DNA of 64,000 nucleotides from Taxawa tesnikishii (nom. ined.) (lineage: Eukaryota > Ascomycota > Dothideomycetes > Dothideales). The translations under genes were made by a program, and so were the position numbers. A model generated the notes under the pieces. It did no database searches. It saw only the letters and a program-made list of their open reading frames with translations, and had not been told where the DNA came from. Every line of letters begins with the position of its first letter. Positions within the stretch are counted from its first letter, which is position 1. The stretch is from NCBI GenBank assembly GCA_030247885.1, contig JAPDRO010000002.1:124001-188000 (forward strand), read 5' to 3'. Shown here piece by piece: positions 1 through 64,000 of this stretch.

Positions 1-1082
1 ATGATATGCTAGTGATACCGAGCTGCAAAAGAGATCAGTATTACTGTAGCAGATCAAACGTTCTGTACACAACGTACCCAACCGGCGCTGGATATACTGA
101 AGTGCTTCGGCACAATCAAGGATTGGCAATGTGGATGAAGTGCAACCGAAAGATTGCACTATATCCAGAGCAGAGCGAACAACCTGATCTATACAGAGTT
201 TCTGCTGGCAGGATGTAGATCGAAGGTTTGCTGGAATAATGTGAAGTGAAGCTGCCATACATAAAGCGTAATGTAAAATGAAAAGCGCGAGTCTTCTCAA
301 TTCTCAACAGTGAGATCTTCCCTATTCATCATTGAGATTTATCGTGTCGTACTAGAGCAGATGATCATAACCCAGGTGCTATAGTTCCAGATACCTCTTT
401 ATTGTCTTCGCAACCAGAGATAGGTCGTTCAATAAGAACAAAGACCCTGATGTTCCCGCTCTATCCATCTCTTTCTGTCATGCCTTCCCGCGTCTTGGTA
501 GACCATGATGCTCTTGTTGTTGCAACTCCTGATCCAGGGATCTCATACGCTTCGAGTCGTACAATGTCTCATTACTTACTTGACGAAGGTGGGTTATTGG
601 GGCGGTCTCGTGAGACCCGCATAGTGTTTCTTCGTTTGGCAGACGTGTTTTTGCACGGAATCGAGTGCTCCTATAGTGTGGTAAGCATTGCAATAGATAG
701 CATTCATCTGGCAAGTGCTGCTCCATGACATGATTGTTTGGGAGAAGGGAGTGAGTGAGTGTGTGAACGTACGCGACTTCAGACGGAGACGCGCCAGGAA
801 TGGCGTCATGCGGCTCAAATTCGTGCTTCCTTGGCGACATCGCGTTCTTTCATTGTGCATAATCTCCTTTGTGAAAATGTTACCGTCACGCAAGGCCGAA
901 TAAGGCTGGAGCAGGGTATCTCCTTGGGTCAAGATCGTTTGACTCAAGACAAAGACAGACAAAACCAAGAGACATCAGCCAAATCGATGTTTGCCCGTAT
1001 CTCCAACGCCTGGCGCAGCGCGCTTAACCCATTAGTGAAGGTCCACGTTTACCTACCCTAACGATGATATAGTGCTACTCCC
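1..1082. other. No gene recognised (left edge)
   Basis: Only short, mutually overlapping open frames without recognisable motifs occur here on both strands. I see no tRNA, repeat or conserved protein. It includes the downstream flank of the TenA-like gene. Confidence 0.5.
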
Positions 1083-1826
1083 TCAGTTTCCGACCTCCTC
1101 GTCCACATCAGGCCAAAACTTCTCTTCAGCCCACACGACCTGATTCCAAGCTACCATACACTGATGCAATTCCCTACTCCTCTCATTCCTGGTGAACCCA
1201 TAGCTCTCTGCGAACTCATCTGTGAGCGCACCAATGCGGTCTACAAAAGCCTCAAACTCCGGATCCGTCCAGTTGGGAATCAGCACATCTCTTAACACCT
1301 TCGGCGTCTTCTGCTCCTGCTCCTTTACAGGCGATTGCGCCTTCGCATGCCGCCACGCTTCCAAATAGCACTTCTCCGTCGCCCACAGCACCGTCATCCC
1401 CACCAAGAGATCTTTGTCCGGCGCCGCGGCTGCCTTGAAGAGATTCTGGTAGACGGTTGTCTCCGGTCTTGCTTCATCCACCTTGTCTCCCTCCCCTCCT
1501 TTGCCCCAGTCGAAGTGCTCCCGCAGAATATCCTCAAACATGCCCACCTCGCGGCGGATATTGACTAGGGCATCGATGAGGAGATCGACGATCTTCCATT
1601 CAATGGTCGAGGTGCGATCGCTTTGGGCTGAGAGCTGGGCTTTGGCAAGGAGAGATCCGATGAAGGCGACGTAGGAGAGGGCGTAGAGGCGGTCTTGGAT
1701 AAGCCAGGAGGTAAGAGTCGAGGCGGGTAAGGTGCCCGAGCCGGCGCGTTTGAGGAAGGAGTGCTGGGTTGCGAGAGAGAAGGAGTGAGGGGAAGAAGAG
1801 AGGAGGTGAGACGTTAGTGGCATCAT
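1083..1826 (-). CDS. TenA/THI-4-like family protein (heme-oxygenase-like fold)
   Basis: A 247-residue intronless product if translation starts at the double Met (MMPLTSHLL). The N-terminal stretch has the TenA/THI-4 pattern: a short helix, then FSLATQHSFLKRAGSGTL, then WLIQDRLYALSYVAFIGSLL. Glu- and Trp-rich helices follow (EDILREHF, WATEKCYLEAWRHA, MVAWNQVVWAEEKFW). The length matches the family, about 220-250 residues. Bacterial TenA and the C-terminal half of yeast Thi20 hydrolyse aminopyrimidine for thiamine salvage, but stand-alone fungal members are often uncharacterised and may not be active thiaminases. The frame stays open 60 codons upstream to 2006, but that part is Pro/Ser-rich and unlike the family, so I treat it as 5' leader. 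The family call is fairly firm; the substrate is unknown. Confidence 0.75.
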   Translation of the reverse strand: MMPLTSHLLSSSPHSFSLATQHSFLKRAGSGTLPASTLTSWLIQDRLYALSYVAFIGSLLAKAQLSAQSDRTSTIEWKIVDLLIDALVNIRREVGMFEDILREHFDWGKGGEGDKVDEARPETTVYQNLFKAAAAPDKDLLVGMTVLWATEKCYLEAWRHAKAQSPVKEQEQKTPKVLRDVLIPNWTDPEFEAFVDRIGALTDEFAESYGFTRNERSRELHQCMVAWNQVVWAEEKFWPDVDEEVGN

Positions 1827-2600
1827 GGGAGGGGCTTGACAGGAAGCAATAGGAGGGAAAGAGGTTGGTAGGGTGAGTGATGACCTATGCTTGGGGTTAC
1901 AGACTCTCTGACGAACGAGTGGGATGTTTACCACTGGTGTTTTGGAGGGGCGGAGGCTCTGCGGGTCTCCACAGTGGGGTTGTTTCCGGGCCCACTCCGG
2001 TATCAAAGCTGTATCTGTACACTCCCAGCCTTATTTTGTATTGTTGTATCTTCTCTCGATAACAAGCTGCTGCTCTCTCTAGGTTTATTTTTGTGGATGG
2101 ACCGATCACTCTACCCCACGTATAACATCAGAGGTTGGCGAAAATGCTCGACGATCCTGTCTGTCAATCGTGTTCCGGTTGGAAATCAATGGTACACGAT
2201 ACTGATACATGTCCTGCATGCGGGGCATCAGCTCATCTCAGCCTCGTCCACAGCAGAAGGCTTATCATGTCGCATGGGAGAGGCTTTGCAAGCCGCAGCT
2301 GCTCCGCCTCTTTCCCCACCCTTGACCTTTGTAGCTTAAGAGCAGGTAGCCCGGTTACTATTCCACAGGCACTTGAGCGCCGACGAAGCTTCACCGCTGT
2401 GTGCTGCCCACTGTTTGATATTTTGGACGCTGTTCGTCGCCGTCGCCGTGGCAGATCAGGTCACACAGCTTGCCGACGCCTTCAAAGTTCAGCATACCTC
2501 AGCCGGCCCTGTGTCGACCAGTCTGACTTCTGGTCACGCCGTGGGCTCTGTGCAATCGCAGCGAATCTGTATTTCTCCTTCCGCCATACCGTGAATCGTC
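1827..2600. other. Intergenic, divergent promoters
   Basis: Lies between the head-to-head TenA-like and HET genes. Several overlapping frames exist (for example 1887-2339 and 2135-2611, plus strand), but they show no domain. They look like chance frames in GC-balanced DNA. No regulatory motif stands out. Confidence 0.4.
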
Positions 2601-4599
2601 ATGGTGTATAGATCCGATACAACCAGCTTGCTTTATGCGTACCGGTCCCTCGAACACCAGGATGAGATACGCCTTTTCAAGTTTGTCGCCACCTCTCCCG
2701 ACATCATTATGATTGAGATCTTCCATGCTTTCCTCAATCAATGGCCGGAGTACCGCGCTCTGTCATATTGCTGGGGCGAGAAAGAGATGGTCCCAGTGGC
2801 CTGCGCTGATGGCAATCAGGTTCTGGTGACGCGAAACTGCCAGGCCGCACTGCATCGGCTTGCAGCTGAGGAAGACCCAACGCCTCTCTGCATTGACAGC
2901 ATATGTATTAACCAGTCAAACAACCGCGAGCGCAATCAGCAAGTGGCCATGATGCGCGAGGTCTATAGCCGTGCCGTCAAAGTGCAAGTCTATCTTGGCG
3001 AAGAAAGCGATGACAGCTCGGCTGTTATGGACCTTTGGGAAGAACCCTTCTTCTCTTCATCCGCATGGCTGTGCTGTTGTGCTATGGATACGACCCAATA
3101 TCAGAAGCATTTCTGTGTAGAGGCATTGGTTGGAAAGCGAAAAGCTTGCCTCGAACATTGAAGACAGCAATCGGCGCATTCCTCGACCGAGACTGGTTTC
3201 GGCGGATATGGGTACTCCAAGAAGTGTGTTCTGCAGGATACGTAGAAGTTATGTGTGCTGACCAAAAATACCTTGGAAAGCTGTGCAATTGCTCGCAAAC
3301 CCGACGTTCGGAATACTGTTGGAAAACACCACACAAGTACCGGCGATATTGCAACATAACTTGAGTGACACTCTCTTGCAAAACCTGTCTTGCACTCGTG
3401 GTTATCTGTCGTCTGAGCCGGCCGACAAGATCTACGCCCTGCTTGGGATTTCCTCCGATGTAAAGCAACCTCGATGGCTTGACAACGATGTCAATCTTCA
3501 GGGCAAACTTGACTTGCGCCACCAGCTCATTGAGCGGCAAGCAGTGCAAGACCTTTGGCGATCAAAAAGCAAGTTGCCATCTGCTGAGAATGGCTCTGCG
3601 CAGATTCAAGATTTTTTGAGTCGTATCTTTCGCTCGCCTCAGGTCGAGAATGTCTGGAGACGCCCGTGGCAACTAAATGAGCTGTGGAGGTCTGGCAGAC
3701 AGATGGACAACCTGCTCGCCTCGCCCGATGAACAAGCACTTCCTAAACTAGCATGTTCTGAACTAGCATACTCTGGGGATGCAATCCGGAACCTTGGCAA
3801 CATAACACCCAACTATACAAAGCAGTCAGATGAGGTCTACGTCGAGGTCGCGCGTACCATCCTTTTGCGTACACAGTGCCTTGATATCTTGGGCGAAGCG
3901 GAAGGTTACCATCAGCGGCAAGGGCTTCTGGGCATGAATTTACCTAGCTGGGTGCCCAACTGGACGGTCGAACGACGGGTGCTCAACGAGACGGACGTCT
4001 GGCCTTTCAAGCGTCTCTCTGACCCTGCGTGGTGGTACCGTGCAGATTTACACTATGCAGCAGAGTTATCTTTTCCTGGAAACGGTCGACTGCTATGCGC
4101 TAAAGGGGTCTGGGTTGGGACTGTAGACCTGTTGTGTTGCCCTTTCGACTCTGAAGGTATGTTGGCACCCACGACGACCTCCGAAACAACGATAAACGAG
4201 CAGACGATCGCTGTGGCTGCTCGGGAAGATGACCCACGGGATAGTGGAGCTCGGATCCGCCGTCTACAAGAGCGCATCAGCATCTATCGGAGTTATCCAT
4301 CCTGGCTTCGTGGGAACCGTCGTCTGATAACAACTAAGGACTACAGTGGTTTTGCGCCGCCAGAAACTCAACTTGGAGATTGTATATGTGTACTCCTGGG
4401 CGCGCGGGTGCCGTTCATACTCCGGCCCCAAACAGGGAATCGATATAACTTTGTGGGCGAATTCCTGCACGCAGATAACGAGATCGCCTTATTGGGAAGG
4501 TCCGAGACCAACACAGATAATCTCATGTTCGGAGGAGCATTCCGGACGAAGACTGGAGAGTTCCGCTCTGTCAACCTCCGTGATTTCCATATCGTATGA
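2601..4599 (+). CDS. Heterokaryon-incompatibility (HET) domain protein
   Basis: Starts MVYRSDTTSLLYAYRSLEHQDEI and carries the hallmark HET blocks in order: ALSYCWGE near residue 52, ICINQSNNRERNQQVAMM near residue 98, VQVYLGEESDD near residue 128, then DRDWFRRIWVLQE and DKIYALLGIS. HET proteins act in non-self recognition and trigger cell death when incompatible fungal strains fuse. The reading frame changes twice, near 3035 and near 3265, each by one apparently missing base in a short homopolymer. With both, the total gives 666 residues, normal for the family. Introns do not explain the second change because no plausible splice pair of normal size exists there. The C-terminal half (about 400 residues) is variable, as usual. 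It is either a pseudogene or, more likely given the window-wide pattern, a gene with sequencing base loss. Confidence 0.82.
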
Positions 4600-5013
4600 A
4601 AGAGACAAGCGAAGCAAGCTACCATGTGAGCTCACTTCCCAAAAGCACCCCGCATATTCGCCGGACATTCATGTCTTATATGTACAGATAAAAGAGCTTC
4701 TCAAGCTGAGACAAGCAGCAGATCTTCTGAACCACAACAGCTCAGTCAACCCACATGAATCCGGGGAGCTCAAAGTTATGGAACCGCCAGCTGCAACCCA
4801 CAGCACCGTTTAGAACACGACTAGATCCCGAGCCAGCTCAATGCACCCCGAGGAGAGCGCAATAATCCAGTCAAGGAAGCCGGAAGACACCTCTAATTTA
4901 TTTCCCTCAGGCAGAACCGCGTTCGAGGACCAGTGGCCCTTTCCGGACGTGACGGAATCGTTTCGGGGAAGGATGTTATTGGTAGTTTGAACGGATGTTG
5001 AAGACCGGGCCTG
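4600..5013. other. Intergenic
   Basis: Downstream region between converging HET and putative secreted-protein genes. A frame continues past the HET stop but has no recognisable content. Nothing else seen. Confidence 0.4.
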
Positions 5014-5563
5014 TCAGAGCACCGACCGAAAAAGCGGACTGCAGGTGCTGAAAGAGGAAGCTGCAGCCCGATCGTCTCTTGCGGACGAATGGCTCGCTGT
5101 ACGGCTTCGGAAAATGGCGGTGACAGCTCGAAACTCTGCATGCGATGTTGCTGCGCAGTGCGACAGTCGTTCATCCATCGTAATGACGGTCTCTTGAAGC
5201 GGACTGCGCCTCTTCGCAATCACAAATCCATTACCTGTTCACCTATCGGCCTTATCGCTCGTTGGAAAGTGTCGTCACGCAAGAACACTGTCGCCGCTTC
5301 CGTTTCCTCCTCTCCGTTGTAATCCGCAGCCGGATTTGAGGCTCGAGGTATGGATCTGAACATGTTGTCCGGCTGGTTGATGATGTTCAACGGTTTTTCA
5401 ATGAACGAGGATTGGATACTTGCAGTCGCGGTGATGGTAATTGATAAAGTACGTGATTGGAGCCCTTGCTTCGGGGTGTCGGAGTTGTGGATTGTCGGGC
5501 GCGCGAGTGCGGTGATCGACAAGAAAACGGTGCCTAGCGTGATGATGGGCAGAGGCGAGCCAT
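5014..5563 (-). CDS. Possible small secreted protein
   Basis: Tentative gene. Translation from the ATG at 5561-5563 followed by one frame change gives a convincing signal peptide: a short basic start, hydrophobic core PLPIITLGTVFLSITALA, then RPTIHNSD. The mature part has an acidic patch (GEEETEAATVFLRDD) and a C-terminal half containing AKRRSPLQETVITMDERL. Two single-base losses (near 5555 and near 5225) are needed; with them the length is exactly 183 codons plus stop. I recognise no domain. Small secreted proteins of this kind are often called candidate effectors, but nothing here proves that. An alternative is that these are unrelated chance frames. Confidence 0.35.
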
Positions 5564-6359
5564 TGCTGTTACGGATGGTTGGTATTGTATAAACTGCGCG
5601 AGTTTTGGGTTGATCGATCTTGGTATGAAGAAATGAGAGATGACTGTCTTTTGCTGCAATTTGTACTTATTCTGATGACGTGAAGCCGGGTGACTAATGG
5701 CCTGAAAAGGGAAGTGCTGTGTTTGAGGATATGACCAAGAGGATTTGACAGGATTAGGGAGTACTCATCCGTCTCTCAGCTTCCCCGATGGCCTGCTGCC
5801 GTGGTCAATACGAAGCCACTGCTCAGAAAGAGCATTCATGATACGATGAAGTCCCGACACTGACAAGACCACCACATCTCAGTCATTGGTTTATCGAATG
5901 GTTGCTCGCTTCTTAAGCAGGAAAACGAAGCCAAATACAGCCCAGGAAACACGAGAAAAACGGCGTGCGGCGTTACAATTCGGACTCGTTTGGCTGACAG
6001 CACGACGCCAACCTTCAGCGAGCAATCGAATCAGGGAAGCGCTTGATGACTGGAGGCTGTGTGAGCTGGCTAGAGTTTGCCCATGGCGTTGGCGATTTCA
6101 TGAGGGCAAGCTGTGTAAGCTGCGGAGCCGAAGAATGTACTGAATGCCTTGGACCTCTGGCGGTAGAGATTCGTAGAAGGAGAGGTGGTGGCCAGCATGC
6201 GGTGAAGCTGATGTAAGCTTGGGCTCGCATGTTCGTTCCTTCGATTACCGTCGTACATGCGACAAGTGCAAGAACAAAACAGGAAGTGGAGGTTATGTTT
6301 CCTCGACAGAAAGAAGATAAACTTTGAGTGACTGTACTGCCGCGTTGAGCGCAGGCACG
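5564..6359. other. Intergenic
   Basis: No recognisable protein gene. Minus-strand frames at 6015-6230 and 6070-6459 partly overlap the tRNA gene and have no domain. Confidence 0.4.
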
Positions 6360-6364
6360 AAAAA
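6360..6364 (-). terminator. Pol III T5 terminator
   Basis: Five T on the minus strand, three bases after the discriminator base of tRNA-Pro. Confidence 0.7.
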
Positions 6365-6394
6365 GTTGGGTCTTGCCGGAGATCGAATCCGGGA

Positions 6395-6449
6395 CTGTGT
6401 TGTTTGTTAGCGAGCTGATTAGAGGTGATTTCTTGTGGGAGACGCTTAC
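6395..6449 (-). other. Spliceosomal-type intron 2 in tRNA-Pro
   Basis: 55 nt, starts GTAAGCGTC, has branch-like CGCTAAC about 11 nt before the end, and ends ACACAG. It interrupts the five-base variable loop (AGG / TC). It contains no TTTT. The first nine bases resemble those of intron 1; the rest does not. Confidence 0.8.
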
Positions 6450-6458
6450 CCTCTCGCA

Positions 6459-6486
6459 TTCAATGGAGTTGTGAACTCAGGGTGGG
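6459..6486 (-). other. Canonical tRNA intron (3' of anticodon loop purine)
   Basis: 28 nt between the loop G following the anticodon and the T closing the loop. It contains CCCT, which can pair with AGGG of the anticodon loop, as expected of introns removed by the tRNA splicing endonuclease. Confidence 0.8.
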
Positions 6487-6513
6487 CCCTAAGCGAGAAT
6501 CATACCACTAGAC

Positions 6514-6570
6514 CTAATTGGGGTATTAGCATTGTTGATGATCGCGGCTGTGGAGTGGATTGATGCTTAC
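6514..6570 (-). other. Spliceosomal-type intron 1 in tRNA-Pro
   Basis: 57 nt, starts GTAAGCATC, has branch-like TGCTAATAC, ends CAATTAG. It separates tRNA nt 9 from nt 10, so it cuts the A-box; by chance or selection its last bases (AG) restore an A-box-like AGGTCTAGTGG. It contains no TTTT. Confidence 0.8.
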
Positions 6571-6579
6571 CACAAGACC

Positions 6580-7142
6580 GGCTATTGTTGTCACGTGGCA
6601 AAACATTAAAATAATATATGTTATGGCATCAATGCGGAAAGCCATCAAGCGATTGCAGCCACTTCCTTATTTCCGGCTCGCCTGACCTGCCGTCCGTGTT
6701 CCCACTTCCACATCTCGCATTACCTGCCGTTCGTGTTGACTGAGCCTCGTTTAGGCTGTCTCCCCGACTGAGGCACTCGTTTCATGACGGCTATGGCTGC
6801 AGCAATCCATCCCCCGAAAAGGCAACCCGGCCACTGGCAGGCGGGGACCCCAGGACACTCCAGGACCCCACGCCGGGGTATGCGGGTGATCTCGCGCAGA
6901 GGTGGCTGTTGATAGGTCCATCCGCACGTCCTGTCATACCTTTCTCCAAGTTTGCTGCATGCAGTTCGGGATATGCTTATGCGAAATCCATGCGGTTGGA
7001 CGAAGCAAGGAGGAGAGATCTGGGGTCATGAGGTTGGGGTATATATGGTATGACTCCCACATGTGGAGCAGTGGTTCATCTGTTCGCTGAACGTTGTTGT
7101 CCCACTGAGTGAGTTGAACGAAGTTAGAAACCGTTTGTGGTC
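6580..7142. other. Intergenic between tRNA-Pro and MFS transporter
   Basis: Shared upstream region of two divergent genes. A TATATAT-containing stretch near 7040 could belong to the transporter promoter. No further feature seen. Confidence 0.35.
6606..6622 (-). promoter_or_regulatory. TATA-like element upstream of tRNA-Pro
   Basis: ATATATTAT-rich tract about 30-40 bp upstream of tRNA nt 1. Upstream TATA elements are used by Pol III in fission yeast tRNA genes; here one would place initiation ahead of exon 1 despite the split A-box. This is inferred from position only. A CACGTG hexamer lies between it and the gene, at 6592-6597. Confidence 0.4.
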
Positions 7143-9268
7143 ATGGCACGCAAATATCTTGGAGGGTCCGGCGAGAGCCTTACCGTATGGATCTCGATGT
7201 AAGTCTGGCTTTCACTGTATAATTCTCAATCTGTAAAGGGCGCCAGCGAGATGTACTCAATCCTCGTTCACACTCGTTCGACACAATCACCTGCGGAGCG
7301 GTGACCTTGTCTATGGACCAGGTGCCCTCAACAGCCAACCCTGCTGACGGCATTGTAGAGCAGCGTCAATTGTGCTCATCTTCTACGGCTACGATCAGGC
7401 GAGTACACCCCTGCAGGCCGTCGACCTCTTCTATTGACCTAAACAATCAGGGCGTCTTCGGAAATGTCATCATCAGCGAGAACTTCCTCGAGACCTTCGG
7501 GCACCCATCTGCAAATATGCAGGGCACCATGACCTCCATCTACAACATTGGATGTTTTATCGGCGCCATGTCAACCATCTGGACCGGTGATATCCTAGGC
7601 CGACCTCGCCAGATCATCGTCGGCAGCACCATCATTGCCATTGGCGCCATCATCCAGACCGCCAGCTACAGCGTCGCACAGATGATGGTGGGACGTATTG
7701 TGGCCGGTCTGGGCACTGGCATGAACACCGCTACTGCGGGCGTATGGCAGGCGGAAACGAGCAAGATGAGGAGTAGAGGCAAACTCGTCATTATCCAGAT
7801 GGTCGGTCGCATCCCATCCCCCGTCTGTCTGTTTCGCAAAATGCTCAGTTGCTGTTAGGCCAATTGCATCACCGGCTTCTCAATCTCCAACTGGCTGACC
7901 TTGGGCTTCTCATTTGCTCCAAGGGACGTGGTGTGGCGCTTCCCGCTCGCCTTCCAAATCTGTATGTTTCCCCTTCTATAGAGACGGCTTCGTCCTGACT
8001 CCCACAGTTTTCACCCTCTGCATCTACGCCACCTGCCCCTTCCTTCCGGACTCTCCCCGTCTTCTCATCCGTAAGGGCAAACACCAAGAAGCACTCGAGG
8101 TGATTGCGGCACTCCAGGGCCACGGCGCAACCCCCGACTCTCCCTCCGTCCGCGCACAGTTCTCCGTCATCAAGGACGTGTTGGACCGCGAGCACATGAA
8201 CACGTACTCATGGTGGCAGCTGATCACCGGCAGAGGGCCTGCCGGCGTGCTTCGCCGCATGATTCTGGGCGCATGGATGCAGGCCATGAACCAGATATCC
8301 GGCATCAACGTGCGTCCTCTTTCTCTACACCCCGGCTGAGTCGCAAGCCACCCCCAACAGTCAAGCCCAAAGAGCTAACATTACTCCAACAGGTAACAAG
8401 CTACTACATGTCCTATATCTTCATAAACTCTCTCGGCATCTCGGACCTTCTCTCCCGCATCCTCGCCGCCGCGGGCTCCGTCGACTACCTCCTCTTCGCC
8501 TGCATCGCCTACTTCGTCATCGAGCGGTACGGCCGCCGCAAAGTCATGATGTGCAGCGCGGCCGCCTGCTCCACCTGCTGGATCGTCATTGCCATCACGC
8601 AAGGCCTGGTCGAGAAAGGCGGAGATTCATACGTGCTGGGAAGCGCGTCTGTGGCCTTCTTTTTCGTCTTCTTTGCCAGCTTTGGAATGGGTGTTTTGGG
8701 GGTTCCTTGGTTGGTGAGTCTGAATGAGGAGGACGGGAGGGGAAGAGAAGTGGACAGAATGGGTGGGCTGACGTCCGAGCAGTATCCGACCGAGATCAAC
8801 GCGCTCGAGATGCGCACGAAAGGAGCCAGTCTGGCCATGGCTACTAACTGGATCATGGTAAGCCCACCTCCATTTCTTTCCCTGTCCGTCAACTCAACAC
8901 GCTCACAATTGCAGAACTACGCCGTCGTCCAAGTAACCCTCCCTGGAATCTCCAACCTCGGCTACCGCTTCTGGATCATCTGGGCCGTCATATGCTTCGC
9001 TTTCATCCCCATCACGTACCTTTTCTACCCGGAAACTGCGAACAGAACTCTCGAGGACATCGACAGGTTCTTCGAAACCCGCCCAGGCATATTCGTCAAC
9101 GGGAACAAGCTGGCGGTGCAGCTGCACCGGCCGCAGGAGTTTGTGGAGATGGATGACAGGATCGCGCGGGAAGAAGAGGAGGCGAGGAGGAAGGAGGACG
9201 GCTTTGCAGAAGAGAAGGGAACCGTAGAGTTGGGTGTCGTGGAGGACGTGGAGAAACAAGAGAGGTGA
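7143..9268 (+). CDS. MFS sugar transporter
   Basis: Eight exons (7143-7198, 7359-7398, 7451-7801, 7859-7961, 8008-8309, 8393-8713, 8783-8857, 8915-9268) give 533 residues in one open frame. Sugar-porter motifs are clear: FYGYDQGVFGNVI in TM1, the D-x-x-G-R-x loop motif as GDILGRPRQ, the PESPR-like PDSPRLLIRKGK before the central loop, QISGIN in TM7, ERYGRRK in loop 8-9, VPWLYPTEI in TM10 and PETANRTLEDID after TM12. It belongs in the plasma membrane and moves a hexose or related sugar by proton symport; the substrate cannot be read. Intron 2 has a GC donor (GCGAGT) and intron 3 an unusual GTCGGT donor. The C-terminal tail is rich in Glu and Arg. Confidence 0.9.
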
Positions 9269-9872
9269 GAAGGAAGATTCCGGGAGAATGGGTGATGTGT
9301 GGTGAGCAAGGGAGACGGAAGGTAGACTGAGACGTTGGGATTAGAAGATCTTGTCAGACACCGTATACAACCTGAAAGCGATTCTTCTGAATGTAATTCA
9401 TGCTACCCAGAAAGCTATCTGACACCGCAAACGCCGCCTTCGTAGCTTATCGGAAACCCGCTTAAGGCTTTCACTAACATGCGGATGGTATGACGCGTTA
9501 TGGGAGAGAAATCCATCTTTCATTCGATCCCATCCTCCAGAGATGGCTGCTTGTGACGATCTCATGGGTAGCTCTCATAACCACTGCAAGGACTTACCTC
9601 TTCAGACGAGCAGTCAGTCCTTCGAGCAGCCAAAGATGCTGCAATTAGTGGTTCTCAATGACGCTTCAGATCAGCCATATTACTGTCAATATGCATGCAA
9701 CATGTTTTCTTTGTGTTTCGTGTGTGCACTTGCTCATCAAGGCCCTAACTACTGTTTGCCCGCTGCGCATCGCCACCGTCTTTTTCCAAGGCAGCTGTAT
9801 CCCCAGCGGCAACAGCGTCCAGTGTCCACAAAACTCTCGCATTGCGACATGCATCTAATACCTGCTCGCCTG
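9269..9872. other. Intergenic
   Basis: Only short frames without motifs. Nothing further seen. Confidence 0.4.
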
Positions 9873-10268
9873 TTATTCCGCGAACTCAGACGTCTTGAAG
9901 GCGTAGCGCCGTCCAGCATCCTCAATCGTACGCTGAGTAGAGAATCGCATATTGTTGAAGCCCTCAGTGGTTAGCTGACCACCAGGACTTAGCTGTCCCA
10001 CGGACACAGAAACGTCCTCCTTTCCCTTCTGGAAGTCCCGGAACGGCTGACAGCCCTCGTCCTTTTCATCGTACGTGACAAAGAGTGATGGCACGTTTCG
10101 GAATTCGCGAAGTATCATGTGAACCGCGGAAGAGATCTGAATATGCTCCGAGCCGCGACGGTCTACGGTCAGGTCTCGAGATTTGCCATGGAAGTAAAAG
10201 ACCACGTGTAGGCTCTCAGTCGTTCGAAAGCGCCGTGGAGAAATGCGCGGCGGAGAGTCTGGTACCAC
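9873..10268 (-). CDS. Hypothetical protein, possibly a fragment
   Basis: A 131-residue frame with non-random composition: a mixed strand/helix stretch (SLHVVFYFHGKSRDL, AVHMILREFRNVPSLFVTY) then a polar tail. I do not recognise a family. Another minus frame, 10169-10456, runs into it from upstream and may hold the true N-terminus through a frame change or an intron; the two cannot be reconciled by eye. It may also be a gene remnant. Confidence 0.35.
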   Translation of the reverse strand: MVPDSPPRISPRRFRTTESLHVVFYFHGKSRDLTVDRRGSEHIQISSAVHMILREFRNVPSLFVTYDEKDEGCQPFRDFQKGKEDVSVSVGQLSPGGQLTTEGFNNMRFSTQRTIEDAGRRYAFKTSEFAE

Positions 10269-10991
10269 AAACGGAGTAGCGGCTTGTCGGGATAGAGGAG
10301 AGAGACCAAGCGCAAGTGGCGCGTGAAGCGATGGTTGTCAGTGTTACACCGTTGATAAATGCTCATTGTGGCAAGGCACAGTCGCATTGTGAACGGACTG
10401 TGTGACAGTAGTCGACACGAGTAAAGCGGTGGTTCAACAAGAACAAAAGACAGCAACGGGATTGTGACACTGCCCTTTCTCAGTCCAGGACATTAGGCAA
10501 AGACGCGATAGAGATCCAACTGTGCCTTGGGAATCCTAGTGGCAAAGCCATCATAGGGTACGCAATGCTTGCGGGCTAGCGAAGTGCTGGGACTTATCTC
10601 TCCAATGCAGGTATACTACCATACTTTCGGGAACCGGCGCATTTCGGTCATACGAATTAGGGTCGTTCTATCGAGTTGGTGAGATCAATGAATATCTGAG
10701 AACCATGTCAGCAACCGTCGAACCATGGCAAGGCAGACTACAGTGCAAGTTCAGATGTGCAAGATCAGACAGGCCTTTGAAAACTTCCTTCAAGAAAGAA
10801 TTAGGATTTCAACAACGTTCATGGTGCTCATCATAAAGTACAGTAGGAAACATAACAATCGAGTTGCGTACCTTCGTATGTATATGTTTTGCAAGATGGC
10901 TGACTATAGAGCTAAACCACTCATTCGGTAACGGCAACGATGCGATGGGGACATTCAGTCTGACTTTTTGAGAAGCGCTGTCCTTTGTTCC
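10269..10991. other. Intergenic / possible gene remnant
   Basis: Contains a possible upstream part of the hypothetical gene at 9873-10268 on the minus strand and otherwise no recognisable feature. Confidence 0.3.
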
Positions 10992-11918
10992 TCAAGATGT
11001 AGAATCCTCTATCTTAAGCACTCCTGCATGCACCACGAAGCCTGAGCCCTCCTGCAGGTCCGCTGAGAGGAGTGAGTCTGGCAGTCTCCATACTTGGAAG
11101 TGTTTGTTGAAGATTTTGAGCCACTCTTCAAAGACGTCAGGTTGTCTCAGCTGCTGGGCAATTATACAAACAGTCGGTGACTCTGGCTCCGCTTCGGACC
11201 GCATTTTGCAAACATCAATGCAGGTTTGTGTGAAGGGTCGAATCAGTGCATAGTTGTAGATGCAGTCGCATGCTACAATTGCATCGACGCCTCTCGAAGC
11301 ATCTTGAGATTTCAGTAGCGAGTGTACATCATCTGTTTCCCAGTCTAGGGACAGAATCTCGATGTTTCCTTGCGGTGGATCGATCTGCTTCGTCTTTCGG
11401 GATCGCTTGCCGGTTGTCGTGATGCGGTTCGTTTGAATGTTCTCGTTGAGCAGCTTGAGCGCATATCGTTGGTCGGTGGCGATGAATCTACCAACCAAGC
11501 GAGCCACAAGAGCAGGTAAAATGCCTGCAATGCCTGATCCGAGTTCCAGAATCGTGGCGTCTGCACTAAGAATACCATGCTGAAAGAAGACGTTATTTGC
11601 CGAGGCAATCCATTCAGCAAACCGTGGTGTGACCTTCCACACGACCGCGCCGGTAGTGCCTCCCTGTCGAGCGGAGTTCAAAACGGTAGGCGACTGGACG
11701 ACTGTGAAATCTTGGTTGCCTACAGTTATCTCAAGTACAGCAGCTCTGGGGTCAATCATGCCGAGGTTCTGAGAGGGAATATCCTGAGCGAAAAGGAGAA
11801 AGGTTTCTGTACCCACCAGTCATTACCTGATGGAATAGTGATCTGACAGATTCCCGTCACCTTCTTCTGCATCCTGTATCACGTCACCCAACGAGTTCAG
11901 GAAGGGTTGAAGAGGCAT
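10992..11918 (-). CDS. RKM5: Ribosomal protein lysine methyltransferase, RKM5/METTL21-like
   Basis: Two exons (11918-11861 and 11806-10992) around a 54-nt intron give 290 residues: MPLQPFLNSLGDVIQDAEEE joined to TFLLFAQDIPSQNLGMIDP. Family signatures follow in order: VLEITVG, LNSARQGGTTGAVVWKVTP, SAM-binding motif I ILELGSGIAGILPAL, ATDQRYALKLLNENI, LDWETDD, and the catalytic-loop region VACDCIYNYALIRPF. In yeast Rkm5 mono-methylates a lysine of ribosomal protein Rpl1; this is a cytosolic seven-beta-strand enzyme. The end of exon 1 was chosen because it gives the conserved EEETF-like junction; a downstream donor near 11826 would leave a 20-nt intron, too short. It diverges from the acyl-CoA synthetase gene. 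Orthology to RKM5 is likely rather than proven. Confidence 0.82.
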
Positions 11919-12528
11919 TGCACGAGACAAACAGGCACCACGTGCAGGAAGAGTAAGTTTGCGTTGATCCTGCAGGCCCTTGGTGTCACACGCATCCGCG
12001 GCGGGCCGGCTCTCTGGACAGAGAGCCGCTGCTGGTAATGTACGTGGCGCGCGCGTACTTGGTAGGCGGTGTTCGTGTGTGACAGACAAAGCGGGCGCGT
12101 ACGTCTGGCGGTGAAGGAGATGCTGTGGTTGCTGCCAGTTGTTTGGAGAGATCAGTGATATCCTGTATTGCTGGGTTTTGCTATGTCGAGTGCAGAACAT
12201 GGTGCGGAGGGAGCTACCGGGCGGCACTTACCATGGGAGCTCTTTGATTGGCTGCTGGCTCACGGACGTGCATGGTGCGTCATGCTTGGCGCTGTGATGC
12301 GGGACGGGCTGACGCTAATAGCAGGGTGTGAGCACAGCAGGCCACAGCAGGCCACAGCAGGCACAAGTCGCCCAGCCTCCAAGCTCTCTCACCATCATCT
12401 GCTCCTCCCTTCGCGCCCTTTCCCGGCAGTCACTCCAACGCATGTCTTTTGATAGTCTGCCTAGACCCGTTGCCAAACTTGCACAAGGAACACAAAACCC
12501 CTCATCTTCCTCCGACAGTTCCTCCACC
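11919..12528. other. Bidirectional promoter region RKM5 / acyl-CoA synthetase
   Basis: 610 bp between two divergent starts. Holds three tandem copies of CACAGCAGGC (12333-12362) and long pyrimidine stretches close to the synthetase start. The synthetase frame is open upstream to 12328, but the ATG at 12529 has the better context. Confidence 0.45.
12333..12362. repeat. 10-bp tandem repeat, 3 copies
   Basis: Three perfect CACAGCAGGC units in tandem inside the divergent promoter. Confidence 0.8.
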
Positions 12529-14909
12529 ATGGGCGACATCATGGCGCGCTCAGACCTCAAGTCGATGGTCCCCCAACCGCGGGCCTACAAGAAAGGTCCC
12601 CAGACAGTTGAAGCATCCGGATTCGAGAAGGTCAAGGGTGAGACCATCCCCCGACGGAATCCAGCATGCAAGGATGGTCTCAAGATGCGGCCCACCGAGG
12701 AGGTTGCGACTGTCTACGACATCGTGAAGTACAGCTCCAAGAAGTTCGGCAACGCAAAGGCCATGGGCAGCAGGAAGCTGATCCGCACTCACGACGAGGT
12801 CAAGAAGATCACCAAGGTGGTGGACGGCAAGGAGACGACACAGGACAAGAAGTGGACCTACTACGAGCTCAGCGAATACTCCTACATTAGCTTCGTCGAG
12901 TATGAGAAGCAGGTCAACAGAATCGGTGCTGCTCTGAGGCACGTGGGCATGACCAAGGGTGACAGAGTACACCTCTTCGCCGCGACGAGGTTTGTTCAAC
13001 CCTTGCATTGCTTTGCTAAGTGACTACTAATCCGTGTACAGCGCGCACTGGCTGGCAACCGCACACGGTAAGCATGCCTATAAGCGCGACGATGCTACGC
13101 AAAGCTGACCATGTACTAGGCGCTTGCTCGCAATCGATGCCTATTGTCACTGCATATGACACTCTAGGGGAAGAAGGCCTCAAGCACTCGCTCATGCAAA
13201 CCAACGCCAAAGCCATTTTCCTCGACCCACACCTTCTTACGAAGCTCATTAACCCTTTAAAGGAGGCCAAGGACATCCAGCATGTCATATACAACAGCGA
13301 CGGGGAAGCGAAACAGGGCGACATCCAGAAGCTGAAGGATGCGCACCCACACCTCACCATTCAGAGCTTTGACGAGTTCGTTAAGTTGGGCGAGGAGAAT
13401 CCCGCTGACCCAGTTCCACCACAGCCAGAGGACCTGTGCTGCATCATGTACACTTCCGGAAGTACCGGTACTCCCAAGGGTGTCCTGCTGAAGCACAGGA
13501 ACGTCGTCGCAGCTGGTAAGAGCACAACCGTTCATTTCGCGCAATTCCTGGCTAACAACTCTAGTTGCTGGTGTGGATGTCATTGTCGGTCCATACCTCG
13601 GTCCTGGCGATGGTCTTCTGACTTATCTTCCCCTCGCGCACATTCTCGAGTTCGTCTTCGAAAACGCAACCCTCTACTGGGGTGGTACCATGGGCTACGG
13701 TAACCCTAAGACCATCTCTGACAACAGCGTGCGCAACTGCAAGGGTGACATTCGCGAGTTCAAGCCTACCATTCTGGTCGGTGTTCCTGCTGTATGGGAA
13801 ACCGTCAAGAAGGGTATCCAAACCAAGGTCGCCAAGGCGAATCCGATCGTGCGCAACATGTTCTGGGGCGCCATGACTGCCAAGAGCATGATGATGACAA
13901 ACTCCTGGGCGCCAGGTACCGCCATGGGCACCAGTCTTGTTGATACTGTTGTTTTCAACAAGATCAAGGATGCCACTGGTGGTAGGCTGAGGATTTGCAT
14001 GAACGGTGGTGGACCAATCGCCAAGGACACGCAGAGGTTCATATCTATGGCTATTGCGCCAATGATCGGTGGATATGGTCTGACCGAGACTTCTGCGTAA
14101 GTGCTCTGCGCGACTTCGATATTCATTTGCGGGCGGCTGACTCTTCTACAGCATGGGTGCTCTGATGGACCCACTTGCGTGGACTGATGACGCTCTCGGT
14201 ACTATTCCCGGCTCGATCGAAGTTAAGCTTGTCGACTTCGAAGACGCCGGCTACTTCAGCACCAACAACCCACCGCAGGGAGAGATCTGGATTCGTGGTG
14301 GCAGTGTCGCAGACGGCTACCTTGATCTCGAGAAGGAGACGAAGGAATCCTTTACCGAGGACGGCTGGTTCAGGACCGGTGATATTGGCGAGTTTGACAA
14401 GAACGGGCATCTGAAGATCATTGACCGCAAGAAGAACCTGGTCAAGACGCTCAACGGGGAGTATATTGCGCTCGAGAAGGTACGTTGCCCTATCATTCTA
14501 CGTATCACAGAAAGATGTTGACCCAATGTTTCAGCTTGAGTCTGTCTACCGTTCCGCCACCGTCGTCGCAAACATTTGCGTGCACGCCGACCCCAACAAA
14601 GCCAAGCCCGTCGCCATCATTGTTCCCGCCGAGCCCGCTCTCAAGTCCTTGGCCAAGGACAACGGCATCGAGGGGGACAGCCTCGAGACTCTCGCTTCCA
14701 ACGAGAAACTCAACGGTATCGTGCTGAAGGAGCTGCAGAACGCAGGCCGCAAGGGCGGTCTCAACGGCATCGAGATTATCGAAGGTGTCGTCCTTACCGA
14801 CGAGGAGTGGACGCCACAGAATGGTCTTGTCACGTCCGCGCAGAAGCTCAACAGGAAGGGAATCCTAGAGAAGTATAAGAAGGACGTTCAGAAGGCATAC
14901 GGTTCCTAG
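12529..14909 (+). CDS. FAA1: Long-chain fatty acid-CoA ligase (FAA1/FAA4-like)
   Basis: Six exons (12529-12989, 13042-13067, 13120-13515, 13565-14096, 14152-14479, 14535-14909) give 705 residues, the usual size. The start MGDIMARSDLKSMV follows CCTCCACC, a good fungal context. The enzyme activates long-chain fatty acids with ATP and CoA on ER, lipid-droplet or peroxisomal membranes. Signatures: the P-loop IMYTSGSTGTPKGVLLKH, LPLAHILEFVFENATLYWGG, MNGGGPIAKDTQ, YGLTETSA, and the fatty-acyl signature DGWFRTGDIGEFDKNGHLKI with IDRKKNLVKTLNGEYIALEKLES. Exon 2 is only 26 nt (AHWLATAH). The gene is complete with no frame problem. The FAA1 versus FAA4 choice is arbitrary, since filamentous fungi usually have several copies. 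Confidence 0.93.
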
Positions 14910-15313
14910 TTGCGACCGGCATGCGTGGAAGATGTTAATGGAATCCATTGTTGCTGAAGGCTGAGGTCTTTTCTTTAAATAGTCGACGCTCGATGGGACA
15001 TGTTCGACGTCACGATGGTATGACAGCGTCGTCTTTTGGTTCTATCGCTTCTTTGACTCGGCGGGTGGCGTTGGGTTTGTGGGTTGGGTATGTACCTACG
15101 TAATCAGACTGATCTTTTCTCTTCTTCGTACAGCGGCTCTGGTCTTTACTTCCGCCTTACAATATCGAGAATACGGTTTGGACCCTTGAGTCATACCCCT
15201 GAAAATTGGCTTCGCATCATGGTCGTTCCTGCGTGTCGCTGAGACTGAGAGTACGAGGTCGTTATACAGCCAGTGACCTTTGTGCCTTGGAAACCTCAAG
15301 CACATCTCGCACT
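14910..15313. other. Intergenic, converging 3' ends
   Basis: Lies between the synthetase and the dehydrogenase 3' ends. No feature seen. Confidence 0.4.
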
Positions 15314-16365
15314 TTAGTTGATCGTGTATCCCCGTCCACAACCAAAGCTGCACCTTGCACGAACGTTGCTTTGCTGCTGCATAAGAACAGAACGCAGTCA
15401 GCCACTTCTTCAACAGTCCCGACGCGGTCCATAGGCGCAATGCTGATGGCTGGCTTGAAATATTCCAGGCGGTCATTGACCATCTGTGTTCCTATCAGGC
15501 CAGGGCAGACACAATTGACTGCTGCGGTTTAGTCACAGGATGGGAACTGCAAGCCGGAGGAACATTACCTCGAATACTGTCCTTGGAATACTGGTCTAGT
15601 CAGCATATGTCCTTGCGGCGTAGTCAAGCCAGTGAACCCACATCGATAGCATCAGCCTTTGTCATGTTGATCACCGCCGCTTTTGCAGCACAGTATGCAG
15701 CTTAAGAACATGTTTAGCAGATCCTTACACAACTGCGATAGCACTTTAGTACATACGCGCCGTCGGTCTTGCGACAATACCGAGTTGACTTGCAATATTC
15801 ACAATAGACCTTTGACCGTCAATCGCTGGATCGTTAAATCAGTGTATGCCACTCACCCCCGGTTTCCAGCCCGTCCATCATGAGTAGGGAGCGGTTCCTG
15901 CTTGAGCATATGGCCAATCTCCTCCCTGGAGCAGAGCCAGCATCCGCGGTAATCGACCTGGTTAATCTGATCAAAATCCTCGACGCTCATCTCGTGCGAA
16001 CGCTGATTTCCTCCTAATATGCCAGCAGCGTTGACGGCATAATCGACCCGATCGAATCTCTTGACGACCCCGTTCAGCATTTGCTTGACATCCTCGGGTT
16101 TCGACACGTCTGTAAGGCAGGACAAGACTTCTACCGATTTAAAGGCGTTGCTGATGAGATCTTTGGTTTCCTGCAGAGCCGATTCGCTCCGGTCCGCAAT
16201 CGCTATCTTTTGACAGCCTTCCCTTGCGAATGCGTACGCGATCCCTCTACCGATGCCTTCGCACCCCTGGTGAGCCTACGACTGAGGGTTTGATAGCATG
16301 TCGAGCTTACCAGATGCCGCCCCGGTGACCAGAGCTACTCCAGGAAAGAGTGTCTTGTCCGTCAT
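15314..16365 (-). CDS. Short-chain dehydrogenase/reductase (SDR)
   Basis: Six exons (16365-16311, 16256-15857, 15809-15757, 15700-15638, 15595-15569, 15521-15314). Classical SDR motifs: cofactor loop VTGAASGIGRGIAYAF, NAAGIL, the serine stretch SIVNIASQLGIV, the catalytic Y-x-x-x-K as AYCAAK, and the PG segment VNCVCPGLIGTQM. The end reads FVQGAALVVDG, after which the frame slips by one base in a G run (near 15330); with that base present the product ends conventionally after 268 residues. Without it, the frame runs on to 15262. Exon 5 is only 27 nt. Substrate unknown; such enzymes reduce or oxidise alcohols, ketones or sugars with NAD(P). The first acceptor was chosen because it restores the invariant cofactor loop. 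Confidence 0.82.
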
Positions 16366-17076
16366 TCTGGTGATGGTTTAACGAGCACGTATAGTATTGG
16401 GGTGCACGTATTCAGCTCTGTGGATACCTTTTACACTACAAGCACAATCCTCAAAACGCAACAGAATGGAATGCAAATCTTTGAGCCAACACTGAGCAAG
16501 TGAAACGATGGACTGCGCGATCCGACAGATGCCGTTGTATGTGGATAAAAATACGCCATTCGACCTGCTCCTCCGTAATGACGGGGTGGAGAGGGGAAGA
16601 GTCGCTACCAATCGGGCTTCTATCCCGGTATGTCACGCTCGATACTAATCACAACAAGATTGAGTCATTGGCTGCCTACCTTTTCTATCTGCGGGGATGG
16701 CAATCAATATCTGTCGCACATCTCCTCGCGGCCAACAACTTCGGCCATTCTCGTCATGCTTTTCTTCGCAACACCCATGCCTGATAATCCTTTTCCGCCT
16801 GTAAAGAAAAGCTTGTGATATCACCGGCATAAGGCGGCTAAACGCCTTCCTGTTGCGGTAGTTCAGATAAGTGATCCTCCCGGCAATGACATCGCCTGCA
16901 TGTATCAGTTTCCCTGTCGCATGAAGCCAGGTGATAGCGGCGAGCAGGGGACTGCGCACCATGCTGAGCCTTTCCTTTCAGATAAGTACTCTTTGCGTTG
17001 TATATCATCCTTGTTCCTACGTCTGTCGCTTTGCAAGCCCCGTCATTTAACGTCCCCTTCCTTTCCCCTGTCTAAG
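16366..17076. other. Intergenic, divergent promoters
   Basis: Between the SDR and amino-acid transporter starts. Frames present are short and featureless; the transporter frame is open upstream to 16900 but the conserved protein begins at 17077. A pyrimidine-rich stretch just precedes that start. Confidence 0.4.
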
Positions 17077-18655
17077 ATGTCTCTGGAGCACGCCAACGAG
17101 AAGCCCTCCCAGGGTGATACTATCAACGTTGCAGCTGATACGGATCCGGAGCAAACCAAAGAAGGGTTAGTCGAAGACTACGAAGTCTTCCAAAAGACCG
17201 AGGATGGAGTCGATTTTCGCACGGTCGGCTGGTTCAAGGCGTCCGTCATCTTCTGCAAGGTCATGTTCGCAGTCGGAGTGCTGTCGCTTCCGACGACCAT
17301 GTCGGCTCTGGGCGCTGTTGGCGGCTCACTCAGCATCGTAGCGTGGGGCGCATTCAACACATACTGTTTCGTTATCTTGGGAGACTTCCGCCAAAGACAT
17401 CCGGGTTGTCATTCAATCGCCGACATGGCCTACGTCGTGGGAGGAGTCGTCACCAAAGAGCTGACCGGCTTCCTCTTCATAGTCGCATATGTCTTGTGCG
17501 CCGGCGCAGGCATCATCGGGGTAGCCACGGGACTCAATGCCCTTTCTCATCATGCGACGTGTACGGTGTGGTATGCTCTCGTCGCAACCATCGTTTGCGC
17601 ACTCACTGCTTCGGTTCGCAAGTTGCATCAATTTGGATGGCTCACCTATGCCGGATTCGCTTCCGTGTACATTGCGGTACTCATTGTGGTTATCGGAGTG
17701 ACCCAGCGGGATCGGCCGGCAGCTGCACCGCAGACGGGACCTTACGAGTTGGGATACTACGCCATCGCCTACCCAAGCTTCGCGTCTGGTATGGTGGCTT
17801 CAAGCACCATATTCTACTCTTCTGCCGGGACAAGTGCTTTCCTGCCGGTGATTAGCGAAATGCGCAACCCGAAGGATTACAAAAGGCTCTGTACGTTTGT
17901 ATGACAATCGTTACGGCTTCCTACCTCTGCTTCAGTTTGGTTGTATACCGTTGGTGCGGGCAATGGGTTGCGAGCCCTTCGCTCGGGGTAAGTCACACTC
18001 ACGCAACGAAAGCAATCAGAAGTCGCTGACGTCCTGCCCCGTACAGAGCGCTGGCCAAACGGTCAAGATGGTGGCCTACGGTGTTGCCCTTGTCGGCCTC
18101 ATTGTGAGCGGTTCGGTGTATATTCACGTACGTTTCGCACCGTTCAATCGACCGATTCCCCCTACTGACCATCACATTCCAGGTATCCGCAAAGTACATA
18201 TTCGTACGCGTACTTCGAAACTCGCGCCACCTGCAGGCCAATACGCTCGTGCACTGGGGAACATGGCTTGGCTGCACATTCAGCCTTTCGTTTGTCGCCT
18301 TCATCTTCGCAGAGGCCATCCCGATCTTCAACTACCTCAACGCCCTCACCGGCTCTATTTGTTTCGCGCCTTTGGCCATGATGCTTCCGGGCTGGTTCTG
18401 GCTCTACGATCATGGCCACTACCGCACCGGAACCGCTGTCCAGAGGCTGGTCTACTGGATCCACTGGGCAATCATCGCATTGGGCGTCTTTTTCCTGGGT
18501 GGAGGGACCTATGGCATCGTCCTCGAGATCGTGGATGCTTATGCAAATGGAACAATTGGTGAGTTTTCTTTCGCAATGTGAAGGGAGTGATCATGGACTG
18601 ACGGTGGTCAACAGGCTCCGCCTTTTCTTGTGCCGACAACTCAAACTCGACTTGA
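17077..18655 (+). CDS. AAAP-family amino-acid transporter
   Basis: Four exons (17077-17987, 18047-18127, 18183-18558, 18615-18655). A hydrophilic N-terminus (MSLEHANEKPSQGD...) precedes FRTVGWFKASVIFCKVMFAVGVLSLP, the diagnostic TM1 region of fungal transmembrane amino-acid transporters related to Neurospora MTR. About ten to eleven membrane helices follow, including GGSLSIVAWGAFNTYCFVIL, ELTGFLFIVAYVLC and a final HWAIIALGVFFLGGGTYGIV. One base is missing within the A-run of the conserved segment NPKDYK near 17882; with it the frame continues into LYVCMTIVTASYLCFSLVVY and the product is 469 residues. Probably imports neutral or aromatic amino acids with protons at the plasma membrane; the substrate is an inference from the family. 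Confidence 0.83.
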
Positions 18656-19685
18656 TTGTGTACAAGTCCAGCCGCTTCCCTTCAGAGATCGGCTCTTGTT
18701 CGTGATAAAGATGTATCTCACGCTCGACAACGTTGTGGTGAACAGCCCGTAGAACAAGCTCAAGGGCACTCCCCGGCTACGGCCTGTATGTTCTTGCCAA
18801 CTCTCAAACACTTTAGGGCGGATGCGCCGTCATCAGATTTTCTCTTCTCTTGTGATACGAGCGACGACGTCCGCGGCATGCATGTCGAGAACGCCCTCGG
18901 TAAGAGGGGTGTCTTGACCGATAGCGCTCCAAACGCCCATCTGTCGCAGGCTTGTGAACCGCGTGTCGGACTCCTACCTCCAGCGGCTGGCGCTTACATC
19001 TGAACGGACCCATTTGGGGTACTCTGGGTGTGATTTTAGAACAGTGTGGAAGGCAAGATTGGCGGTCCTCTTCGGCGCGGGGCATCAAGTTGTCATGGAT
19101 GTCAAGGCGGTCAGGGAGCGATTAAGGCATTTGCTAAACCCCACTGCAATCTTGTAGTAGTACAGGAGCAGCTTGTTGTATGAGTGGAAAACATACTAGG
19201 TAGGGGCTTCCATCGGCCGTAATGGTTGCGGACCTCTAAATGGAGAAGAGTTCTGGAACCGGTTGCAGGACATGAACGCGATGAAGGAGAATCTACAACA
19301 GTACATTCTCCTGCTTACTCGGTTTAACAATCTCACAGATGACCTACAGTTCGCTTGGTAGAGAATCACCTACGGACGTTTGTGTTCCTCTTGGAGACAT
19401 ACCAAGGGGAATTTTTGTAGTTGTCATATTCGCTTACTTGAGTTTCAAAATGACGCAAGCCTCCGAAAACACACCATGAACTCGAGGCGCAGAGTCGGCC
19501 GACGAGTCTTGAATGCAGCCAGTCGAAAATACGCCCATCCCGCACGGTCAAAGACAACTTAAGAAAGACCGTGGGTTCGGTTCTGCGTCTTACAACCTCT
19601 TTCAACCTACCTGGTCCCTCTGATGGCATCACTCAGAGTTACCTGTTGCCTCCAGCACAGCCGAGACGAAGTCGTAGACTTGACC
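18656..19685. other. Intergenic
   Basis: About 1 kb with short overlapping frames on both strands and no recognisable domain, RNA or repeat. Confidence 0.4.
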
Positions 19686-20438
19686 TTAGTTGCCGCCCTG
19701 GCTGTTACTCTGGACCAGATGGTAGCCCATCAGGTGCGTGTGAATGAAGTCACGGACAGACTTCCAGTCGACTTCTTCGATCATCGCGTTTAGCGTGACC
19801 TCCGGCAGCTCTTCAAAGACCTCGAACTTGTCTCCGAGTCTGATGCCTTGAACCGCTCGGTATGTTGTGTTGTCTATGTTGGCATCGAGGTCATAGTTCT
19901 CAAAGAACCAGTCCGAACCGCGTTGGGCGAGAGCCCACTTGTGCAGGACGTACCTCGCCTGTCGACGCTCGAGGTCACGCTCCCCTTCAGCACCGTCGGA
20001 TCCCTGCGCATACCGGATGAGGACTTCAGAGAGGATGTATCTGATTCGTCTTTCGTCCTTGGCAGCGTCCATCTCGAACCAGCGAAGGACCATGCCCCAG
20101 TCGAGGGAGTTAGGCGTGCTCGTGGATCCGGTTTTCATCCAGGTCCTCAACAAGAGATCGTTGAAACCTGAGATGAGCGGGCTCAAGTCAAGCTTGGTAG
20201 GGATATCGTGCTGGTTGCATGTGAAAGGCTTGGTCAAGGTCAACAGCGTACTGATCAGAGGCCAGTTGAGATCGCGTCTGGTTCTGGGATCAGATTCTGC
20301 TGCGATGTTGTCGACATCGTTGACCTGATCCACATCTTCTGGAGCGCCTGGCTTGTGTGCTTGTGCTTCGAGGCCCAAGCCTAGTCTGCGTGCTTGCTGA
20401 GCTTGTTGGCAGAGGTAACTGCTAGATACTTGGCCCAT
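19686..20438 (-). CDS. Uncharacterised protein
   Basis: An intronless 250-residue product from MGQVSSSYLCQQAQQARRLG; the frame is open 43 codons further upstream to 20567. Predicted mostly helical and acidic, with conserved-looking blocks DLNWPLISTLLTLTKPFTC, DERRIRYILSEVLIRYAQ, YVLHKWALAQRGSDWFFE and VDWKSVRDFIHTHLMGYHL. No signal peptide, no membrane segment and no catalytic motif that I can name. Codon usage and the long uninterrupted frame support a real gene. Confidence 0.6.
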   Translation of the reverse strand: MGQVSSSYLCQQAQQARRLGLGLEAQAHKPGAPEDVDQVNDVDNIAAESDPRTRRDLNWPLISTLLTLTKPFTCNQHDIPTKLDLSPLISGFNDLLLRTWMKTGSTSTPNSLDWGMVLRWFEMDAAKDERRIRYILSEVLIRYAQGSDGAEGERDLERRQARYVLHKWALAQRGSDWFFENYDLDANIDNTTYRAVQGIRLGDKFEVFEELPEVTLNAMIEEVDWKSVRDFIHTHLMGYHLVQSNSQGGN

Positions 20439-21532
20439 CTTGAGTGTTTGCTTGAGGGTTGAAAGGTAGGAGTCTGTTGCACAACGCGAGAGGTTTTCAA
20501 AGGTGTTCGAGATGGACGAACGTGTTGTAGCTTCTTTGTCCTTGCAGAGACCTGTCTTAGTGTTCACTTCACCTCACCTCGAGAACACTTCCTCCTGCGA
20601 GCATAGAAACTAAAACAATGCTATTGCAGGCGCATTGTCCTATTGTAACATTTCGGCTTCGTTGTGCCCCGACAGTCCCAAGTCTGGTCAGTGCATCATC
20701 GCACATGGGACGACGCGTTGCATTTGGACAGCCGACCTTTGATAACAGCGGACTGTGCCCAAAGACAAGGCAAGTGTCTTGAGAATAGCAAAAGCAGCAG
20801 GGGCCTGGCGGATGAGCTTCGGCGTCCCGGCAAACCATCGCCCGTGCCGAGCGACAATCCCGGCTTGGCAGGACAGAACATGGGGCGTACGAAGTTATAC
20901 GGCTGTTGCTCCTCTCTGCCAGCACATATTTCCTCATCGCCGTTTCAAATGTAGGCATTGTCTGTCGGGTGCCTTCAGGTATTACGATGGAGAATCTTTC
21001 TCCTACACATCAGTCTGTATTTTACAACGGCCTCGCAGCCCCCATATATATATGTGTGTGTGTGTGTTTTGTTGTCATCTACAAATTGCCTAAACGCATA
21101 TGCTTCCTTTTCTCTGCGTCTTATATTCCGGTCTGATTTAAAAGAACTGTGTTTTGTGTGGGCCACTGTGCTGTCTAGCACCACTTTGTGCTTCAATATA
21201 GCAACTCTCATACTTGATCCCACGCTTCATATGATACAAGACCTGCTGCATTCTGCACCGCCACAACGCTGCGCCACGAGAGAAGGGGAGCCATCCAGAA
21301 TCGTACTGCTATTGGTTCAGAATCCTCCTTGGCTGCTACCGGCCCGCGGGGTGGGCTGTATTTAGGCGTCGGCGAGCCCTGATGACATCTCTCGGTTTTG
21401 TGCGCTAGAGACACACGCACCGGCCGGGGCATCTCCGTCCAACGATCTTCATCTTCCAATCTTGGTCTAACTCTTCTACCATGCTATGTTTGGTGTCGCA
21501 AATGCACAATACCGTGCCGTTGGCGCCCCATC
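20439..21532. other. Intergenic, divergent promoters
   Basis: Between the unknown gene and the bZIP gene. Contains a TA/TG microsatellite at 21044-21067 and no other feature I can name. Confidence 0.4.
21044..21067. repeat. (TA)n(TG)n microsatellite
   Basis: Four TA units run directly into about eight TG units. Confidence 0.85.
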
Positions 21533-23241
21533 ATGGCTTCTCGGAGTAGAGTTCCCCGCCCGCCAGTGCCCCACCAACTGATCAGGACGACAAGGATGAA
21601 TCGAACAACAGCGCGGTATCCTCCCGACGCCTGAAGAAAAGAGAACTCGATCGGCGATGCCAGCGCATGGCGAGAGAGAGAACAAAAGCCCGTATAGCTC
21701 ATCTGGAAGAACTCGTGGACAACTTCCGGCGACAAGATGACAATGAACGCGTTGCGACCCTCATGGAGCAGTTGGAAGAAGTTTCCAAGGAGCGGGATAC
21801 ACTTGCCAAGACGCTCGACAACATTCGGAGTTTGATCGGTGATAACAGGAGGTCGGATGTGCAGGATGCGAAGCACGAGGAACACAAGGACACTGCGGAA
21901 GCCAGAGGCGAGGAGCAGCCTCCTCAGCCTCTCCACCAGAGAACTAGCGTGGGCAATGCAAGCGTCATGAGTATGCCAGCAAGCCACCAACCTCAGTCTG
22001 GGTGGTCTGCATTCCCGACTACACAGCATCGTCACGACAGCGATGTGTCCACCATCGACTACAGCCAGAGAGCTCCAGCAAGCTCGGTCTGGTCGTTGGA
22101 TATGTCAGGAGACTCGGACTATATCTCTTCCTTCGGAGATCTACCACAGACAAGTGCCCCAAGGCTTGTTCATAGCGATTCATTACTCGCACCCGACCAG
22201 TTATCAGGCCCAATTGTGCCCCAACCAAGCCAGTGCTGCGAGTGTTCCACCCCAAAACAGCCGTTTCAGCCTGGAACGACGCCCAATAAATGGCGCATCG
22301 CGAACGAAGTTCTCATTCAGAGGTCACGGTTGCAGCCAGCTGTGCAGCGTCTGGAGGACAACATGTCTGATGATACACCCGTCCGGGCTCTGGTAGAAGG
22401 CTGGGACGCGGTGGACAAGCGTGGACCCCTCTCCGCATCATGGCAACTCATGCGAGGGATCGACCAATCTCTCTGCTTCAGTATGGGGTTTATCGAGCGT
22501 TTGGCCATCATGAAGATCATGCATACTCTGCTGCTATATCACTGTGACCCGAGTCCGGAGCGGCTAGCCAAGGTACCGCCCTGGTATCTGAAGAGACCCT
22601 GTCAGGAAACCATTCCCCACTCGTACGCCATTGACTTCTTCGCGTGGCCGGGCCTGCGAGAGCGCTTCATCTTCCACCAACACCGTTACTGCACCAATAC
22701 CTTCTGGCGCTTCTTCTGCACCAGCCTGCACGTGCTTTGGTCCGGTGGACTCCACGACACCTTCACGCACAGCACGCAGACCGGCCTTTACACCATATCA
22801 CAACCCTTCATTGACCGCATCAGCGACCTCAGCTCCTGGACCATGAGCAATGAGATTTTCCAGCACTTCCCGGAGCTCTACAGCGACATCCCCGTTTTCA
22901 ACAGCATTCCCGGCTCACTTGCTCCTAACGTGCCTCATCAGCTGATCACAGCAGCGACGGCCCCGGCTGCGGGCAGGCACATCACAAAGGGGTTGCGACT
23001 ACTTCCAGGAATGACCAAGCCCGTCAACAGCCTTATGTTTCCGGACACAATTTCGATCACTGGGGCGAAGGGACAATGCAACATGGTTTCTGGCAGCCGA
23101 CTGTACAACCGCCTAATTCTTCCATGGCGGCGGCCAATCTTGCAAAGATGCATGGGTTGGGACTTCCCTTCGGGCTTTCGACCGGGACCCCGAGGGAGAA
23201 ATTTGAGATACATTCTCAGTTCGCTACGACTAGCAAGTTGA
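21533..23241 (+). CDS. bZIP transcription factor with DUF3425-like C-terminus
   Basis: Starts MASRSR; one C appears to be missing in a C-run near 21552, after which the frame reads SAPPTDQDDKDESNNSAVSS and the basic region RRLKKRELDRRCQRMARERT, followed by a leucine-zipper-like coiled coil (ARIAHLEELVDNF to LAKTLDNIRSLIG). With that base the protein has 569 residues. After a Ser/Pro/Gln-rich middle comes a DUF3425-type region: WDAVDKRGPLSASWQLMRGI, IMKIMHTLLLYHCDPSPERL, PPWYLKRPCQETIPHSYAID, FFAWPGLRERFIFHQHRYC and TGLYTISQPFIDRI. Such factors are nuclear and widespread in filamentous ascomycetes; targets are unknown. The last 75 residues look less conserved and may belong to an unrecognised intron or alternative end. 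Confidence 0.82.
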
Positions 23242-23357
23242 AAGATTAAAAAAAGACGATTTGGACAATCAGCCACTCGAGCACTGAAGTCAAGGCACAC
23301 AACGCGTGAGTACGTCCCTTCGGCCACATCCGCCGCTACAGATCGCCCTTGCTAACC

Positions 23358-24137
23358 TCAATAAGCCCACACAGGAGGCGAAGGCCCTGTGTAATTGTGC
23401 GTAGCCAACCCATCCAACGCCGCACACCCCGTCTGGTTGAACGCTGGCGTGCGGGCGAACAGCTGGGTGGCGTTGGCGTTGTACTCGGCGGGACACGCAT
23501 ACAGCCCGCCCACGTCCTCGTCCGGGCTCTTGAAGGTCCAGTAACCCTCGGGAGCACCGCAGTCGTAGCGCGGGTCGTCGCGGGGACACTCCCGCGAGCA
23601 AGGAGAGGCGCAGGAGGAGAACGGGGTCCAGGTCCAGCCGAGGTAGTACGGATACGCGCCCGGCGGGATGGAGTGCGAGTGCTGCACCGTGATGCGCACG
23701 GCGCCGTTGACGTCGACGTAGAGTTCCTGGCCGCCGGGGACGAGCGATAACTTTTGCCGAAAATGCCCCTCGTCAGTCCCCCCTTTTTTCCGGCGGAAAC
23801 TCGTGCCCCGGCTACGGGATGCAAAACTTACCGGATACAGCGATCCCGCCAACGCCGTCTGGGTGCCGTTGGGACAGCCGCCGCTCTCCTGCACCACGGA
23901 TGGGCAGTAGGAGCTCACGTTCGCTTGACCGATGATGAAGGCGCCCCCGCCTTGGACCTTGAGGCCGTTGATGGTCGCGTCGTCCTTCTTGTATGCGGTT
24001 ATGGTGTACTGCGAAGGCAGCGTGTTGTTGGAACAGTGCCGGCTCGGTCGATTCGCTACATGTGTCACGGCGGCAGCACAGGACGGTATGCCATGGGCGA
24101 GAACGAGGAAGACGGGGACCAAGGAAGTGACGAGCAT
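23358..24137 (-). CDS. Secreted cysteine-containing protein (IgE-binding-protein-like)
   Basis: Two exons (24137-23832 and 23750-23358) give 232 residues. The signal peptide is MLVTSLVPVFLVLAHGIPSC. The mature protein has a beta-rich core (QYTITAYKKDDATINGLKV, GGGAFIIGQANVSSYCP, QELYVDVNGAVRITVQHSHS) and a Cys/Trp segment (GWTWTPFSSCASPCSRECP ... DCGAPEGYWTFKS), then ends YTGPSPPVWAY. The pattern resembles fungal secreted proteins annotated as IgE-binding protein; the biochemical role is unknown. The 81-nt intron keeps the frame open, so unspliced RNA would encode 27 extra residues. Expected at the wall or outside the cell. Family name given with caution. Confidence 0.68.
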   Translation of the reverse strand: MLVTSLVPVFLVLAHGIPSCAAAVTHVANRPSRHCSNNTLPSQYTITAYKKDDATINGLKVQGGGAFIIGQANVSSYCPSVVQESGGCPNGTQTALAGSLYPVSFASRSRGTSFRRKKGGTDEGHFRQKLSLVPGGQELYVDVNGAVRITVQHSHSIPPGAYPYYLGWTWTPFSSCASPCSRECPRDDPRYDCGAPEGYWTFKSPDEDVGGLYACPAEYNANATQLFARTPAFNQTGCAALDGLATHNYTGPSPPVWAY

Positions 24138-24819
24138 GGTTTTCCGAAATCGCGCACTGCTATCAGCGAGGTGGTTACTGTGTAATGGTGGAAATGCGAT
24201 GCGGGAGAGAAAGAAGCGGAGGTGGGCACGCTCGAGGCCAAATGAACTATTATAATCGCTTACGGACCTCGATCGAGCCAAGCGGTTGGAACCCCGTTTT
24301 GGCAGGGTTTTTCTTTCATGAAAGTTGTTGCGTTGGCAGCAGGTCATGAGACGCTCTTGCCCTTGCATCCTGTTCTTCCGTCGAGGGAGCTTGTTGCTAT
24401 TTTTGACTCAAGGGTCGTGGTAGTGCTTCGTGTTACCCCGCATGTTCACCGATCCCATGGCAAATGAGGACCGTCCAAGCTGAGTTGTCCTTTCCTGAGG
24501 CTACGAGAGAATACTCGCCTAGGCTTGAACAAGGTATCAGGTCACGCAGTGCTACGATGTGTGGTACGAGCTAGCTCCACAAAGGGGCGGCGGGTGCACA
24601 GGATCCAGGTCTTGCAGGTAAAGAGTGAGAGCGCGGGGCGGAACTGCAACGGAAGCACAGACAGAACGTACAAGAAGAGGACATGTATACTCCCGTTCAC
24701 GTGTACTCATACTTCTTTTCTCTATGGCCATGTTCAGCTAGCACAAAGTATAAACATCGGTCCCATCAGTCCATTCCATCAGTCAGTGCGCCCCCGCTTT
24801 TGCGACGTTGAGCATCAAC
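24138..24819. other. Intergenic
   Basis: Upstream of the secreted-protein gene and downstream of NAA15. No recognisable gene, RNA or repeat. Confidence 0.4.
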
Positions 24820-27495
24820 TCAAAACCCCGTAGCTTCCGGCCACTTCGCCCTCACCTTCTCCTTATAACTGCTCACCACGTCCTCGCCGCTTCCCCAACG
24901 CCTCAACAGCTCCAACCCTTCCCTCGCATCCTTGAGCTCGGCGGAAGGCAGCTCCAGGGCCTGCTTCAACTCCTCCTCGTTCTTGGACTTGGAGCTGGAG
25001 TCCAGAAACTGGCGCGCGGAGAGTGCGGCCTGCACATGTGGAGCACTGGCGCTGTGATCTTGTAGGAAAGAGGCGTTGAAGTCTGCGAGAGAGGTCGAGG
25101 CGGGGATCAGGTCGAAAGTGTCCTTGAGGACGGAGGCCGCGGCTGGGGGAAGAGGGGTTTCGAGGTTGTCGACTGCGAAATGTGGTCAGTCATCTGTTTT
25201 TTCCCAGAAAACAGGGTGGCGTAAGGGTCCCCCTGCGGGAAGTCACGTACCTGTTTGGCGGAACCGGATGATCTGTTCGTGCAGCGTCGGGTTTTGTGCG
25301 TCGAGGCTGGACGCTGCGAGGAGGCATTTGAGCGCCGGGAGGTACTTCTCTGCAAGCATAGCGTCAGTCAACGATATCGTACAGAACTCCACAGCACGTA
25401 CTTCTTCTGATGTAGACCTCAAACCCGGCCAACTGCGCGTGGATGTTCTTTGGACTCTGTTCCAGCAGCGGCGTGAGGAACTTCATCGCCTCTCCCAGTG
25501 GATCTTTGGTATTCACGAGCTCCAAGCCCATCGGATCCGGATCCTCCTTCTTTGTCTCACCGTCTGCGCCCGTCGCTGGCTTGCTAGCCGCCGCCGCCTT
25601 CTTCTCCGCCTCAGCCTTCTCCTGCTCCTTCTTAGCCTTCTTCTGAGCCTTCTTGCGCTCGGCTGCGCTCTCCGCGCTTCCGTTCGCAAGTGGACCCTTG
25701 GCCAGCTCTGGGTTATCGTATAGCATAGTGTAGACCTTGACGGCGGCGATCGCGGCGCGGGAGTAGAAGGGGTGCTCGCGGAGATGGTCTTCCCACCTGA
25801 TCATGTCGACATAAGCACGAACCTGACCCTTGCGTAGCGAGAAGCTGTGGAAGTCGAATTGGTCCTCTTGCCAGACGTCGAAGATGTCGTAGACGGCCTT
25901 GAAGCGCTTAAGCGCAAGGCTGAGCTTGCCTTGTCGCATGTACGACGCTCCATCCTCGTAGATGTACCACATGCACTGCATGTCGAGAAGGTCTCCTAAT
26001 GGCCCGCCGACCGCCTCTTTCCGTGTGAAGAGTCCCATGGTACTGATGGCCGTCTCGTTCTCGTCGTTCCTCAATTGATACTTTGCGCATTTGGTGTTGA
26101 TGTAGCGGTCTTTGAGATCCATCTCGCGTGCTTCGTTCATGGTCTTGGATGCCTTCTCGGTGTTCCCCAGATGTTTCCATATCCGTGCCTTTGTCATGTG
26201 GAATGTGTAGTCGGATGATTTCGGGTTCAGCTCGATCGTCTTCTCGATGTAACTCATCGCCTTTGACAGGTCCTGGCAGAGATAGTAGTTGTAGTGCTGT
26301 GCAAGGAAATACGAGACGGCCATTTTCCAATGTATCGAAGAGTCGCCGTTTGCCTGCTTTTCATCGGTTCCGTTGGTTTCCGGCTCTGTTGGAAGGCCCT
26401 CGACGATCTCCTGGATGGTGTTGCGCTTGACCGAGTCAGTGTACAGCGCCTTCACATTGGCAAAAGTAGACGGCACGCCCTTCTGGAACATCCTCCGCAG
26501 GTACTTCTCCGCAGCTTCCCGGAAAGCATCGCCTTCGAGGAAATCTAGCGGCACCCGTCTCGCAGCATCTATCCTGTCGCTCTTATCGGCGTACGACTGG
26601 TACATTTCCAACAACTTTTGCTGATCTTCCTTGTTTTCCCTGCTCAAACCCAATGCCTTTTCCAGCCCGTTGTAGTGATCCCTGCGCTCCGGGTTGCGGT
26701 CCAGAAGCGCCCTGTATGCCTTCTCCGCTTCCTCATTCCGGCCCAACTGCAGCAGGTACTGCGCCCTCAACTCCATAACCGCGGTCCGATCCAGCGCCTT
26801 CTTGTAGAATGTGTCCAAGTGCTCCAATGCTCTTTGAGTGTCGCCGGACTCGGCTATTATCGAGTTCTTGTACATGACGGCCTCCGCGTGCTCCATGTCC
26901 GACCTAGGCGGTGGCGTCTTCAACGTGTCCTCGTACAGCTTCAAGACATTCTCCGCCGCTGCAGGGTCTCCTGCCAAGTGGTGCGCGATGGCCATGGCGG
27001 TCCAGTTCTGTCTGAAGCCCGGCCGTGCCTGCAGCATGTTCTTCCTGCTCTCGACAAAGCCCTTGTAGTCCCTCATGTGCACCTGTAGAAGGGCCAGATC
27101 GCGCTGGATCTGCACAGACTCCGGGTCCAAGCGCAGCGCGAACTTGTATGCCTTGATGGCCTCCTCGTAGTTTTTCACGTGGCGGTACAGCAGGCCGTAG
27201 ACGTGCCAGCACACGTGCGACTTCATGGCGTTCTTGAGAGCGATCTTGGCGAGCTCGAAGGCTTCGTCGGACTTGCCCTGAGAGTTGAGGATGAGGGCCT
27301 TCATGGCCTGAGTATCGCCATGGTTGGGCACTTTGCGCAGGATCTGTTCCGCTGCTTTGAGGCCTAGAGCCTGGTGAGCGCAATCCAGAGCATTGTCGTT
27401 TCTTTTTGCATACCTTTCTTGTACTGCTTAGACTCGTAGTTTTGGACCACATGTCTGAAGAGCGTTTGCTCCTTCGACGGGAGTGGCTGCGACAT
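24820..27495 (-). CDS. NAT1: NatA N-terminal acetyltransferase auxiliary subunit NAA15/NAT1
   Basis: Four exons (27495-27414, 27363-25402, 25349-25251, 25172-24820) give an uninterrupted 831-residue protein, the normal size. It starts MSQPLPSKEQTLFRHVVQNY and is built of TPR helices: MKALILNSQGKSDEAFELAK, CWHVYGLLYRHVKNYEEAIK, DLALLQVHMRDYKGFVESRK, then the NARP1-type centre (MSYIEKTIELNPKSSDYTF, CMWYIYEDGASYMRQGKLS). A Lys/Glu/Ala-rich linker (AAERKKAQKKAKKEQEKAEA) precedes the C-terminal helices. NAA15 anchors the catalytic subunit NAA10 to the ribosome for co-translational acetylation of exposed Ser, Ala, Thr, Gly and Cys N-termini. No anomalies. Confidence 0.95.
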
Positions 27496-28129
27496 GTTCC
27501 ACAATAGCGACGTGGACAAGTGACCTCTCTGAGACTGAGGGTGGAGCTGAGGGGAGAAGGAGAAAGGCCAATCCGCGGATATGCGAGAAGGGTGACCAGC
27601 GAAGGACCCCAGGCGAGCACCGAGACGCGAACAACGGTGTGGAGCTGGATAGGAAAAGATGTTACGGGGCAGCGATATGCGGTCACCCAGCTCCACGAAT
27701 GTTCACTCGATCGAGCTCCGAAATCCACCTCCGGAACCGAAGATTCGCCGTCATCTGCCAAGAGGACATCTTTTCGTATTCACTTGAAATCGACGTTGAA
27801 AGTGGAAGTATCAGTTGAATCAGACGGCACGGCAATCCTCGACAAGAATCACGGGACCGACCAAATAGAGGTTTGTTGATGTATCGATTCGAGGAAGACC
27901 AGCTTGCCTTCATACAGAATAATACATGCATCCATCCGCCACGAAGGGTATCTCTAAATATCACTAGCTAATCCATCTGCCGTCAAAAAGCCTTCAGACC
28001 CAATCTGCACCTTCAGCTCCTCCCGTATGCAAATCACCTCAATCATGCATCCAATCTCAGAATCAAACGACGCGCTGAACACGAACTCTCGCCGCAAAAA
28101 TGCAATTGACCAACCAACCGCCTCCTTTC
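27496..28129. other. Intergenic
   Basis: Holds the NAA15 promoter (minus strand) and the 3' flank of the Trp-Gly repeat gene. No other feature seen. Confidence 0.4.
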
Positions 28130-31100
28130 TCACAATCCAGCTATCTTCTTAATCCCTCCAATCCAACTACTTCTCTTCCCGCCCGGCGCCGCAGCCGGTC
28201 TCCCATCAAAAGTCTTGACGCCCATGTCCGCATACCCCATACTGTTATGAACCCCCTGCTTCCTGTTGCCCGCGCTACCGTCACTGCTCCTCACACCCTC
28301 GCCCTCTCTGAGTCTACGGTCCTCTCGCCTGCGCCTTCGTCTCTCATCAGCGTCGTGATCATGGCCATGAGACTCCCTCGGCTGTCTGGAATCCCGGCGA
28401 CGGTTGCCACGCAGCTCACGTGCTGTCTTGTTGTCCATGTCCACTTCCTCTGTGTGGTCGGGCGCGAAATGGACGGGAGCGTCGACGATGGTGCCCTCGA
28501 CTGGTGGCGGCGGCGGCGGTTCTTCGTTCACGGAGTGCACCCACGAGGAGGTTTTGTCGCCGCCCTTTTGCAGGTACGGGCGGCCTTCCGGCATCGGCGC
28601 AGTCGCAGCGTGGGCGTCGTAGGCCGGATGTGCGCCGTTGCGGGCATCAAAGTAATCGTCCACGGGCTGTTCGGTCCGTCGGCGTGAGGGACGAGGTCGC
28701 TCTTTCTCGCGCGGTGTCTGAGCCTCCGATCGCCGGCGTCGTTCTTCGCGTCTGGCACGACGTGCAGCGTCTTCATCTTCGGCGCGATCCATATGTGACT
28801 GTCTCCGTGCAGACGCAGTGGGCCTGCGGTGAGAGGATTCATCGTACTCCCGAGCCCTGTCCTTCTCACGCCTTCGTCGCTCTTCGGCATCTCGGCGTTC
28901 CTGTTCTTCAGCGGCGAGCTTGGCCTCGCGGGCTGCGCGTCGGGCACGGCGTTCCTCACGTCGGCGTTCGTCCGCTTCCTCTTCATCTCTGATGCGGCGG
29001 TCATGCTCGTCCCGGGCTCTGCTCTTGCTCTTGTGGTCTTGGTGAGCTCCGCGATCCCTGTCCCGTCTCCGAGCTTCTGCCTCCGCTTCCATGGCTTCCA
29101 GCTCCCGGCGTTTGGATCTCTTCGCAGCGCGACGAGCTTCGGCGTCTTCGTCTTCTGTCGGGCTCATAATAGGTGCGGCATCGGTAAGACCATCAGTCTC
29201 GGAATGCTTTCTGGAACGATTGACCTTTCTGGCTTCGCGACGGAGACGCTTGGAGCCGTCGTCGTCGTGCGCAGTCGACGTGCGTTTGCGCCTGGATGCA
29301 CCATCTTCGCTTTCGTAGCCCCTGCTTCTGTGGCGGTCATCCTGGTCCTTTGGCATGAACGAGCCGAAGAAGTTCTTTAACCCGGCCGTTTTCTTTGCGC
29401 TAGAAGCCGAACGTTTGACGGATGGCCGCGGCGGAGATACCACAAATGCAAGGTCATCCGGACCAGTGACTACTTCATGGCCATCTGACGGTCCTGGGGC
29501 ATCCACAAGCACAGCATCATCCGTGGGAAGACCACCGGACATGTATGCAGACTCGCGCTTGGACCTGCGGGAAGACTTTTCTCTGCGGCGGCTGCTGGAG
29601 TGTTCAGCGTCATCGGGACGATCTACCATAACGATGTCATCGTCGACTGCGTACGGGTCCGGCGGACCGCGCGACTTGCGCTTTTCCTTAGTGGAAGCGC
29701 GACGCGATACCGACGGTCTAGAGGTCAAGCCCATCAGCTTTGCAGCTTTGGCCCCAATGTCGTCCGGAGGTGGCGATATCAGGCCGTGGTCCACATCCAT
29801 CGATGCACGCTTGCTGCTCGACCTAGGTGCCGCCGACGAAGACTGGCGCATCGACCTGGACCGGCTGGGGGTGGCACCCAGGCCGAACATGCCGGAAAGG
29901 CTCATGCCTCTCGACGTGCTTGGCCTGGATTCTCTACGCTCGGTCTTCGCTGCCCTGTCCGAATCCGAAGACTTGGAGTGTTTGTCCGTGACATCGCGAT
30001 CGGTGGCTTTGCGCGCAGATTTTGACCGACTCAAGCCAGGCGCAGCGGAGCGCTCTTTGACGGGCGAGGTAGCAGTGTCGTCCTTGGACTTGCGCTCCTT
30101 CTTGGGCTCCGGTTTGGGGGCAGACCAGAAACCCCAGGAAGATGCACCTTGATCACGAACGACCTTTGGTCGCTCTTTCTTCGCGGACTTTGGCTCCGAT
30201 TTGGCTTCCTTTTCCGGTGGTGGAGTAGGCAGCTTTGCAGGGCCGTCATCCATATCCATAAGATCGTCGAAAGCAGCGGGCGCGGCCGGCGGTGGAGATG
30301 GTGGCGTTGGCGTCTTCTCGACCTTTGCCGGTTTCGATTCCTTCGTGCTGGACTTGGTGGATTTCTTGTCCTTGCTGCTAGACTTCTTCTCTCCTGGAGG
30401 TGGCATGGTTGAAGGTAGAGCAAAGTCAACAACAGGCGGACGCGGCGGAACGTCCACGATGAAGTCGTCGTCCGGGAACCCACCGGGAACTGGGGTCGTC
30501 ACAGATGGGACGGCGTGATCAATAGACGGCGGTGACGCTTCCTTGTCCTTCTTCTTGGATGGTTTCGAGGCGCTTTTCTTGTCTTTGGAGGAAGACTTCT
30601 TCGCGGGCGGCTCCTCGACAGGAACGAGGAAAACGGGCTCCGGTTCCAGCTGTGGCTCTTCAACAACTAGCGGCGCAATAGTATCCGGGACGACTATGAC
30701 AGGCTCGTCTTTCTTCTTCTTGCCGTCACCACCTTGCAGCGCTTTGATTTTGTCGGCGACAGAGCCCTTTGCGCCAGCCTTGGACTTTGAAGACTTGGGC
30801 GGCGGCATGGCTGCTGACTGGGAGAGTTCGTCAGCAAAGGAAGTGACTTCTGGCATCTTCTCCTCCTCGTCAACAAACGTAAACATGTGATTGGCCGACG
30901 AGGGAGGCGCAATCTCCGCAGCAGCGGGTGTGGCTTTCTTGGTCGACTTTAGCGACGCACCCCAGAATCCCCAGCCTGCAGCCTTCTCGGCTGGAGCCGC
31001 GACCACCGGTTCCGATTCTGGGACGATTTCTGGCACGGGCACGGGCCAAGGCTCGGTCGCGGCGATCGGTTCTGGCTCTGGCGGTGGTGCGGCTTCCTTG

Positions 31101-34100
31101 GACTTCTTGCTCTTCTTCTTGTCCTTGCTGCTGGTCTTCTTGGTGGGCGCTTCATCGACAATTTCCAGGATCTCGTTCGGATCGTCTGCAAGTGCGGCAG
31201 CAAACGCAGCCTCATCGGCCTTGCGCTGTGCTTCCTCGGCTTCCTCCCTCTCTATGCGCTGTCTCTCCTCCTCCTTTCTCTCCTTCTCTTCCTTTTCCTT
31301 CTTCTCCTTGTCCTTCTTCGACTTGGATTTCGAGGAGCTGCCGAAGAAACCCCAGCCGGAGCTCTTCTCTTCCTTCGGAGATTCCTTTGCTTCCTCGACA
31401 ATCACGGCAGGCTCTTCTACGACGACAATAGGTTCCGGCTCAGGCTCGAAAGGTGGCGGCGGGGGCGGAGGCGGCTCAAGCTCGGCCTTGCCTTTCTTGC
31501 CCTTCTTGCCTTTCTTTGTAGTAGTCGTGGCAAAACCCCAAGTATCGTCCATCGGTGGCGGGTCAGGAGCAATGTCAACAAGCGCGGGAGGCGGCGGTGG
31601 CACGTCAATGACGGGTTCTTCAGCTGCAACTTCTCCCGGAGGAGTGGGGGCTGGCGGTGGGGCAGGGTCATCAAGCAGACCACCCTTCTTGCCCTTCTTC
31701 TTCTCCTTCTTGCCAATGTTTCCCCACATGCCCCAGGTGTCGTCCTCGGCAGACTTGGACGCCTCCATCGAGTCCGGTTGCTGAACAGGGATATCTGGGC
31801 TGGGCTCGATGACTTCGACGAGAGTGTCCTTCTTGCCCTTCTTCTTCTTTTTGGTGCCAACGCCCCATCCGCCCCCCACTCATCTTCCTCAGCCTTGGGT
31901 TCGTCGACGGATTCAGGGACCATGATGGTCTCATCAACAAATGCGGGCTCAGGCTCCGGTTCGGGCTCTAGCGGAGGTGGCGGAGGGGTTCGGGCTCAGC
32001 ATTTTTGCCCTTTTTCTTCTTGTCTTTCTTCGAAGTCGCACCCCAACCAAAAGACCAATCGTTGGTCTCTTCAGCAGCAGCTTCAGGAACAGCAGGTGGA
32101 GGCGGTGGTGCTGGGGGTGGAACTTCCTCAACCACTGCGGCGGTACCCTTCTTGCCTTTCTTCTTTTTGCCAGTGTCTCCCCAGCCAGTACTAGCCCAAG
32201 GATCATCTGCTGGTGGCTCTTCCGGCACAGCAGGGGCAGCTTCGACAATAACAACGGGTTCTTCTGCAGGCGTTTCCTCAAACGTGAAAGCGCTGCCCTT
32301 CTTCTTTTCTTGTCTTTCTTAGAGGCTGACGTACCCCAGCTGAAGTCATCCACAGGCGCTGGAGCCTCTGGGACCGGCTCTGGGTCCGGTACAACCACAA
32401 TGGGCTCTGGCTCTGGCTCTGGCTCGGGTTCCACGGCACCTTTCTTGCCCTTCTTCTTCTTGCCAGTCGTGGTAGCAAACCCACCCCATGTGTCATCTTC
32501 TGCCGATTTTTCGGCGGGGGCTCCGAGATTGACAGTAGTGACGTCTCCGGTGCCTGCGTTATCATCAAAATTGAAATCAAACCCGTTCGACTTCTTTTTC
32601 TTGTCCTTTGTGCTTGTGCCGAAGCCGCCCCATGTGTCGTCTTGCTTGGGCTCAGCATTTACGACTGCGTTGTTTTCCGCTCCAGAGAAGTTCCAATTTG
32701 AACCCCAGCCTGTGCCGCCGCCACCTCCGCCTGAACCCCACCCACCGAACCCGAATCCGGATGACTTGTTCTCTGTCGAGCCTCCCAAATCAAGGTCCAG
32801 CTTGGGCGCAGCGCCTCCCAGATCAACTTCGTCGAAGTTGCTTTCCGCAGGAAGCTCCTCGACAGGTGGAGGCGGAGGCGGAGGCGGTTCAGGCTCTGCT
32901 TTACCCTTCTTCCCCTTCTTCTTCTTGCCGCCTGCGGGCGCGAAGCTGGCCCAAGGATCATCTTCCGCAGGGGAGGATCTGCAGCGAGAGGTGGCGGAGG
33001 CGGAACATCAATGACCTCTGGCTCAGGCTCAGGTGGTGGTGAGGCGACGCCACCCTTCTTCTTCTTTTTCTTGTCCTTTGCCGTTGTTCCCCAGCTGCCC
33101 CACGTGTCTTCCGCTGCCGGCTCGGGTTCCGGTACGACGACCACTTCCGGCTCGGGTTCAAGCGCAGTCTCTTCCTTGCCTGCTGCTTTCGCTGCTTTCT
33201 TGGCCTTCTTCTTGTCTTTTGCAGACATTCCCCAGCCGCTGCCCCAATCGTCAGCTGCAGCCTCAGGCTCGGGCTCCAGCACAACTACCACCGGCTCGGA
33301 CTCCGGCTCCAGTTCAGGCTCGGGAGGTGGAGGTGGTGGCAGCGGTTCTGGCTCAGCGTTCTTCCCTTTCTTTTTCTTCTTCTTGCCACCCGCAGGAGCA
33401 AAGCCGCCCCATTCATCGTCTGGGTTCGCGTCGCCGCCAGCACCTGCATCAGCGCCTATGTCGCCGCTCGCAGCAAGGGGATCCTCGCCTTCTTCCGCCT
33501 TCTTCTCCTCTTCGTCTCCCGCATCGTCCCAGCTGAACGCATTCTTCTTCTTTTCTTGTTCTTCTTGCTGTTTCCGGCGGCCCAATCGTCGTCATCGCCG
33601 CCTCCTCCACCGCCGCCTCCTCCATTTGGATCGCCGCCGTTTCCACCAGCTCCTGCACCGTCGCCCGCGCCGTCTCCCCACCATCACCATCGCCATTCTG
33701 ATCACCGCCAGTCTCGTCGGGCTTCTTCTCTTCTGGTTCATCCCATGCGTTCGCCGCTGCGCCCTTCTTCTTCTTTTGGCGTGCTCGCGAAGATTGTGTG
33801 ACGCCGAGAAATCGACTTTCGGCGATAACGGGTCCGCCTCATGGTGCGATGATGTCGCGTCTTTGCGGTTTAGAGAATAGTGGGGTAGGACAGTGAAGCT
33901 GCTGTCCAGAGAGACAGTAGCGAGGCCCTCCGTGGAGGTGTAGTCTGGAGGCGCATCCTGTATGCTGTCTTCGTAAGACGGTGGAGGTTGTAGCTCGGGT
34001 AGCGGTAGGAGGCCGGGTAATCGTAGGATTATGTCCACAGCAGTGACACATGTAGAATACACCAGCATTGACTGCTGAAAAGCATGCAAGACGTTAGCAA

Positions 34101-34284
34101 TGTCGTTGTGGTCCCATAACTGCTGCTGGCGCAAGTCCCAGCTCTTGGATTTGCACGCAACGCCGGCGGCTAGAATGACCGGGTAGAAGCACTCATCCAA
34201 CCCAGTCTTCGTCGGCAAGATGCTTTGTTCTCGAGGTCCGCTGGCGAGGAGATCGGCAGAGTATGATGCGACAGAAACTGCCAT
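28130..34284 (-). CDS. Giant WG/poly-Lys repeat protein (about 2,050 residues)
   Basis: One gene spread over several frames; seven one-base losses, all of the same sign and in A/G-runs, give a single reading of about 2,053 residues from MAVSVASYSADLLASG to the end KRSSWIGGIKKIAGL. The first 130 residues form a plausible folded domain ending with PPPSYEDS (a PPxY-like motif). Then about 13 modules follow, each an acidic stretch with a Trp-Gly core and a lysine run, for example DDTWGGFATTTGKKKKGKK, DDWGSGWGMSAKDKKKAKK, DDTWGMWGNIGKKEKKKGK and SSGWGFFGSSSKSKSKKD, separated by Pro/Glu/Val linkers (EPEPEPEPIVVV). The C-terminal third is Ser/Lys-rich, then a long charged Arg/Glu coiled coil. No enzyme domain. 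WG repeats in disordered acidic sequence recall Argonaute-hook proteins, but that role is only a hypothesis. Confidence 0.7.
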
Positions 34285-35876
34285 TGAGTGCTTGCGATCT
34301 GTTATTTGCGTAGAGTGAAAGCCTTGGCAGCATTGACGGCGGTTCGGGCGAGCTAGCAAGCCAACGGTAGGACTAGACACCTATAAGGCGATTAGAGCGT
34401 AGGTAGAGGGTAGCGGTCGCTGTCGAGTGCCAACGAGACAGAGACAGAGTGTGCAACGAAGCGGAGAAAATGGTGTTGAGAGGCGATGCGGTCGTGGATG
34501 CATGCAATGCAGAAGGCTGGATCACAAGGCAAACGGCAGGGGAGTAGCCGAGAAGCGTGCGATGCGATTCGACCCCTCCTCTCCAAACAGGGGCTTGCGC
34601 GGTTTGTGTATCGAATCAAGGACGCCAATCAAGAAGCGAGCACGGCTGTGTCACCCTTCCTCAGCCCGTCACATCCAAAAGCAAGCGTGCAGTGCAGCAC
34701 AGCGCAGCGCCTGGAACAAGCGGCTGATATACGAGCAAGGTGTTGTTTTGTTGTCGGAGAAAGATTTTCATGCATCGCCCACCTCCCTCCCCTCCCTTCC
34801 CTCCCTTCCCTCCCGCCGCCGCATGGCCCTCACGCAGATGCACGCCAGGCCGTCATGTTATTTGCCCGCTGCAAGCACTATTGCGCTATGGGCATGATGC
34901 AGGGCCGCGCTGTTTCGAGTCGGGCGTGAAGCTGAGCTGTCCTGCTTCCTTCACCGCAACTTTGATGCGCGCGTTGCGAACGGCGGTCGAACTACGCAGT
35001 CAAAGTACTGGGTTAGGTCTTCCAAAGGCGCCCGTGCACACGAATGGGGTTGCCCGCTTTTTGGGTCTGTCTCATTCCGAGTCCGGCCGGCCCACTCGCT
35101 GGTGCGTGATTGGCGCACAACAACGACGAGAGGGTGTGCTCCGCTTTGGTACAAATACCTCGTGCAACACTCTTGTTGTCAACGGAAGTGGATCTCAGTG
35201 ATGCTGTGCGATATGCACGAAAACCCAAGGCACGCACGTATGAGAAGGCAAGTCGTCAAACGTGACCGCCGACTGCCCAGCTGTTGAGGACAGGACGCGT
35301 ATGCCACTGCCGCATCACCGAACGATATGTGTCACGGATTGCGAACAGGTGAAAAGAGGCTGCTTCGTCCACCTCATGGCCGGAGAAGGGGCACCTGGAT
35401 CTTTCGAAACCGGCAGATTCATCCGACGCACAATCGTCCATCCTCTACTGCTGCATAGAGTGCAGACGCTCCTCTTCCAACGCCAATGCCTGCCGTACCT
35501 GCTTGGCCGAACCGAAGGTGTGCCTGAGCCTGCTCGTACTCTTCAGTCTGGCCCGAGTTCCGCATTCCCACGGGAGTCTTCAGAAGGAAGGAAGGAAGGT
35601 GCTGTGGGTGTAGATGGAGAGAACTGTGATGCTTCGGGGCGCCGCGCTAGTAGGAACGGTCAGAGCTAGGGTGATCAGATGTTCCCGCCGTGACTGCGGC
35701 TATCACGCAGAGCTTCATGTGGCCTGGCGGAAACAAGCAAGACCGGAATCTGAATAAGGCCGGGCATGCTACTCGCTCTCCGGCATCCACAGGTCTTGAA
35801 TTCATTGCCTTTTTCTGGTGGCCCTCTTACATTCTTTTCATTCACTCTCCTCCTGCCTTTCCTTAGTCTCGAAAAA
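34285..35876. other. Intergenic
   Basis: 1.6 kb without a supportable gene. Contains a pyrimidine tract (34782-34814) and several Arg/Cys-rich chance frames on both strands. Confidence 0.4.
34782..34814. repeat. Polypyrimidine (CCCTT-like) tract
   Basis: Thirty-odd bases of C and T only, with repeated CCCTCCC and CCCTTCC units. Confidence 0.7.
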
Positions 35877-37142
35877 TCACGGATCGTGCGCCTCCAATCC
35901 CCTGCTCTGTCCTCCATCACCTTTCTGCACCTCCATGTTTCCTCCTTCCAACCCAATCACCTTCTCTACAGCCACTGCGATGGCCCTGGCAACCTCAGTT
36001 CCTTCCTCCCAGACGCCATGGTGGGTTCCCTCGAGCGTCAACATGACCAATTCCCTACCCTTCTCCTTCCCACCCTCGCCCTCCTGCCATCCTCCTTCCT
36101 GCAGCGCCTTCTGCATCAGCGCCACCTGCTCCCACTCCACCAGTTCATCCTCATGCGAGTGCGCAAGAACGGCCACCCTCCCGTTATCCCAGCCTTGCAC
36201 AACATCTGCGGTCCAGTCTGCAGATGTAGGACTCACAGCCTTCCAAACATGCACGTCGGACCCGAAAGCGCCGTTGGTGAAAGCGGTGTAGATGTCTCCG
36301 TGTGGGCGCGAGGCGTGATACTCGACAAGCGCCGGAAGATCGTACAGGCCCTCCAGACCGAGAACGGCTAGCGGTGGCATGACTTGTTTCTTGACGCCTA
36401 CCTTGATGGGGGCGGGACCGTCGGCGCTCCAGGACCGGCTCATTGCGACCTGCAGCGCCAGCATAGCGCCGCAACTGTGTCCCGCCAGTACATAGCGGTC
36501 ACCAAATCTGTACTTGCGCTGCAGGAAGGCGAGAGCGTCGAGGATGTCGTTGATGTGGTCGGGGTGTTTGGCGTTCCGGGCAGTGCGGTCTGTGTCGCTC
36601 TTCCAGGGGTGGTTTGGGTGAGGGGAGAGGCGGTAGTTCAGAGTGGCCAGCCCGGCGATGGAGTCAGAGATGGAGGAAGAAAGAAGGATAGATTGTGTCT
36701 TGGTAAAGGAAGAGGCGGTGATCAAGGGGTCCCGCCATGCGCCGCCGTGGATGTAGCTGCGTTCAGGTTAGGTTGGAGGACGACGAAAAGACAGGTCTGA
36801 GTTTTCGGTGTATGAAGTGTGAGATGGAGGTGAGGAGAACGTTGCAACCAAGCAGCAGGGCGACATGTAAGGCTCAAGGGGACAGCAAGAAAACGGAAGG
36901 GAATATGACGCGATTAAGGTGTATGAGAAAGTAGGATGGCTTCTCCGTCTCCTGCACGTCCAGCCATAGCAGACTGTAGGCAAAGACCTATGTGTTCGCA
37001 AGACGGCGACTTACACGACCCAGACTCTACTCTTTCCATGAGCACTTGGCTGAGCAGGAACACAAACGTTCAACGTGTTGAGCGAGGAGTAGTCGGAGTA
37101 AGGAACGTCGTTATGGTACTCCACAGTGCGCTGTGACTCCAT
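35877..37142 (-). CDS. BNA7: Kynurenine formamidase (alpha/beta hydrolase)
   Basis: Two exons (37142-37015 and 36756-35877) give 335 residues: MESQRTVEYHNDVPYSDYSS and NTLNVCVP, then across the splice VWVV-YIHGGAWRDP. HGGAW is the oxyanion-hole motif of formamidases. Other signatures: LNYRLSPHPNHPW, INDILDALAFLQRKYRF, the nucleophile elbow LAGHSCGAML (Ser), LEGLYDLPALVEYH, LAHSHEDELVEW (acid) and GTHHGVW (His). The enzyme hydrolyses N-formyl-kynurenine in the kynurenine route from tryptophan to NAD, in the cytosol. The intron is 258 nt, long for this genome; a second small exon hidden in it cannot be excluded. Otherwise intact. Confidence 0.85.
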
Positions 37143-37553
37143 GGTCGGCTATGTGTTGCAAGGAAGATTGCCAGAGGACAGTTTGAGTGCTGCTGCTGCT
37201 TCCCTCAACGGTCGATGAGGGAAAATGATTGGTTTGCTCGAAGTTGTGCGTTGTCAATCCATCTGCAAGTGTTCTAAGGCAAGCAGTATTGCGTCATGAT
37301 CCACGCTCTGGAACGACTTTTTGTGAGGTCCAAGGACAGTTGCTCAGAGTGTCCAACGTTTCAGAGTGAAGATATGGTCCATGGAGCCTGTAGGCATTAT
37401 GCTGCGCCTTGTTACCCTTGCGGGTACATGTGAAGAAACGGCCGAAGCCGTTTCAGCGGGGGTTCGGAAGGCAGTTTGAGTTAGTTGCCGGACCCTCTTC
37501 GACAGCGGTCCAGGGCAAGCTTTCTGGTTGACACGAAGACGGAACGGCTATGT

Positions 37554-37581
37554 CCTATATCCTATATCCTATATCCTATAT
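37554..37581. repeat. CCTATAT tandem repeat, 4 copies
   Basis: Four perfect heptamers in tandem, followed by degenerate CCCTTAT units. Confidence 0.85.
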
Positions 37582-38068
37582 CCCTTATCCCTGTCTCTTG
37601 GCCTGCTATGCTGCCCGGTGAAGGCGACAGAGAGTGCTTAAGACCCTCTATATTACTTCAAGCACAGTAGTCACATGTTCTGTGCAGCGCGAGTGAAGAG
37701 AGGAAGAGAGCAAGAGAGACAACGGCGCAAGACGGTTGGGCTGCAACAGCACAGCCCTTATGCAAGATGACGTTCCGTGAGAAGCCTTGAAACCTGCCAC
37801 TTCAGAGGACCCTTAGCCGTGCCCACACCACCTGCGCTGCTGGCAGAGAAGAGCCCTCCACAGCCTTCCTCGCCATCTTCAAAACCGTTCCTACCTGCTC
37901 CCTGAACTCAGCGCATATCAAGCACACTATACGCAACACGCAACACACGAGACACATCGCCTGAGTCGCCCTTCGCTCTTTCTTGCGCCAGAAAGGCAGT
38001 CGCGACACGGAGTCGGGCGCAATCAGCAGCCGACGAGTCAGCCCCGCGCATCACCTGCCAAGTCATCC

Positions 38069-38088
38069 ATCAATCAATCAATCAATCA
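38069..38088. repeat. ATCA microsatellite
   Basis: About five ATCA units in the DUF3824 gene leader. Confidence 0.7.
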
Positions 38089-38231
38089 GTCTCCACTAAA
38101 CATCGCCCATCATCTCGACACCTACAATCCTACATCACTTTCACACTCGAATCCTCTACCTAAGTCTCACCACTCACCGAGGCCCCGCCTGAGCACACCT
38201 TCGGAAGACCGCATACCCAGGCTCGCCCATC

Positions 38232-40223
38232 ATGTCCCAATACGGTGGCTACGACGACGGTCCCCGCCGCTACCGCGAGACGCGCACTCGCCCGCGTGAG
38301 AGAGGAGAGCCAGAGTTTGTGCAAGAGACGACATACATTGAGAGAGGTAAGGGCCCGCCACCACGCGACCTGGTCTATCGCCCGCGCCGCGAAGATAGCA
38401 TCGAGGACATCCCCGCGACTTCCCTCCTCCGGGCGACGACCGCTACCGACGCGGATACGACGACTACGCCCCAAGAAGAGCCCGCAGCCAGGCAGGAAGG
38501 AGAGGAGACTACGACGACGATTACGACAGATACTCGGATTACGCCGTGCCTGCCGCTGCTGGCGCCGCTGGTTACGCTGCTGCAAGGAACAGAGATCGCC
38601 GTAGCCGGCGTGACAGGGACAGATACGACCGCGACTACGACTCGGATGAGACCCATTCTCCGCGCCGTCACCGTGAGCGCCGCAAGTCTGGCGTCGGCGA
38701 AGTTCTCGAGGGCCTTGGACTTGGCGGTGTAGCTGCTGCTATTGCTGGCAAAGATCGCTCCAGGAGCCGCAGCAGAACCCGTCGCAGAGACAAGTCGCGC
38801 AGACGCTACTCTTCGGACGAGTCCGATTATTCGAGGAGCAGAAGCAGGAACCGTGGCGGTGGTAAGACCGAGCGCAAGTGGGCTCAGGCGGCCCAGGCCG
38901 CCCTCGTCGCCGGTGCCGTTGAAGCATTCCGTTCCCGCAAGGAGCCTGGACCGTGGACTGGAGAAAAGGGACGTCGCATCGCTACTGCCGCTCTCGGTGC
39001 CGGAGGTATCGATGGCTTGGTCGATCGCAATCCGGATGAGAAGACCAAGCGCCATCTTGCCGAAGCCGTCATTGGCGGTCTTGCCGCCAACCGTCTGGCG
39101 AACGGACCCCGCAGCCAGTCCCGTGGTCGAGACGTGTCTCCTGGTGGAAGATCTCGTAGCCGTTCCCGGTCCATCTTCGGACGCGGACGTTCCATGTCAC
39201 GGGGTCGTGATGGAGGAGACGGGGGTGGAGGCCTTGGAAAGCTGGCAGCAGGAGGCGCCCTCGCAGCAGCAGGAAAGGCAATCTACGATCGTGTCAGATC
39301 GAAATCTCGCCGTCGACGCTCCCCTTCGTCGTCCTCGGCGGACTCGTATGTCCCCTCGCGCAACCGGCGCCGTGACAACAGGAACGATCAACGCTCACTC
39401 CCCTCATCAGATACTACGAGCCGCGCCGGCGGTGGTAATCGCCGGCGCGACGCAGGCGCAGTAGCCGGCCCTGCAGCTGGCGCTGGCGCCGCCGCTCTCG
39501 CCAACCGAGGGCCTTCTACCCGCAGTCAAAGCTCGTCGAGCTCCAGCACTACAGACATGGAGCAGCGCCGGAAGCGCATGCGTGGAAAGGAGCTCTTGAC
39601 TGCCGGTCTGGCAACAATTGCAACCATCCATGCCGCCCACGGCGTTTACTCTAGTATGGAGGCGCATGAGAAGCGGCACAGACTGGTGGCGGAGGGTGAG
39701 ATGAGTCCGGAAGAGGCAAGGAAGAAGCAGACGAAGGCTTGGGTCCAAGATGCGGCGGCCGTCGGTATCGCTGCGCTCGGTATCAAGGGTGCGTTCAGCG
39801 AGTGGAAGGAAATGAACGAGCAAAGGTATGTTTTCTCCATCCCGTCATATCCGAATCGATCGTTTCCCAACCTTGACTTGTAACCACCCACGGTCCATAA
39901 CTCAACCCTTGTCGGAGATCCACACTAACCATCCGTTCAGGCGCGAAATTCATGAAATCGAGAAGCGCAAGCGCGAACGCCAGAAGAAACGTCAACGGCG
40001 CGAAAAGCAGAACCAAGAAGATATGCGCAATGCTCAACTGCGCATGATGACTCAAATGGGCAATTCCGGCGGGAATGGCTACCCAGGCATGATGGCTCCA
40101 GGCATGGCCATGCCCGGCGCACAAATGTACCAACAGCAGATGCCTATGCAGGCCGGCTACGCCGATGCCAATGGCGGTGTTCAGAATTACCCGCCTCCGC
40201 CGCCACCTCAGCAGAGGTACTAG
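38232..40223 (+). CDS. DUF3824-type Arg/Ser/Tyr/Asp-rich protein
   Basis: Two exons (38232-39825 and 39941-40223) give 625 residues if one C missing from a run near 38412 is allowed for. N-terminus MSQYGGYDDGPRRYRETRTR; then charged Asp/Tyr/Arg repeats and RS-like tracts (DRSRSRSRTRRRDKSRRR, GGRSRSRSRSIFGRGRSM). Between them lie short Ala/Gly-rich helices that could sit at or in a membrane: AAQAALVAGAVEAFRS, IATAALGAGGIDGLVD, HLAEAVIGGLAANRLA, LLTAGLATIATIHAAHGVYS and DAAAVGIAALGIKGAFSEW. The C-terminus is a Lys/Arg/Glu coiled coil and a Met/Pro/Gln-rich tail ending PPPPPPQQRY. The repeated Ala/Gly helices and RS tracts are typical of fungal DUF3824 proteins, whose function is unknown. Confidence 0.78.
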
Positions 40224-41555
40224 GAGCGTGACCGGCGACTGATGGTGGGTGGTATGAAGCGAACAGTGACTCTGACAAGGGAACAAGAGAATCAGGAGCA
40301 GGCGTTGATGGATAGGTTCGTTAGGCCAGCAGCTAGGGTGCATTGGGCAAGCGCGTGACGAGGAAACAGACGGGTTTCAGCATGAGCATATACGGACTTT
40401 TCGAGGTTTCTCTTGTCTTTCCTCTCTTTCACGAACTGAATGACGAAACGGGAATGACAGCATCGGGACGGCGGTTGGGGGTACAGAATGGATCACGAAG
40501 ATCACGATTATCGCATACAAGGGGCGCTTTGGGCCTTTTCTTTCCAACTCTTCCCTTGCTGTATCACCTTTACAAATGTCATAATTCGACAATTTTTCCT
40601 CAGCGGGACATCTCGGTAAAAACCTATAGCTAGCTCAGCCACCCTACTGCTGCCTATCAGACATGCAGAGCTTGTTTATACGCCACTTTTTTGTTCACGC
40701 CTCTCGGCGCTCGAACCATTCTCCGGATTAGGTACGTGGTAGCACCGGTGGGCAGCGGATAAATGGTGACAATAAGGTTCTCACGCTAGCATCGCTCGCC
40801 CATGCCGATTCGGGCAATTGGTGATAGGGTACTAGAGCCAAGTCCATTTAGGCATCTTCAAGGCGGTACCTGGTAAGCAGCAGCATCCAGCATTATCCCG
40901 TCCGCACAAGTACAGGTCATCGGTATTCCAAAAATCGACAAGGGTGTGTCAGACATGTCAGCGAGAGCTTGCAGAAGCGACCATTTGCGGCCCCCTACGA
41001 GCAAAAAAACAGCCTATGAGTATTTCAACCGCAACCGCAGGGGGCTCAGGAGATACGTGCCAGACTTTTGAACACGCAAACGCGAGAAGAACCCCACTAC
41101 GAGGTGCTTCTGTGTAGCGGTCGCAATAGAACGCAGAGGTATTGGGGCGTCTTATCAAACCGTCCCAGGGAAAATGACGATTTCCAAACCGACTGTGTCG
41201 ACGGTCTCCAAGAGACCTCAAGGCAAGGGAGTCATGTCGAAGCTCCGCGTGCAGCGTTAGCCGTAAAGAAGTCAGATGGTCCACATCGCTCCAATCCAGC
41301 CCATCAGCCACCCACTACTTTGACAGTCTGAGAGTGTCGATTTCGGCTCAGGGTTTATTCACAATGGATTCGGAGTCCTCTGGGTGCTATTAAAAGGTTA
41401 TGTTAGGGCAAGGGTGGATACGCCATCCCTTAGACGAGATGGTTGATCAAAAGGCCCGCCGACCCCCTTCGAAAACAGAGCTCTTGCGACATTCACAGCT
41501 TCCCTCCCTGACTGGCATCTTACCTCTGCTACAGGAAAGAACTCGGCCCGGCAAC
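40224..41555. other. Intergenic
   Basis: 1.3 kb without a recognisable gene; includes the P450 promoter side. The minus frame at 40958-41311 shows no domain. Confidence 0.4.
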
Positions 41556-43381
41556 ATGTCTTTCCCACTGCCACTATCGCCCACCGTCTTAGCAGTGGGC
41601 GGCTTTGTCTGTCTCGCTTGCTTCCTTTATCGCCTCGCCCTACCTAAGCCCATCCCCGGAGTCCCCTACAACAAGGCATCCGCACTCCGCGTCTTGGGCG
41701 ATGTCCCCGATTTGCTGGCACACGTCAAAGCCACGGACGGTGAAGTCCAGTCTTGGTTCGCAGCTCAATGCGTCGAGCACGACTCTCCAATCATCCAGCT
41801 TTTCGTTCGACCATTTCGCAAGCCAACTGTTATTGTTACCGATTTCCGGGAAATGCAGGATATCTTGATGAGACGGTCCAGAGAGTTCGGTCGGAGTACC
41901 TTTCTTGGGGATCTGTTCAAGGGTGTTGGCCCGAATCACCATATCTGGATGCCGACGCAAGAGAGGTTCAGACAGCAGAGGAGGTTGTTGGCGGACACTC
42001 AGGGGCCTGCTTTCCTGAACGAGGTGAGCCCAGTATCTTAGGTGGAACACCAGATTGTCTAGCTGACTGGTCCCATGTAGACAGGCGGGCCGCGTATATA
42101 TGAGTCGATGCAGGATCTTCTGGAGCTGTGGCGGCTGAAAGAAAAACTGGCGCAAGGCCATCCCTTCGAGGCGCCACAAGACCTTCAGTACGCAGCCTTC
42201 GATGCTCTCTGGGTGTCGACGTTTGGTTCCGTCGTCGGTATCATGACGTCGCAGATCCAACCACTGCGTGAAACAACACAAATCCCCCTTTCGGCGAACA
42301 AGGACACGCCCGCCGTGTTCCCATATGTTGCCCCTCCTGAGGCGTTCACCAGTCTGAGCAGAGTAATGTCCACTGTTGAGACTATGCAATCTTCTCCCCT
42401 TCCAAGACTGCATCACTGGTTCATCCGACAGACGAGGTGGTACAAGACGGCGAAAGCCTACAAGGACCAGCTCATCGACGAGAGCCTCAAGCTGGCCGTC
42501 AAGAGGGTGTCCCGAGGCGAGACCGAGGTATCGGCGATCGACAACATGATACGAGGCGAGACCGCGCGGGCTGCAAAGAAGGCCGAAACCCGATCTGGGA
42601 CTCACCAGCGGCCCGGGACGAGCTCTTCGGTTTCCTCATCGGCGGGCACGAGACGAGCTCGACCACGATAACGTGGGGTCTGAAATTTCTCTCCGACCAC
42701 CCACAAGTGCAGCACAAGCTCCGGAGCGTACTGCGTGCGTCCTTCTCCTCTGCCGCTTCTGCCAAGACCAATCCTTCTTGCAAGGAGATACTGACAACAA
42801 GTATCCCCTACCTCGACGCCTGTATTGAAGAGGTCTTGCGGTGCGGCCTTACCGTACCTGGCGCCGTTCGCGTTACTAAGGTGGACACCGATATCTTGGG
42901 TCACCGCATTCCCAAAGGCGTAGATGTCATGTGCTTGGTCAATGGCCCAGACTTCGTTCAGCAGAGTCTACCTGTCGAGGAGGTGAAAAGGAGTGCCAGT
43001 AGCCAGGCGAACAAGGACAAAGTCGGACTATGGGACACCACAGACATTGGTCTGTTCCAACCTGAGCGCTGGCTTCGTGAGGAGGAAAAGGGCGACGTCG
43101 TGTTCGATCCAAGGGCCGGACAGAATATGCCATTTGGACTTGGAGTGCGTGGATGTTTTGGTGAGCGAGCGATCCAACTCAAAATGTTGTGGTGAGGCGC
43201 TAACTTCTTCTTAACAGGCAGGAAGTTGGCGATGGTAGAGTTGCGGATCATCTTCGTCCTGATCCTGTGGAATTTTGAGCTGCAACCAACGCCGAAGGAG
43301 CTGAGCGGTTACAGAGCCTGTGACAGAGTCACCCATCAGCCGCAACAATGCTACATCCGGATCAAGTCGGCAGATGGGTAA
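41556..43381 (+). CDS. Cytochrome P450 monooxygenase
   Basis: Three exons (41556-42023, 42081-43160, 43218-43381) give 570 residues once a missing C near 42592 is allowed for. N-terminal membrane anchor LSPTVLAVGGFVCLACFLY, then the proline hinge PKPIPGVPY. Helix C region WMPTQERFRQQRRLL, helix I oxygen-binding motif FLIGGHETSSTT, helix K E-x-x-R as IEEVLRCG, PERW region FQPERWL and the haem loop PFGLGVRGCFGRKLAMVEL with the ligand Cys. The protein is anchored in the ER and needs cytochrome P450 reductase. Substrate unknown; the tail (ELSGYRACDRVTHQPQQCY) is like that of many fungal catabolic or secondary-metabolism P450s. No biosynthetic core gene lies nearby, so there is no cluster evidence. 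Confidence 0.88.
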
Positions 43382-44644
43382 AAAGATGGTCAAGTTGTCA
43401 CAGGGTTACAAGGAAAAGAATTGACTCTTTAGACGTTTAGTCAAACAAGTACTCCCTCCCCTTGACGGTAGAACACGAGTATCTGTCCGCGTATATGGCC
43501 ATACGAGCCGACGTATATGCTGGGGCTCCAATGCTGTTACCCGATCATGTAGCTCTTGCATAAGCTCGTACCAACACGTCGGCTCCGGAAAGCCCATTCA
43601 GCCGGGAGCAAGCGTGGCAAAATCCAAGAGGACGCGGTGAGCAGAGCCATCCAAGGGGGCAAGTGTAGGTTGTCCGGCACCTTAAAGGCTCCAGTCATGT
43701 CGATAGCAATCCTGGCCAACTGGAAATGGCTGGGTTGTTACCGACGTCGCTACCGTTTGCGCCGATACCCGGACCATTGTGAGCCGAAAACTCAGTAGAA
43801 CTGACCTTCATTTGGAAGAATACCGGTTGTTGATCTGCAGACCGTTGAGAGGGCATTCGAGAAGTGGAGCCGATGGCTAAGAAATACTTGGCATGCTTCC
43901 GGTTGCTTGATCAACGGTTGGCGCCGGGCGACAGTCCGTCCCCTCAAGAACGAAAAGGCTATCCAGGATATGCGAGGGATTGCGATCCAAGGACCTGATA
44001 GTAAACCGAGCTCTACACTCATTGCTCTTTGCCACCGTCTTCGAGAGTAGGGGTTGACGAATGACGGATGAAATTTCCGCAGTATTTCGAGCAAGCACAA
44101 GGCGGTGGGCAAACACCACGCACACACCTGCCATCGTTCGACGTTGATGCGATAAAGCACAAAATCCTGGTCGTTAGTTGTTACTGGGGTCCCCGCCTAC
44201 TGCAAGAATGGGTTGACGATGCGCCGCAGCCCTCGGCACGCGACGCCATTCCGCAAAAACTTCGGGATCAACCTCCTCCTTTCCTCTCCACTTCGACCAC
44301 GCGAGTGACGCGAACTACTCACTGATATTGGAGATCCCCGCTCAAGGACGACCACACCACGACCGGATCGAGTTTGGGTTCGTCGGTGTTCGGGCCTTGA
44401 TGTGATCTTTGCGGCAGATATGACGAATTAGGACTCGCAGTTGCAATATGCTCGCTCGTGGGTGGGTACGCTTTTGCTATGCGCGATGTCGTCGCGGACT
44501 GGGAGGAGCGCGGCAATTGAACGCGTAAGTCTTCAGGCTCTCATGGCGTGTATAAAGGGTCGGAGTCGCACGTCGTTTCGGTGTAGACAGACACGGTAGG
44601 CGTTCCATTCTGCGTGTTGCCCTTTCCCTAGCCTTTCTATCAAG
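43382..44644. other. Intergenic
   Basis: Between P450 3' end and beta-glucosidase start. Frames are short and featureless. Promoter elements of the glucosidase gene presumably lie at the right end. Confidence 0.4.
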
Positions 44645-47279
44645 ATGCGTACCCCAGCGCTCCCTGCCGTCGGCCAGACGCTTCTCCTCTCTCTTGCTGC
44701 GTCCAACCTGGTATCGGCGCAGAACAGCTCTTCTTCTGTGACGGCGAGCAACTCCAGTACACCAGATCTTTCTGGCCGCGAATTGTCTTTCTATGGCGAG
44801 AGCCCGCCAGTTTACCCTTCTCGTTAGTTTCTTCATCCCGAACGTGCCTTCGTGGCCGTACGTACTAACGCCTCTTCAAAGCACAGGGAGCAGGCATTGG
44901 CAACTGGACCAACGCCTATGAGCGTGCCCGTGCGCTCGTTGCACAGATGACCAACGAAGAGAAGGAGAACATCACCATCGGCACCACATCTTTGACCAAT
45001 GGCTGTTCCGGTATGACCGGAGCCGCTCGTAGAGTCGGATTTCCAGGAATTTGCCTGAACGACGCAGGAAATGGCGTTCGTGCCTCTGACGGAGTCTCTG
45101 GCTTCGCTTCCGGAGTTCACGTGGGCGCTGCGTGGAACAGGAACCTTGCGTACAATCGCGCAGAGGCAATGGGTGCCGAATTCAAGGCGAAGGGAGTCAA
45201 TGTGGCTTTGGGTCCTGTTGCTGGCCCGCTGGGACGTCACCCTCTTGGAGGAAGGAACTGGGAAGGATTCAGCAATGACCCATATCTCAGCGGCAGCCTT
45301 ATCTTCGAGACCATCCGCGGTCTACAAGAGAGTGTCATTGCCTGTGTGAAGCACTTTGTTGGCAACGAGCAGGAGACCAACCGTAACCCCATTGGTATCA
45401 ACGCATCGGTTTCCAGCAACATCGATGACAAGACCATGCACGAGCTGTACCTCTGGCCGTTCGCCGACGCTGTCCACGCTGGTGTCGGGTCCGTCATGTG
45501 CTCGTACAACAGGCTGAACAACAGCTACGGTACGCTATAGTCAGTCGATAAACAAGGGAAGAAGCGGCTAACAATGCATAGCATGCCAAAACTCCAAGTC
45601 CCTCAACGGTCTCCTGAAGACTGAGCTCGGCTTCGAGGGCTTCGTCGTCTCTGACTGGGGCGCTCAACACACTGGTATCGCCTCTGCCGAGGCTGGCCTT
45701 GACGCTGCCATGCCCGACTCTGACTTCTGGACCGGAAACCTCACCAAGGCCGTCGCCAACGGTACTCTGCCTCAATCCCGGCTCGACGACATGGCTACTC
45801 GTATCGTAGCCGCCTGGTACATGTACGCCGAGTGGCAGGACCCAGGTTTCGGCGTTCCGGTCAACTTGACTCTTCCTCATACGTTCACCAACGCCCGTGA
45901 TCCCGCATCCAAGACAACCATCTTCCAGGGCGCAGTCGAGGGCCACGTCCTTGTTAAGAATGTCAATAATGCGTTGCCCCTCAAGAAGCCAGGAGCGCTT
46001 GCGCTGTTCGGTTATGACGGTCCTGCTACCCGCTACAGCGACCCTTACATATCCATCGGAGAATGGGCTTTCGGGTACGACGTTCTCAACGTTACGGAAA
46101 GTGAGGTCATTCCCCTCTTCCTGAAGACATACAACAACAGCGGCTCGCCTTTGATCGCGCCCGAGGGTACCCTTATCTCTGGTGGTGGTTCCGGATCGGT
46201 GACTCCTCCATATATCTCCGCTCCATATGACGCATTCGCGGCTCAGGCATACGAAGATAACACTTACTTGACCTGGGACTTCACTCACCAGAATCCGGTT
46301 GTTGATCAGGGCTCGGACGCCTGCATTGTCTTCGTCAACGCCTTTGCGACCGAGGCTATCGACCGGAAAGCCTTGACGGACGATTACTCGGATACTTTGA
46401 TCACGAACGTCGCCTCCAAGTGCAACAACACCATCGTCTCGATCCACAATGCTGGAATCAGGATTGTGGATGCGTGGATCAACAATCCCAACATCACGGC
46501 AGTGATCTACTCTCATCTGCCCGGCCAGGACAGCGGCAGAGCACTTACCGAGGTCATGTACGGCAGACAGTCACCATCTGGAAGACTCCCATACACCGTC
46601 GCGAAGCAGGCTTCGGATTACGGCGCATTGTACGAGCCCATCGTCCCAGATGCGACTTCGGATTACTACACTCAATGTAAGCATGCAGTAACATCTCGAG
46701 TACAGTAAGATGCTGACCTTCTCGAAAAGCCAATTTCACAGAGGGCTTGTACATTGACTACAAGGACTTCATCGCTCGCAACATCACCCCTCGATTCGCA
46801 TTCGGTTACGGACTTACCTACACTGTGAGTAAATCAACGGCCCGCCCTGCAGCATGATCAATGTTAACACCGAATACTAGACCTTCAACTACTCCTCCCT
46901 GAGCACCAACGTTCTGACCAACGTCAGCCACTCGCGCCTGCCACCTAACGCGTCGACCGAGCAGGGAGGCAACCCTACGCTCTGGGATATCATCGCCAAC
47001 GTCGATGTCAAGATCACCAACACGGGCTCCGTTAGCGCGTCCGAGGTCGCGCAGCTGTACGTTGGCATTCCAGGCGCTCCTCCGAAGCAGCTCCGCGGCT
47101 TCAACAAGCAGGGTGTCGATCCTGGTCAGACTGTGAACTTCCACTTCGACCTGACCAGGAGAGACCTTTCGGTGTGGGATGTGGCGGCTCAGAACTGGGT
47201 CTTGCAGAACGCCAGCTACCCGATCTATGTCGGAAAGAGTGTTCTGGATGTTCAGCTCACAGGCAGTTTGACCATCTGA
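44645..47279 (+). CDS. Secreted beta-glucosidase, glycoside hydrolase family 3
   Basis: Five exons (44645-44822, 44882-45529, 45582-46676, 46730-46824, 46881-47279) give 804 residues. Signal peptide [26 protein letters not shown]. The GH3 N-terminal barrel shows [58 protein letters not shown] and the catalytic nucleophile motif [13 protein letters not shown] (Asp). The alpha/beta sandwich domain ([31 protein letters not shown]) and the C-terminal fibronectin-III-like domain ([20 protein letters not shown]) are both present. Many N-x-S/T sites fit secretion. It cleaves beta-linked glucose from cellobiose and similar oligosaccharides in plant-wall breakdown. Intact, with introns of 52-59 nt. 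Confidence 0.94.
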
Positions 47280-48815
47280 GCGATTGCTCGACCTGTAGAG
47301 TAGCCACATCTGTATGAATACCTGAGAGAACTGCGGTTCTGAAGAACGACTCTTTTCGAATTGTGGACTATTGAAGCAAGTACAGTCTTCCGGTGGTGTT
47401 GTTGTCTGTAAAAGCGCTTTCGAACAGGCAGGAGCCGATGCGTTTCGCAATGATGCTGCGACAAAAATCCCGGTTCGTGGGATTCCATGAGCGCGTTGGA
47501 TGGATTGCAAACGGGTTGCCCTTTTGCTCACCAGCATTCTTCGAGAAGAAGATTTCGCCCAGACAGAAGAGGATAGCTCACACGAGCTCCATCTGTTGAG
47601 TGCACGTGTACTGTAGGTGCGATTTGTCGTGTTCGCCGTCCCCTTGGCCGGTGCGCAGAGGCCGGTGGAGCCGCATCCTCGCGACGTCGCACGACATGTT
47701 GGACGTTTGGCCACCCGACTCAAAGTGAAAGAAACACAATGGGTTGTTTCCCTTGCTTTGCCACATCTCCTTGCCGCCGTGTCACGGCCTTCGGCATGGC
47801 TCGTTGGTGCTTGTGTACTCTGCCCTTGGGCGTGGATACGCATGCTCCTCCTATGCTCCTCCTGTGCTCCCGGGTCGCGTTGCGTATGGCGGTCGTCGAT
47901 CGCTGCGGTGCGCAAGCCAGATAGTCGAAGTTGGTTAGCTACATAAGCGTCTTTCTTCCCGCGGAGAGAAGCACGAGGGACAGGATTCATACGAGGCGCA
48001 TTGCCGTTGTTTTCCACGAAAGGACGTCTACCGCTTAGTGTCTGGCGTCCTCAAGCCTCCCGCGGTGTAGCGGCACGCATCTCCCCATGGTAGATCAGCC
48101 ATCCCCAACAATCCAGATGTGGAGCGTCTGTTTCCGTGGACGGCTATCTGCATAGCGCGAACCAGAGGCAAGTCAGCTAAGGTAAGGACCTCACGTACAC
48201 TATGCTGTGCACCTGTTGGAGCTGCAGCTCGTGGCGTTCTTCATGCTGCCACGCTGTACCCATGACGTCGTAAGAACCGACTGATCGTTTCATCTGTTTT
48301 CTGCGTACCGACTCAATTGCTGCCCGCTACCCGCTGCTGCTGCTGCTACTCCATGGTCTCCCTCCTCTGTTGCATTTTGTTGTAGGTGATAGAAGAGAAA
48401 CAACAGTCGTGGTGTTTCAATACGCGTCCACAGTTGGAAAGCGGAGAGCGCTATTGCGTGCCTGCCAAAAGCAGCAATCGCATTTCTTCCACGTGTTGCC
48501 TCGTCGTTCGACACCTGCGATATTCAGACCACGCAGACCATCGACGCAATCGTTCGCTCCCACACCTGACATTCTTCTACCTTGACACCTACACCCATGA
48601 CACCGGCAAACAATCTTCCGGTATATTCTCTTTACATCAACCACTCATGCTGCCGCCTGTCCGCCACTTACACATGGGATAGCCGCATCGCATCTTCAGA
48701 TTAGTCTCCAGACCTTACTGGACTGGACAGGTCTCGCGCATGCGCTTTCCTACGACTCTGCCTCCTGCATCCCGTCGGATTTCTAGTCTCTGAGAGAGGA
48801 GTCGGCAACACATTC
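47280..48815. other. Intergenic
   Basis: 1.5 kb without a recognisable gene. A 399-residue minus frame (46818-48017) is antisense to the glucosidase 3' part and is not believed. Confidence 0.45.
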
Positions 48816-50763
48816 ATGATGGGGAAGACGTTCTTCGTAGATTGGGCGCTCTGGGAGAAGATGACCTTCGTAAGTCTCTTTCGTCTGTTGGGAGAGAGAG
48901 AGCCGGTGTTGACCTGTGCAGGTGCTCGCTTGCGCCATCGTGAGTGAGAACATTAAGCACAACACAACGACTGGCTAATCGCTCATGCCAGGTCTTGACA
49001 ATCTGCGCAGGAGGCCTCAAACTATGGTACACGACACGAAGAAACAAGAAGTACTCCGCGATTCAATCCATACAAGCAAAGCGTGCGAGCATTCGGAGCA
49101 AGCTTAGCCGGCGTGGAACACTCAAGTCTAGGTTCGGATCTATGAGAGAAAAGAGAGTCGGTAGCGAGGTCCCGTTCGGCATCAGAGCTATCGAGAGTGG
49201 CATTGAGGTGGAAGGCGTCTGGATTTCAAGAAGCAACACCCCGGCCAGCACACGTGAGAACTCGGTTGTGACGTTTACCCAGTTCAAGAACGCACTCCCT
49301 CGACACAATTCCATGATTGACTTGTCGAAGCTCGAGGCACAGATTGAGAGCTGCTCGGAAGATATTACAGACTCGAGACCAGCAAGCATGGAGCGATACA
49401 GCAAGGAAACGTCCGCCGCGAGCGACCTCACAGCACCAAGCGGGTCGCCGACTCCAGAGACTACTGCAAACCTGATAAACCCAATGCGTAGTCGCTACCC
49501 CCTCACTCCTACGCGAGATACAACAGCACATACTATTCTCGTGGCTCGCGCACTCCATCAAGCCCGCTCAGCACTAGGAATCACTCTCGGCGATCTTCCT
49601 CGCATAGCCGGTCAGGTAGAAAAAGCCATCACAGGGGGTGGTCTGATGCAGCTGACATCGTGATAGAACACGAGCGAGCCACGTCGAGCGGCCATGGCTC
49701 AGAGTTCTCGAGAAACGGCAGTAGCGGAAGTAACGAGTTCTCTAGTGCTCCGGCTGCAGTCGTCAGCCCGCAGCCTTGTACGCCCAATCACGCTAGTCTT
49801 GATCTTCTCGAAGAGCATCGCATGTCCCACATCGCCGAAACAGGGCAGCTCCTCCCACGCACGCGCAGACCGGGACACAGTGGCGAATGGGCCAGCATCG
49901 CCAGTCAACCCGTGACACCACCTCCAGCTCCCTACGGCCAACAGCACACGGACTATTTCAGCCATGGTTCAACGTCTCCAACGACGCCTTCTACCGCCGA
50001 CCCGAACTATGCCAACTCTTTCGCAACCTCTCAAGCATCACAAATACCTCCCACACTACGTCCAGATCCCGCCATTGTCCCCGCTACGCAGCCGATCAAC
50101 TGGTCCCTGCAAGAATCCAATCAGATCCCCGACCGCGAGACACCACCCGAAGAAGGACTGCGCCGACCCAGCTTCTCGCACGACACTCACGTGTTGAGGC
50201 ACGTTAATTCCGGCTTCGTGATCCTCAAACCAGGAACGCTGGGTGTGCCGGCACCCGTCGACGAGCAACAGCAGACGCAGCACCCGTCGAGGACGAGGTC
50301 CAGTAGCACAGGCAGCAATGTGGCGGAGGGCAAGCCTCGAAAGCTGCAGAAGAGGAGAAAACCGAGTGAGGAGTCGACACGCTCGAGTTTCGAGGTAAAA
50401 ATGTCGGCAGGCCTACGAGTTCTGGGAAGTAAAGAAGGTCAGTCCTTCGATCCCGGACCGTTTCAGTCCGTTGTGGACAACAAACACCTTTCGATGCAGA
50501 AGGATAGCGGCTTGATAGAGGGTGGCGTTGATGCCCATGGTACAGGTGCTGAGCGGAAATGGGTCGAAGTTGGCACAATTGCCCCGTCAACCACGTCAAG
50601 GAAGTCTCGGCACGAGGTCTCACACGAAGAAGCCGGATATATATACTGTAAAAACGAGCATAGCGGCATCGAGGGAGGGCTCTCACATGCATTGCCTTTG
50701 CTTTTGGGGGAAAGGGAGTGCGAAAAGGAAAAAAGGGGTTCAAACACCCGTGGCACTCACTGA
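48816..50763 (+). CDS. Single-pass membrane protein, Ser/Pro-rich, unknown
   Basis: Three exons (48816-48869, an 18-nt exon 48922-48939, and 48992-50763). Start MMGKTFFVDWALWEKMTF, with the membrane helix MTFVLACAIVLTICAGGL encoded across all three exons, then a basic stop-transfer segment (TTRRNKKYSAI). The remaining 570 residues are cytosolic-looking, Ser/Thr/Pro-rich and disordered, with short islands such as GVWISRSNTPASTRENSVV and HVLRHVNSGFVILKPGTLG. One C is missing from a run near 49500; with it the product has 614 residues and the Arg/Ser tract YYSRGSRTPSSPLSTRNHS becomes continuous with what follows. No known domain. The end (after 50400) is less sure and may contain an intron. Confidence 0.65.
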
Positions 50764-51231
50764 CTTCGAACATTTGGAGTTTCGGGCGGCTGTGTACGAT
50801 GATATCACTTTCCCTTTGTATCAGTAACCGTTTCTCTCCATGTGGACAATGCACTAGTTGCCATTGCGTTTTTGGTAACGGGAAAACCGAGAATGAATCA
50901 ATTCCTCCCTTCTAATTTATGTGTGCAGTTCTAAAAACACAAAAAGGTAAGTAGTTTTTCTTATCTACCCGATTGATTGATTTTTCTTTTTCGTAAGAGC
51001 AATACTAGACTTGATGCCCGTCCGTGGATGCCTTGCTCCTTCAGCAACCACATGGGCGCATATTACCCCTTGATACAGGAAAAGACGTAAGAGCAATGGT
51101 TGGTTTTTCCTGCCATGTGTCTTGTGGTTGCCTTGCTCCTTCAACAACCCGGCAGTGTGTGTGTGTGTGTGTGCGTGTGTGTGTGTGTGTGCGCGCTGGA
51201 AGGGACGGGAGAGGGAGCTTTTTCTTTCTCT
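50764..51231. other. Intergenic, converging 3' ends
   Basis: Contains a (GT)n microsatellite at 51155-51191 about 40 bp past the ARG1 stop. No gene. Confidence 0.5.
51155..51191. repeat. (GT)n microsatellite
   Basis: About 18 GT units with one interruption (GC). Confidence 0.9.
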
Positions 51232-52672
51232 CTACATCTTCAGGCCCTTCTCCTCCATGGCGCGGCCGTACTTCTTGAGGCGGATGGCCTGCACGGAGAT
51301 GAAGCCGGTGGTGTCTTCGGGCCTGAAGTCGCCGATCTCGTCCATGCTGCTCTCGCTCATGTCGTACAGCTTCTCGGTGTCAGAATAGCGGCCCAACACG
51401 CTGAAGGAGCCCTTGAAGCAGCGGCAGCGCACCACGCCGTTGACGCTCTCCTGGCTGGCCGCCACGCACTGCAGCAGGAAGCGCGCCTCGGGCGAAAAGT
51501 ACAGCCCGTTGTACAGGATCTTTGCGTAGTTGAAGGTCAGGAACTGGTCGCGCAGGGCGCGCACTTCGCGGTCCATGGTCAGGCCCTCGAGGTCGACGTG
51601 CGCGGCGCGCAGGCAGGTGAGGCCGGGGGTTTCGTAGCAGCCGCGCGACTTGAGCCCGATGAAGCGGTTCTCGACAATGTCGATGCGGCCGACGCCGTGC
51701 CGGCGCGCGATCGCGTTCACCGCCAGGAACAGCTCCGTGGCGTCCGTGACCGACTTCTTCGAACCCCCTTCTCGCCGCCGTACTCCAACCTGCTCGGCAG
51801 GCCCTTGGAGAAGTGCAGCGTGAAGTCCTCCGGGGCGTCGGGCGCCTCCTTCGGGTCCACCGTCAGCTTCCACATGTCGGCCGGCGGCGTCTGGTCCGGG
51901 TCTTCCAGGATACCGGCCTCGTACGAGCAGTGGGCCAGGTTCTCGTCCATGCTCCACGGCTTGCTCTTTGTGCTCGTGACGGGGATGCCGGACGCGGCAG
52001 CGTAGTCGAGCAGGTCCTGACGACCCTTGAACTTTTCGTAGAAGACCGGGTCGCGCCACGGGGCGATGACGGTGATGGTGGGCTGAAGGGCGTAGAAGGC
52101 AAGCTCGAAACGGACCTGGTCGTTACCCTTGCCGGTGCAACCGTGGGAAACGGCGAAGCATCCTTCCTTCTGGGCGACGGCGACTTGGGCGCGGGCGATG
52201 ACGGGGCGCGCGAGCGAGGTTCCTGTTGTCCACGCGAAAAAGTTCACAATCAGTCACTGCTTCTTCCTCTTCCCCCTCCGCACTCGCTCACGTCCGGAGA
52301 CACGCGTAGGGCTTACCGAGCAGGTAGACGTTCTCGTAGATGGCATTGCACTGGACGGCGGGCCAGCACAGCTCGTCGATGAACTCCTTGCGCAGGTCCT
52401 CGACGTAGCACTTCTCAGCACCGATGGCCAGAGCCTTCTTCTTGGCGGCCTCGAAGTCCTCCTCCTGGCCGACGTCGGCCATGAAGCAGATGACGCCGTA
52501 GCCCTGCTCCAGCAGCCATTTGAGGATGCAGGAGGTGTCGAGACCTCCGCTGTACGCGAGACAGACCTGGTGCGCACGTGTTAGCGGTGAGCGCGGCATC
52601 TGGCGCGGTGGAAGAGGCCGAGGAGGATGGAAGGGTGGAACTGAGGGGCCATTGTACCTTTTGCTGAGGCAT
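51232..52672 (-). CDS. ARG1: Argininosuccinate synthase
   Basis: Three exons (52672-52658, 52566-52317, 52222-51232). Exon 1 is only 15 nt (MPQQK). The ATP pyrophosphatase loop [15 protein letters not shown] is at residues 8-22. Other blocks: [116 protein letters not shown] and [15 protein letters not shown]. The enzyme joins citrulline and aspartate with ATP in arginine biosynthesis, in the cytosol. One base is missing from a G-run near 51770, at a poorly conserved linker; with it the protein has 418 residues, the normal size. An essential gene of this kind being broken is unlikely, so base loss in the assembly is favoured. Confidence 0.93.
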
Positions 52673-53150
52673 TGTGCTTGGTGAAGAGTTGAGGAAGGGT
52701 GCAGGAGGTGTTTGGGAAAGAGTAGAAGGAAGGGCAGGAGTCAATGGCTAAGAAGAAGAGGGAAAAAAAGTGTCTGGTCCAAAATTTCCGGTGGAAGGCT
52801 TATGACTCCGTTCTTCGGCGGCTGCAACAGTCATTCTCATTCTCATTTGCTGTTCCGCGCTTATCAGCTTCTGCGGGGCGCGTCACATCCCTGCCGCTGC
52901 TTGCCGCCCCTGCTTGGCGCGCCCCGACGCTCCCGTTAGTGCCAACTCAATCGTATCGCACCTCACTTCACTTCACCTTGTTTTACCTCACCTCATCAAG
53001 CACTCTAAGATCGTCCAGCATTGCATGCCTGTTCCCTATGTCACACATAACGCCCGAGCTTCCCACAACCTTCGTCGGATTGCCTCGTCCCTCTTCCGTT
53101 CCTCTATCAGCGACATTTTCCTCACATCAACACCCGCTCTTCCATGTTAG
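52673..53150. other. Intergenic, divergent promoters
   Basis: Between ARG1 and the ankyrin gene. Rich in TCACCT/CACTT pyrimidine repeats near 52960-53000. No other feature seen. Confidence 0.4.
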
Positions 53151-53171
53151 AATGATGCCCGCCCGGTAAGA

Positions 53172-54283
53172 GTGCCCATCGGTTATCACACCGCTTGTTT
53201 CGCTCCCTCAAATCCAGCTATATGGACGTTATGGAAGGCATTGTGGTATGGACACACCAGCATCGTGAAGATACCGTGGAGCCAAGCACAAATCGATAGT
53301 TGGGACGACGCGATCTTGAAGTTCATCGCAGAGAACAACTTTTTCGGTCTTGTCTGGATCATCACGACAATTGACACTAGACAAACGACAACTCTAGGTG
53401 TGCTTTTTCTGGAAAAGAAGGATCCCAACTTGTTGGAGACACTGCTCGGTATTCGAGAATGGCCGAGAAACGCACTCAATCACTGGTTGATTTGGGTTGC
53501 TCGCGAAGGGTTCGTCGATGCGATACAGCCGTTGCTCAAAGCCGGAGCGGATGTAAATGCAAGCATTCGAATAAGCTCGTTCCAGAGGCTCAAACGTTTA
53601 TCCCTCACGAAACATCACGTCCTGACTGCACTTCAGGCGGCAGCGTATGAAGATCATCTCGAGACCGTGACAGCTCTTCTGGCAGCCGGAGCGCATCCCA
53701 ATGCGCCTGTTTCTTTCTCTGTCGGAGACCACCAAAAGGCACTCTATATCGCAGTACAAAGAAACGATCTGGCGATGGCGCAAACTTTTCTTAAAGCTGG
53801 TGCTGATATGCAAGCAAGAGAGATCCCGAGCGGTCGTACTGCACTTCATGAGGCGATCTTAACCCTAGATCCGAGATGGTGTATGCATTACTCGCCACGG
53901 GCGCGAATCCCCACGCCCGAAGCAACAACAACAACAACAGGCCTTTGCTCCACATTGCAGCGAAAACGGCCAACCTGGATGTAATGAGCATGCTAATTGC
54001 CGAAGGTGCGAAGATTGACGCAACAGATGACAGCGGTACTACCGCGCTTGTTTATGGATCTCGCGATGCTCAGGACCTTCCCCAGCCCTACGTAGTACAG
54101 CGGCTGCTTGCAGTTGGAGCAGATGCTAGTCAAAGAGATGAGAACGATGGCCGAACCTTACTTCACAAATGGGACGGCGTCCTAGTAGACATACTGCTTG
54201 CAGCGGGGGCGCGGATTAACGCAAGAGGTTCTTCCGGCAACACCTCACTCCATGTTGTAGTCACTTCACTCTTAGACCGGTGA
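53172..54283 (+). CDS. Ankyrin-repeat protein abutting the transposon block
   Basis: About 370 residues after one missing base near 53872. The N-terminal 130 residues are unassigned (DSWDDAILKFIAENNFFGLV). Then ankyrin units follow: REGFVDAIQPLLKAGADVNA, TALQAAAYEDHLETVTALLA-AGAHPNA, KALYIAVQRNDLAMAQTFLK-AGADMQA, RTALHEAILTLDP, VYALLATGANPHA, PLLHIAAKTANLDVMSMLIA-EGAKIDA and NTSLHVVVTSLL. The start is unresolved: no in-frame ATG lies ahead of the conserved part, and an ATG pair near 53152 with an intron or frame change is likely. The frame stops at 54283, within a few bases of the AT-rich block, mid-repeat, so the original gene was probably longer. Function unknown; such proteins mediate protein binding. 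Confidence 0.65.
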
Positions 54284-54352
54284 CTTCTAGTTCGGGAGAA
54301 ATCCTATTAAAAGTGTAAAAGGCTAATTAGTATTATTAAAACTAACAAGTTA

Positions 54353-54867
54353 TAGTAAGCTATAGTAAAGGAGTAATAAAGCTTTTAACTTTTTTATAAT
54401 ATAGTTAATTATTAAAACTAAGCTTACTTTATTTTCTTTACTAATAGCTTTAATATACTATAAATTTTACTTATAGCTTCTTAACTTTATAGCTTATATA
54501 AGAAAAAACTATAGAGATTAGTAAGCTATAGTAAAGGAGTTAAATTACTTTTAATATTTACTATAAGGGTAGTTTATAGTAACGTATAAAACGCTAGGAC
54601 TCGGTAGATTATAGTAGAGACTAATTATTATCTTTCTCTAGGGAGCCTCGAGCTCCCTTATAAGCGAGACGAGTTCGCTTCGTAGGCGAGTCCTAGGCGT
54701 TACGCAACTACCCGTAATATTTACTTAAAAAGATACGTATAAAAACTAAGCTTTATATAGTTTATTTAATAATATCTAGAATTCTTTTTAAACTTTACTT
54801 AAACTTTACTATATAAAGTACTTTTATAAGTAAAATTAGTAAAGCTTAGTAAGCTATAGTAAGGAAA
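54353..54867. repeat. Three dispersed copies of a TAGTAAGCTATAGTAA motif
   Basis: Near-identical copies at 54353-54376, 54519-54543 and 54847-54867, inside the RIP-mutated left part of the Copia fossil. Could be remnants of LTR subrepeats. Confidence 0.55.
54639..54712. other. GC-rich island with hairpins inside the AT-rich block
   Basis: Inverted repeat GGGAGC-CTCGA-GCTCCC followed by AGCGA...TCGCT and several CpG sites. It stands out from surrounding DNA of very low GC content. CpG sites are poor RIP targets, which may explain survival. Confidence 0.5.
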
Positions 54868-55138
54868 TAATATTAACTTTTACTAAATAAAGTTACTTAC
54901 TATAACTTAACTTACTATTATAAGATAATAGCCGCCTAGTTCGAATAGATAGTTATATAACTTATTAAGTTAAGTAAAGAATTTCTTTATTTCCTAGTTA
55001 CTATTATAAATAACTTAATTAATTAATAAGTTATAGTTAGTTCTACTATATATTTAGTTATAGTTAAGTACTTAGTTTAACTAGTTATAAGCCCGGGTTT
55101 ATAATAGCTTACTACTTAATTAAGTATAGTATATTTTA

Positions 55139-55380
55139 TACTTAAAAGAGTTATAATAAGTAATAAGACTAGTATAATTAATACCTATATTAAAAGGGCT
55201 ACTATAGGTAGTAAGACTAATATAATTCCTATATATAAAAGGGCTACTAGAAGTAGTAAGACTACCTATAGAAGTATACTAGTACTTAGAAGAGCTATAA
55301 GGTAGTAAGACTAAGTATTATAAGGTATAGTAACTAGAAGGGCTATAATAAGTAGTAAGACTAGTTATATTAAGTAAAGT
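55139..55380. repeat. Degenerate tandem repeat, about 5 units of 45-52 bp
   Basis: Each unit contains a core like AAGGGCTACTA...GTAGTAAGACTA. It lies upstream of the coding part of the Copia fossil, where LTR or leader subrepeats would be expected. Confidence 0.65.
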
Positions 55381-58300
55381 TCTTTACTATTATAAGCTTA
55401 CTAGGCATTATAGAGCCTACCTTACTTTTATAAATACCGAAGTCTACTAACTTATTACCTTTTCTTTCGCGCTAATTCGATTTTACTATATTATTTTAAT
55501 TTATATAAATAACTATAATAAGCTTAATAGACGAATTTTTTAGTAAGAAGAAGCTTATTCTTATTCTTATAAGAGGAAATTCGGAGAGATAGTTTATACT
55601 TATAAGAGAGTAGTTAATAGGAGAAAATATCTAGTTTATTATTAGGAATAAATTAAAAGAAAAGGAAAGTATATAAATAATAACCTTATCTTTAACTTTA
55701 GGGAAAAGTCTATAATAGTTATATAGCCTCCTACCTTCCCGTTTTATATTTAAGCTAATATAAAAGCTAAATACTAAATTACTATCTATATTAGTAAGGA
55801 TAACTAAGACCGAATTAAGGACTTAAATATAGCTATAACTAAATAAAAGGAACTAAGGAATAAATACTTAGATAAGCTTTAAATAATAATAAGGTAATAC
55901 CTATAGGATTTTATTAACTATAAAATAAGCCTAGAGATAACTATAAATAAAGTATAAACTTAACTAGTTAAGTTAAGTAAGAAGGTAGCTACTACTTAAC
56001 TAAATATAATAGCTATTAAGAAGCTAAGTAAGAGACTTTAGTAGCTACTCTAAGCTTTACTAAATAAATATACTATCGTAAGGGATACTATTAATACTTA
56101 AATAAATCTACTAATTAAGAAGTTAATCCTTAAGCTTTAAGAAAAAGAAGCTTCTCTTAAGGCTAAGGCTAGCTAATCTACTCTTCTTATTAAAAGGTAT
56201 TAACGATAAAAGACGTCTAATAAAGGAAATCTTAGTTACTAAATTAAGCTAAGTATTATCTTTATAATAGTAACTACTAACTAAAAACTACCCCTTTCTT
56301 AAAGATATAAGAACTATAGTAAAGAATAAAAGGAAATAGAAGAAGTCTTAAGCTAAGTTAAAGAGGAGTAATAACGACATAATAGACTTAATTAATAAGC
56401 TTTATAAAGAAGTTATAAACTTAAAGTAAGAAAGAATAAACTTAAAGTAAGAAAAGAAAAAGTATAAAGCCTTTAAAGCTAAGGAAACTTTAACTTTAAG
56501 TAAATCTTAGACTATAAAGTTAAACTTATTAAGCTAAGATTAAGAGTCTATAGACCTTATTAAGGAAGTTACTTATCTCTTTAAGGAAGTAAAAAGTAAA
56601 GTTCCTTACTAAAGCTAAGCCTCTAATACTAATATAAGTTTATATATAACTAACTAGCTCTAGTTATTTAAAGGACTACTCCGAGATATCCTAAGATAAA
56701 AGATTATAATAAGAAGAGGAATTCTATTCTTAAACTACTAGGGTATAGTAGAAATAATAAATAAGGATAAGAACTCGATCCTTTTATTAAAGATACTTTA
56801 TATTCTTAATCTTAAAACTAACTTATTATCTAGAAAGAAGATATGCGAGAATAGACTTTATAAGACCTTCGACGAAGACAGTATATACCTAAAAGATAAA
56901 TAAGGAAATGTCGTAGTAAAGGTAAGGTATAAAGGTAGTATTTATATTATAAATAAGATTACCTCGCCGAATAATTAATATACGTTTCGAGCTATATTAG
57001 GTACTTATTAAGGTTTTATTCTATTAAATTTACGAGATAAAATTACTTACTAATAGGTAGAATTTATATAGCTTTAAGAGCCGAGTAATTAGCTAGCTAA
57101 TATACTCGAGGATTTACCGATAAAAGCTAAGGTAAATATTATATAACTCTCGGAGTTATATAAAGATTTAATAAATAGTTCCGAAAAGGTACTAGTAAAA
57201 GACATAGCCTAAAAGTAGAGATACTAACTATAGTATAAAAGGCTTACTTATCTTAAAGCTAAAAAGATTAGTAACTTATATAAAGTTATAATACTTACTA
57301 AACTAATCTAGATTAATAAAAGCTATTAATATAAAATCTATGCGCTTACTAAGATTAGGAATAAGAAGGAACTTCTCTTAATAAGAAAGCTAGAGGTACT
57401 TAACCTAGTTTATATAAATGTTTATAAACTATTCGAACTATTATAATAAGGGTATATTATATTCCTTTTTATTATAAATAACTACTTAAGGAAAGCTTAA
57501 ATCTATAAACTAAGGACTAGGGATAAAGCTCCTACTTACCTTTAGTAATAAAAAAGAAGGTAAAACTCTAAGGTAAAGCTAAGCTTAAGGCTATTAAAAG
57601 TAATAATACTTCTAAGCTAAAGGAAGTCTTTTAAGAGTAAGAGAAATAAGAGGGAGTTTAACTATAGTTTACTATTACTTAGATATCTTTATAAAATAAA
57701 GTTATTAAAAGAAGTAACTAGACTATAGAGTTTAATATAAGGGTAATACTTAAGGACATAGGGCTATTAAACGAGTTTTAGTTCGAAGTAATATAAACTA
57801 ATATTTACCTTAGAAACCTTATATCTAACGGACTAGTTATTAATAGTAAATAGCTTAGTCTTAAGGAAGTTTTTACTAAAATTACCCTATTAATCGACTA
57901 TATTAGAGTCTAAGGTTATAAAGTTATTACTTATATAAATCTAAAATTCCTACCTTTATTCTTAAGATAAAATAAGCTAATAAATAGAAGTAAAGTTAGA
58001 GTCTTTATAAGCTATATTAAAGGTACTACTAAGTAATAAAAGCTCTAAGTACTAGATATAAGAAAGATAATTATAAGTAGAGTAGTTAAGTTCTTTAAGG
58101 ATAAAAAGGGAGGGAATATTAAGCTTAATATACCCGTTAGATTTACTCTAAATATAGTACCCTAGAGGAAGTTAATTAGTAGACTAAGGAGGTAGCTAAT
58201 AGAGCCTATACTAAGTATTTATAAGAATATACTATAGTAAGAGGAGCTTCCTAAGACTATAGATTAAGAGGAGTCTTATATAACCTAGTAGGAGGAGTCT

Positions 58301-58951
58301 CTACTAAAAGAACTATAATAAGAGGAGCGAGAAATAGTTATTTTAACTTAGCTAAAAACCGTATTTTCCTACGTTAAGATTCCTACCCTAGTTTTACTAA
58401 AGAAGGTCTTCTCTTACGTCGAAATCCTAATACTTAAGAAAATAAGAGGGAATCTTAATAAAGACGAGTTAAAAATTAACTATAAGTTAACTAAGATCTT
58501 TAAGGCTCTTATAGCTTTACTTATAGAAAAAGGATAAAGTTAAGTTATCGCTCTTTTTAGAGTTAATTAAGTAGAGAAAAAGTTTACTTTTATAGTAAAA
58601 GGTAAGATAAATATCCTAATTCCGTAAACTTATCTAAAAGCTATTTATAACTCTATTTAAGGAGAACTCTAAAAGGAAGCTATTAAGAAGGAGCTAGATA
58701 CTTTATAGGTAAACGTAACGTTTAAAATAGCTACCTTACTAAAGGGGTATAATATTATATTAAGTAAATAAGTTTTCGATACTAAGTTTAACTTAAATAG
58801 ATTTCTAAATAAGTTAAAGGCTAAGCTAATAGTAAGAGGATTCTCTTAAAAGTATAGTATTAATTTTAAATATACTTTTACTCTTATCTTAAGGTATAAT
58901 ACCTTAAGAGTCTTCCTAGCTATTATTATAATTAAGGATCTAAAGTACTAT

Positions 58952-59159
58952 TGTGGTGGGGTAGCCGCTGGATAGTCATGGGTTGTTAGTCACGTAGAAG
59001 CTACCTTTGATTCCTACTTATTTAGTCCGCACACAAGATAGTCACTCATTCAATCAACAACTGTTCTTTCTACGTCTTGTTCTTGTCTTATGTCTTACTA
59101 ACTGCTGTCTCCATTACTACTTGCGTAGCTGCCTTCTGCAGTCTTGACCTAACCCAACA
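58952..59159 (+). repeat. Left LTR of the Gypsy-type element
   Basis: 208 bp beginning TGTGGTGGGGTAGCC and ending CTAACCCAACA. The left edge coincides with an abrupt change in base composition. The right LTR and target duplication are outside the window, so the exact ends are inferred from the TG...CA rule and the following leader. Confidence 0.65.
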
Positions 59160-62100
59160 TAGGGTTCTCCCTACCATATTTTTGGTGACCGTGCCAGGGG
59201 AGAAACAAAGCCCTTGAGGAAACAGTCAACAGAAGGAGTGCGTAGAGTAGTAGGAGAACAGCAGAGGTTCTAGTCGATACTGGGAGGACGATTGACCCCT
59301 TTAGCTACTCGCGTATCTACGACGATACGGAGGACCTCGGAGGCTGGAGATGGCTCCTATATCGGCGACACAGTGTGCAAGGAACCCTTGCAAGGCATCG
59401 CATAGCCGGCGTCTTAAGGCTTCCTATTCTGGAATCGGAGCGTGTCTAGACCAGAGGGGTCGAAGGCGTGCTTACAAGGGCAAGCAGTATCGAAGGCCTA
59501 GCTGGATCTGGAAACACGAGGACTACATGGATGCTAGGGCATACCCATATCAGGGACGAACCTTACCGGAGATTAAAAATAAAGTGTAGGGTACCGAGCT
59601 ACTACAAAAGATGGAGACGATAGTACTACTCTGGATGGAGATCTACATTCATCTGCTAAAGATAGTATTGGAAATCTTACTGCAACGGAAACCACACCAT
59701 TGTTACTACGCTACAACATCTGCGGAACTCACCATGTCCGAGAACGTTACTTAGAGCATTGCTTTCGGAGAAGGAGAAGCGTTCAGTGCCTTCCGTGCTA
59801 CTGATAGAGGACACCAGTCCGACGAGGATTCCATGCCATCCAACACCTATAACGATGTTCCTGGACTCACTCCAGACGGTAATCCTGAGCCTCCACTAGT
59901 TATAGAGACGTCCTCGTCCAATGGTCAGGCTATCCGCACTCCTAGTGACAGCCAAGGCAGAACTACGACCACTTCTACCACGGTTCAACCTGCTACTCCT
60001 GTTCAGGCATCCATTGGTATAAGTGGAGGGCAAGGCTTGTCCATTAGAGATCTCCGTCGCCTTGTCGCTGGTAGCAACTTGCCAAGGCCGGATGCTGCTA
60101 GATCTCCAAGGTTCACTGGTAGCAATGTCACTCGGTTCGTTGAAGACTAGGAAGAGTGGTGTGTTGACAACTTCACCACTCCAGAGAAGTCTATCAGATC
60201 TCTTCCTCGGTATGCAGATGAAGGACCTGCTAAATTCATCCGGTCTCTAGATTCCTATGCGGATAGGGAATGGACTAGTTTGAAGAGAGAGATCCTCCGA
60301 GAGTACCGAAAGGATGATATCGACCATCCGAGGAATGCCAAGTCTGCACTGGCTGCTCTCTATGAGAAGGCCAAGGATCAGAAAGGCAAAACTCTGGAGG
60401 ACTAGAAAGGATACTGTCAGCGCTTCCAGGTTCTGCAGAAGAGAGTACCAGATAAGTACATGAATGCAGTCGAACGAGCGTCTTTGCTGTTGCGCGGACT
60501 GGTACCCTCTGTGTCGGAGAAGGTGTATCAGAAGGCACAGTTAGATGGCAAGGATCCGGCCACTTTCAGAGACTTTGCAAAGATCATGAAGGTGGCTAAG
60601 AAGTTCTTAGATAAGAAGATCGGTTATCAAGGAATTGCAGGCCCTATAACTAATGATAGTCGTTTCGAGGAGATAGTAGAATCATACCGTGCTCCGAAAA
60701 AGAGCATGGCTATGAGCTTCAAGACTGATCAGGTGCGTGGAGGGCACACTGATAAGGCTATGGAGAAACTGGCCGAGCAAGTAAGCAAGATATCCATTTG
60801 CGTAGGCCAGCTGGTCAATCACTCTGTACCGGTACATGTACAGAAAGGTTCGGAGAACGTTGCGAGAGCAACACCTATGACTGCTGGAGGACAGTATCAG
60901 AGGGCCTCCGGATCCCCAGCCACAGAGGCGAATGCTATCCCTGTGCGCCCTCAAGGACCCATGAATTGCTAGTTCTACTACAAACCAGGTCATGGTACGA
61001 ACAGCTGCACATATCTTGAAGAGTGTGAGCGTAAAGGCTAGGCGCACCGTGATGGCAACGGTATCTTCTTAGGTAGCAGAGACAAGCCCCTAAAACGTCT
61101 CCACGGCCAAGAGGAGAGAGGAGAACCTTCTCGGTACGAGCAGGTACTGGAATACTTCGGACCGAAGAAGGTAGTTATCCGGACAGCGAGAATGGAAGAA
61201 GAAGAGGAGGATGTACATCCGGGCCGCCTTATACGAGCAAGGTTCCTTACGGTAGACCCTCTAGAGGAATCAGAAGTGTTGCCTGAAGGACTGGCTAGTG
61301 ATGGGGAGGAAGACTCTAAAGACGAGGTCGCTGTTCGGTATCATGCAGTCGAAACCTCTCGGAGAACCGTTGGTGTTGCTGCAGCACGCACTGATAAGGT
61401 GCCAGGAAGTAGGCAGAGCAATGCCAATTCTACGGACCACCGGATTAGTAAGCTAAAAGAGAAGGAGAGGGCCACTAGCAGGCTTCCAGTCTCAAAATCT
61501 GCAAGAACTGGACAGTACGTTGGATATTCTGCAGAACCAGAACCTTCGAATGCAACTTTGCCAGGTAATACAAGGCGGAGCCAGACAGTGGAAGGCCCAG
61601 AACTGAGCATGGAAGATCCCCTACCATGCGGAAAGTTCATGGCAGGACACAGCCGAAGACGCTAAGATAGGACAAGATGGCCCAGAGGGAAGTCGATCCC
61701 AAAGAAGTCTTCGAAATGACCAAGAGTGCAAGGGTATCCCTATCATTACATGAACTCATTGGTGTTGCACCAGCAGTGGCCAAGCACTTCTTCGCCAGAT
61801 ATCAGAATCCGGAATACGCCGGGGAGGATCCAGCTACTAGAGACACCGGCGCAGAACCGACAGTACATCACGTGTCTGTTGAGGACGATAGCTAGCAGCA
61901 GATAGGAGTGTTCTCCATCAAAGGACAACAGTACCAATTCGCCATCTCCCTATACAACAAGAGGGATCGGGAAGGAATCAATGTCCGGCTGTTGCAAGCA
62001 GAACCGCTGGTTATGGACGAGGAGGAGGAACCCCTTGAAGACGATGGATTTGCTACCATAAATAAGGATCTCATCTGTGCCGGAAGTCCATTCATAGGGG

Positions 62101-64000
62101 TGTCGCTAAATGACCACCCAAGCAGATATCAGGCCCTGATCGATTCCGGGTCTAAATGCAACTTGATGAGTGCCTCCACAGCAAGGCAAGCCGGCATTCC
62201 CGTCAGCAATGGGCCGAGTCTGGTATTGCGCGGCGCAACTGGGGAAAGCACCTTCAAGGGTGTAGCTCAAGGAGTTGTTGTCCGTCTCGGTAGTGTCAGG
62301 ATTCCCACCTCTTTCCTTGTTGTGGACCAACCCCTCAACAACATCATCCTAGGACGGCCATAGGAACGCATGTCTAGGCTGAAAGCGATCAACTATGACG
62401 ATGGTACCTGGGAGGGTACTATATATGACAGGTCCGGCAATGTCTCCACCTCTTTCGTTGGTGTTCGTCCTCACACGGATCGGAATCGTACTGCGGAGGA
62501 AATACTGTACCGCTCTGCAGTACCAGTCACAGTGAGGCAGGGAAAAGAGTAGGTGGCCCCATGACCGGCAGGGCTTCCACCTTATCGAATAGACCGGTAA
62601 GAGACGAGAGATCTGAGTATAAAGCTGCGTGCATGAGTGTGCGCGTGGTGTCGAGCGCTGGCGATAGCGAGGCCGCTAGTGAGATTATCAGTGGATCTTT
62701 ACATGGCTCCGGGAGCCATGTAAACATGATTGGCTGGCAGCCGCCGCCGAGAACGCGGGGTCATCCAGGGTCCAGAGGCTTGGCGCCAAATCCAGGGTCC
62801 AGAAATCTCACACTAGATGCAGTGTCTAGCAGGACTGGCAGAAGAACAACACGGCTGCAACAATCGGACAGCGATGACTTAGATACACGGATCCAGTCTG
62901 CGCGGTTGCACAATGATGCGCAAGACCAAAAGCACCAAAAAGGCGCGCTCACAGCCTTCCTCCCACACACATCCAGAGATCTGCAGACAGCTGAGATCCG
63001 AATGGCTAGAAGATTCGATCCATCCTACACAATTAGTCCGATTCAAGAGCGAGGACGCTCCTATATAAAGAGCCAGGGAGGAGACAATGTGGTACATGCG
63101 AGGACACTGTACAAGCGGAAGGCAAACAAGGTCAATCCGGTCAATTCGTCCTTATCTAATGGCTCAACTCCAGGAGGACTTATTGACTGGAGGGAAAGAG
63201 CATTAGCAAGAGAGAAACTGCTTCCACAGTCAGCAGGGCAGTACGGACAATGGCTCATTCCGAAATTCTCTAAGATCCAGCGTAGTACTCGTCTCAATAA
63301 GGAACGCATTACAAAACTGCAGACTGGAGAGCAGCTATAGCCAAAGGAGAAGGATTTGCTACTAGAGATGCTATACAACAGGGAAGCAGCACTAGCATGG
63401 GACTTCTCAGAAATCGGAAAGGTTAAACCAGATGTAGCACCGCCTCAGGAGATTAGGACAATACCCCATAAGGCATGGCAAGCTCCAGGGTTCCCTGTAC
63501 CCAAGGCAATGATCCCCAAGATCGTGGAGATGCTGCAGGAACGACTGAAGGCAGGATTGCTAGAATACTATCACGGCCCATACCGGAATCCATAGTTTCT
63601 CGTCGCCAAGAAGGAGCAGAACAAGTTCCGCATCGTCAATGCAGCCATGAACATCAACCGTGTCACTATCCGTGATGGAAATCTGCCCCTAAATCCAGAT
63701 GAATTTAGCGAGCAATTTGCAGGACTCGCAATAACGTCCCTCATCGACCTCTTCTCTAGATACGATCAGATGGAACTTGCTACGGAATGCAGAGACATGA
63801 CAGGATTCATGACTCCTCTGGGACTGCTAAGACAAACGACGCTACCCTAAGGAGCCACCAACTTAGTGGCGCAGTTCGTGAGAATCATCACCAAAATCCT
63901 GGAAGCGCACATTCCGCACGTAGCATTGCCATTTCTGGATGACATTAGTGTCAAAGGCCCGGTTGACAAAGAAGGAGACGCAGAAGCAGTACCTAGTATC
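58952..64000 (+). mobile_element. Ty3/Gypsy-type LTR retrotransposon, runs off window
   Basis: Starts with a 208-bp LTR (58952-59159; TG...CA ends) inserted in the Copia fossil. A leader with a TTTGGTGACCGTGCC-like stretch follows. Parts on the plus strand: gag-like region about 59.35-61.65 kb with a zinc-knuckle region near 60.97-61.03 kb, aspartic protease with LIDSGSKCNL near 62.14 kb, reverse transcriptase from about 63.4 kb to the window end with the FLDD active-site block near 63.94 kb. RNase H, integrase and the right LTR lie outside. It is broken, with roughly a dozen in-frame interruptions in the visible part, but keeps normal base composition, so it is much younger than the Copia fossil or escaped RIP. 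Confidence 0.82.

Follow-up and report, generated by a model that had tools for sequence, protein, structure and literature searches.

Can a nuclear tRNA gene be interrupted by introns of the spliceosomal type and still give rise to a processed tRNA? The question is raised by a proline tRNA locus at positions 6368-6579 of the window, by which we mean the whole 64-kb stretch of DNA that was analysed. The locus lies on the minus strand, running from 6579 to 6368 over 212 nt in unspliced form, and consists of four exons of 9, 27, 9, and 27 nt that add up to 72 nt. Exon 1 (6571-6579, minus strand, as are the other parts of the gene) supplies nt 1-9, that is, the 5' acceptor strand together with T8 and G9. 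It is followed directly, after nt 9, by a spliceosomal-type insert of 57 nt (insert 1, 6514-6570). Exon 2 (6487-6513) contains the D arm, the 5' strand of the anticodon stem, the anticodon AGG and G37, and is separated by an intron of 28 nt (6459-6486), located where nuclear tRNA introns ordinarily sit (37/38), from exon 3 (6450-6458), which holds the 3' strand of the anticodon stem and the start of the variable region. A second spliceosomal-type insert, of 55 nt, interrupts the variable region (insert 2, 6395-6449), and exon 4 (6368-6394) completes the molecule with the rest of the variable region, the T arm, the 3' acceptor strand and the discriminator C. These coordinates and pieces agree with those of the earlier note on this DNA, with the strand being minus; its distance of 190 bp between the two strands of the acceptor stem has to be corrected, the actual separation being 197 nt.

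When the four exons are joined, the pairing potential of the 72-mer is complete, with 20 of 20 cloverleaf pairs (7 in the acceptor stem, 3 in the D stem, 5 in the anticodon stem, and 5 in the T stem), and ARAGORN calls the joined sequence as tRNA-Pro(AGG). The description of this 72-mer as a perfect tRNA-Pro(AGG) is upheld by the pairs and by the call, with the exception of pair 53-61 of the T stem, which is A-U and not the usual G-C, both letters being unusual yet still paired. A G53-C61 pair is close to invariant in nuclear tRNAs and forms part of the Pol III B box. The locus is described here as an atypical tRNA gene, in which A53-U61 breaks a near-invariant, not strictly defining, feature.

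ARAGORN made no call on the unspliced 212 nt, on window positions 6001-7000 or, in a default scan, on the whole window. When the 28-nt intron alone was retained in the 72-mer, the program misplaced it and called a tRNA-Ser(TGA). A scan at an 80% threshold returned 187 calls, none of which is the tRNA-Pro gene as described, and a scan with long introns allowed returned one spurious call; both outcomes were taken as noise. Rfam gave zero matches at the gathering level across the window, and at E values of up to 10 it gave 3 matches within 6300-6660, none of them to tRNA.

An intron-free counterpart was available on L001, a contig that is binned with a bacterial MAG and that served solely as a comparator. 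In collections without fungal genomes, exact tRNA-Pro core patterns gave one match among the genome contigs, which is L001, and 0 matches among the viral contigs; a search of plasmids was likewise empty. The matching gene, at 4242-4313 of L001, is a eukaryote-type tRNA-Pro(TGG) that lies in AT-rich sequence within a MAG named Haloplasmataceae, and L001 is probably a misbinned eukaryotic contig. Its tRNA-Pro(TGG) runs uninterrupted through both unusual insert sites of the window gene. It is identical to the 72-mer at 37 of 38 nt over nt 8-45 and at 55 of 72 nt over the whole length, and its pair 53-61 is G-C.

The ends of the inserts are informative. With repeated bases at the joints, four cut phases for insert 1 and two for insert 2 yield the identical 72-mer, and exactly one phase of each places GT and AG at the ends of the insert. 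The middle 28-nt insert has a single cut phase, after G37, and it is not GT-AG. In the GT-AG phase both inserts begin with the donor GTAAGC and end with the acceptor TTAG (insert 1) or ACAG (insert 2), and each has a candidate branch site, GCTAAT in insert 1 and GCTAAC in insert 2, whose branch A lies at a distance of 12 nt from the 3' end of the insert. Both sites fall within the fungal branch consensus RCTRAY and within the branch-to-acceptor range of 6-36 nt that are given in section 3.2 of PMC5832005. In insert 2 a further TCTAAT, which looks unused, lies 24 nt upstream of the 3' end.

The frequency of such signals by chance was estimated with random segments, drawn from both strands of the first 53 kb of the window and placed in the insert sites, which passed if they read GTRWG...RCTRAY (in the 6-36 nt range)...YAG in any allowed phase. 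At the site of insert 1, 40 of 400,000 segments passed, and at the site of insert 2, 5 of 400,000, giving a joint chance for the signals of both inserts of about 1e-9 if the two are independent. The claim that the 57- and 55-nt inserts combine GTAAGC with CTAAT or CTAAC and a terminal AG is thereby confirmed, to a degree beyond chance, and the assignment of the two as putative spliceosomal-type introns within an otherwise intact tRNA gene is well supported at the level of sequence.

The two inserts had also been said to be exactly like the introns of nearby protein genes. For comparison we used a control set of 11 introns from protein genes of the window, each verified through its reading frame, of which three belong to the gene of the AMP-binding enzyme, one to the sugar transporter, two to the P450, two to the GH3 enzyme, and three to the amino-acid transporter. 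Six of these were spanned in open frame by script (AMP-binding 3/3, sugar transporter 1/1, P450 1/2, and GH3 1/2) and are confirmed by Pfam domains across the joints; the three amino-acid transporter introns, the second P450 intron and the second GH3 intron were assigned by visual inspection of the translations in all three frames. The set does not include additional introns near 3.1-3.3 kb (HET gene), 7.8 kb (sugar transporter) and 17.9 kb (amino-acid transporter). Control candidates were listed with patterns that demand a CTRAY site, and introns without CTRAY are therefore absent; the likeness of the controls' branch sites to those of the inserts is partly a product of selection, because the picking patterns required that motif. 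The alignment comparison with the inserts used 12 introns, whereas the scoring matrix was built on the set of 11, without 23306-23374, the frame of which is unverified; intron ends differ between the two sets for amino-acid transporter intron 2 and GH3 intron 2. The sugar transporter intron at window positions 8714-8782 is 69 nt long and leaves the frame open, so that it is readable as 23 extra residues.

The 11 control introns range in length from 49 to 69 nt, and the distance from their branch A to the intron end ranges from 9 to 17 nt; the insert lengths of 57 and 55 nt fall inside this size range. With a matrix derived from the 11 controls only, insert 2 obtains a score of 23.6, which is the 5th among 17,834 GT..AG pairs of 45-80 nt. 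Insert 1 obtains 15.0, a score that is reached by 199 of the 17,834 pairs, training introns among them. Its low score is mainly due to its branch motif, CTAAT, compared with CTRAC in all 11 controls. Insert 1 is the weaker of the two spliceosomal-type inserts, and the likeness to nearby protein introns holds for insert 2 and less so for insert 1.

The composition of the inserts differs from that of the controls. A+C amounts to 68 and 71% in the inserts vs 38-63% in the 11 controls, a difference that holds in the 12-intron set too, and G to 12 and 13% vs 15-48%. If all 13 introns were alike, the chance that both inserts top the A+C ranking would be 1 in 78, a figure that is attached to a difference spotted after the fact. 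The longest T run in either insert is 2. Having few G and few T, the inserts would be expected to pair little with the tRNA and to carry no termination signal, and their A+C-rich, G-poor make-up would be suited to a Pol III transcript in which the tRNA fold needs protection.

How the inserts may have arrived was also considered. Introner-like insertion, proposed in the earlier note as one explanation, would account for new introns in unusual places, but it is unsupported within the window: the two inserts are unlike each other, aligning no better than shuffled sequences whose ends were kept (z = -0.5), and within the 64 kb neither has another or a sequence-related copy. The repeated GGT at insert 1 and the single repeated G at insert 2, which underlie the phase ambiguity, are no more than splice-site overlap needs. 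An intron-like segment at 23306-23374 (frame unverified) gave the top value of 24 comparisons, a z of 2.45 in its alignment to insert 2, which 0 of 200 shuffles reached; this likeness was taken as chance.

A different account is that inserts 1 and 2 are ectopic tRNA introns that are cut by the tRNA endonuclease, such as red algae and archaea have, and read GT-AG by chance. In its treatment of such genes, PMC3978253 describes multiple and ectopic tRNA introns in Cyanidioschyzon and ectopic ones in the Guillardia nucleomorph, many of them without a defined bulge-helix-bulge. No bulge-helix-bulge was found at the joints of insert 1 or 2 in any cut phase, under strict or relaxed rules, the best central pairs being 3 of 4 for insert 1 and 2 of 4 for insert 2, in a test of limited power in which one of two strand arrangements was tried. 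The control, namely the 28-nt intron at 37/38, gave 4 of 4 central pairs and itself fell short of the flanking-helix limit, and 0 of 272 background positions passed. In the minimum-energy fold, the CCCU of the 28-nt intron pairs with the AGGG of the anticodon loop. Given in addition how rarely random segments reproduced the splice signals at the two sites (40 and 5 per 400,000), we consider ectopic endonuclease-cut introns to be very improbable.

We give next to no credence to the idea that inserts 1 and 2 are remnants of self-splicing group I or II introns. Bacterial and organellar tRNA genes do contain introns of these groups, but a catalytic core does not fit into 55 or 57 nt. Rfam has no intron-family match at the locus, and for bacterial tRNA genes the precedent of group I/II-type introns is cited in PMC3978253.

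The surroundings of the gene were inspected for transcription signals. The mature 3' end is followed, from the 4th nt onward, by a Pol III terminator-like run, TTTTT (6360-6364, minus strand), and there is no TTTT inside the 212-nt gene body; counted on both strands of the window's first 53 kb, T5 has a density of 0.00066 per nt. On the upstream side, a TATA within ATATATTATTTT (6615-6618, minus strand) stands at -39 from the mature 5' end, and according to the corresponding passage of PMC3978253 upstream TATA boxes matter for the tRNA genes of some plants and fungi. CAA occurs at -11 and -8 from the mature 5' end.

The internal promoter is altered at both of its boxes. The A box is split by insert 1, and the AG of the insert rebuilds all but its first position, at a distance from the mature 5' end that is 57 bp greater than usual; the resulting A-box-like element (6505-6515, minus strand) consists of this AG, as its first two bases, joined to GTCTAGTGG. 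TFIIIC directs the placement of TFIIIB, and with the A box moved by 57 bp TFIIIB would be positioned within insert 1 if the TATA-like element does not assume this role. The B-box position reads GATTCGATCTC (6379-6389, minus strand) and is off the consensus GGTTCRANNCC at nt 53 and 61. The B box is thus weakened because pair 53-61 is A-U instead of G-C; a perfect GGTTCRANNCC B box occurs 0 times in the window.

A damaged Pol III promoter is what one might expect if a Pol II transcript crosses the locus, in which case the inserts would be introns of a non-coding RNA and the tRNA would be excised from the transcript or would be a mere tRNA-like domain. Spliceosomal introns normally belong to Pol II transcripts, and the locus shares sequence with two open frames on the same strand, 153 and 129 aa long. 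These frames are, however, without a Pfam match above the curated cut-off (0 families, and one match at E 0.051 that stays below its cut-off), the four exons make up a tRNA and nothing else, and the gene body is free of TTTT while T5 follows right after the 3' end. We therefore regard a Pol II origin of this kind as quite improbable.

The protein genes of the window give the setting of the locus. Among the 40 open frames scanned, those next to it are a HET-domain gene and a sugar transporter, and more distant parts of the window hold an AMP-binding enzyme, an amino-acid transporter, a NatA auxiliary subunit, a P450, a GH3 enzyme, and an argininosuccinate synthase. The NatA auxiliary subunit scores 855 bits to 5nnp vs 514 bits to 4kvm, which we take to be the Chaetomium and the fission-yeast protein, respectively, so that the host is likely to be a filamentous ascomycete. 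Positions 28130-34400 are GC-rich and filled with many long overlapping open frames on both strands, one of them of 1249 aa, and among the 5 of these frames that were scanned no Pfam family was found above the cut-off. An AT-rich island extends over 54.0-60.4 kb (54000-60400), with about 25-39% GC in 2-kb steps, and after it a frame near 61.9-62.4 kb has a match to a gag-type aspartyl protease. The 54.0-60.4 kb block has a TpA/ApT ratio of 1.82 and a (CpA+TpG)/(ApC+GpT) ratio of 0.35; these dinucleotide indices are strongly of the RIP type, in keeping with such a host.

RIP was also tried as the cause of A53-U61, where the changes are of the C-to-T type. It was rejected, since the flanks of the gene do not have RIP-type ratios and neither site is in a CpA context when compared with the consensus.

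The main rival to a processed tRNA is a recently disrupted redundant copy, that is, a tRNA-Pro gene that two intron-like insertions turned into a silent pseudogene, with exons that have not decayed so far. Fungi usually carry several copies of tRNA-Pro(AGG), and the departure of A53-U61 from the near-invariant pair, with the weakening of the B box, as well as the splitting of the A box by insert 1, are what a silenced copy might display. Yet all 20 stem pairs are intact, including the paired double change at 53-61, and the donor, branch site and acceptor of both inserts are in exact register with the tRNA. The terminator-like run and the TATA-like element are both present, and the flanks at 5001-6300 and 6581-7200 are without the RIP-type ratios of the 54.0-60.4 kb block. 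Two clean introns at two hinge positions would, moreover, be unexpected from random disruption. Taking both sides together, we judge a silent pseudogene to be unlikely, though a serious candidate.

The reading that we prefer, and hold to be fairly probable, is that the locus is a nuclear tRNA-Pro(AGG) gene, the precursor of which would contain two short U2-type spliceosomal introns in addition to an ordinary tRNA intron and would be processed. That the spliceosome processes a tRNA precursor had been offered as one of two explanations in the earlier note; what the sequence bears out is the presence of spliceosomal-type introns in an otherwise intact tRNA gene, and their removal is the best reading of it. 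The positions of the inserts are compatible with processing. The backbone joins the acceptor/T half (nt 1-7 and 48-71) to the D/anticodon half (nt 10-42) at two places, and each of these holds one insert, so that folding of either half is possible while both inserts are still there. The computed energies point the other way. For the 72-mer, a fold other than the cloverleaf has the lowest energy (-25.4 vs -23.2 kcal/mol, a gap of 2.2); such non-cloverleaf minimum-energy folds are common for unmodified tRNAs. When the cloverleaf is forced on the full precursor, the energy is -43.3 vs a minimum of -50.9, that is, a cost of 7.6 kcal/mol.

In the maturation that we propose for such a precursor, Pol III would start from the upstream TATA-like element and stop at the T5 run, although Pol II might act in its place as the polymerase. 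The spliceosome would then take out inserts 1 and 2 by intron definition, and the acceptor/T-arm half would dock with the D/anticodon half. RNase P and RNase Z would trim the ends, and the tRNA endonuclease together with the ligase would excise the 28-nt intron. The sequence itself shows how the gene is built, that its parts can pair, and that splice signals and a terminator-like run are present; transcription, the order of these steps, the use of the spliceosome, and a function of the product in translation are what we infer. On balance, we lean towards the view that the tRNA would be made only if the spliceosome, for the two hinge introns, and the tRNA endonuclease, for the third, act on the same Pol III precursor.

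If the introns work, the spliceosome would be able to act on a tRNA precursor. If the reading is true, tRNA finders would miss genes of this type, as ARAGORN and Rfam miss the tRNA-Pro locus. Under the same condition the locus would offer a ready test of the entry of introns into non-coding genes, and another of a possible link between splicing activity and the supply of tRNA.

Several known systems resemble this gene in part. Ordinary nuclear tRNA introns are found at 37/38, where the 28-nt insert sits, whereas inserts 1 and 2 are elsewhere. Interruption of tRNA genes outside 37/38 is likewise described for Cyanidioschyzon merolae and the Guillardia theta nucleomorph, and for C. merolae also the presence of several introns in one tRNA gene, in the sections of PMC3978253 on these organisms. 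The introns of C. merolae use a bulge-helix-bulge according to that source; here none was found by the limited-power test, and spliceosomal signals are present instead.

Spliceosomal introns in RNAs that are not made by Pol II have been described in the rRNA genes of lichens and other ascomycetes, where the introns are ectopic and of similar size, but in these cases the polymerase is Pol I and the RNA is a large rRNA. The spliceosomal intron of Cladonia grayi rRNA is 57 bp, and lichen rRNA spliceosomal introns are removed, one of them (57 bp) also from yeast Pol I transcripts, as reported in the relevant part of PMC8527467. In the U3 snoRNA genes of fungi the RNA is likewise short and structured and the splice signals are the canonical fungal ones, although U3 is no tRNA. 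Section 3.2 of PMC5832005 records two introns in four U3 genes of three species, with no recognizable homology between the first and the second intron, and according to that 2017 paper no small structured RNAs other than U3 and U6 were known until then to contain an intron frequently.

Fungal U6 snRNA genes likewise have a spliceosomal intron in a short structured Pol III RNA. The Pol III precursor of fission yeast U6 is spliced of an mRNA-type intron, and this intron is thought to stem from reverse splicing, according to the U6 passages of PMC10484740. A spliceosomal intron in a nuclear tRNA gene was not encountered in the accessible portions of the open-licence literature, which is no proof of absence: in the Yoshihisa review of tRNA introns the string 'spliceosom' occurs at 0 places (PMC4090602), and a 2026 review still sets tRNA splicing apart as spliceosome-independent (PMC13149111). 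U6 is itself a part of the spliceosome and a tRNA is not, and the present gene combines two such introns with an intron at the tRNA-endonuclease site. We rate what is new here as an extension, in which spliceosomal introns, already known from genes of structured non-coding RNAs, would now reach a tRNA gene as well.
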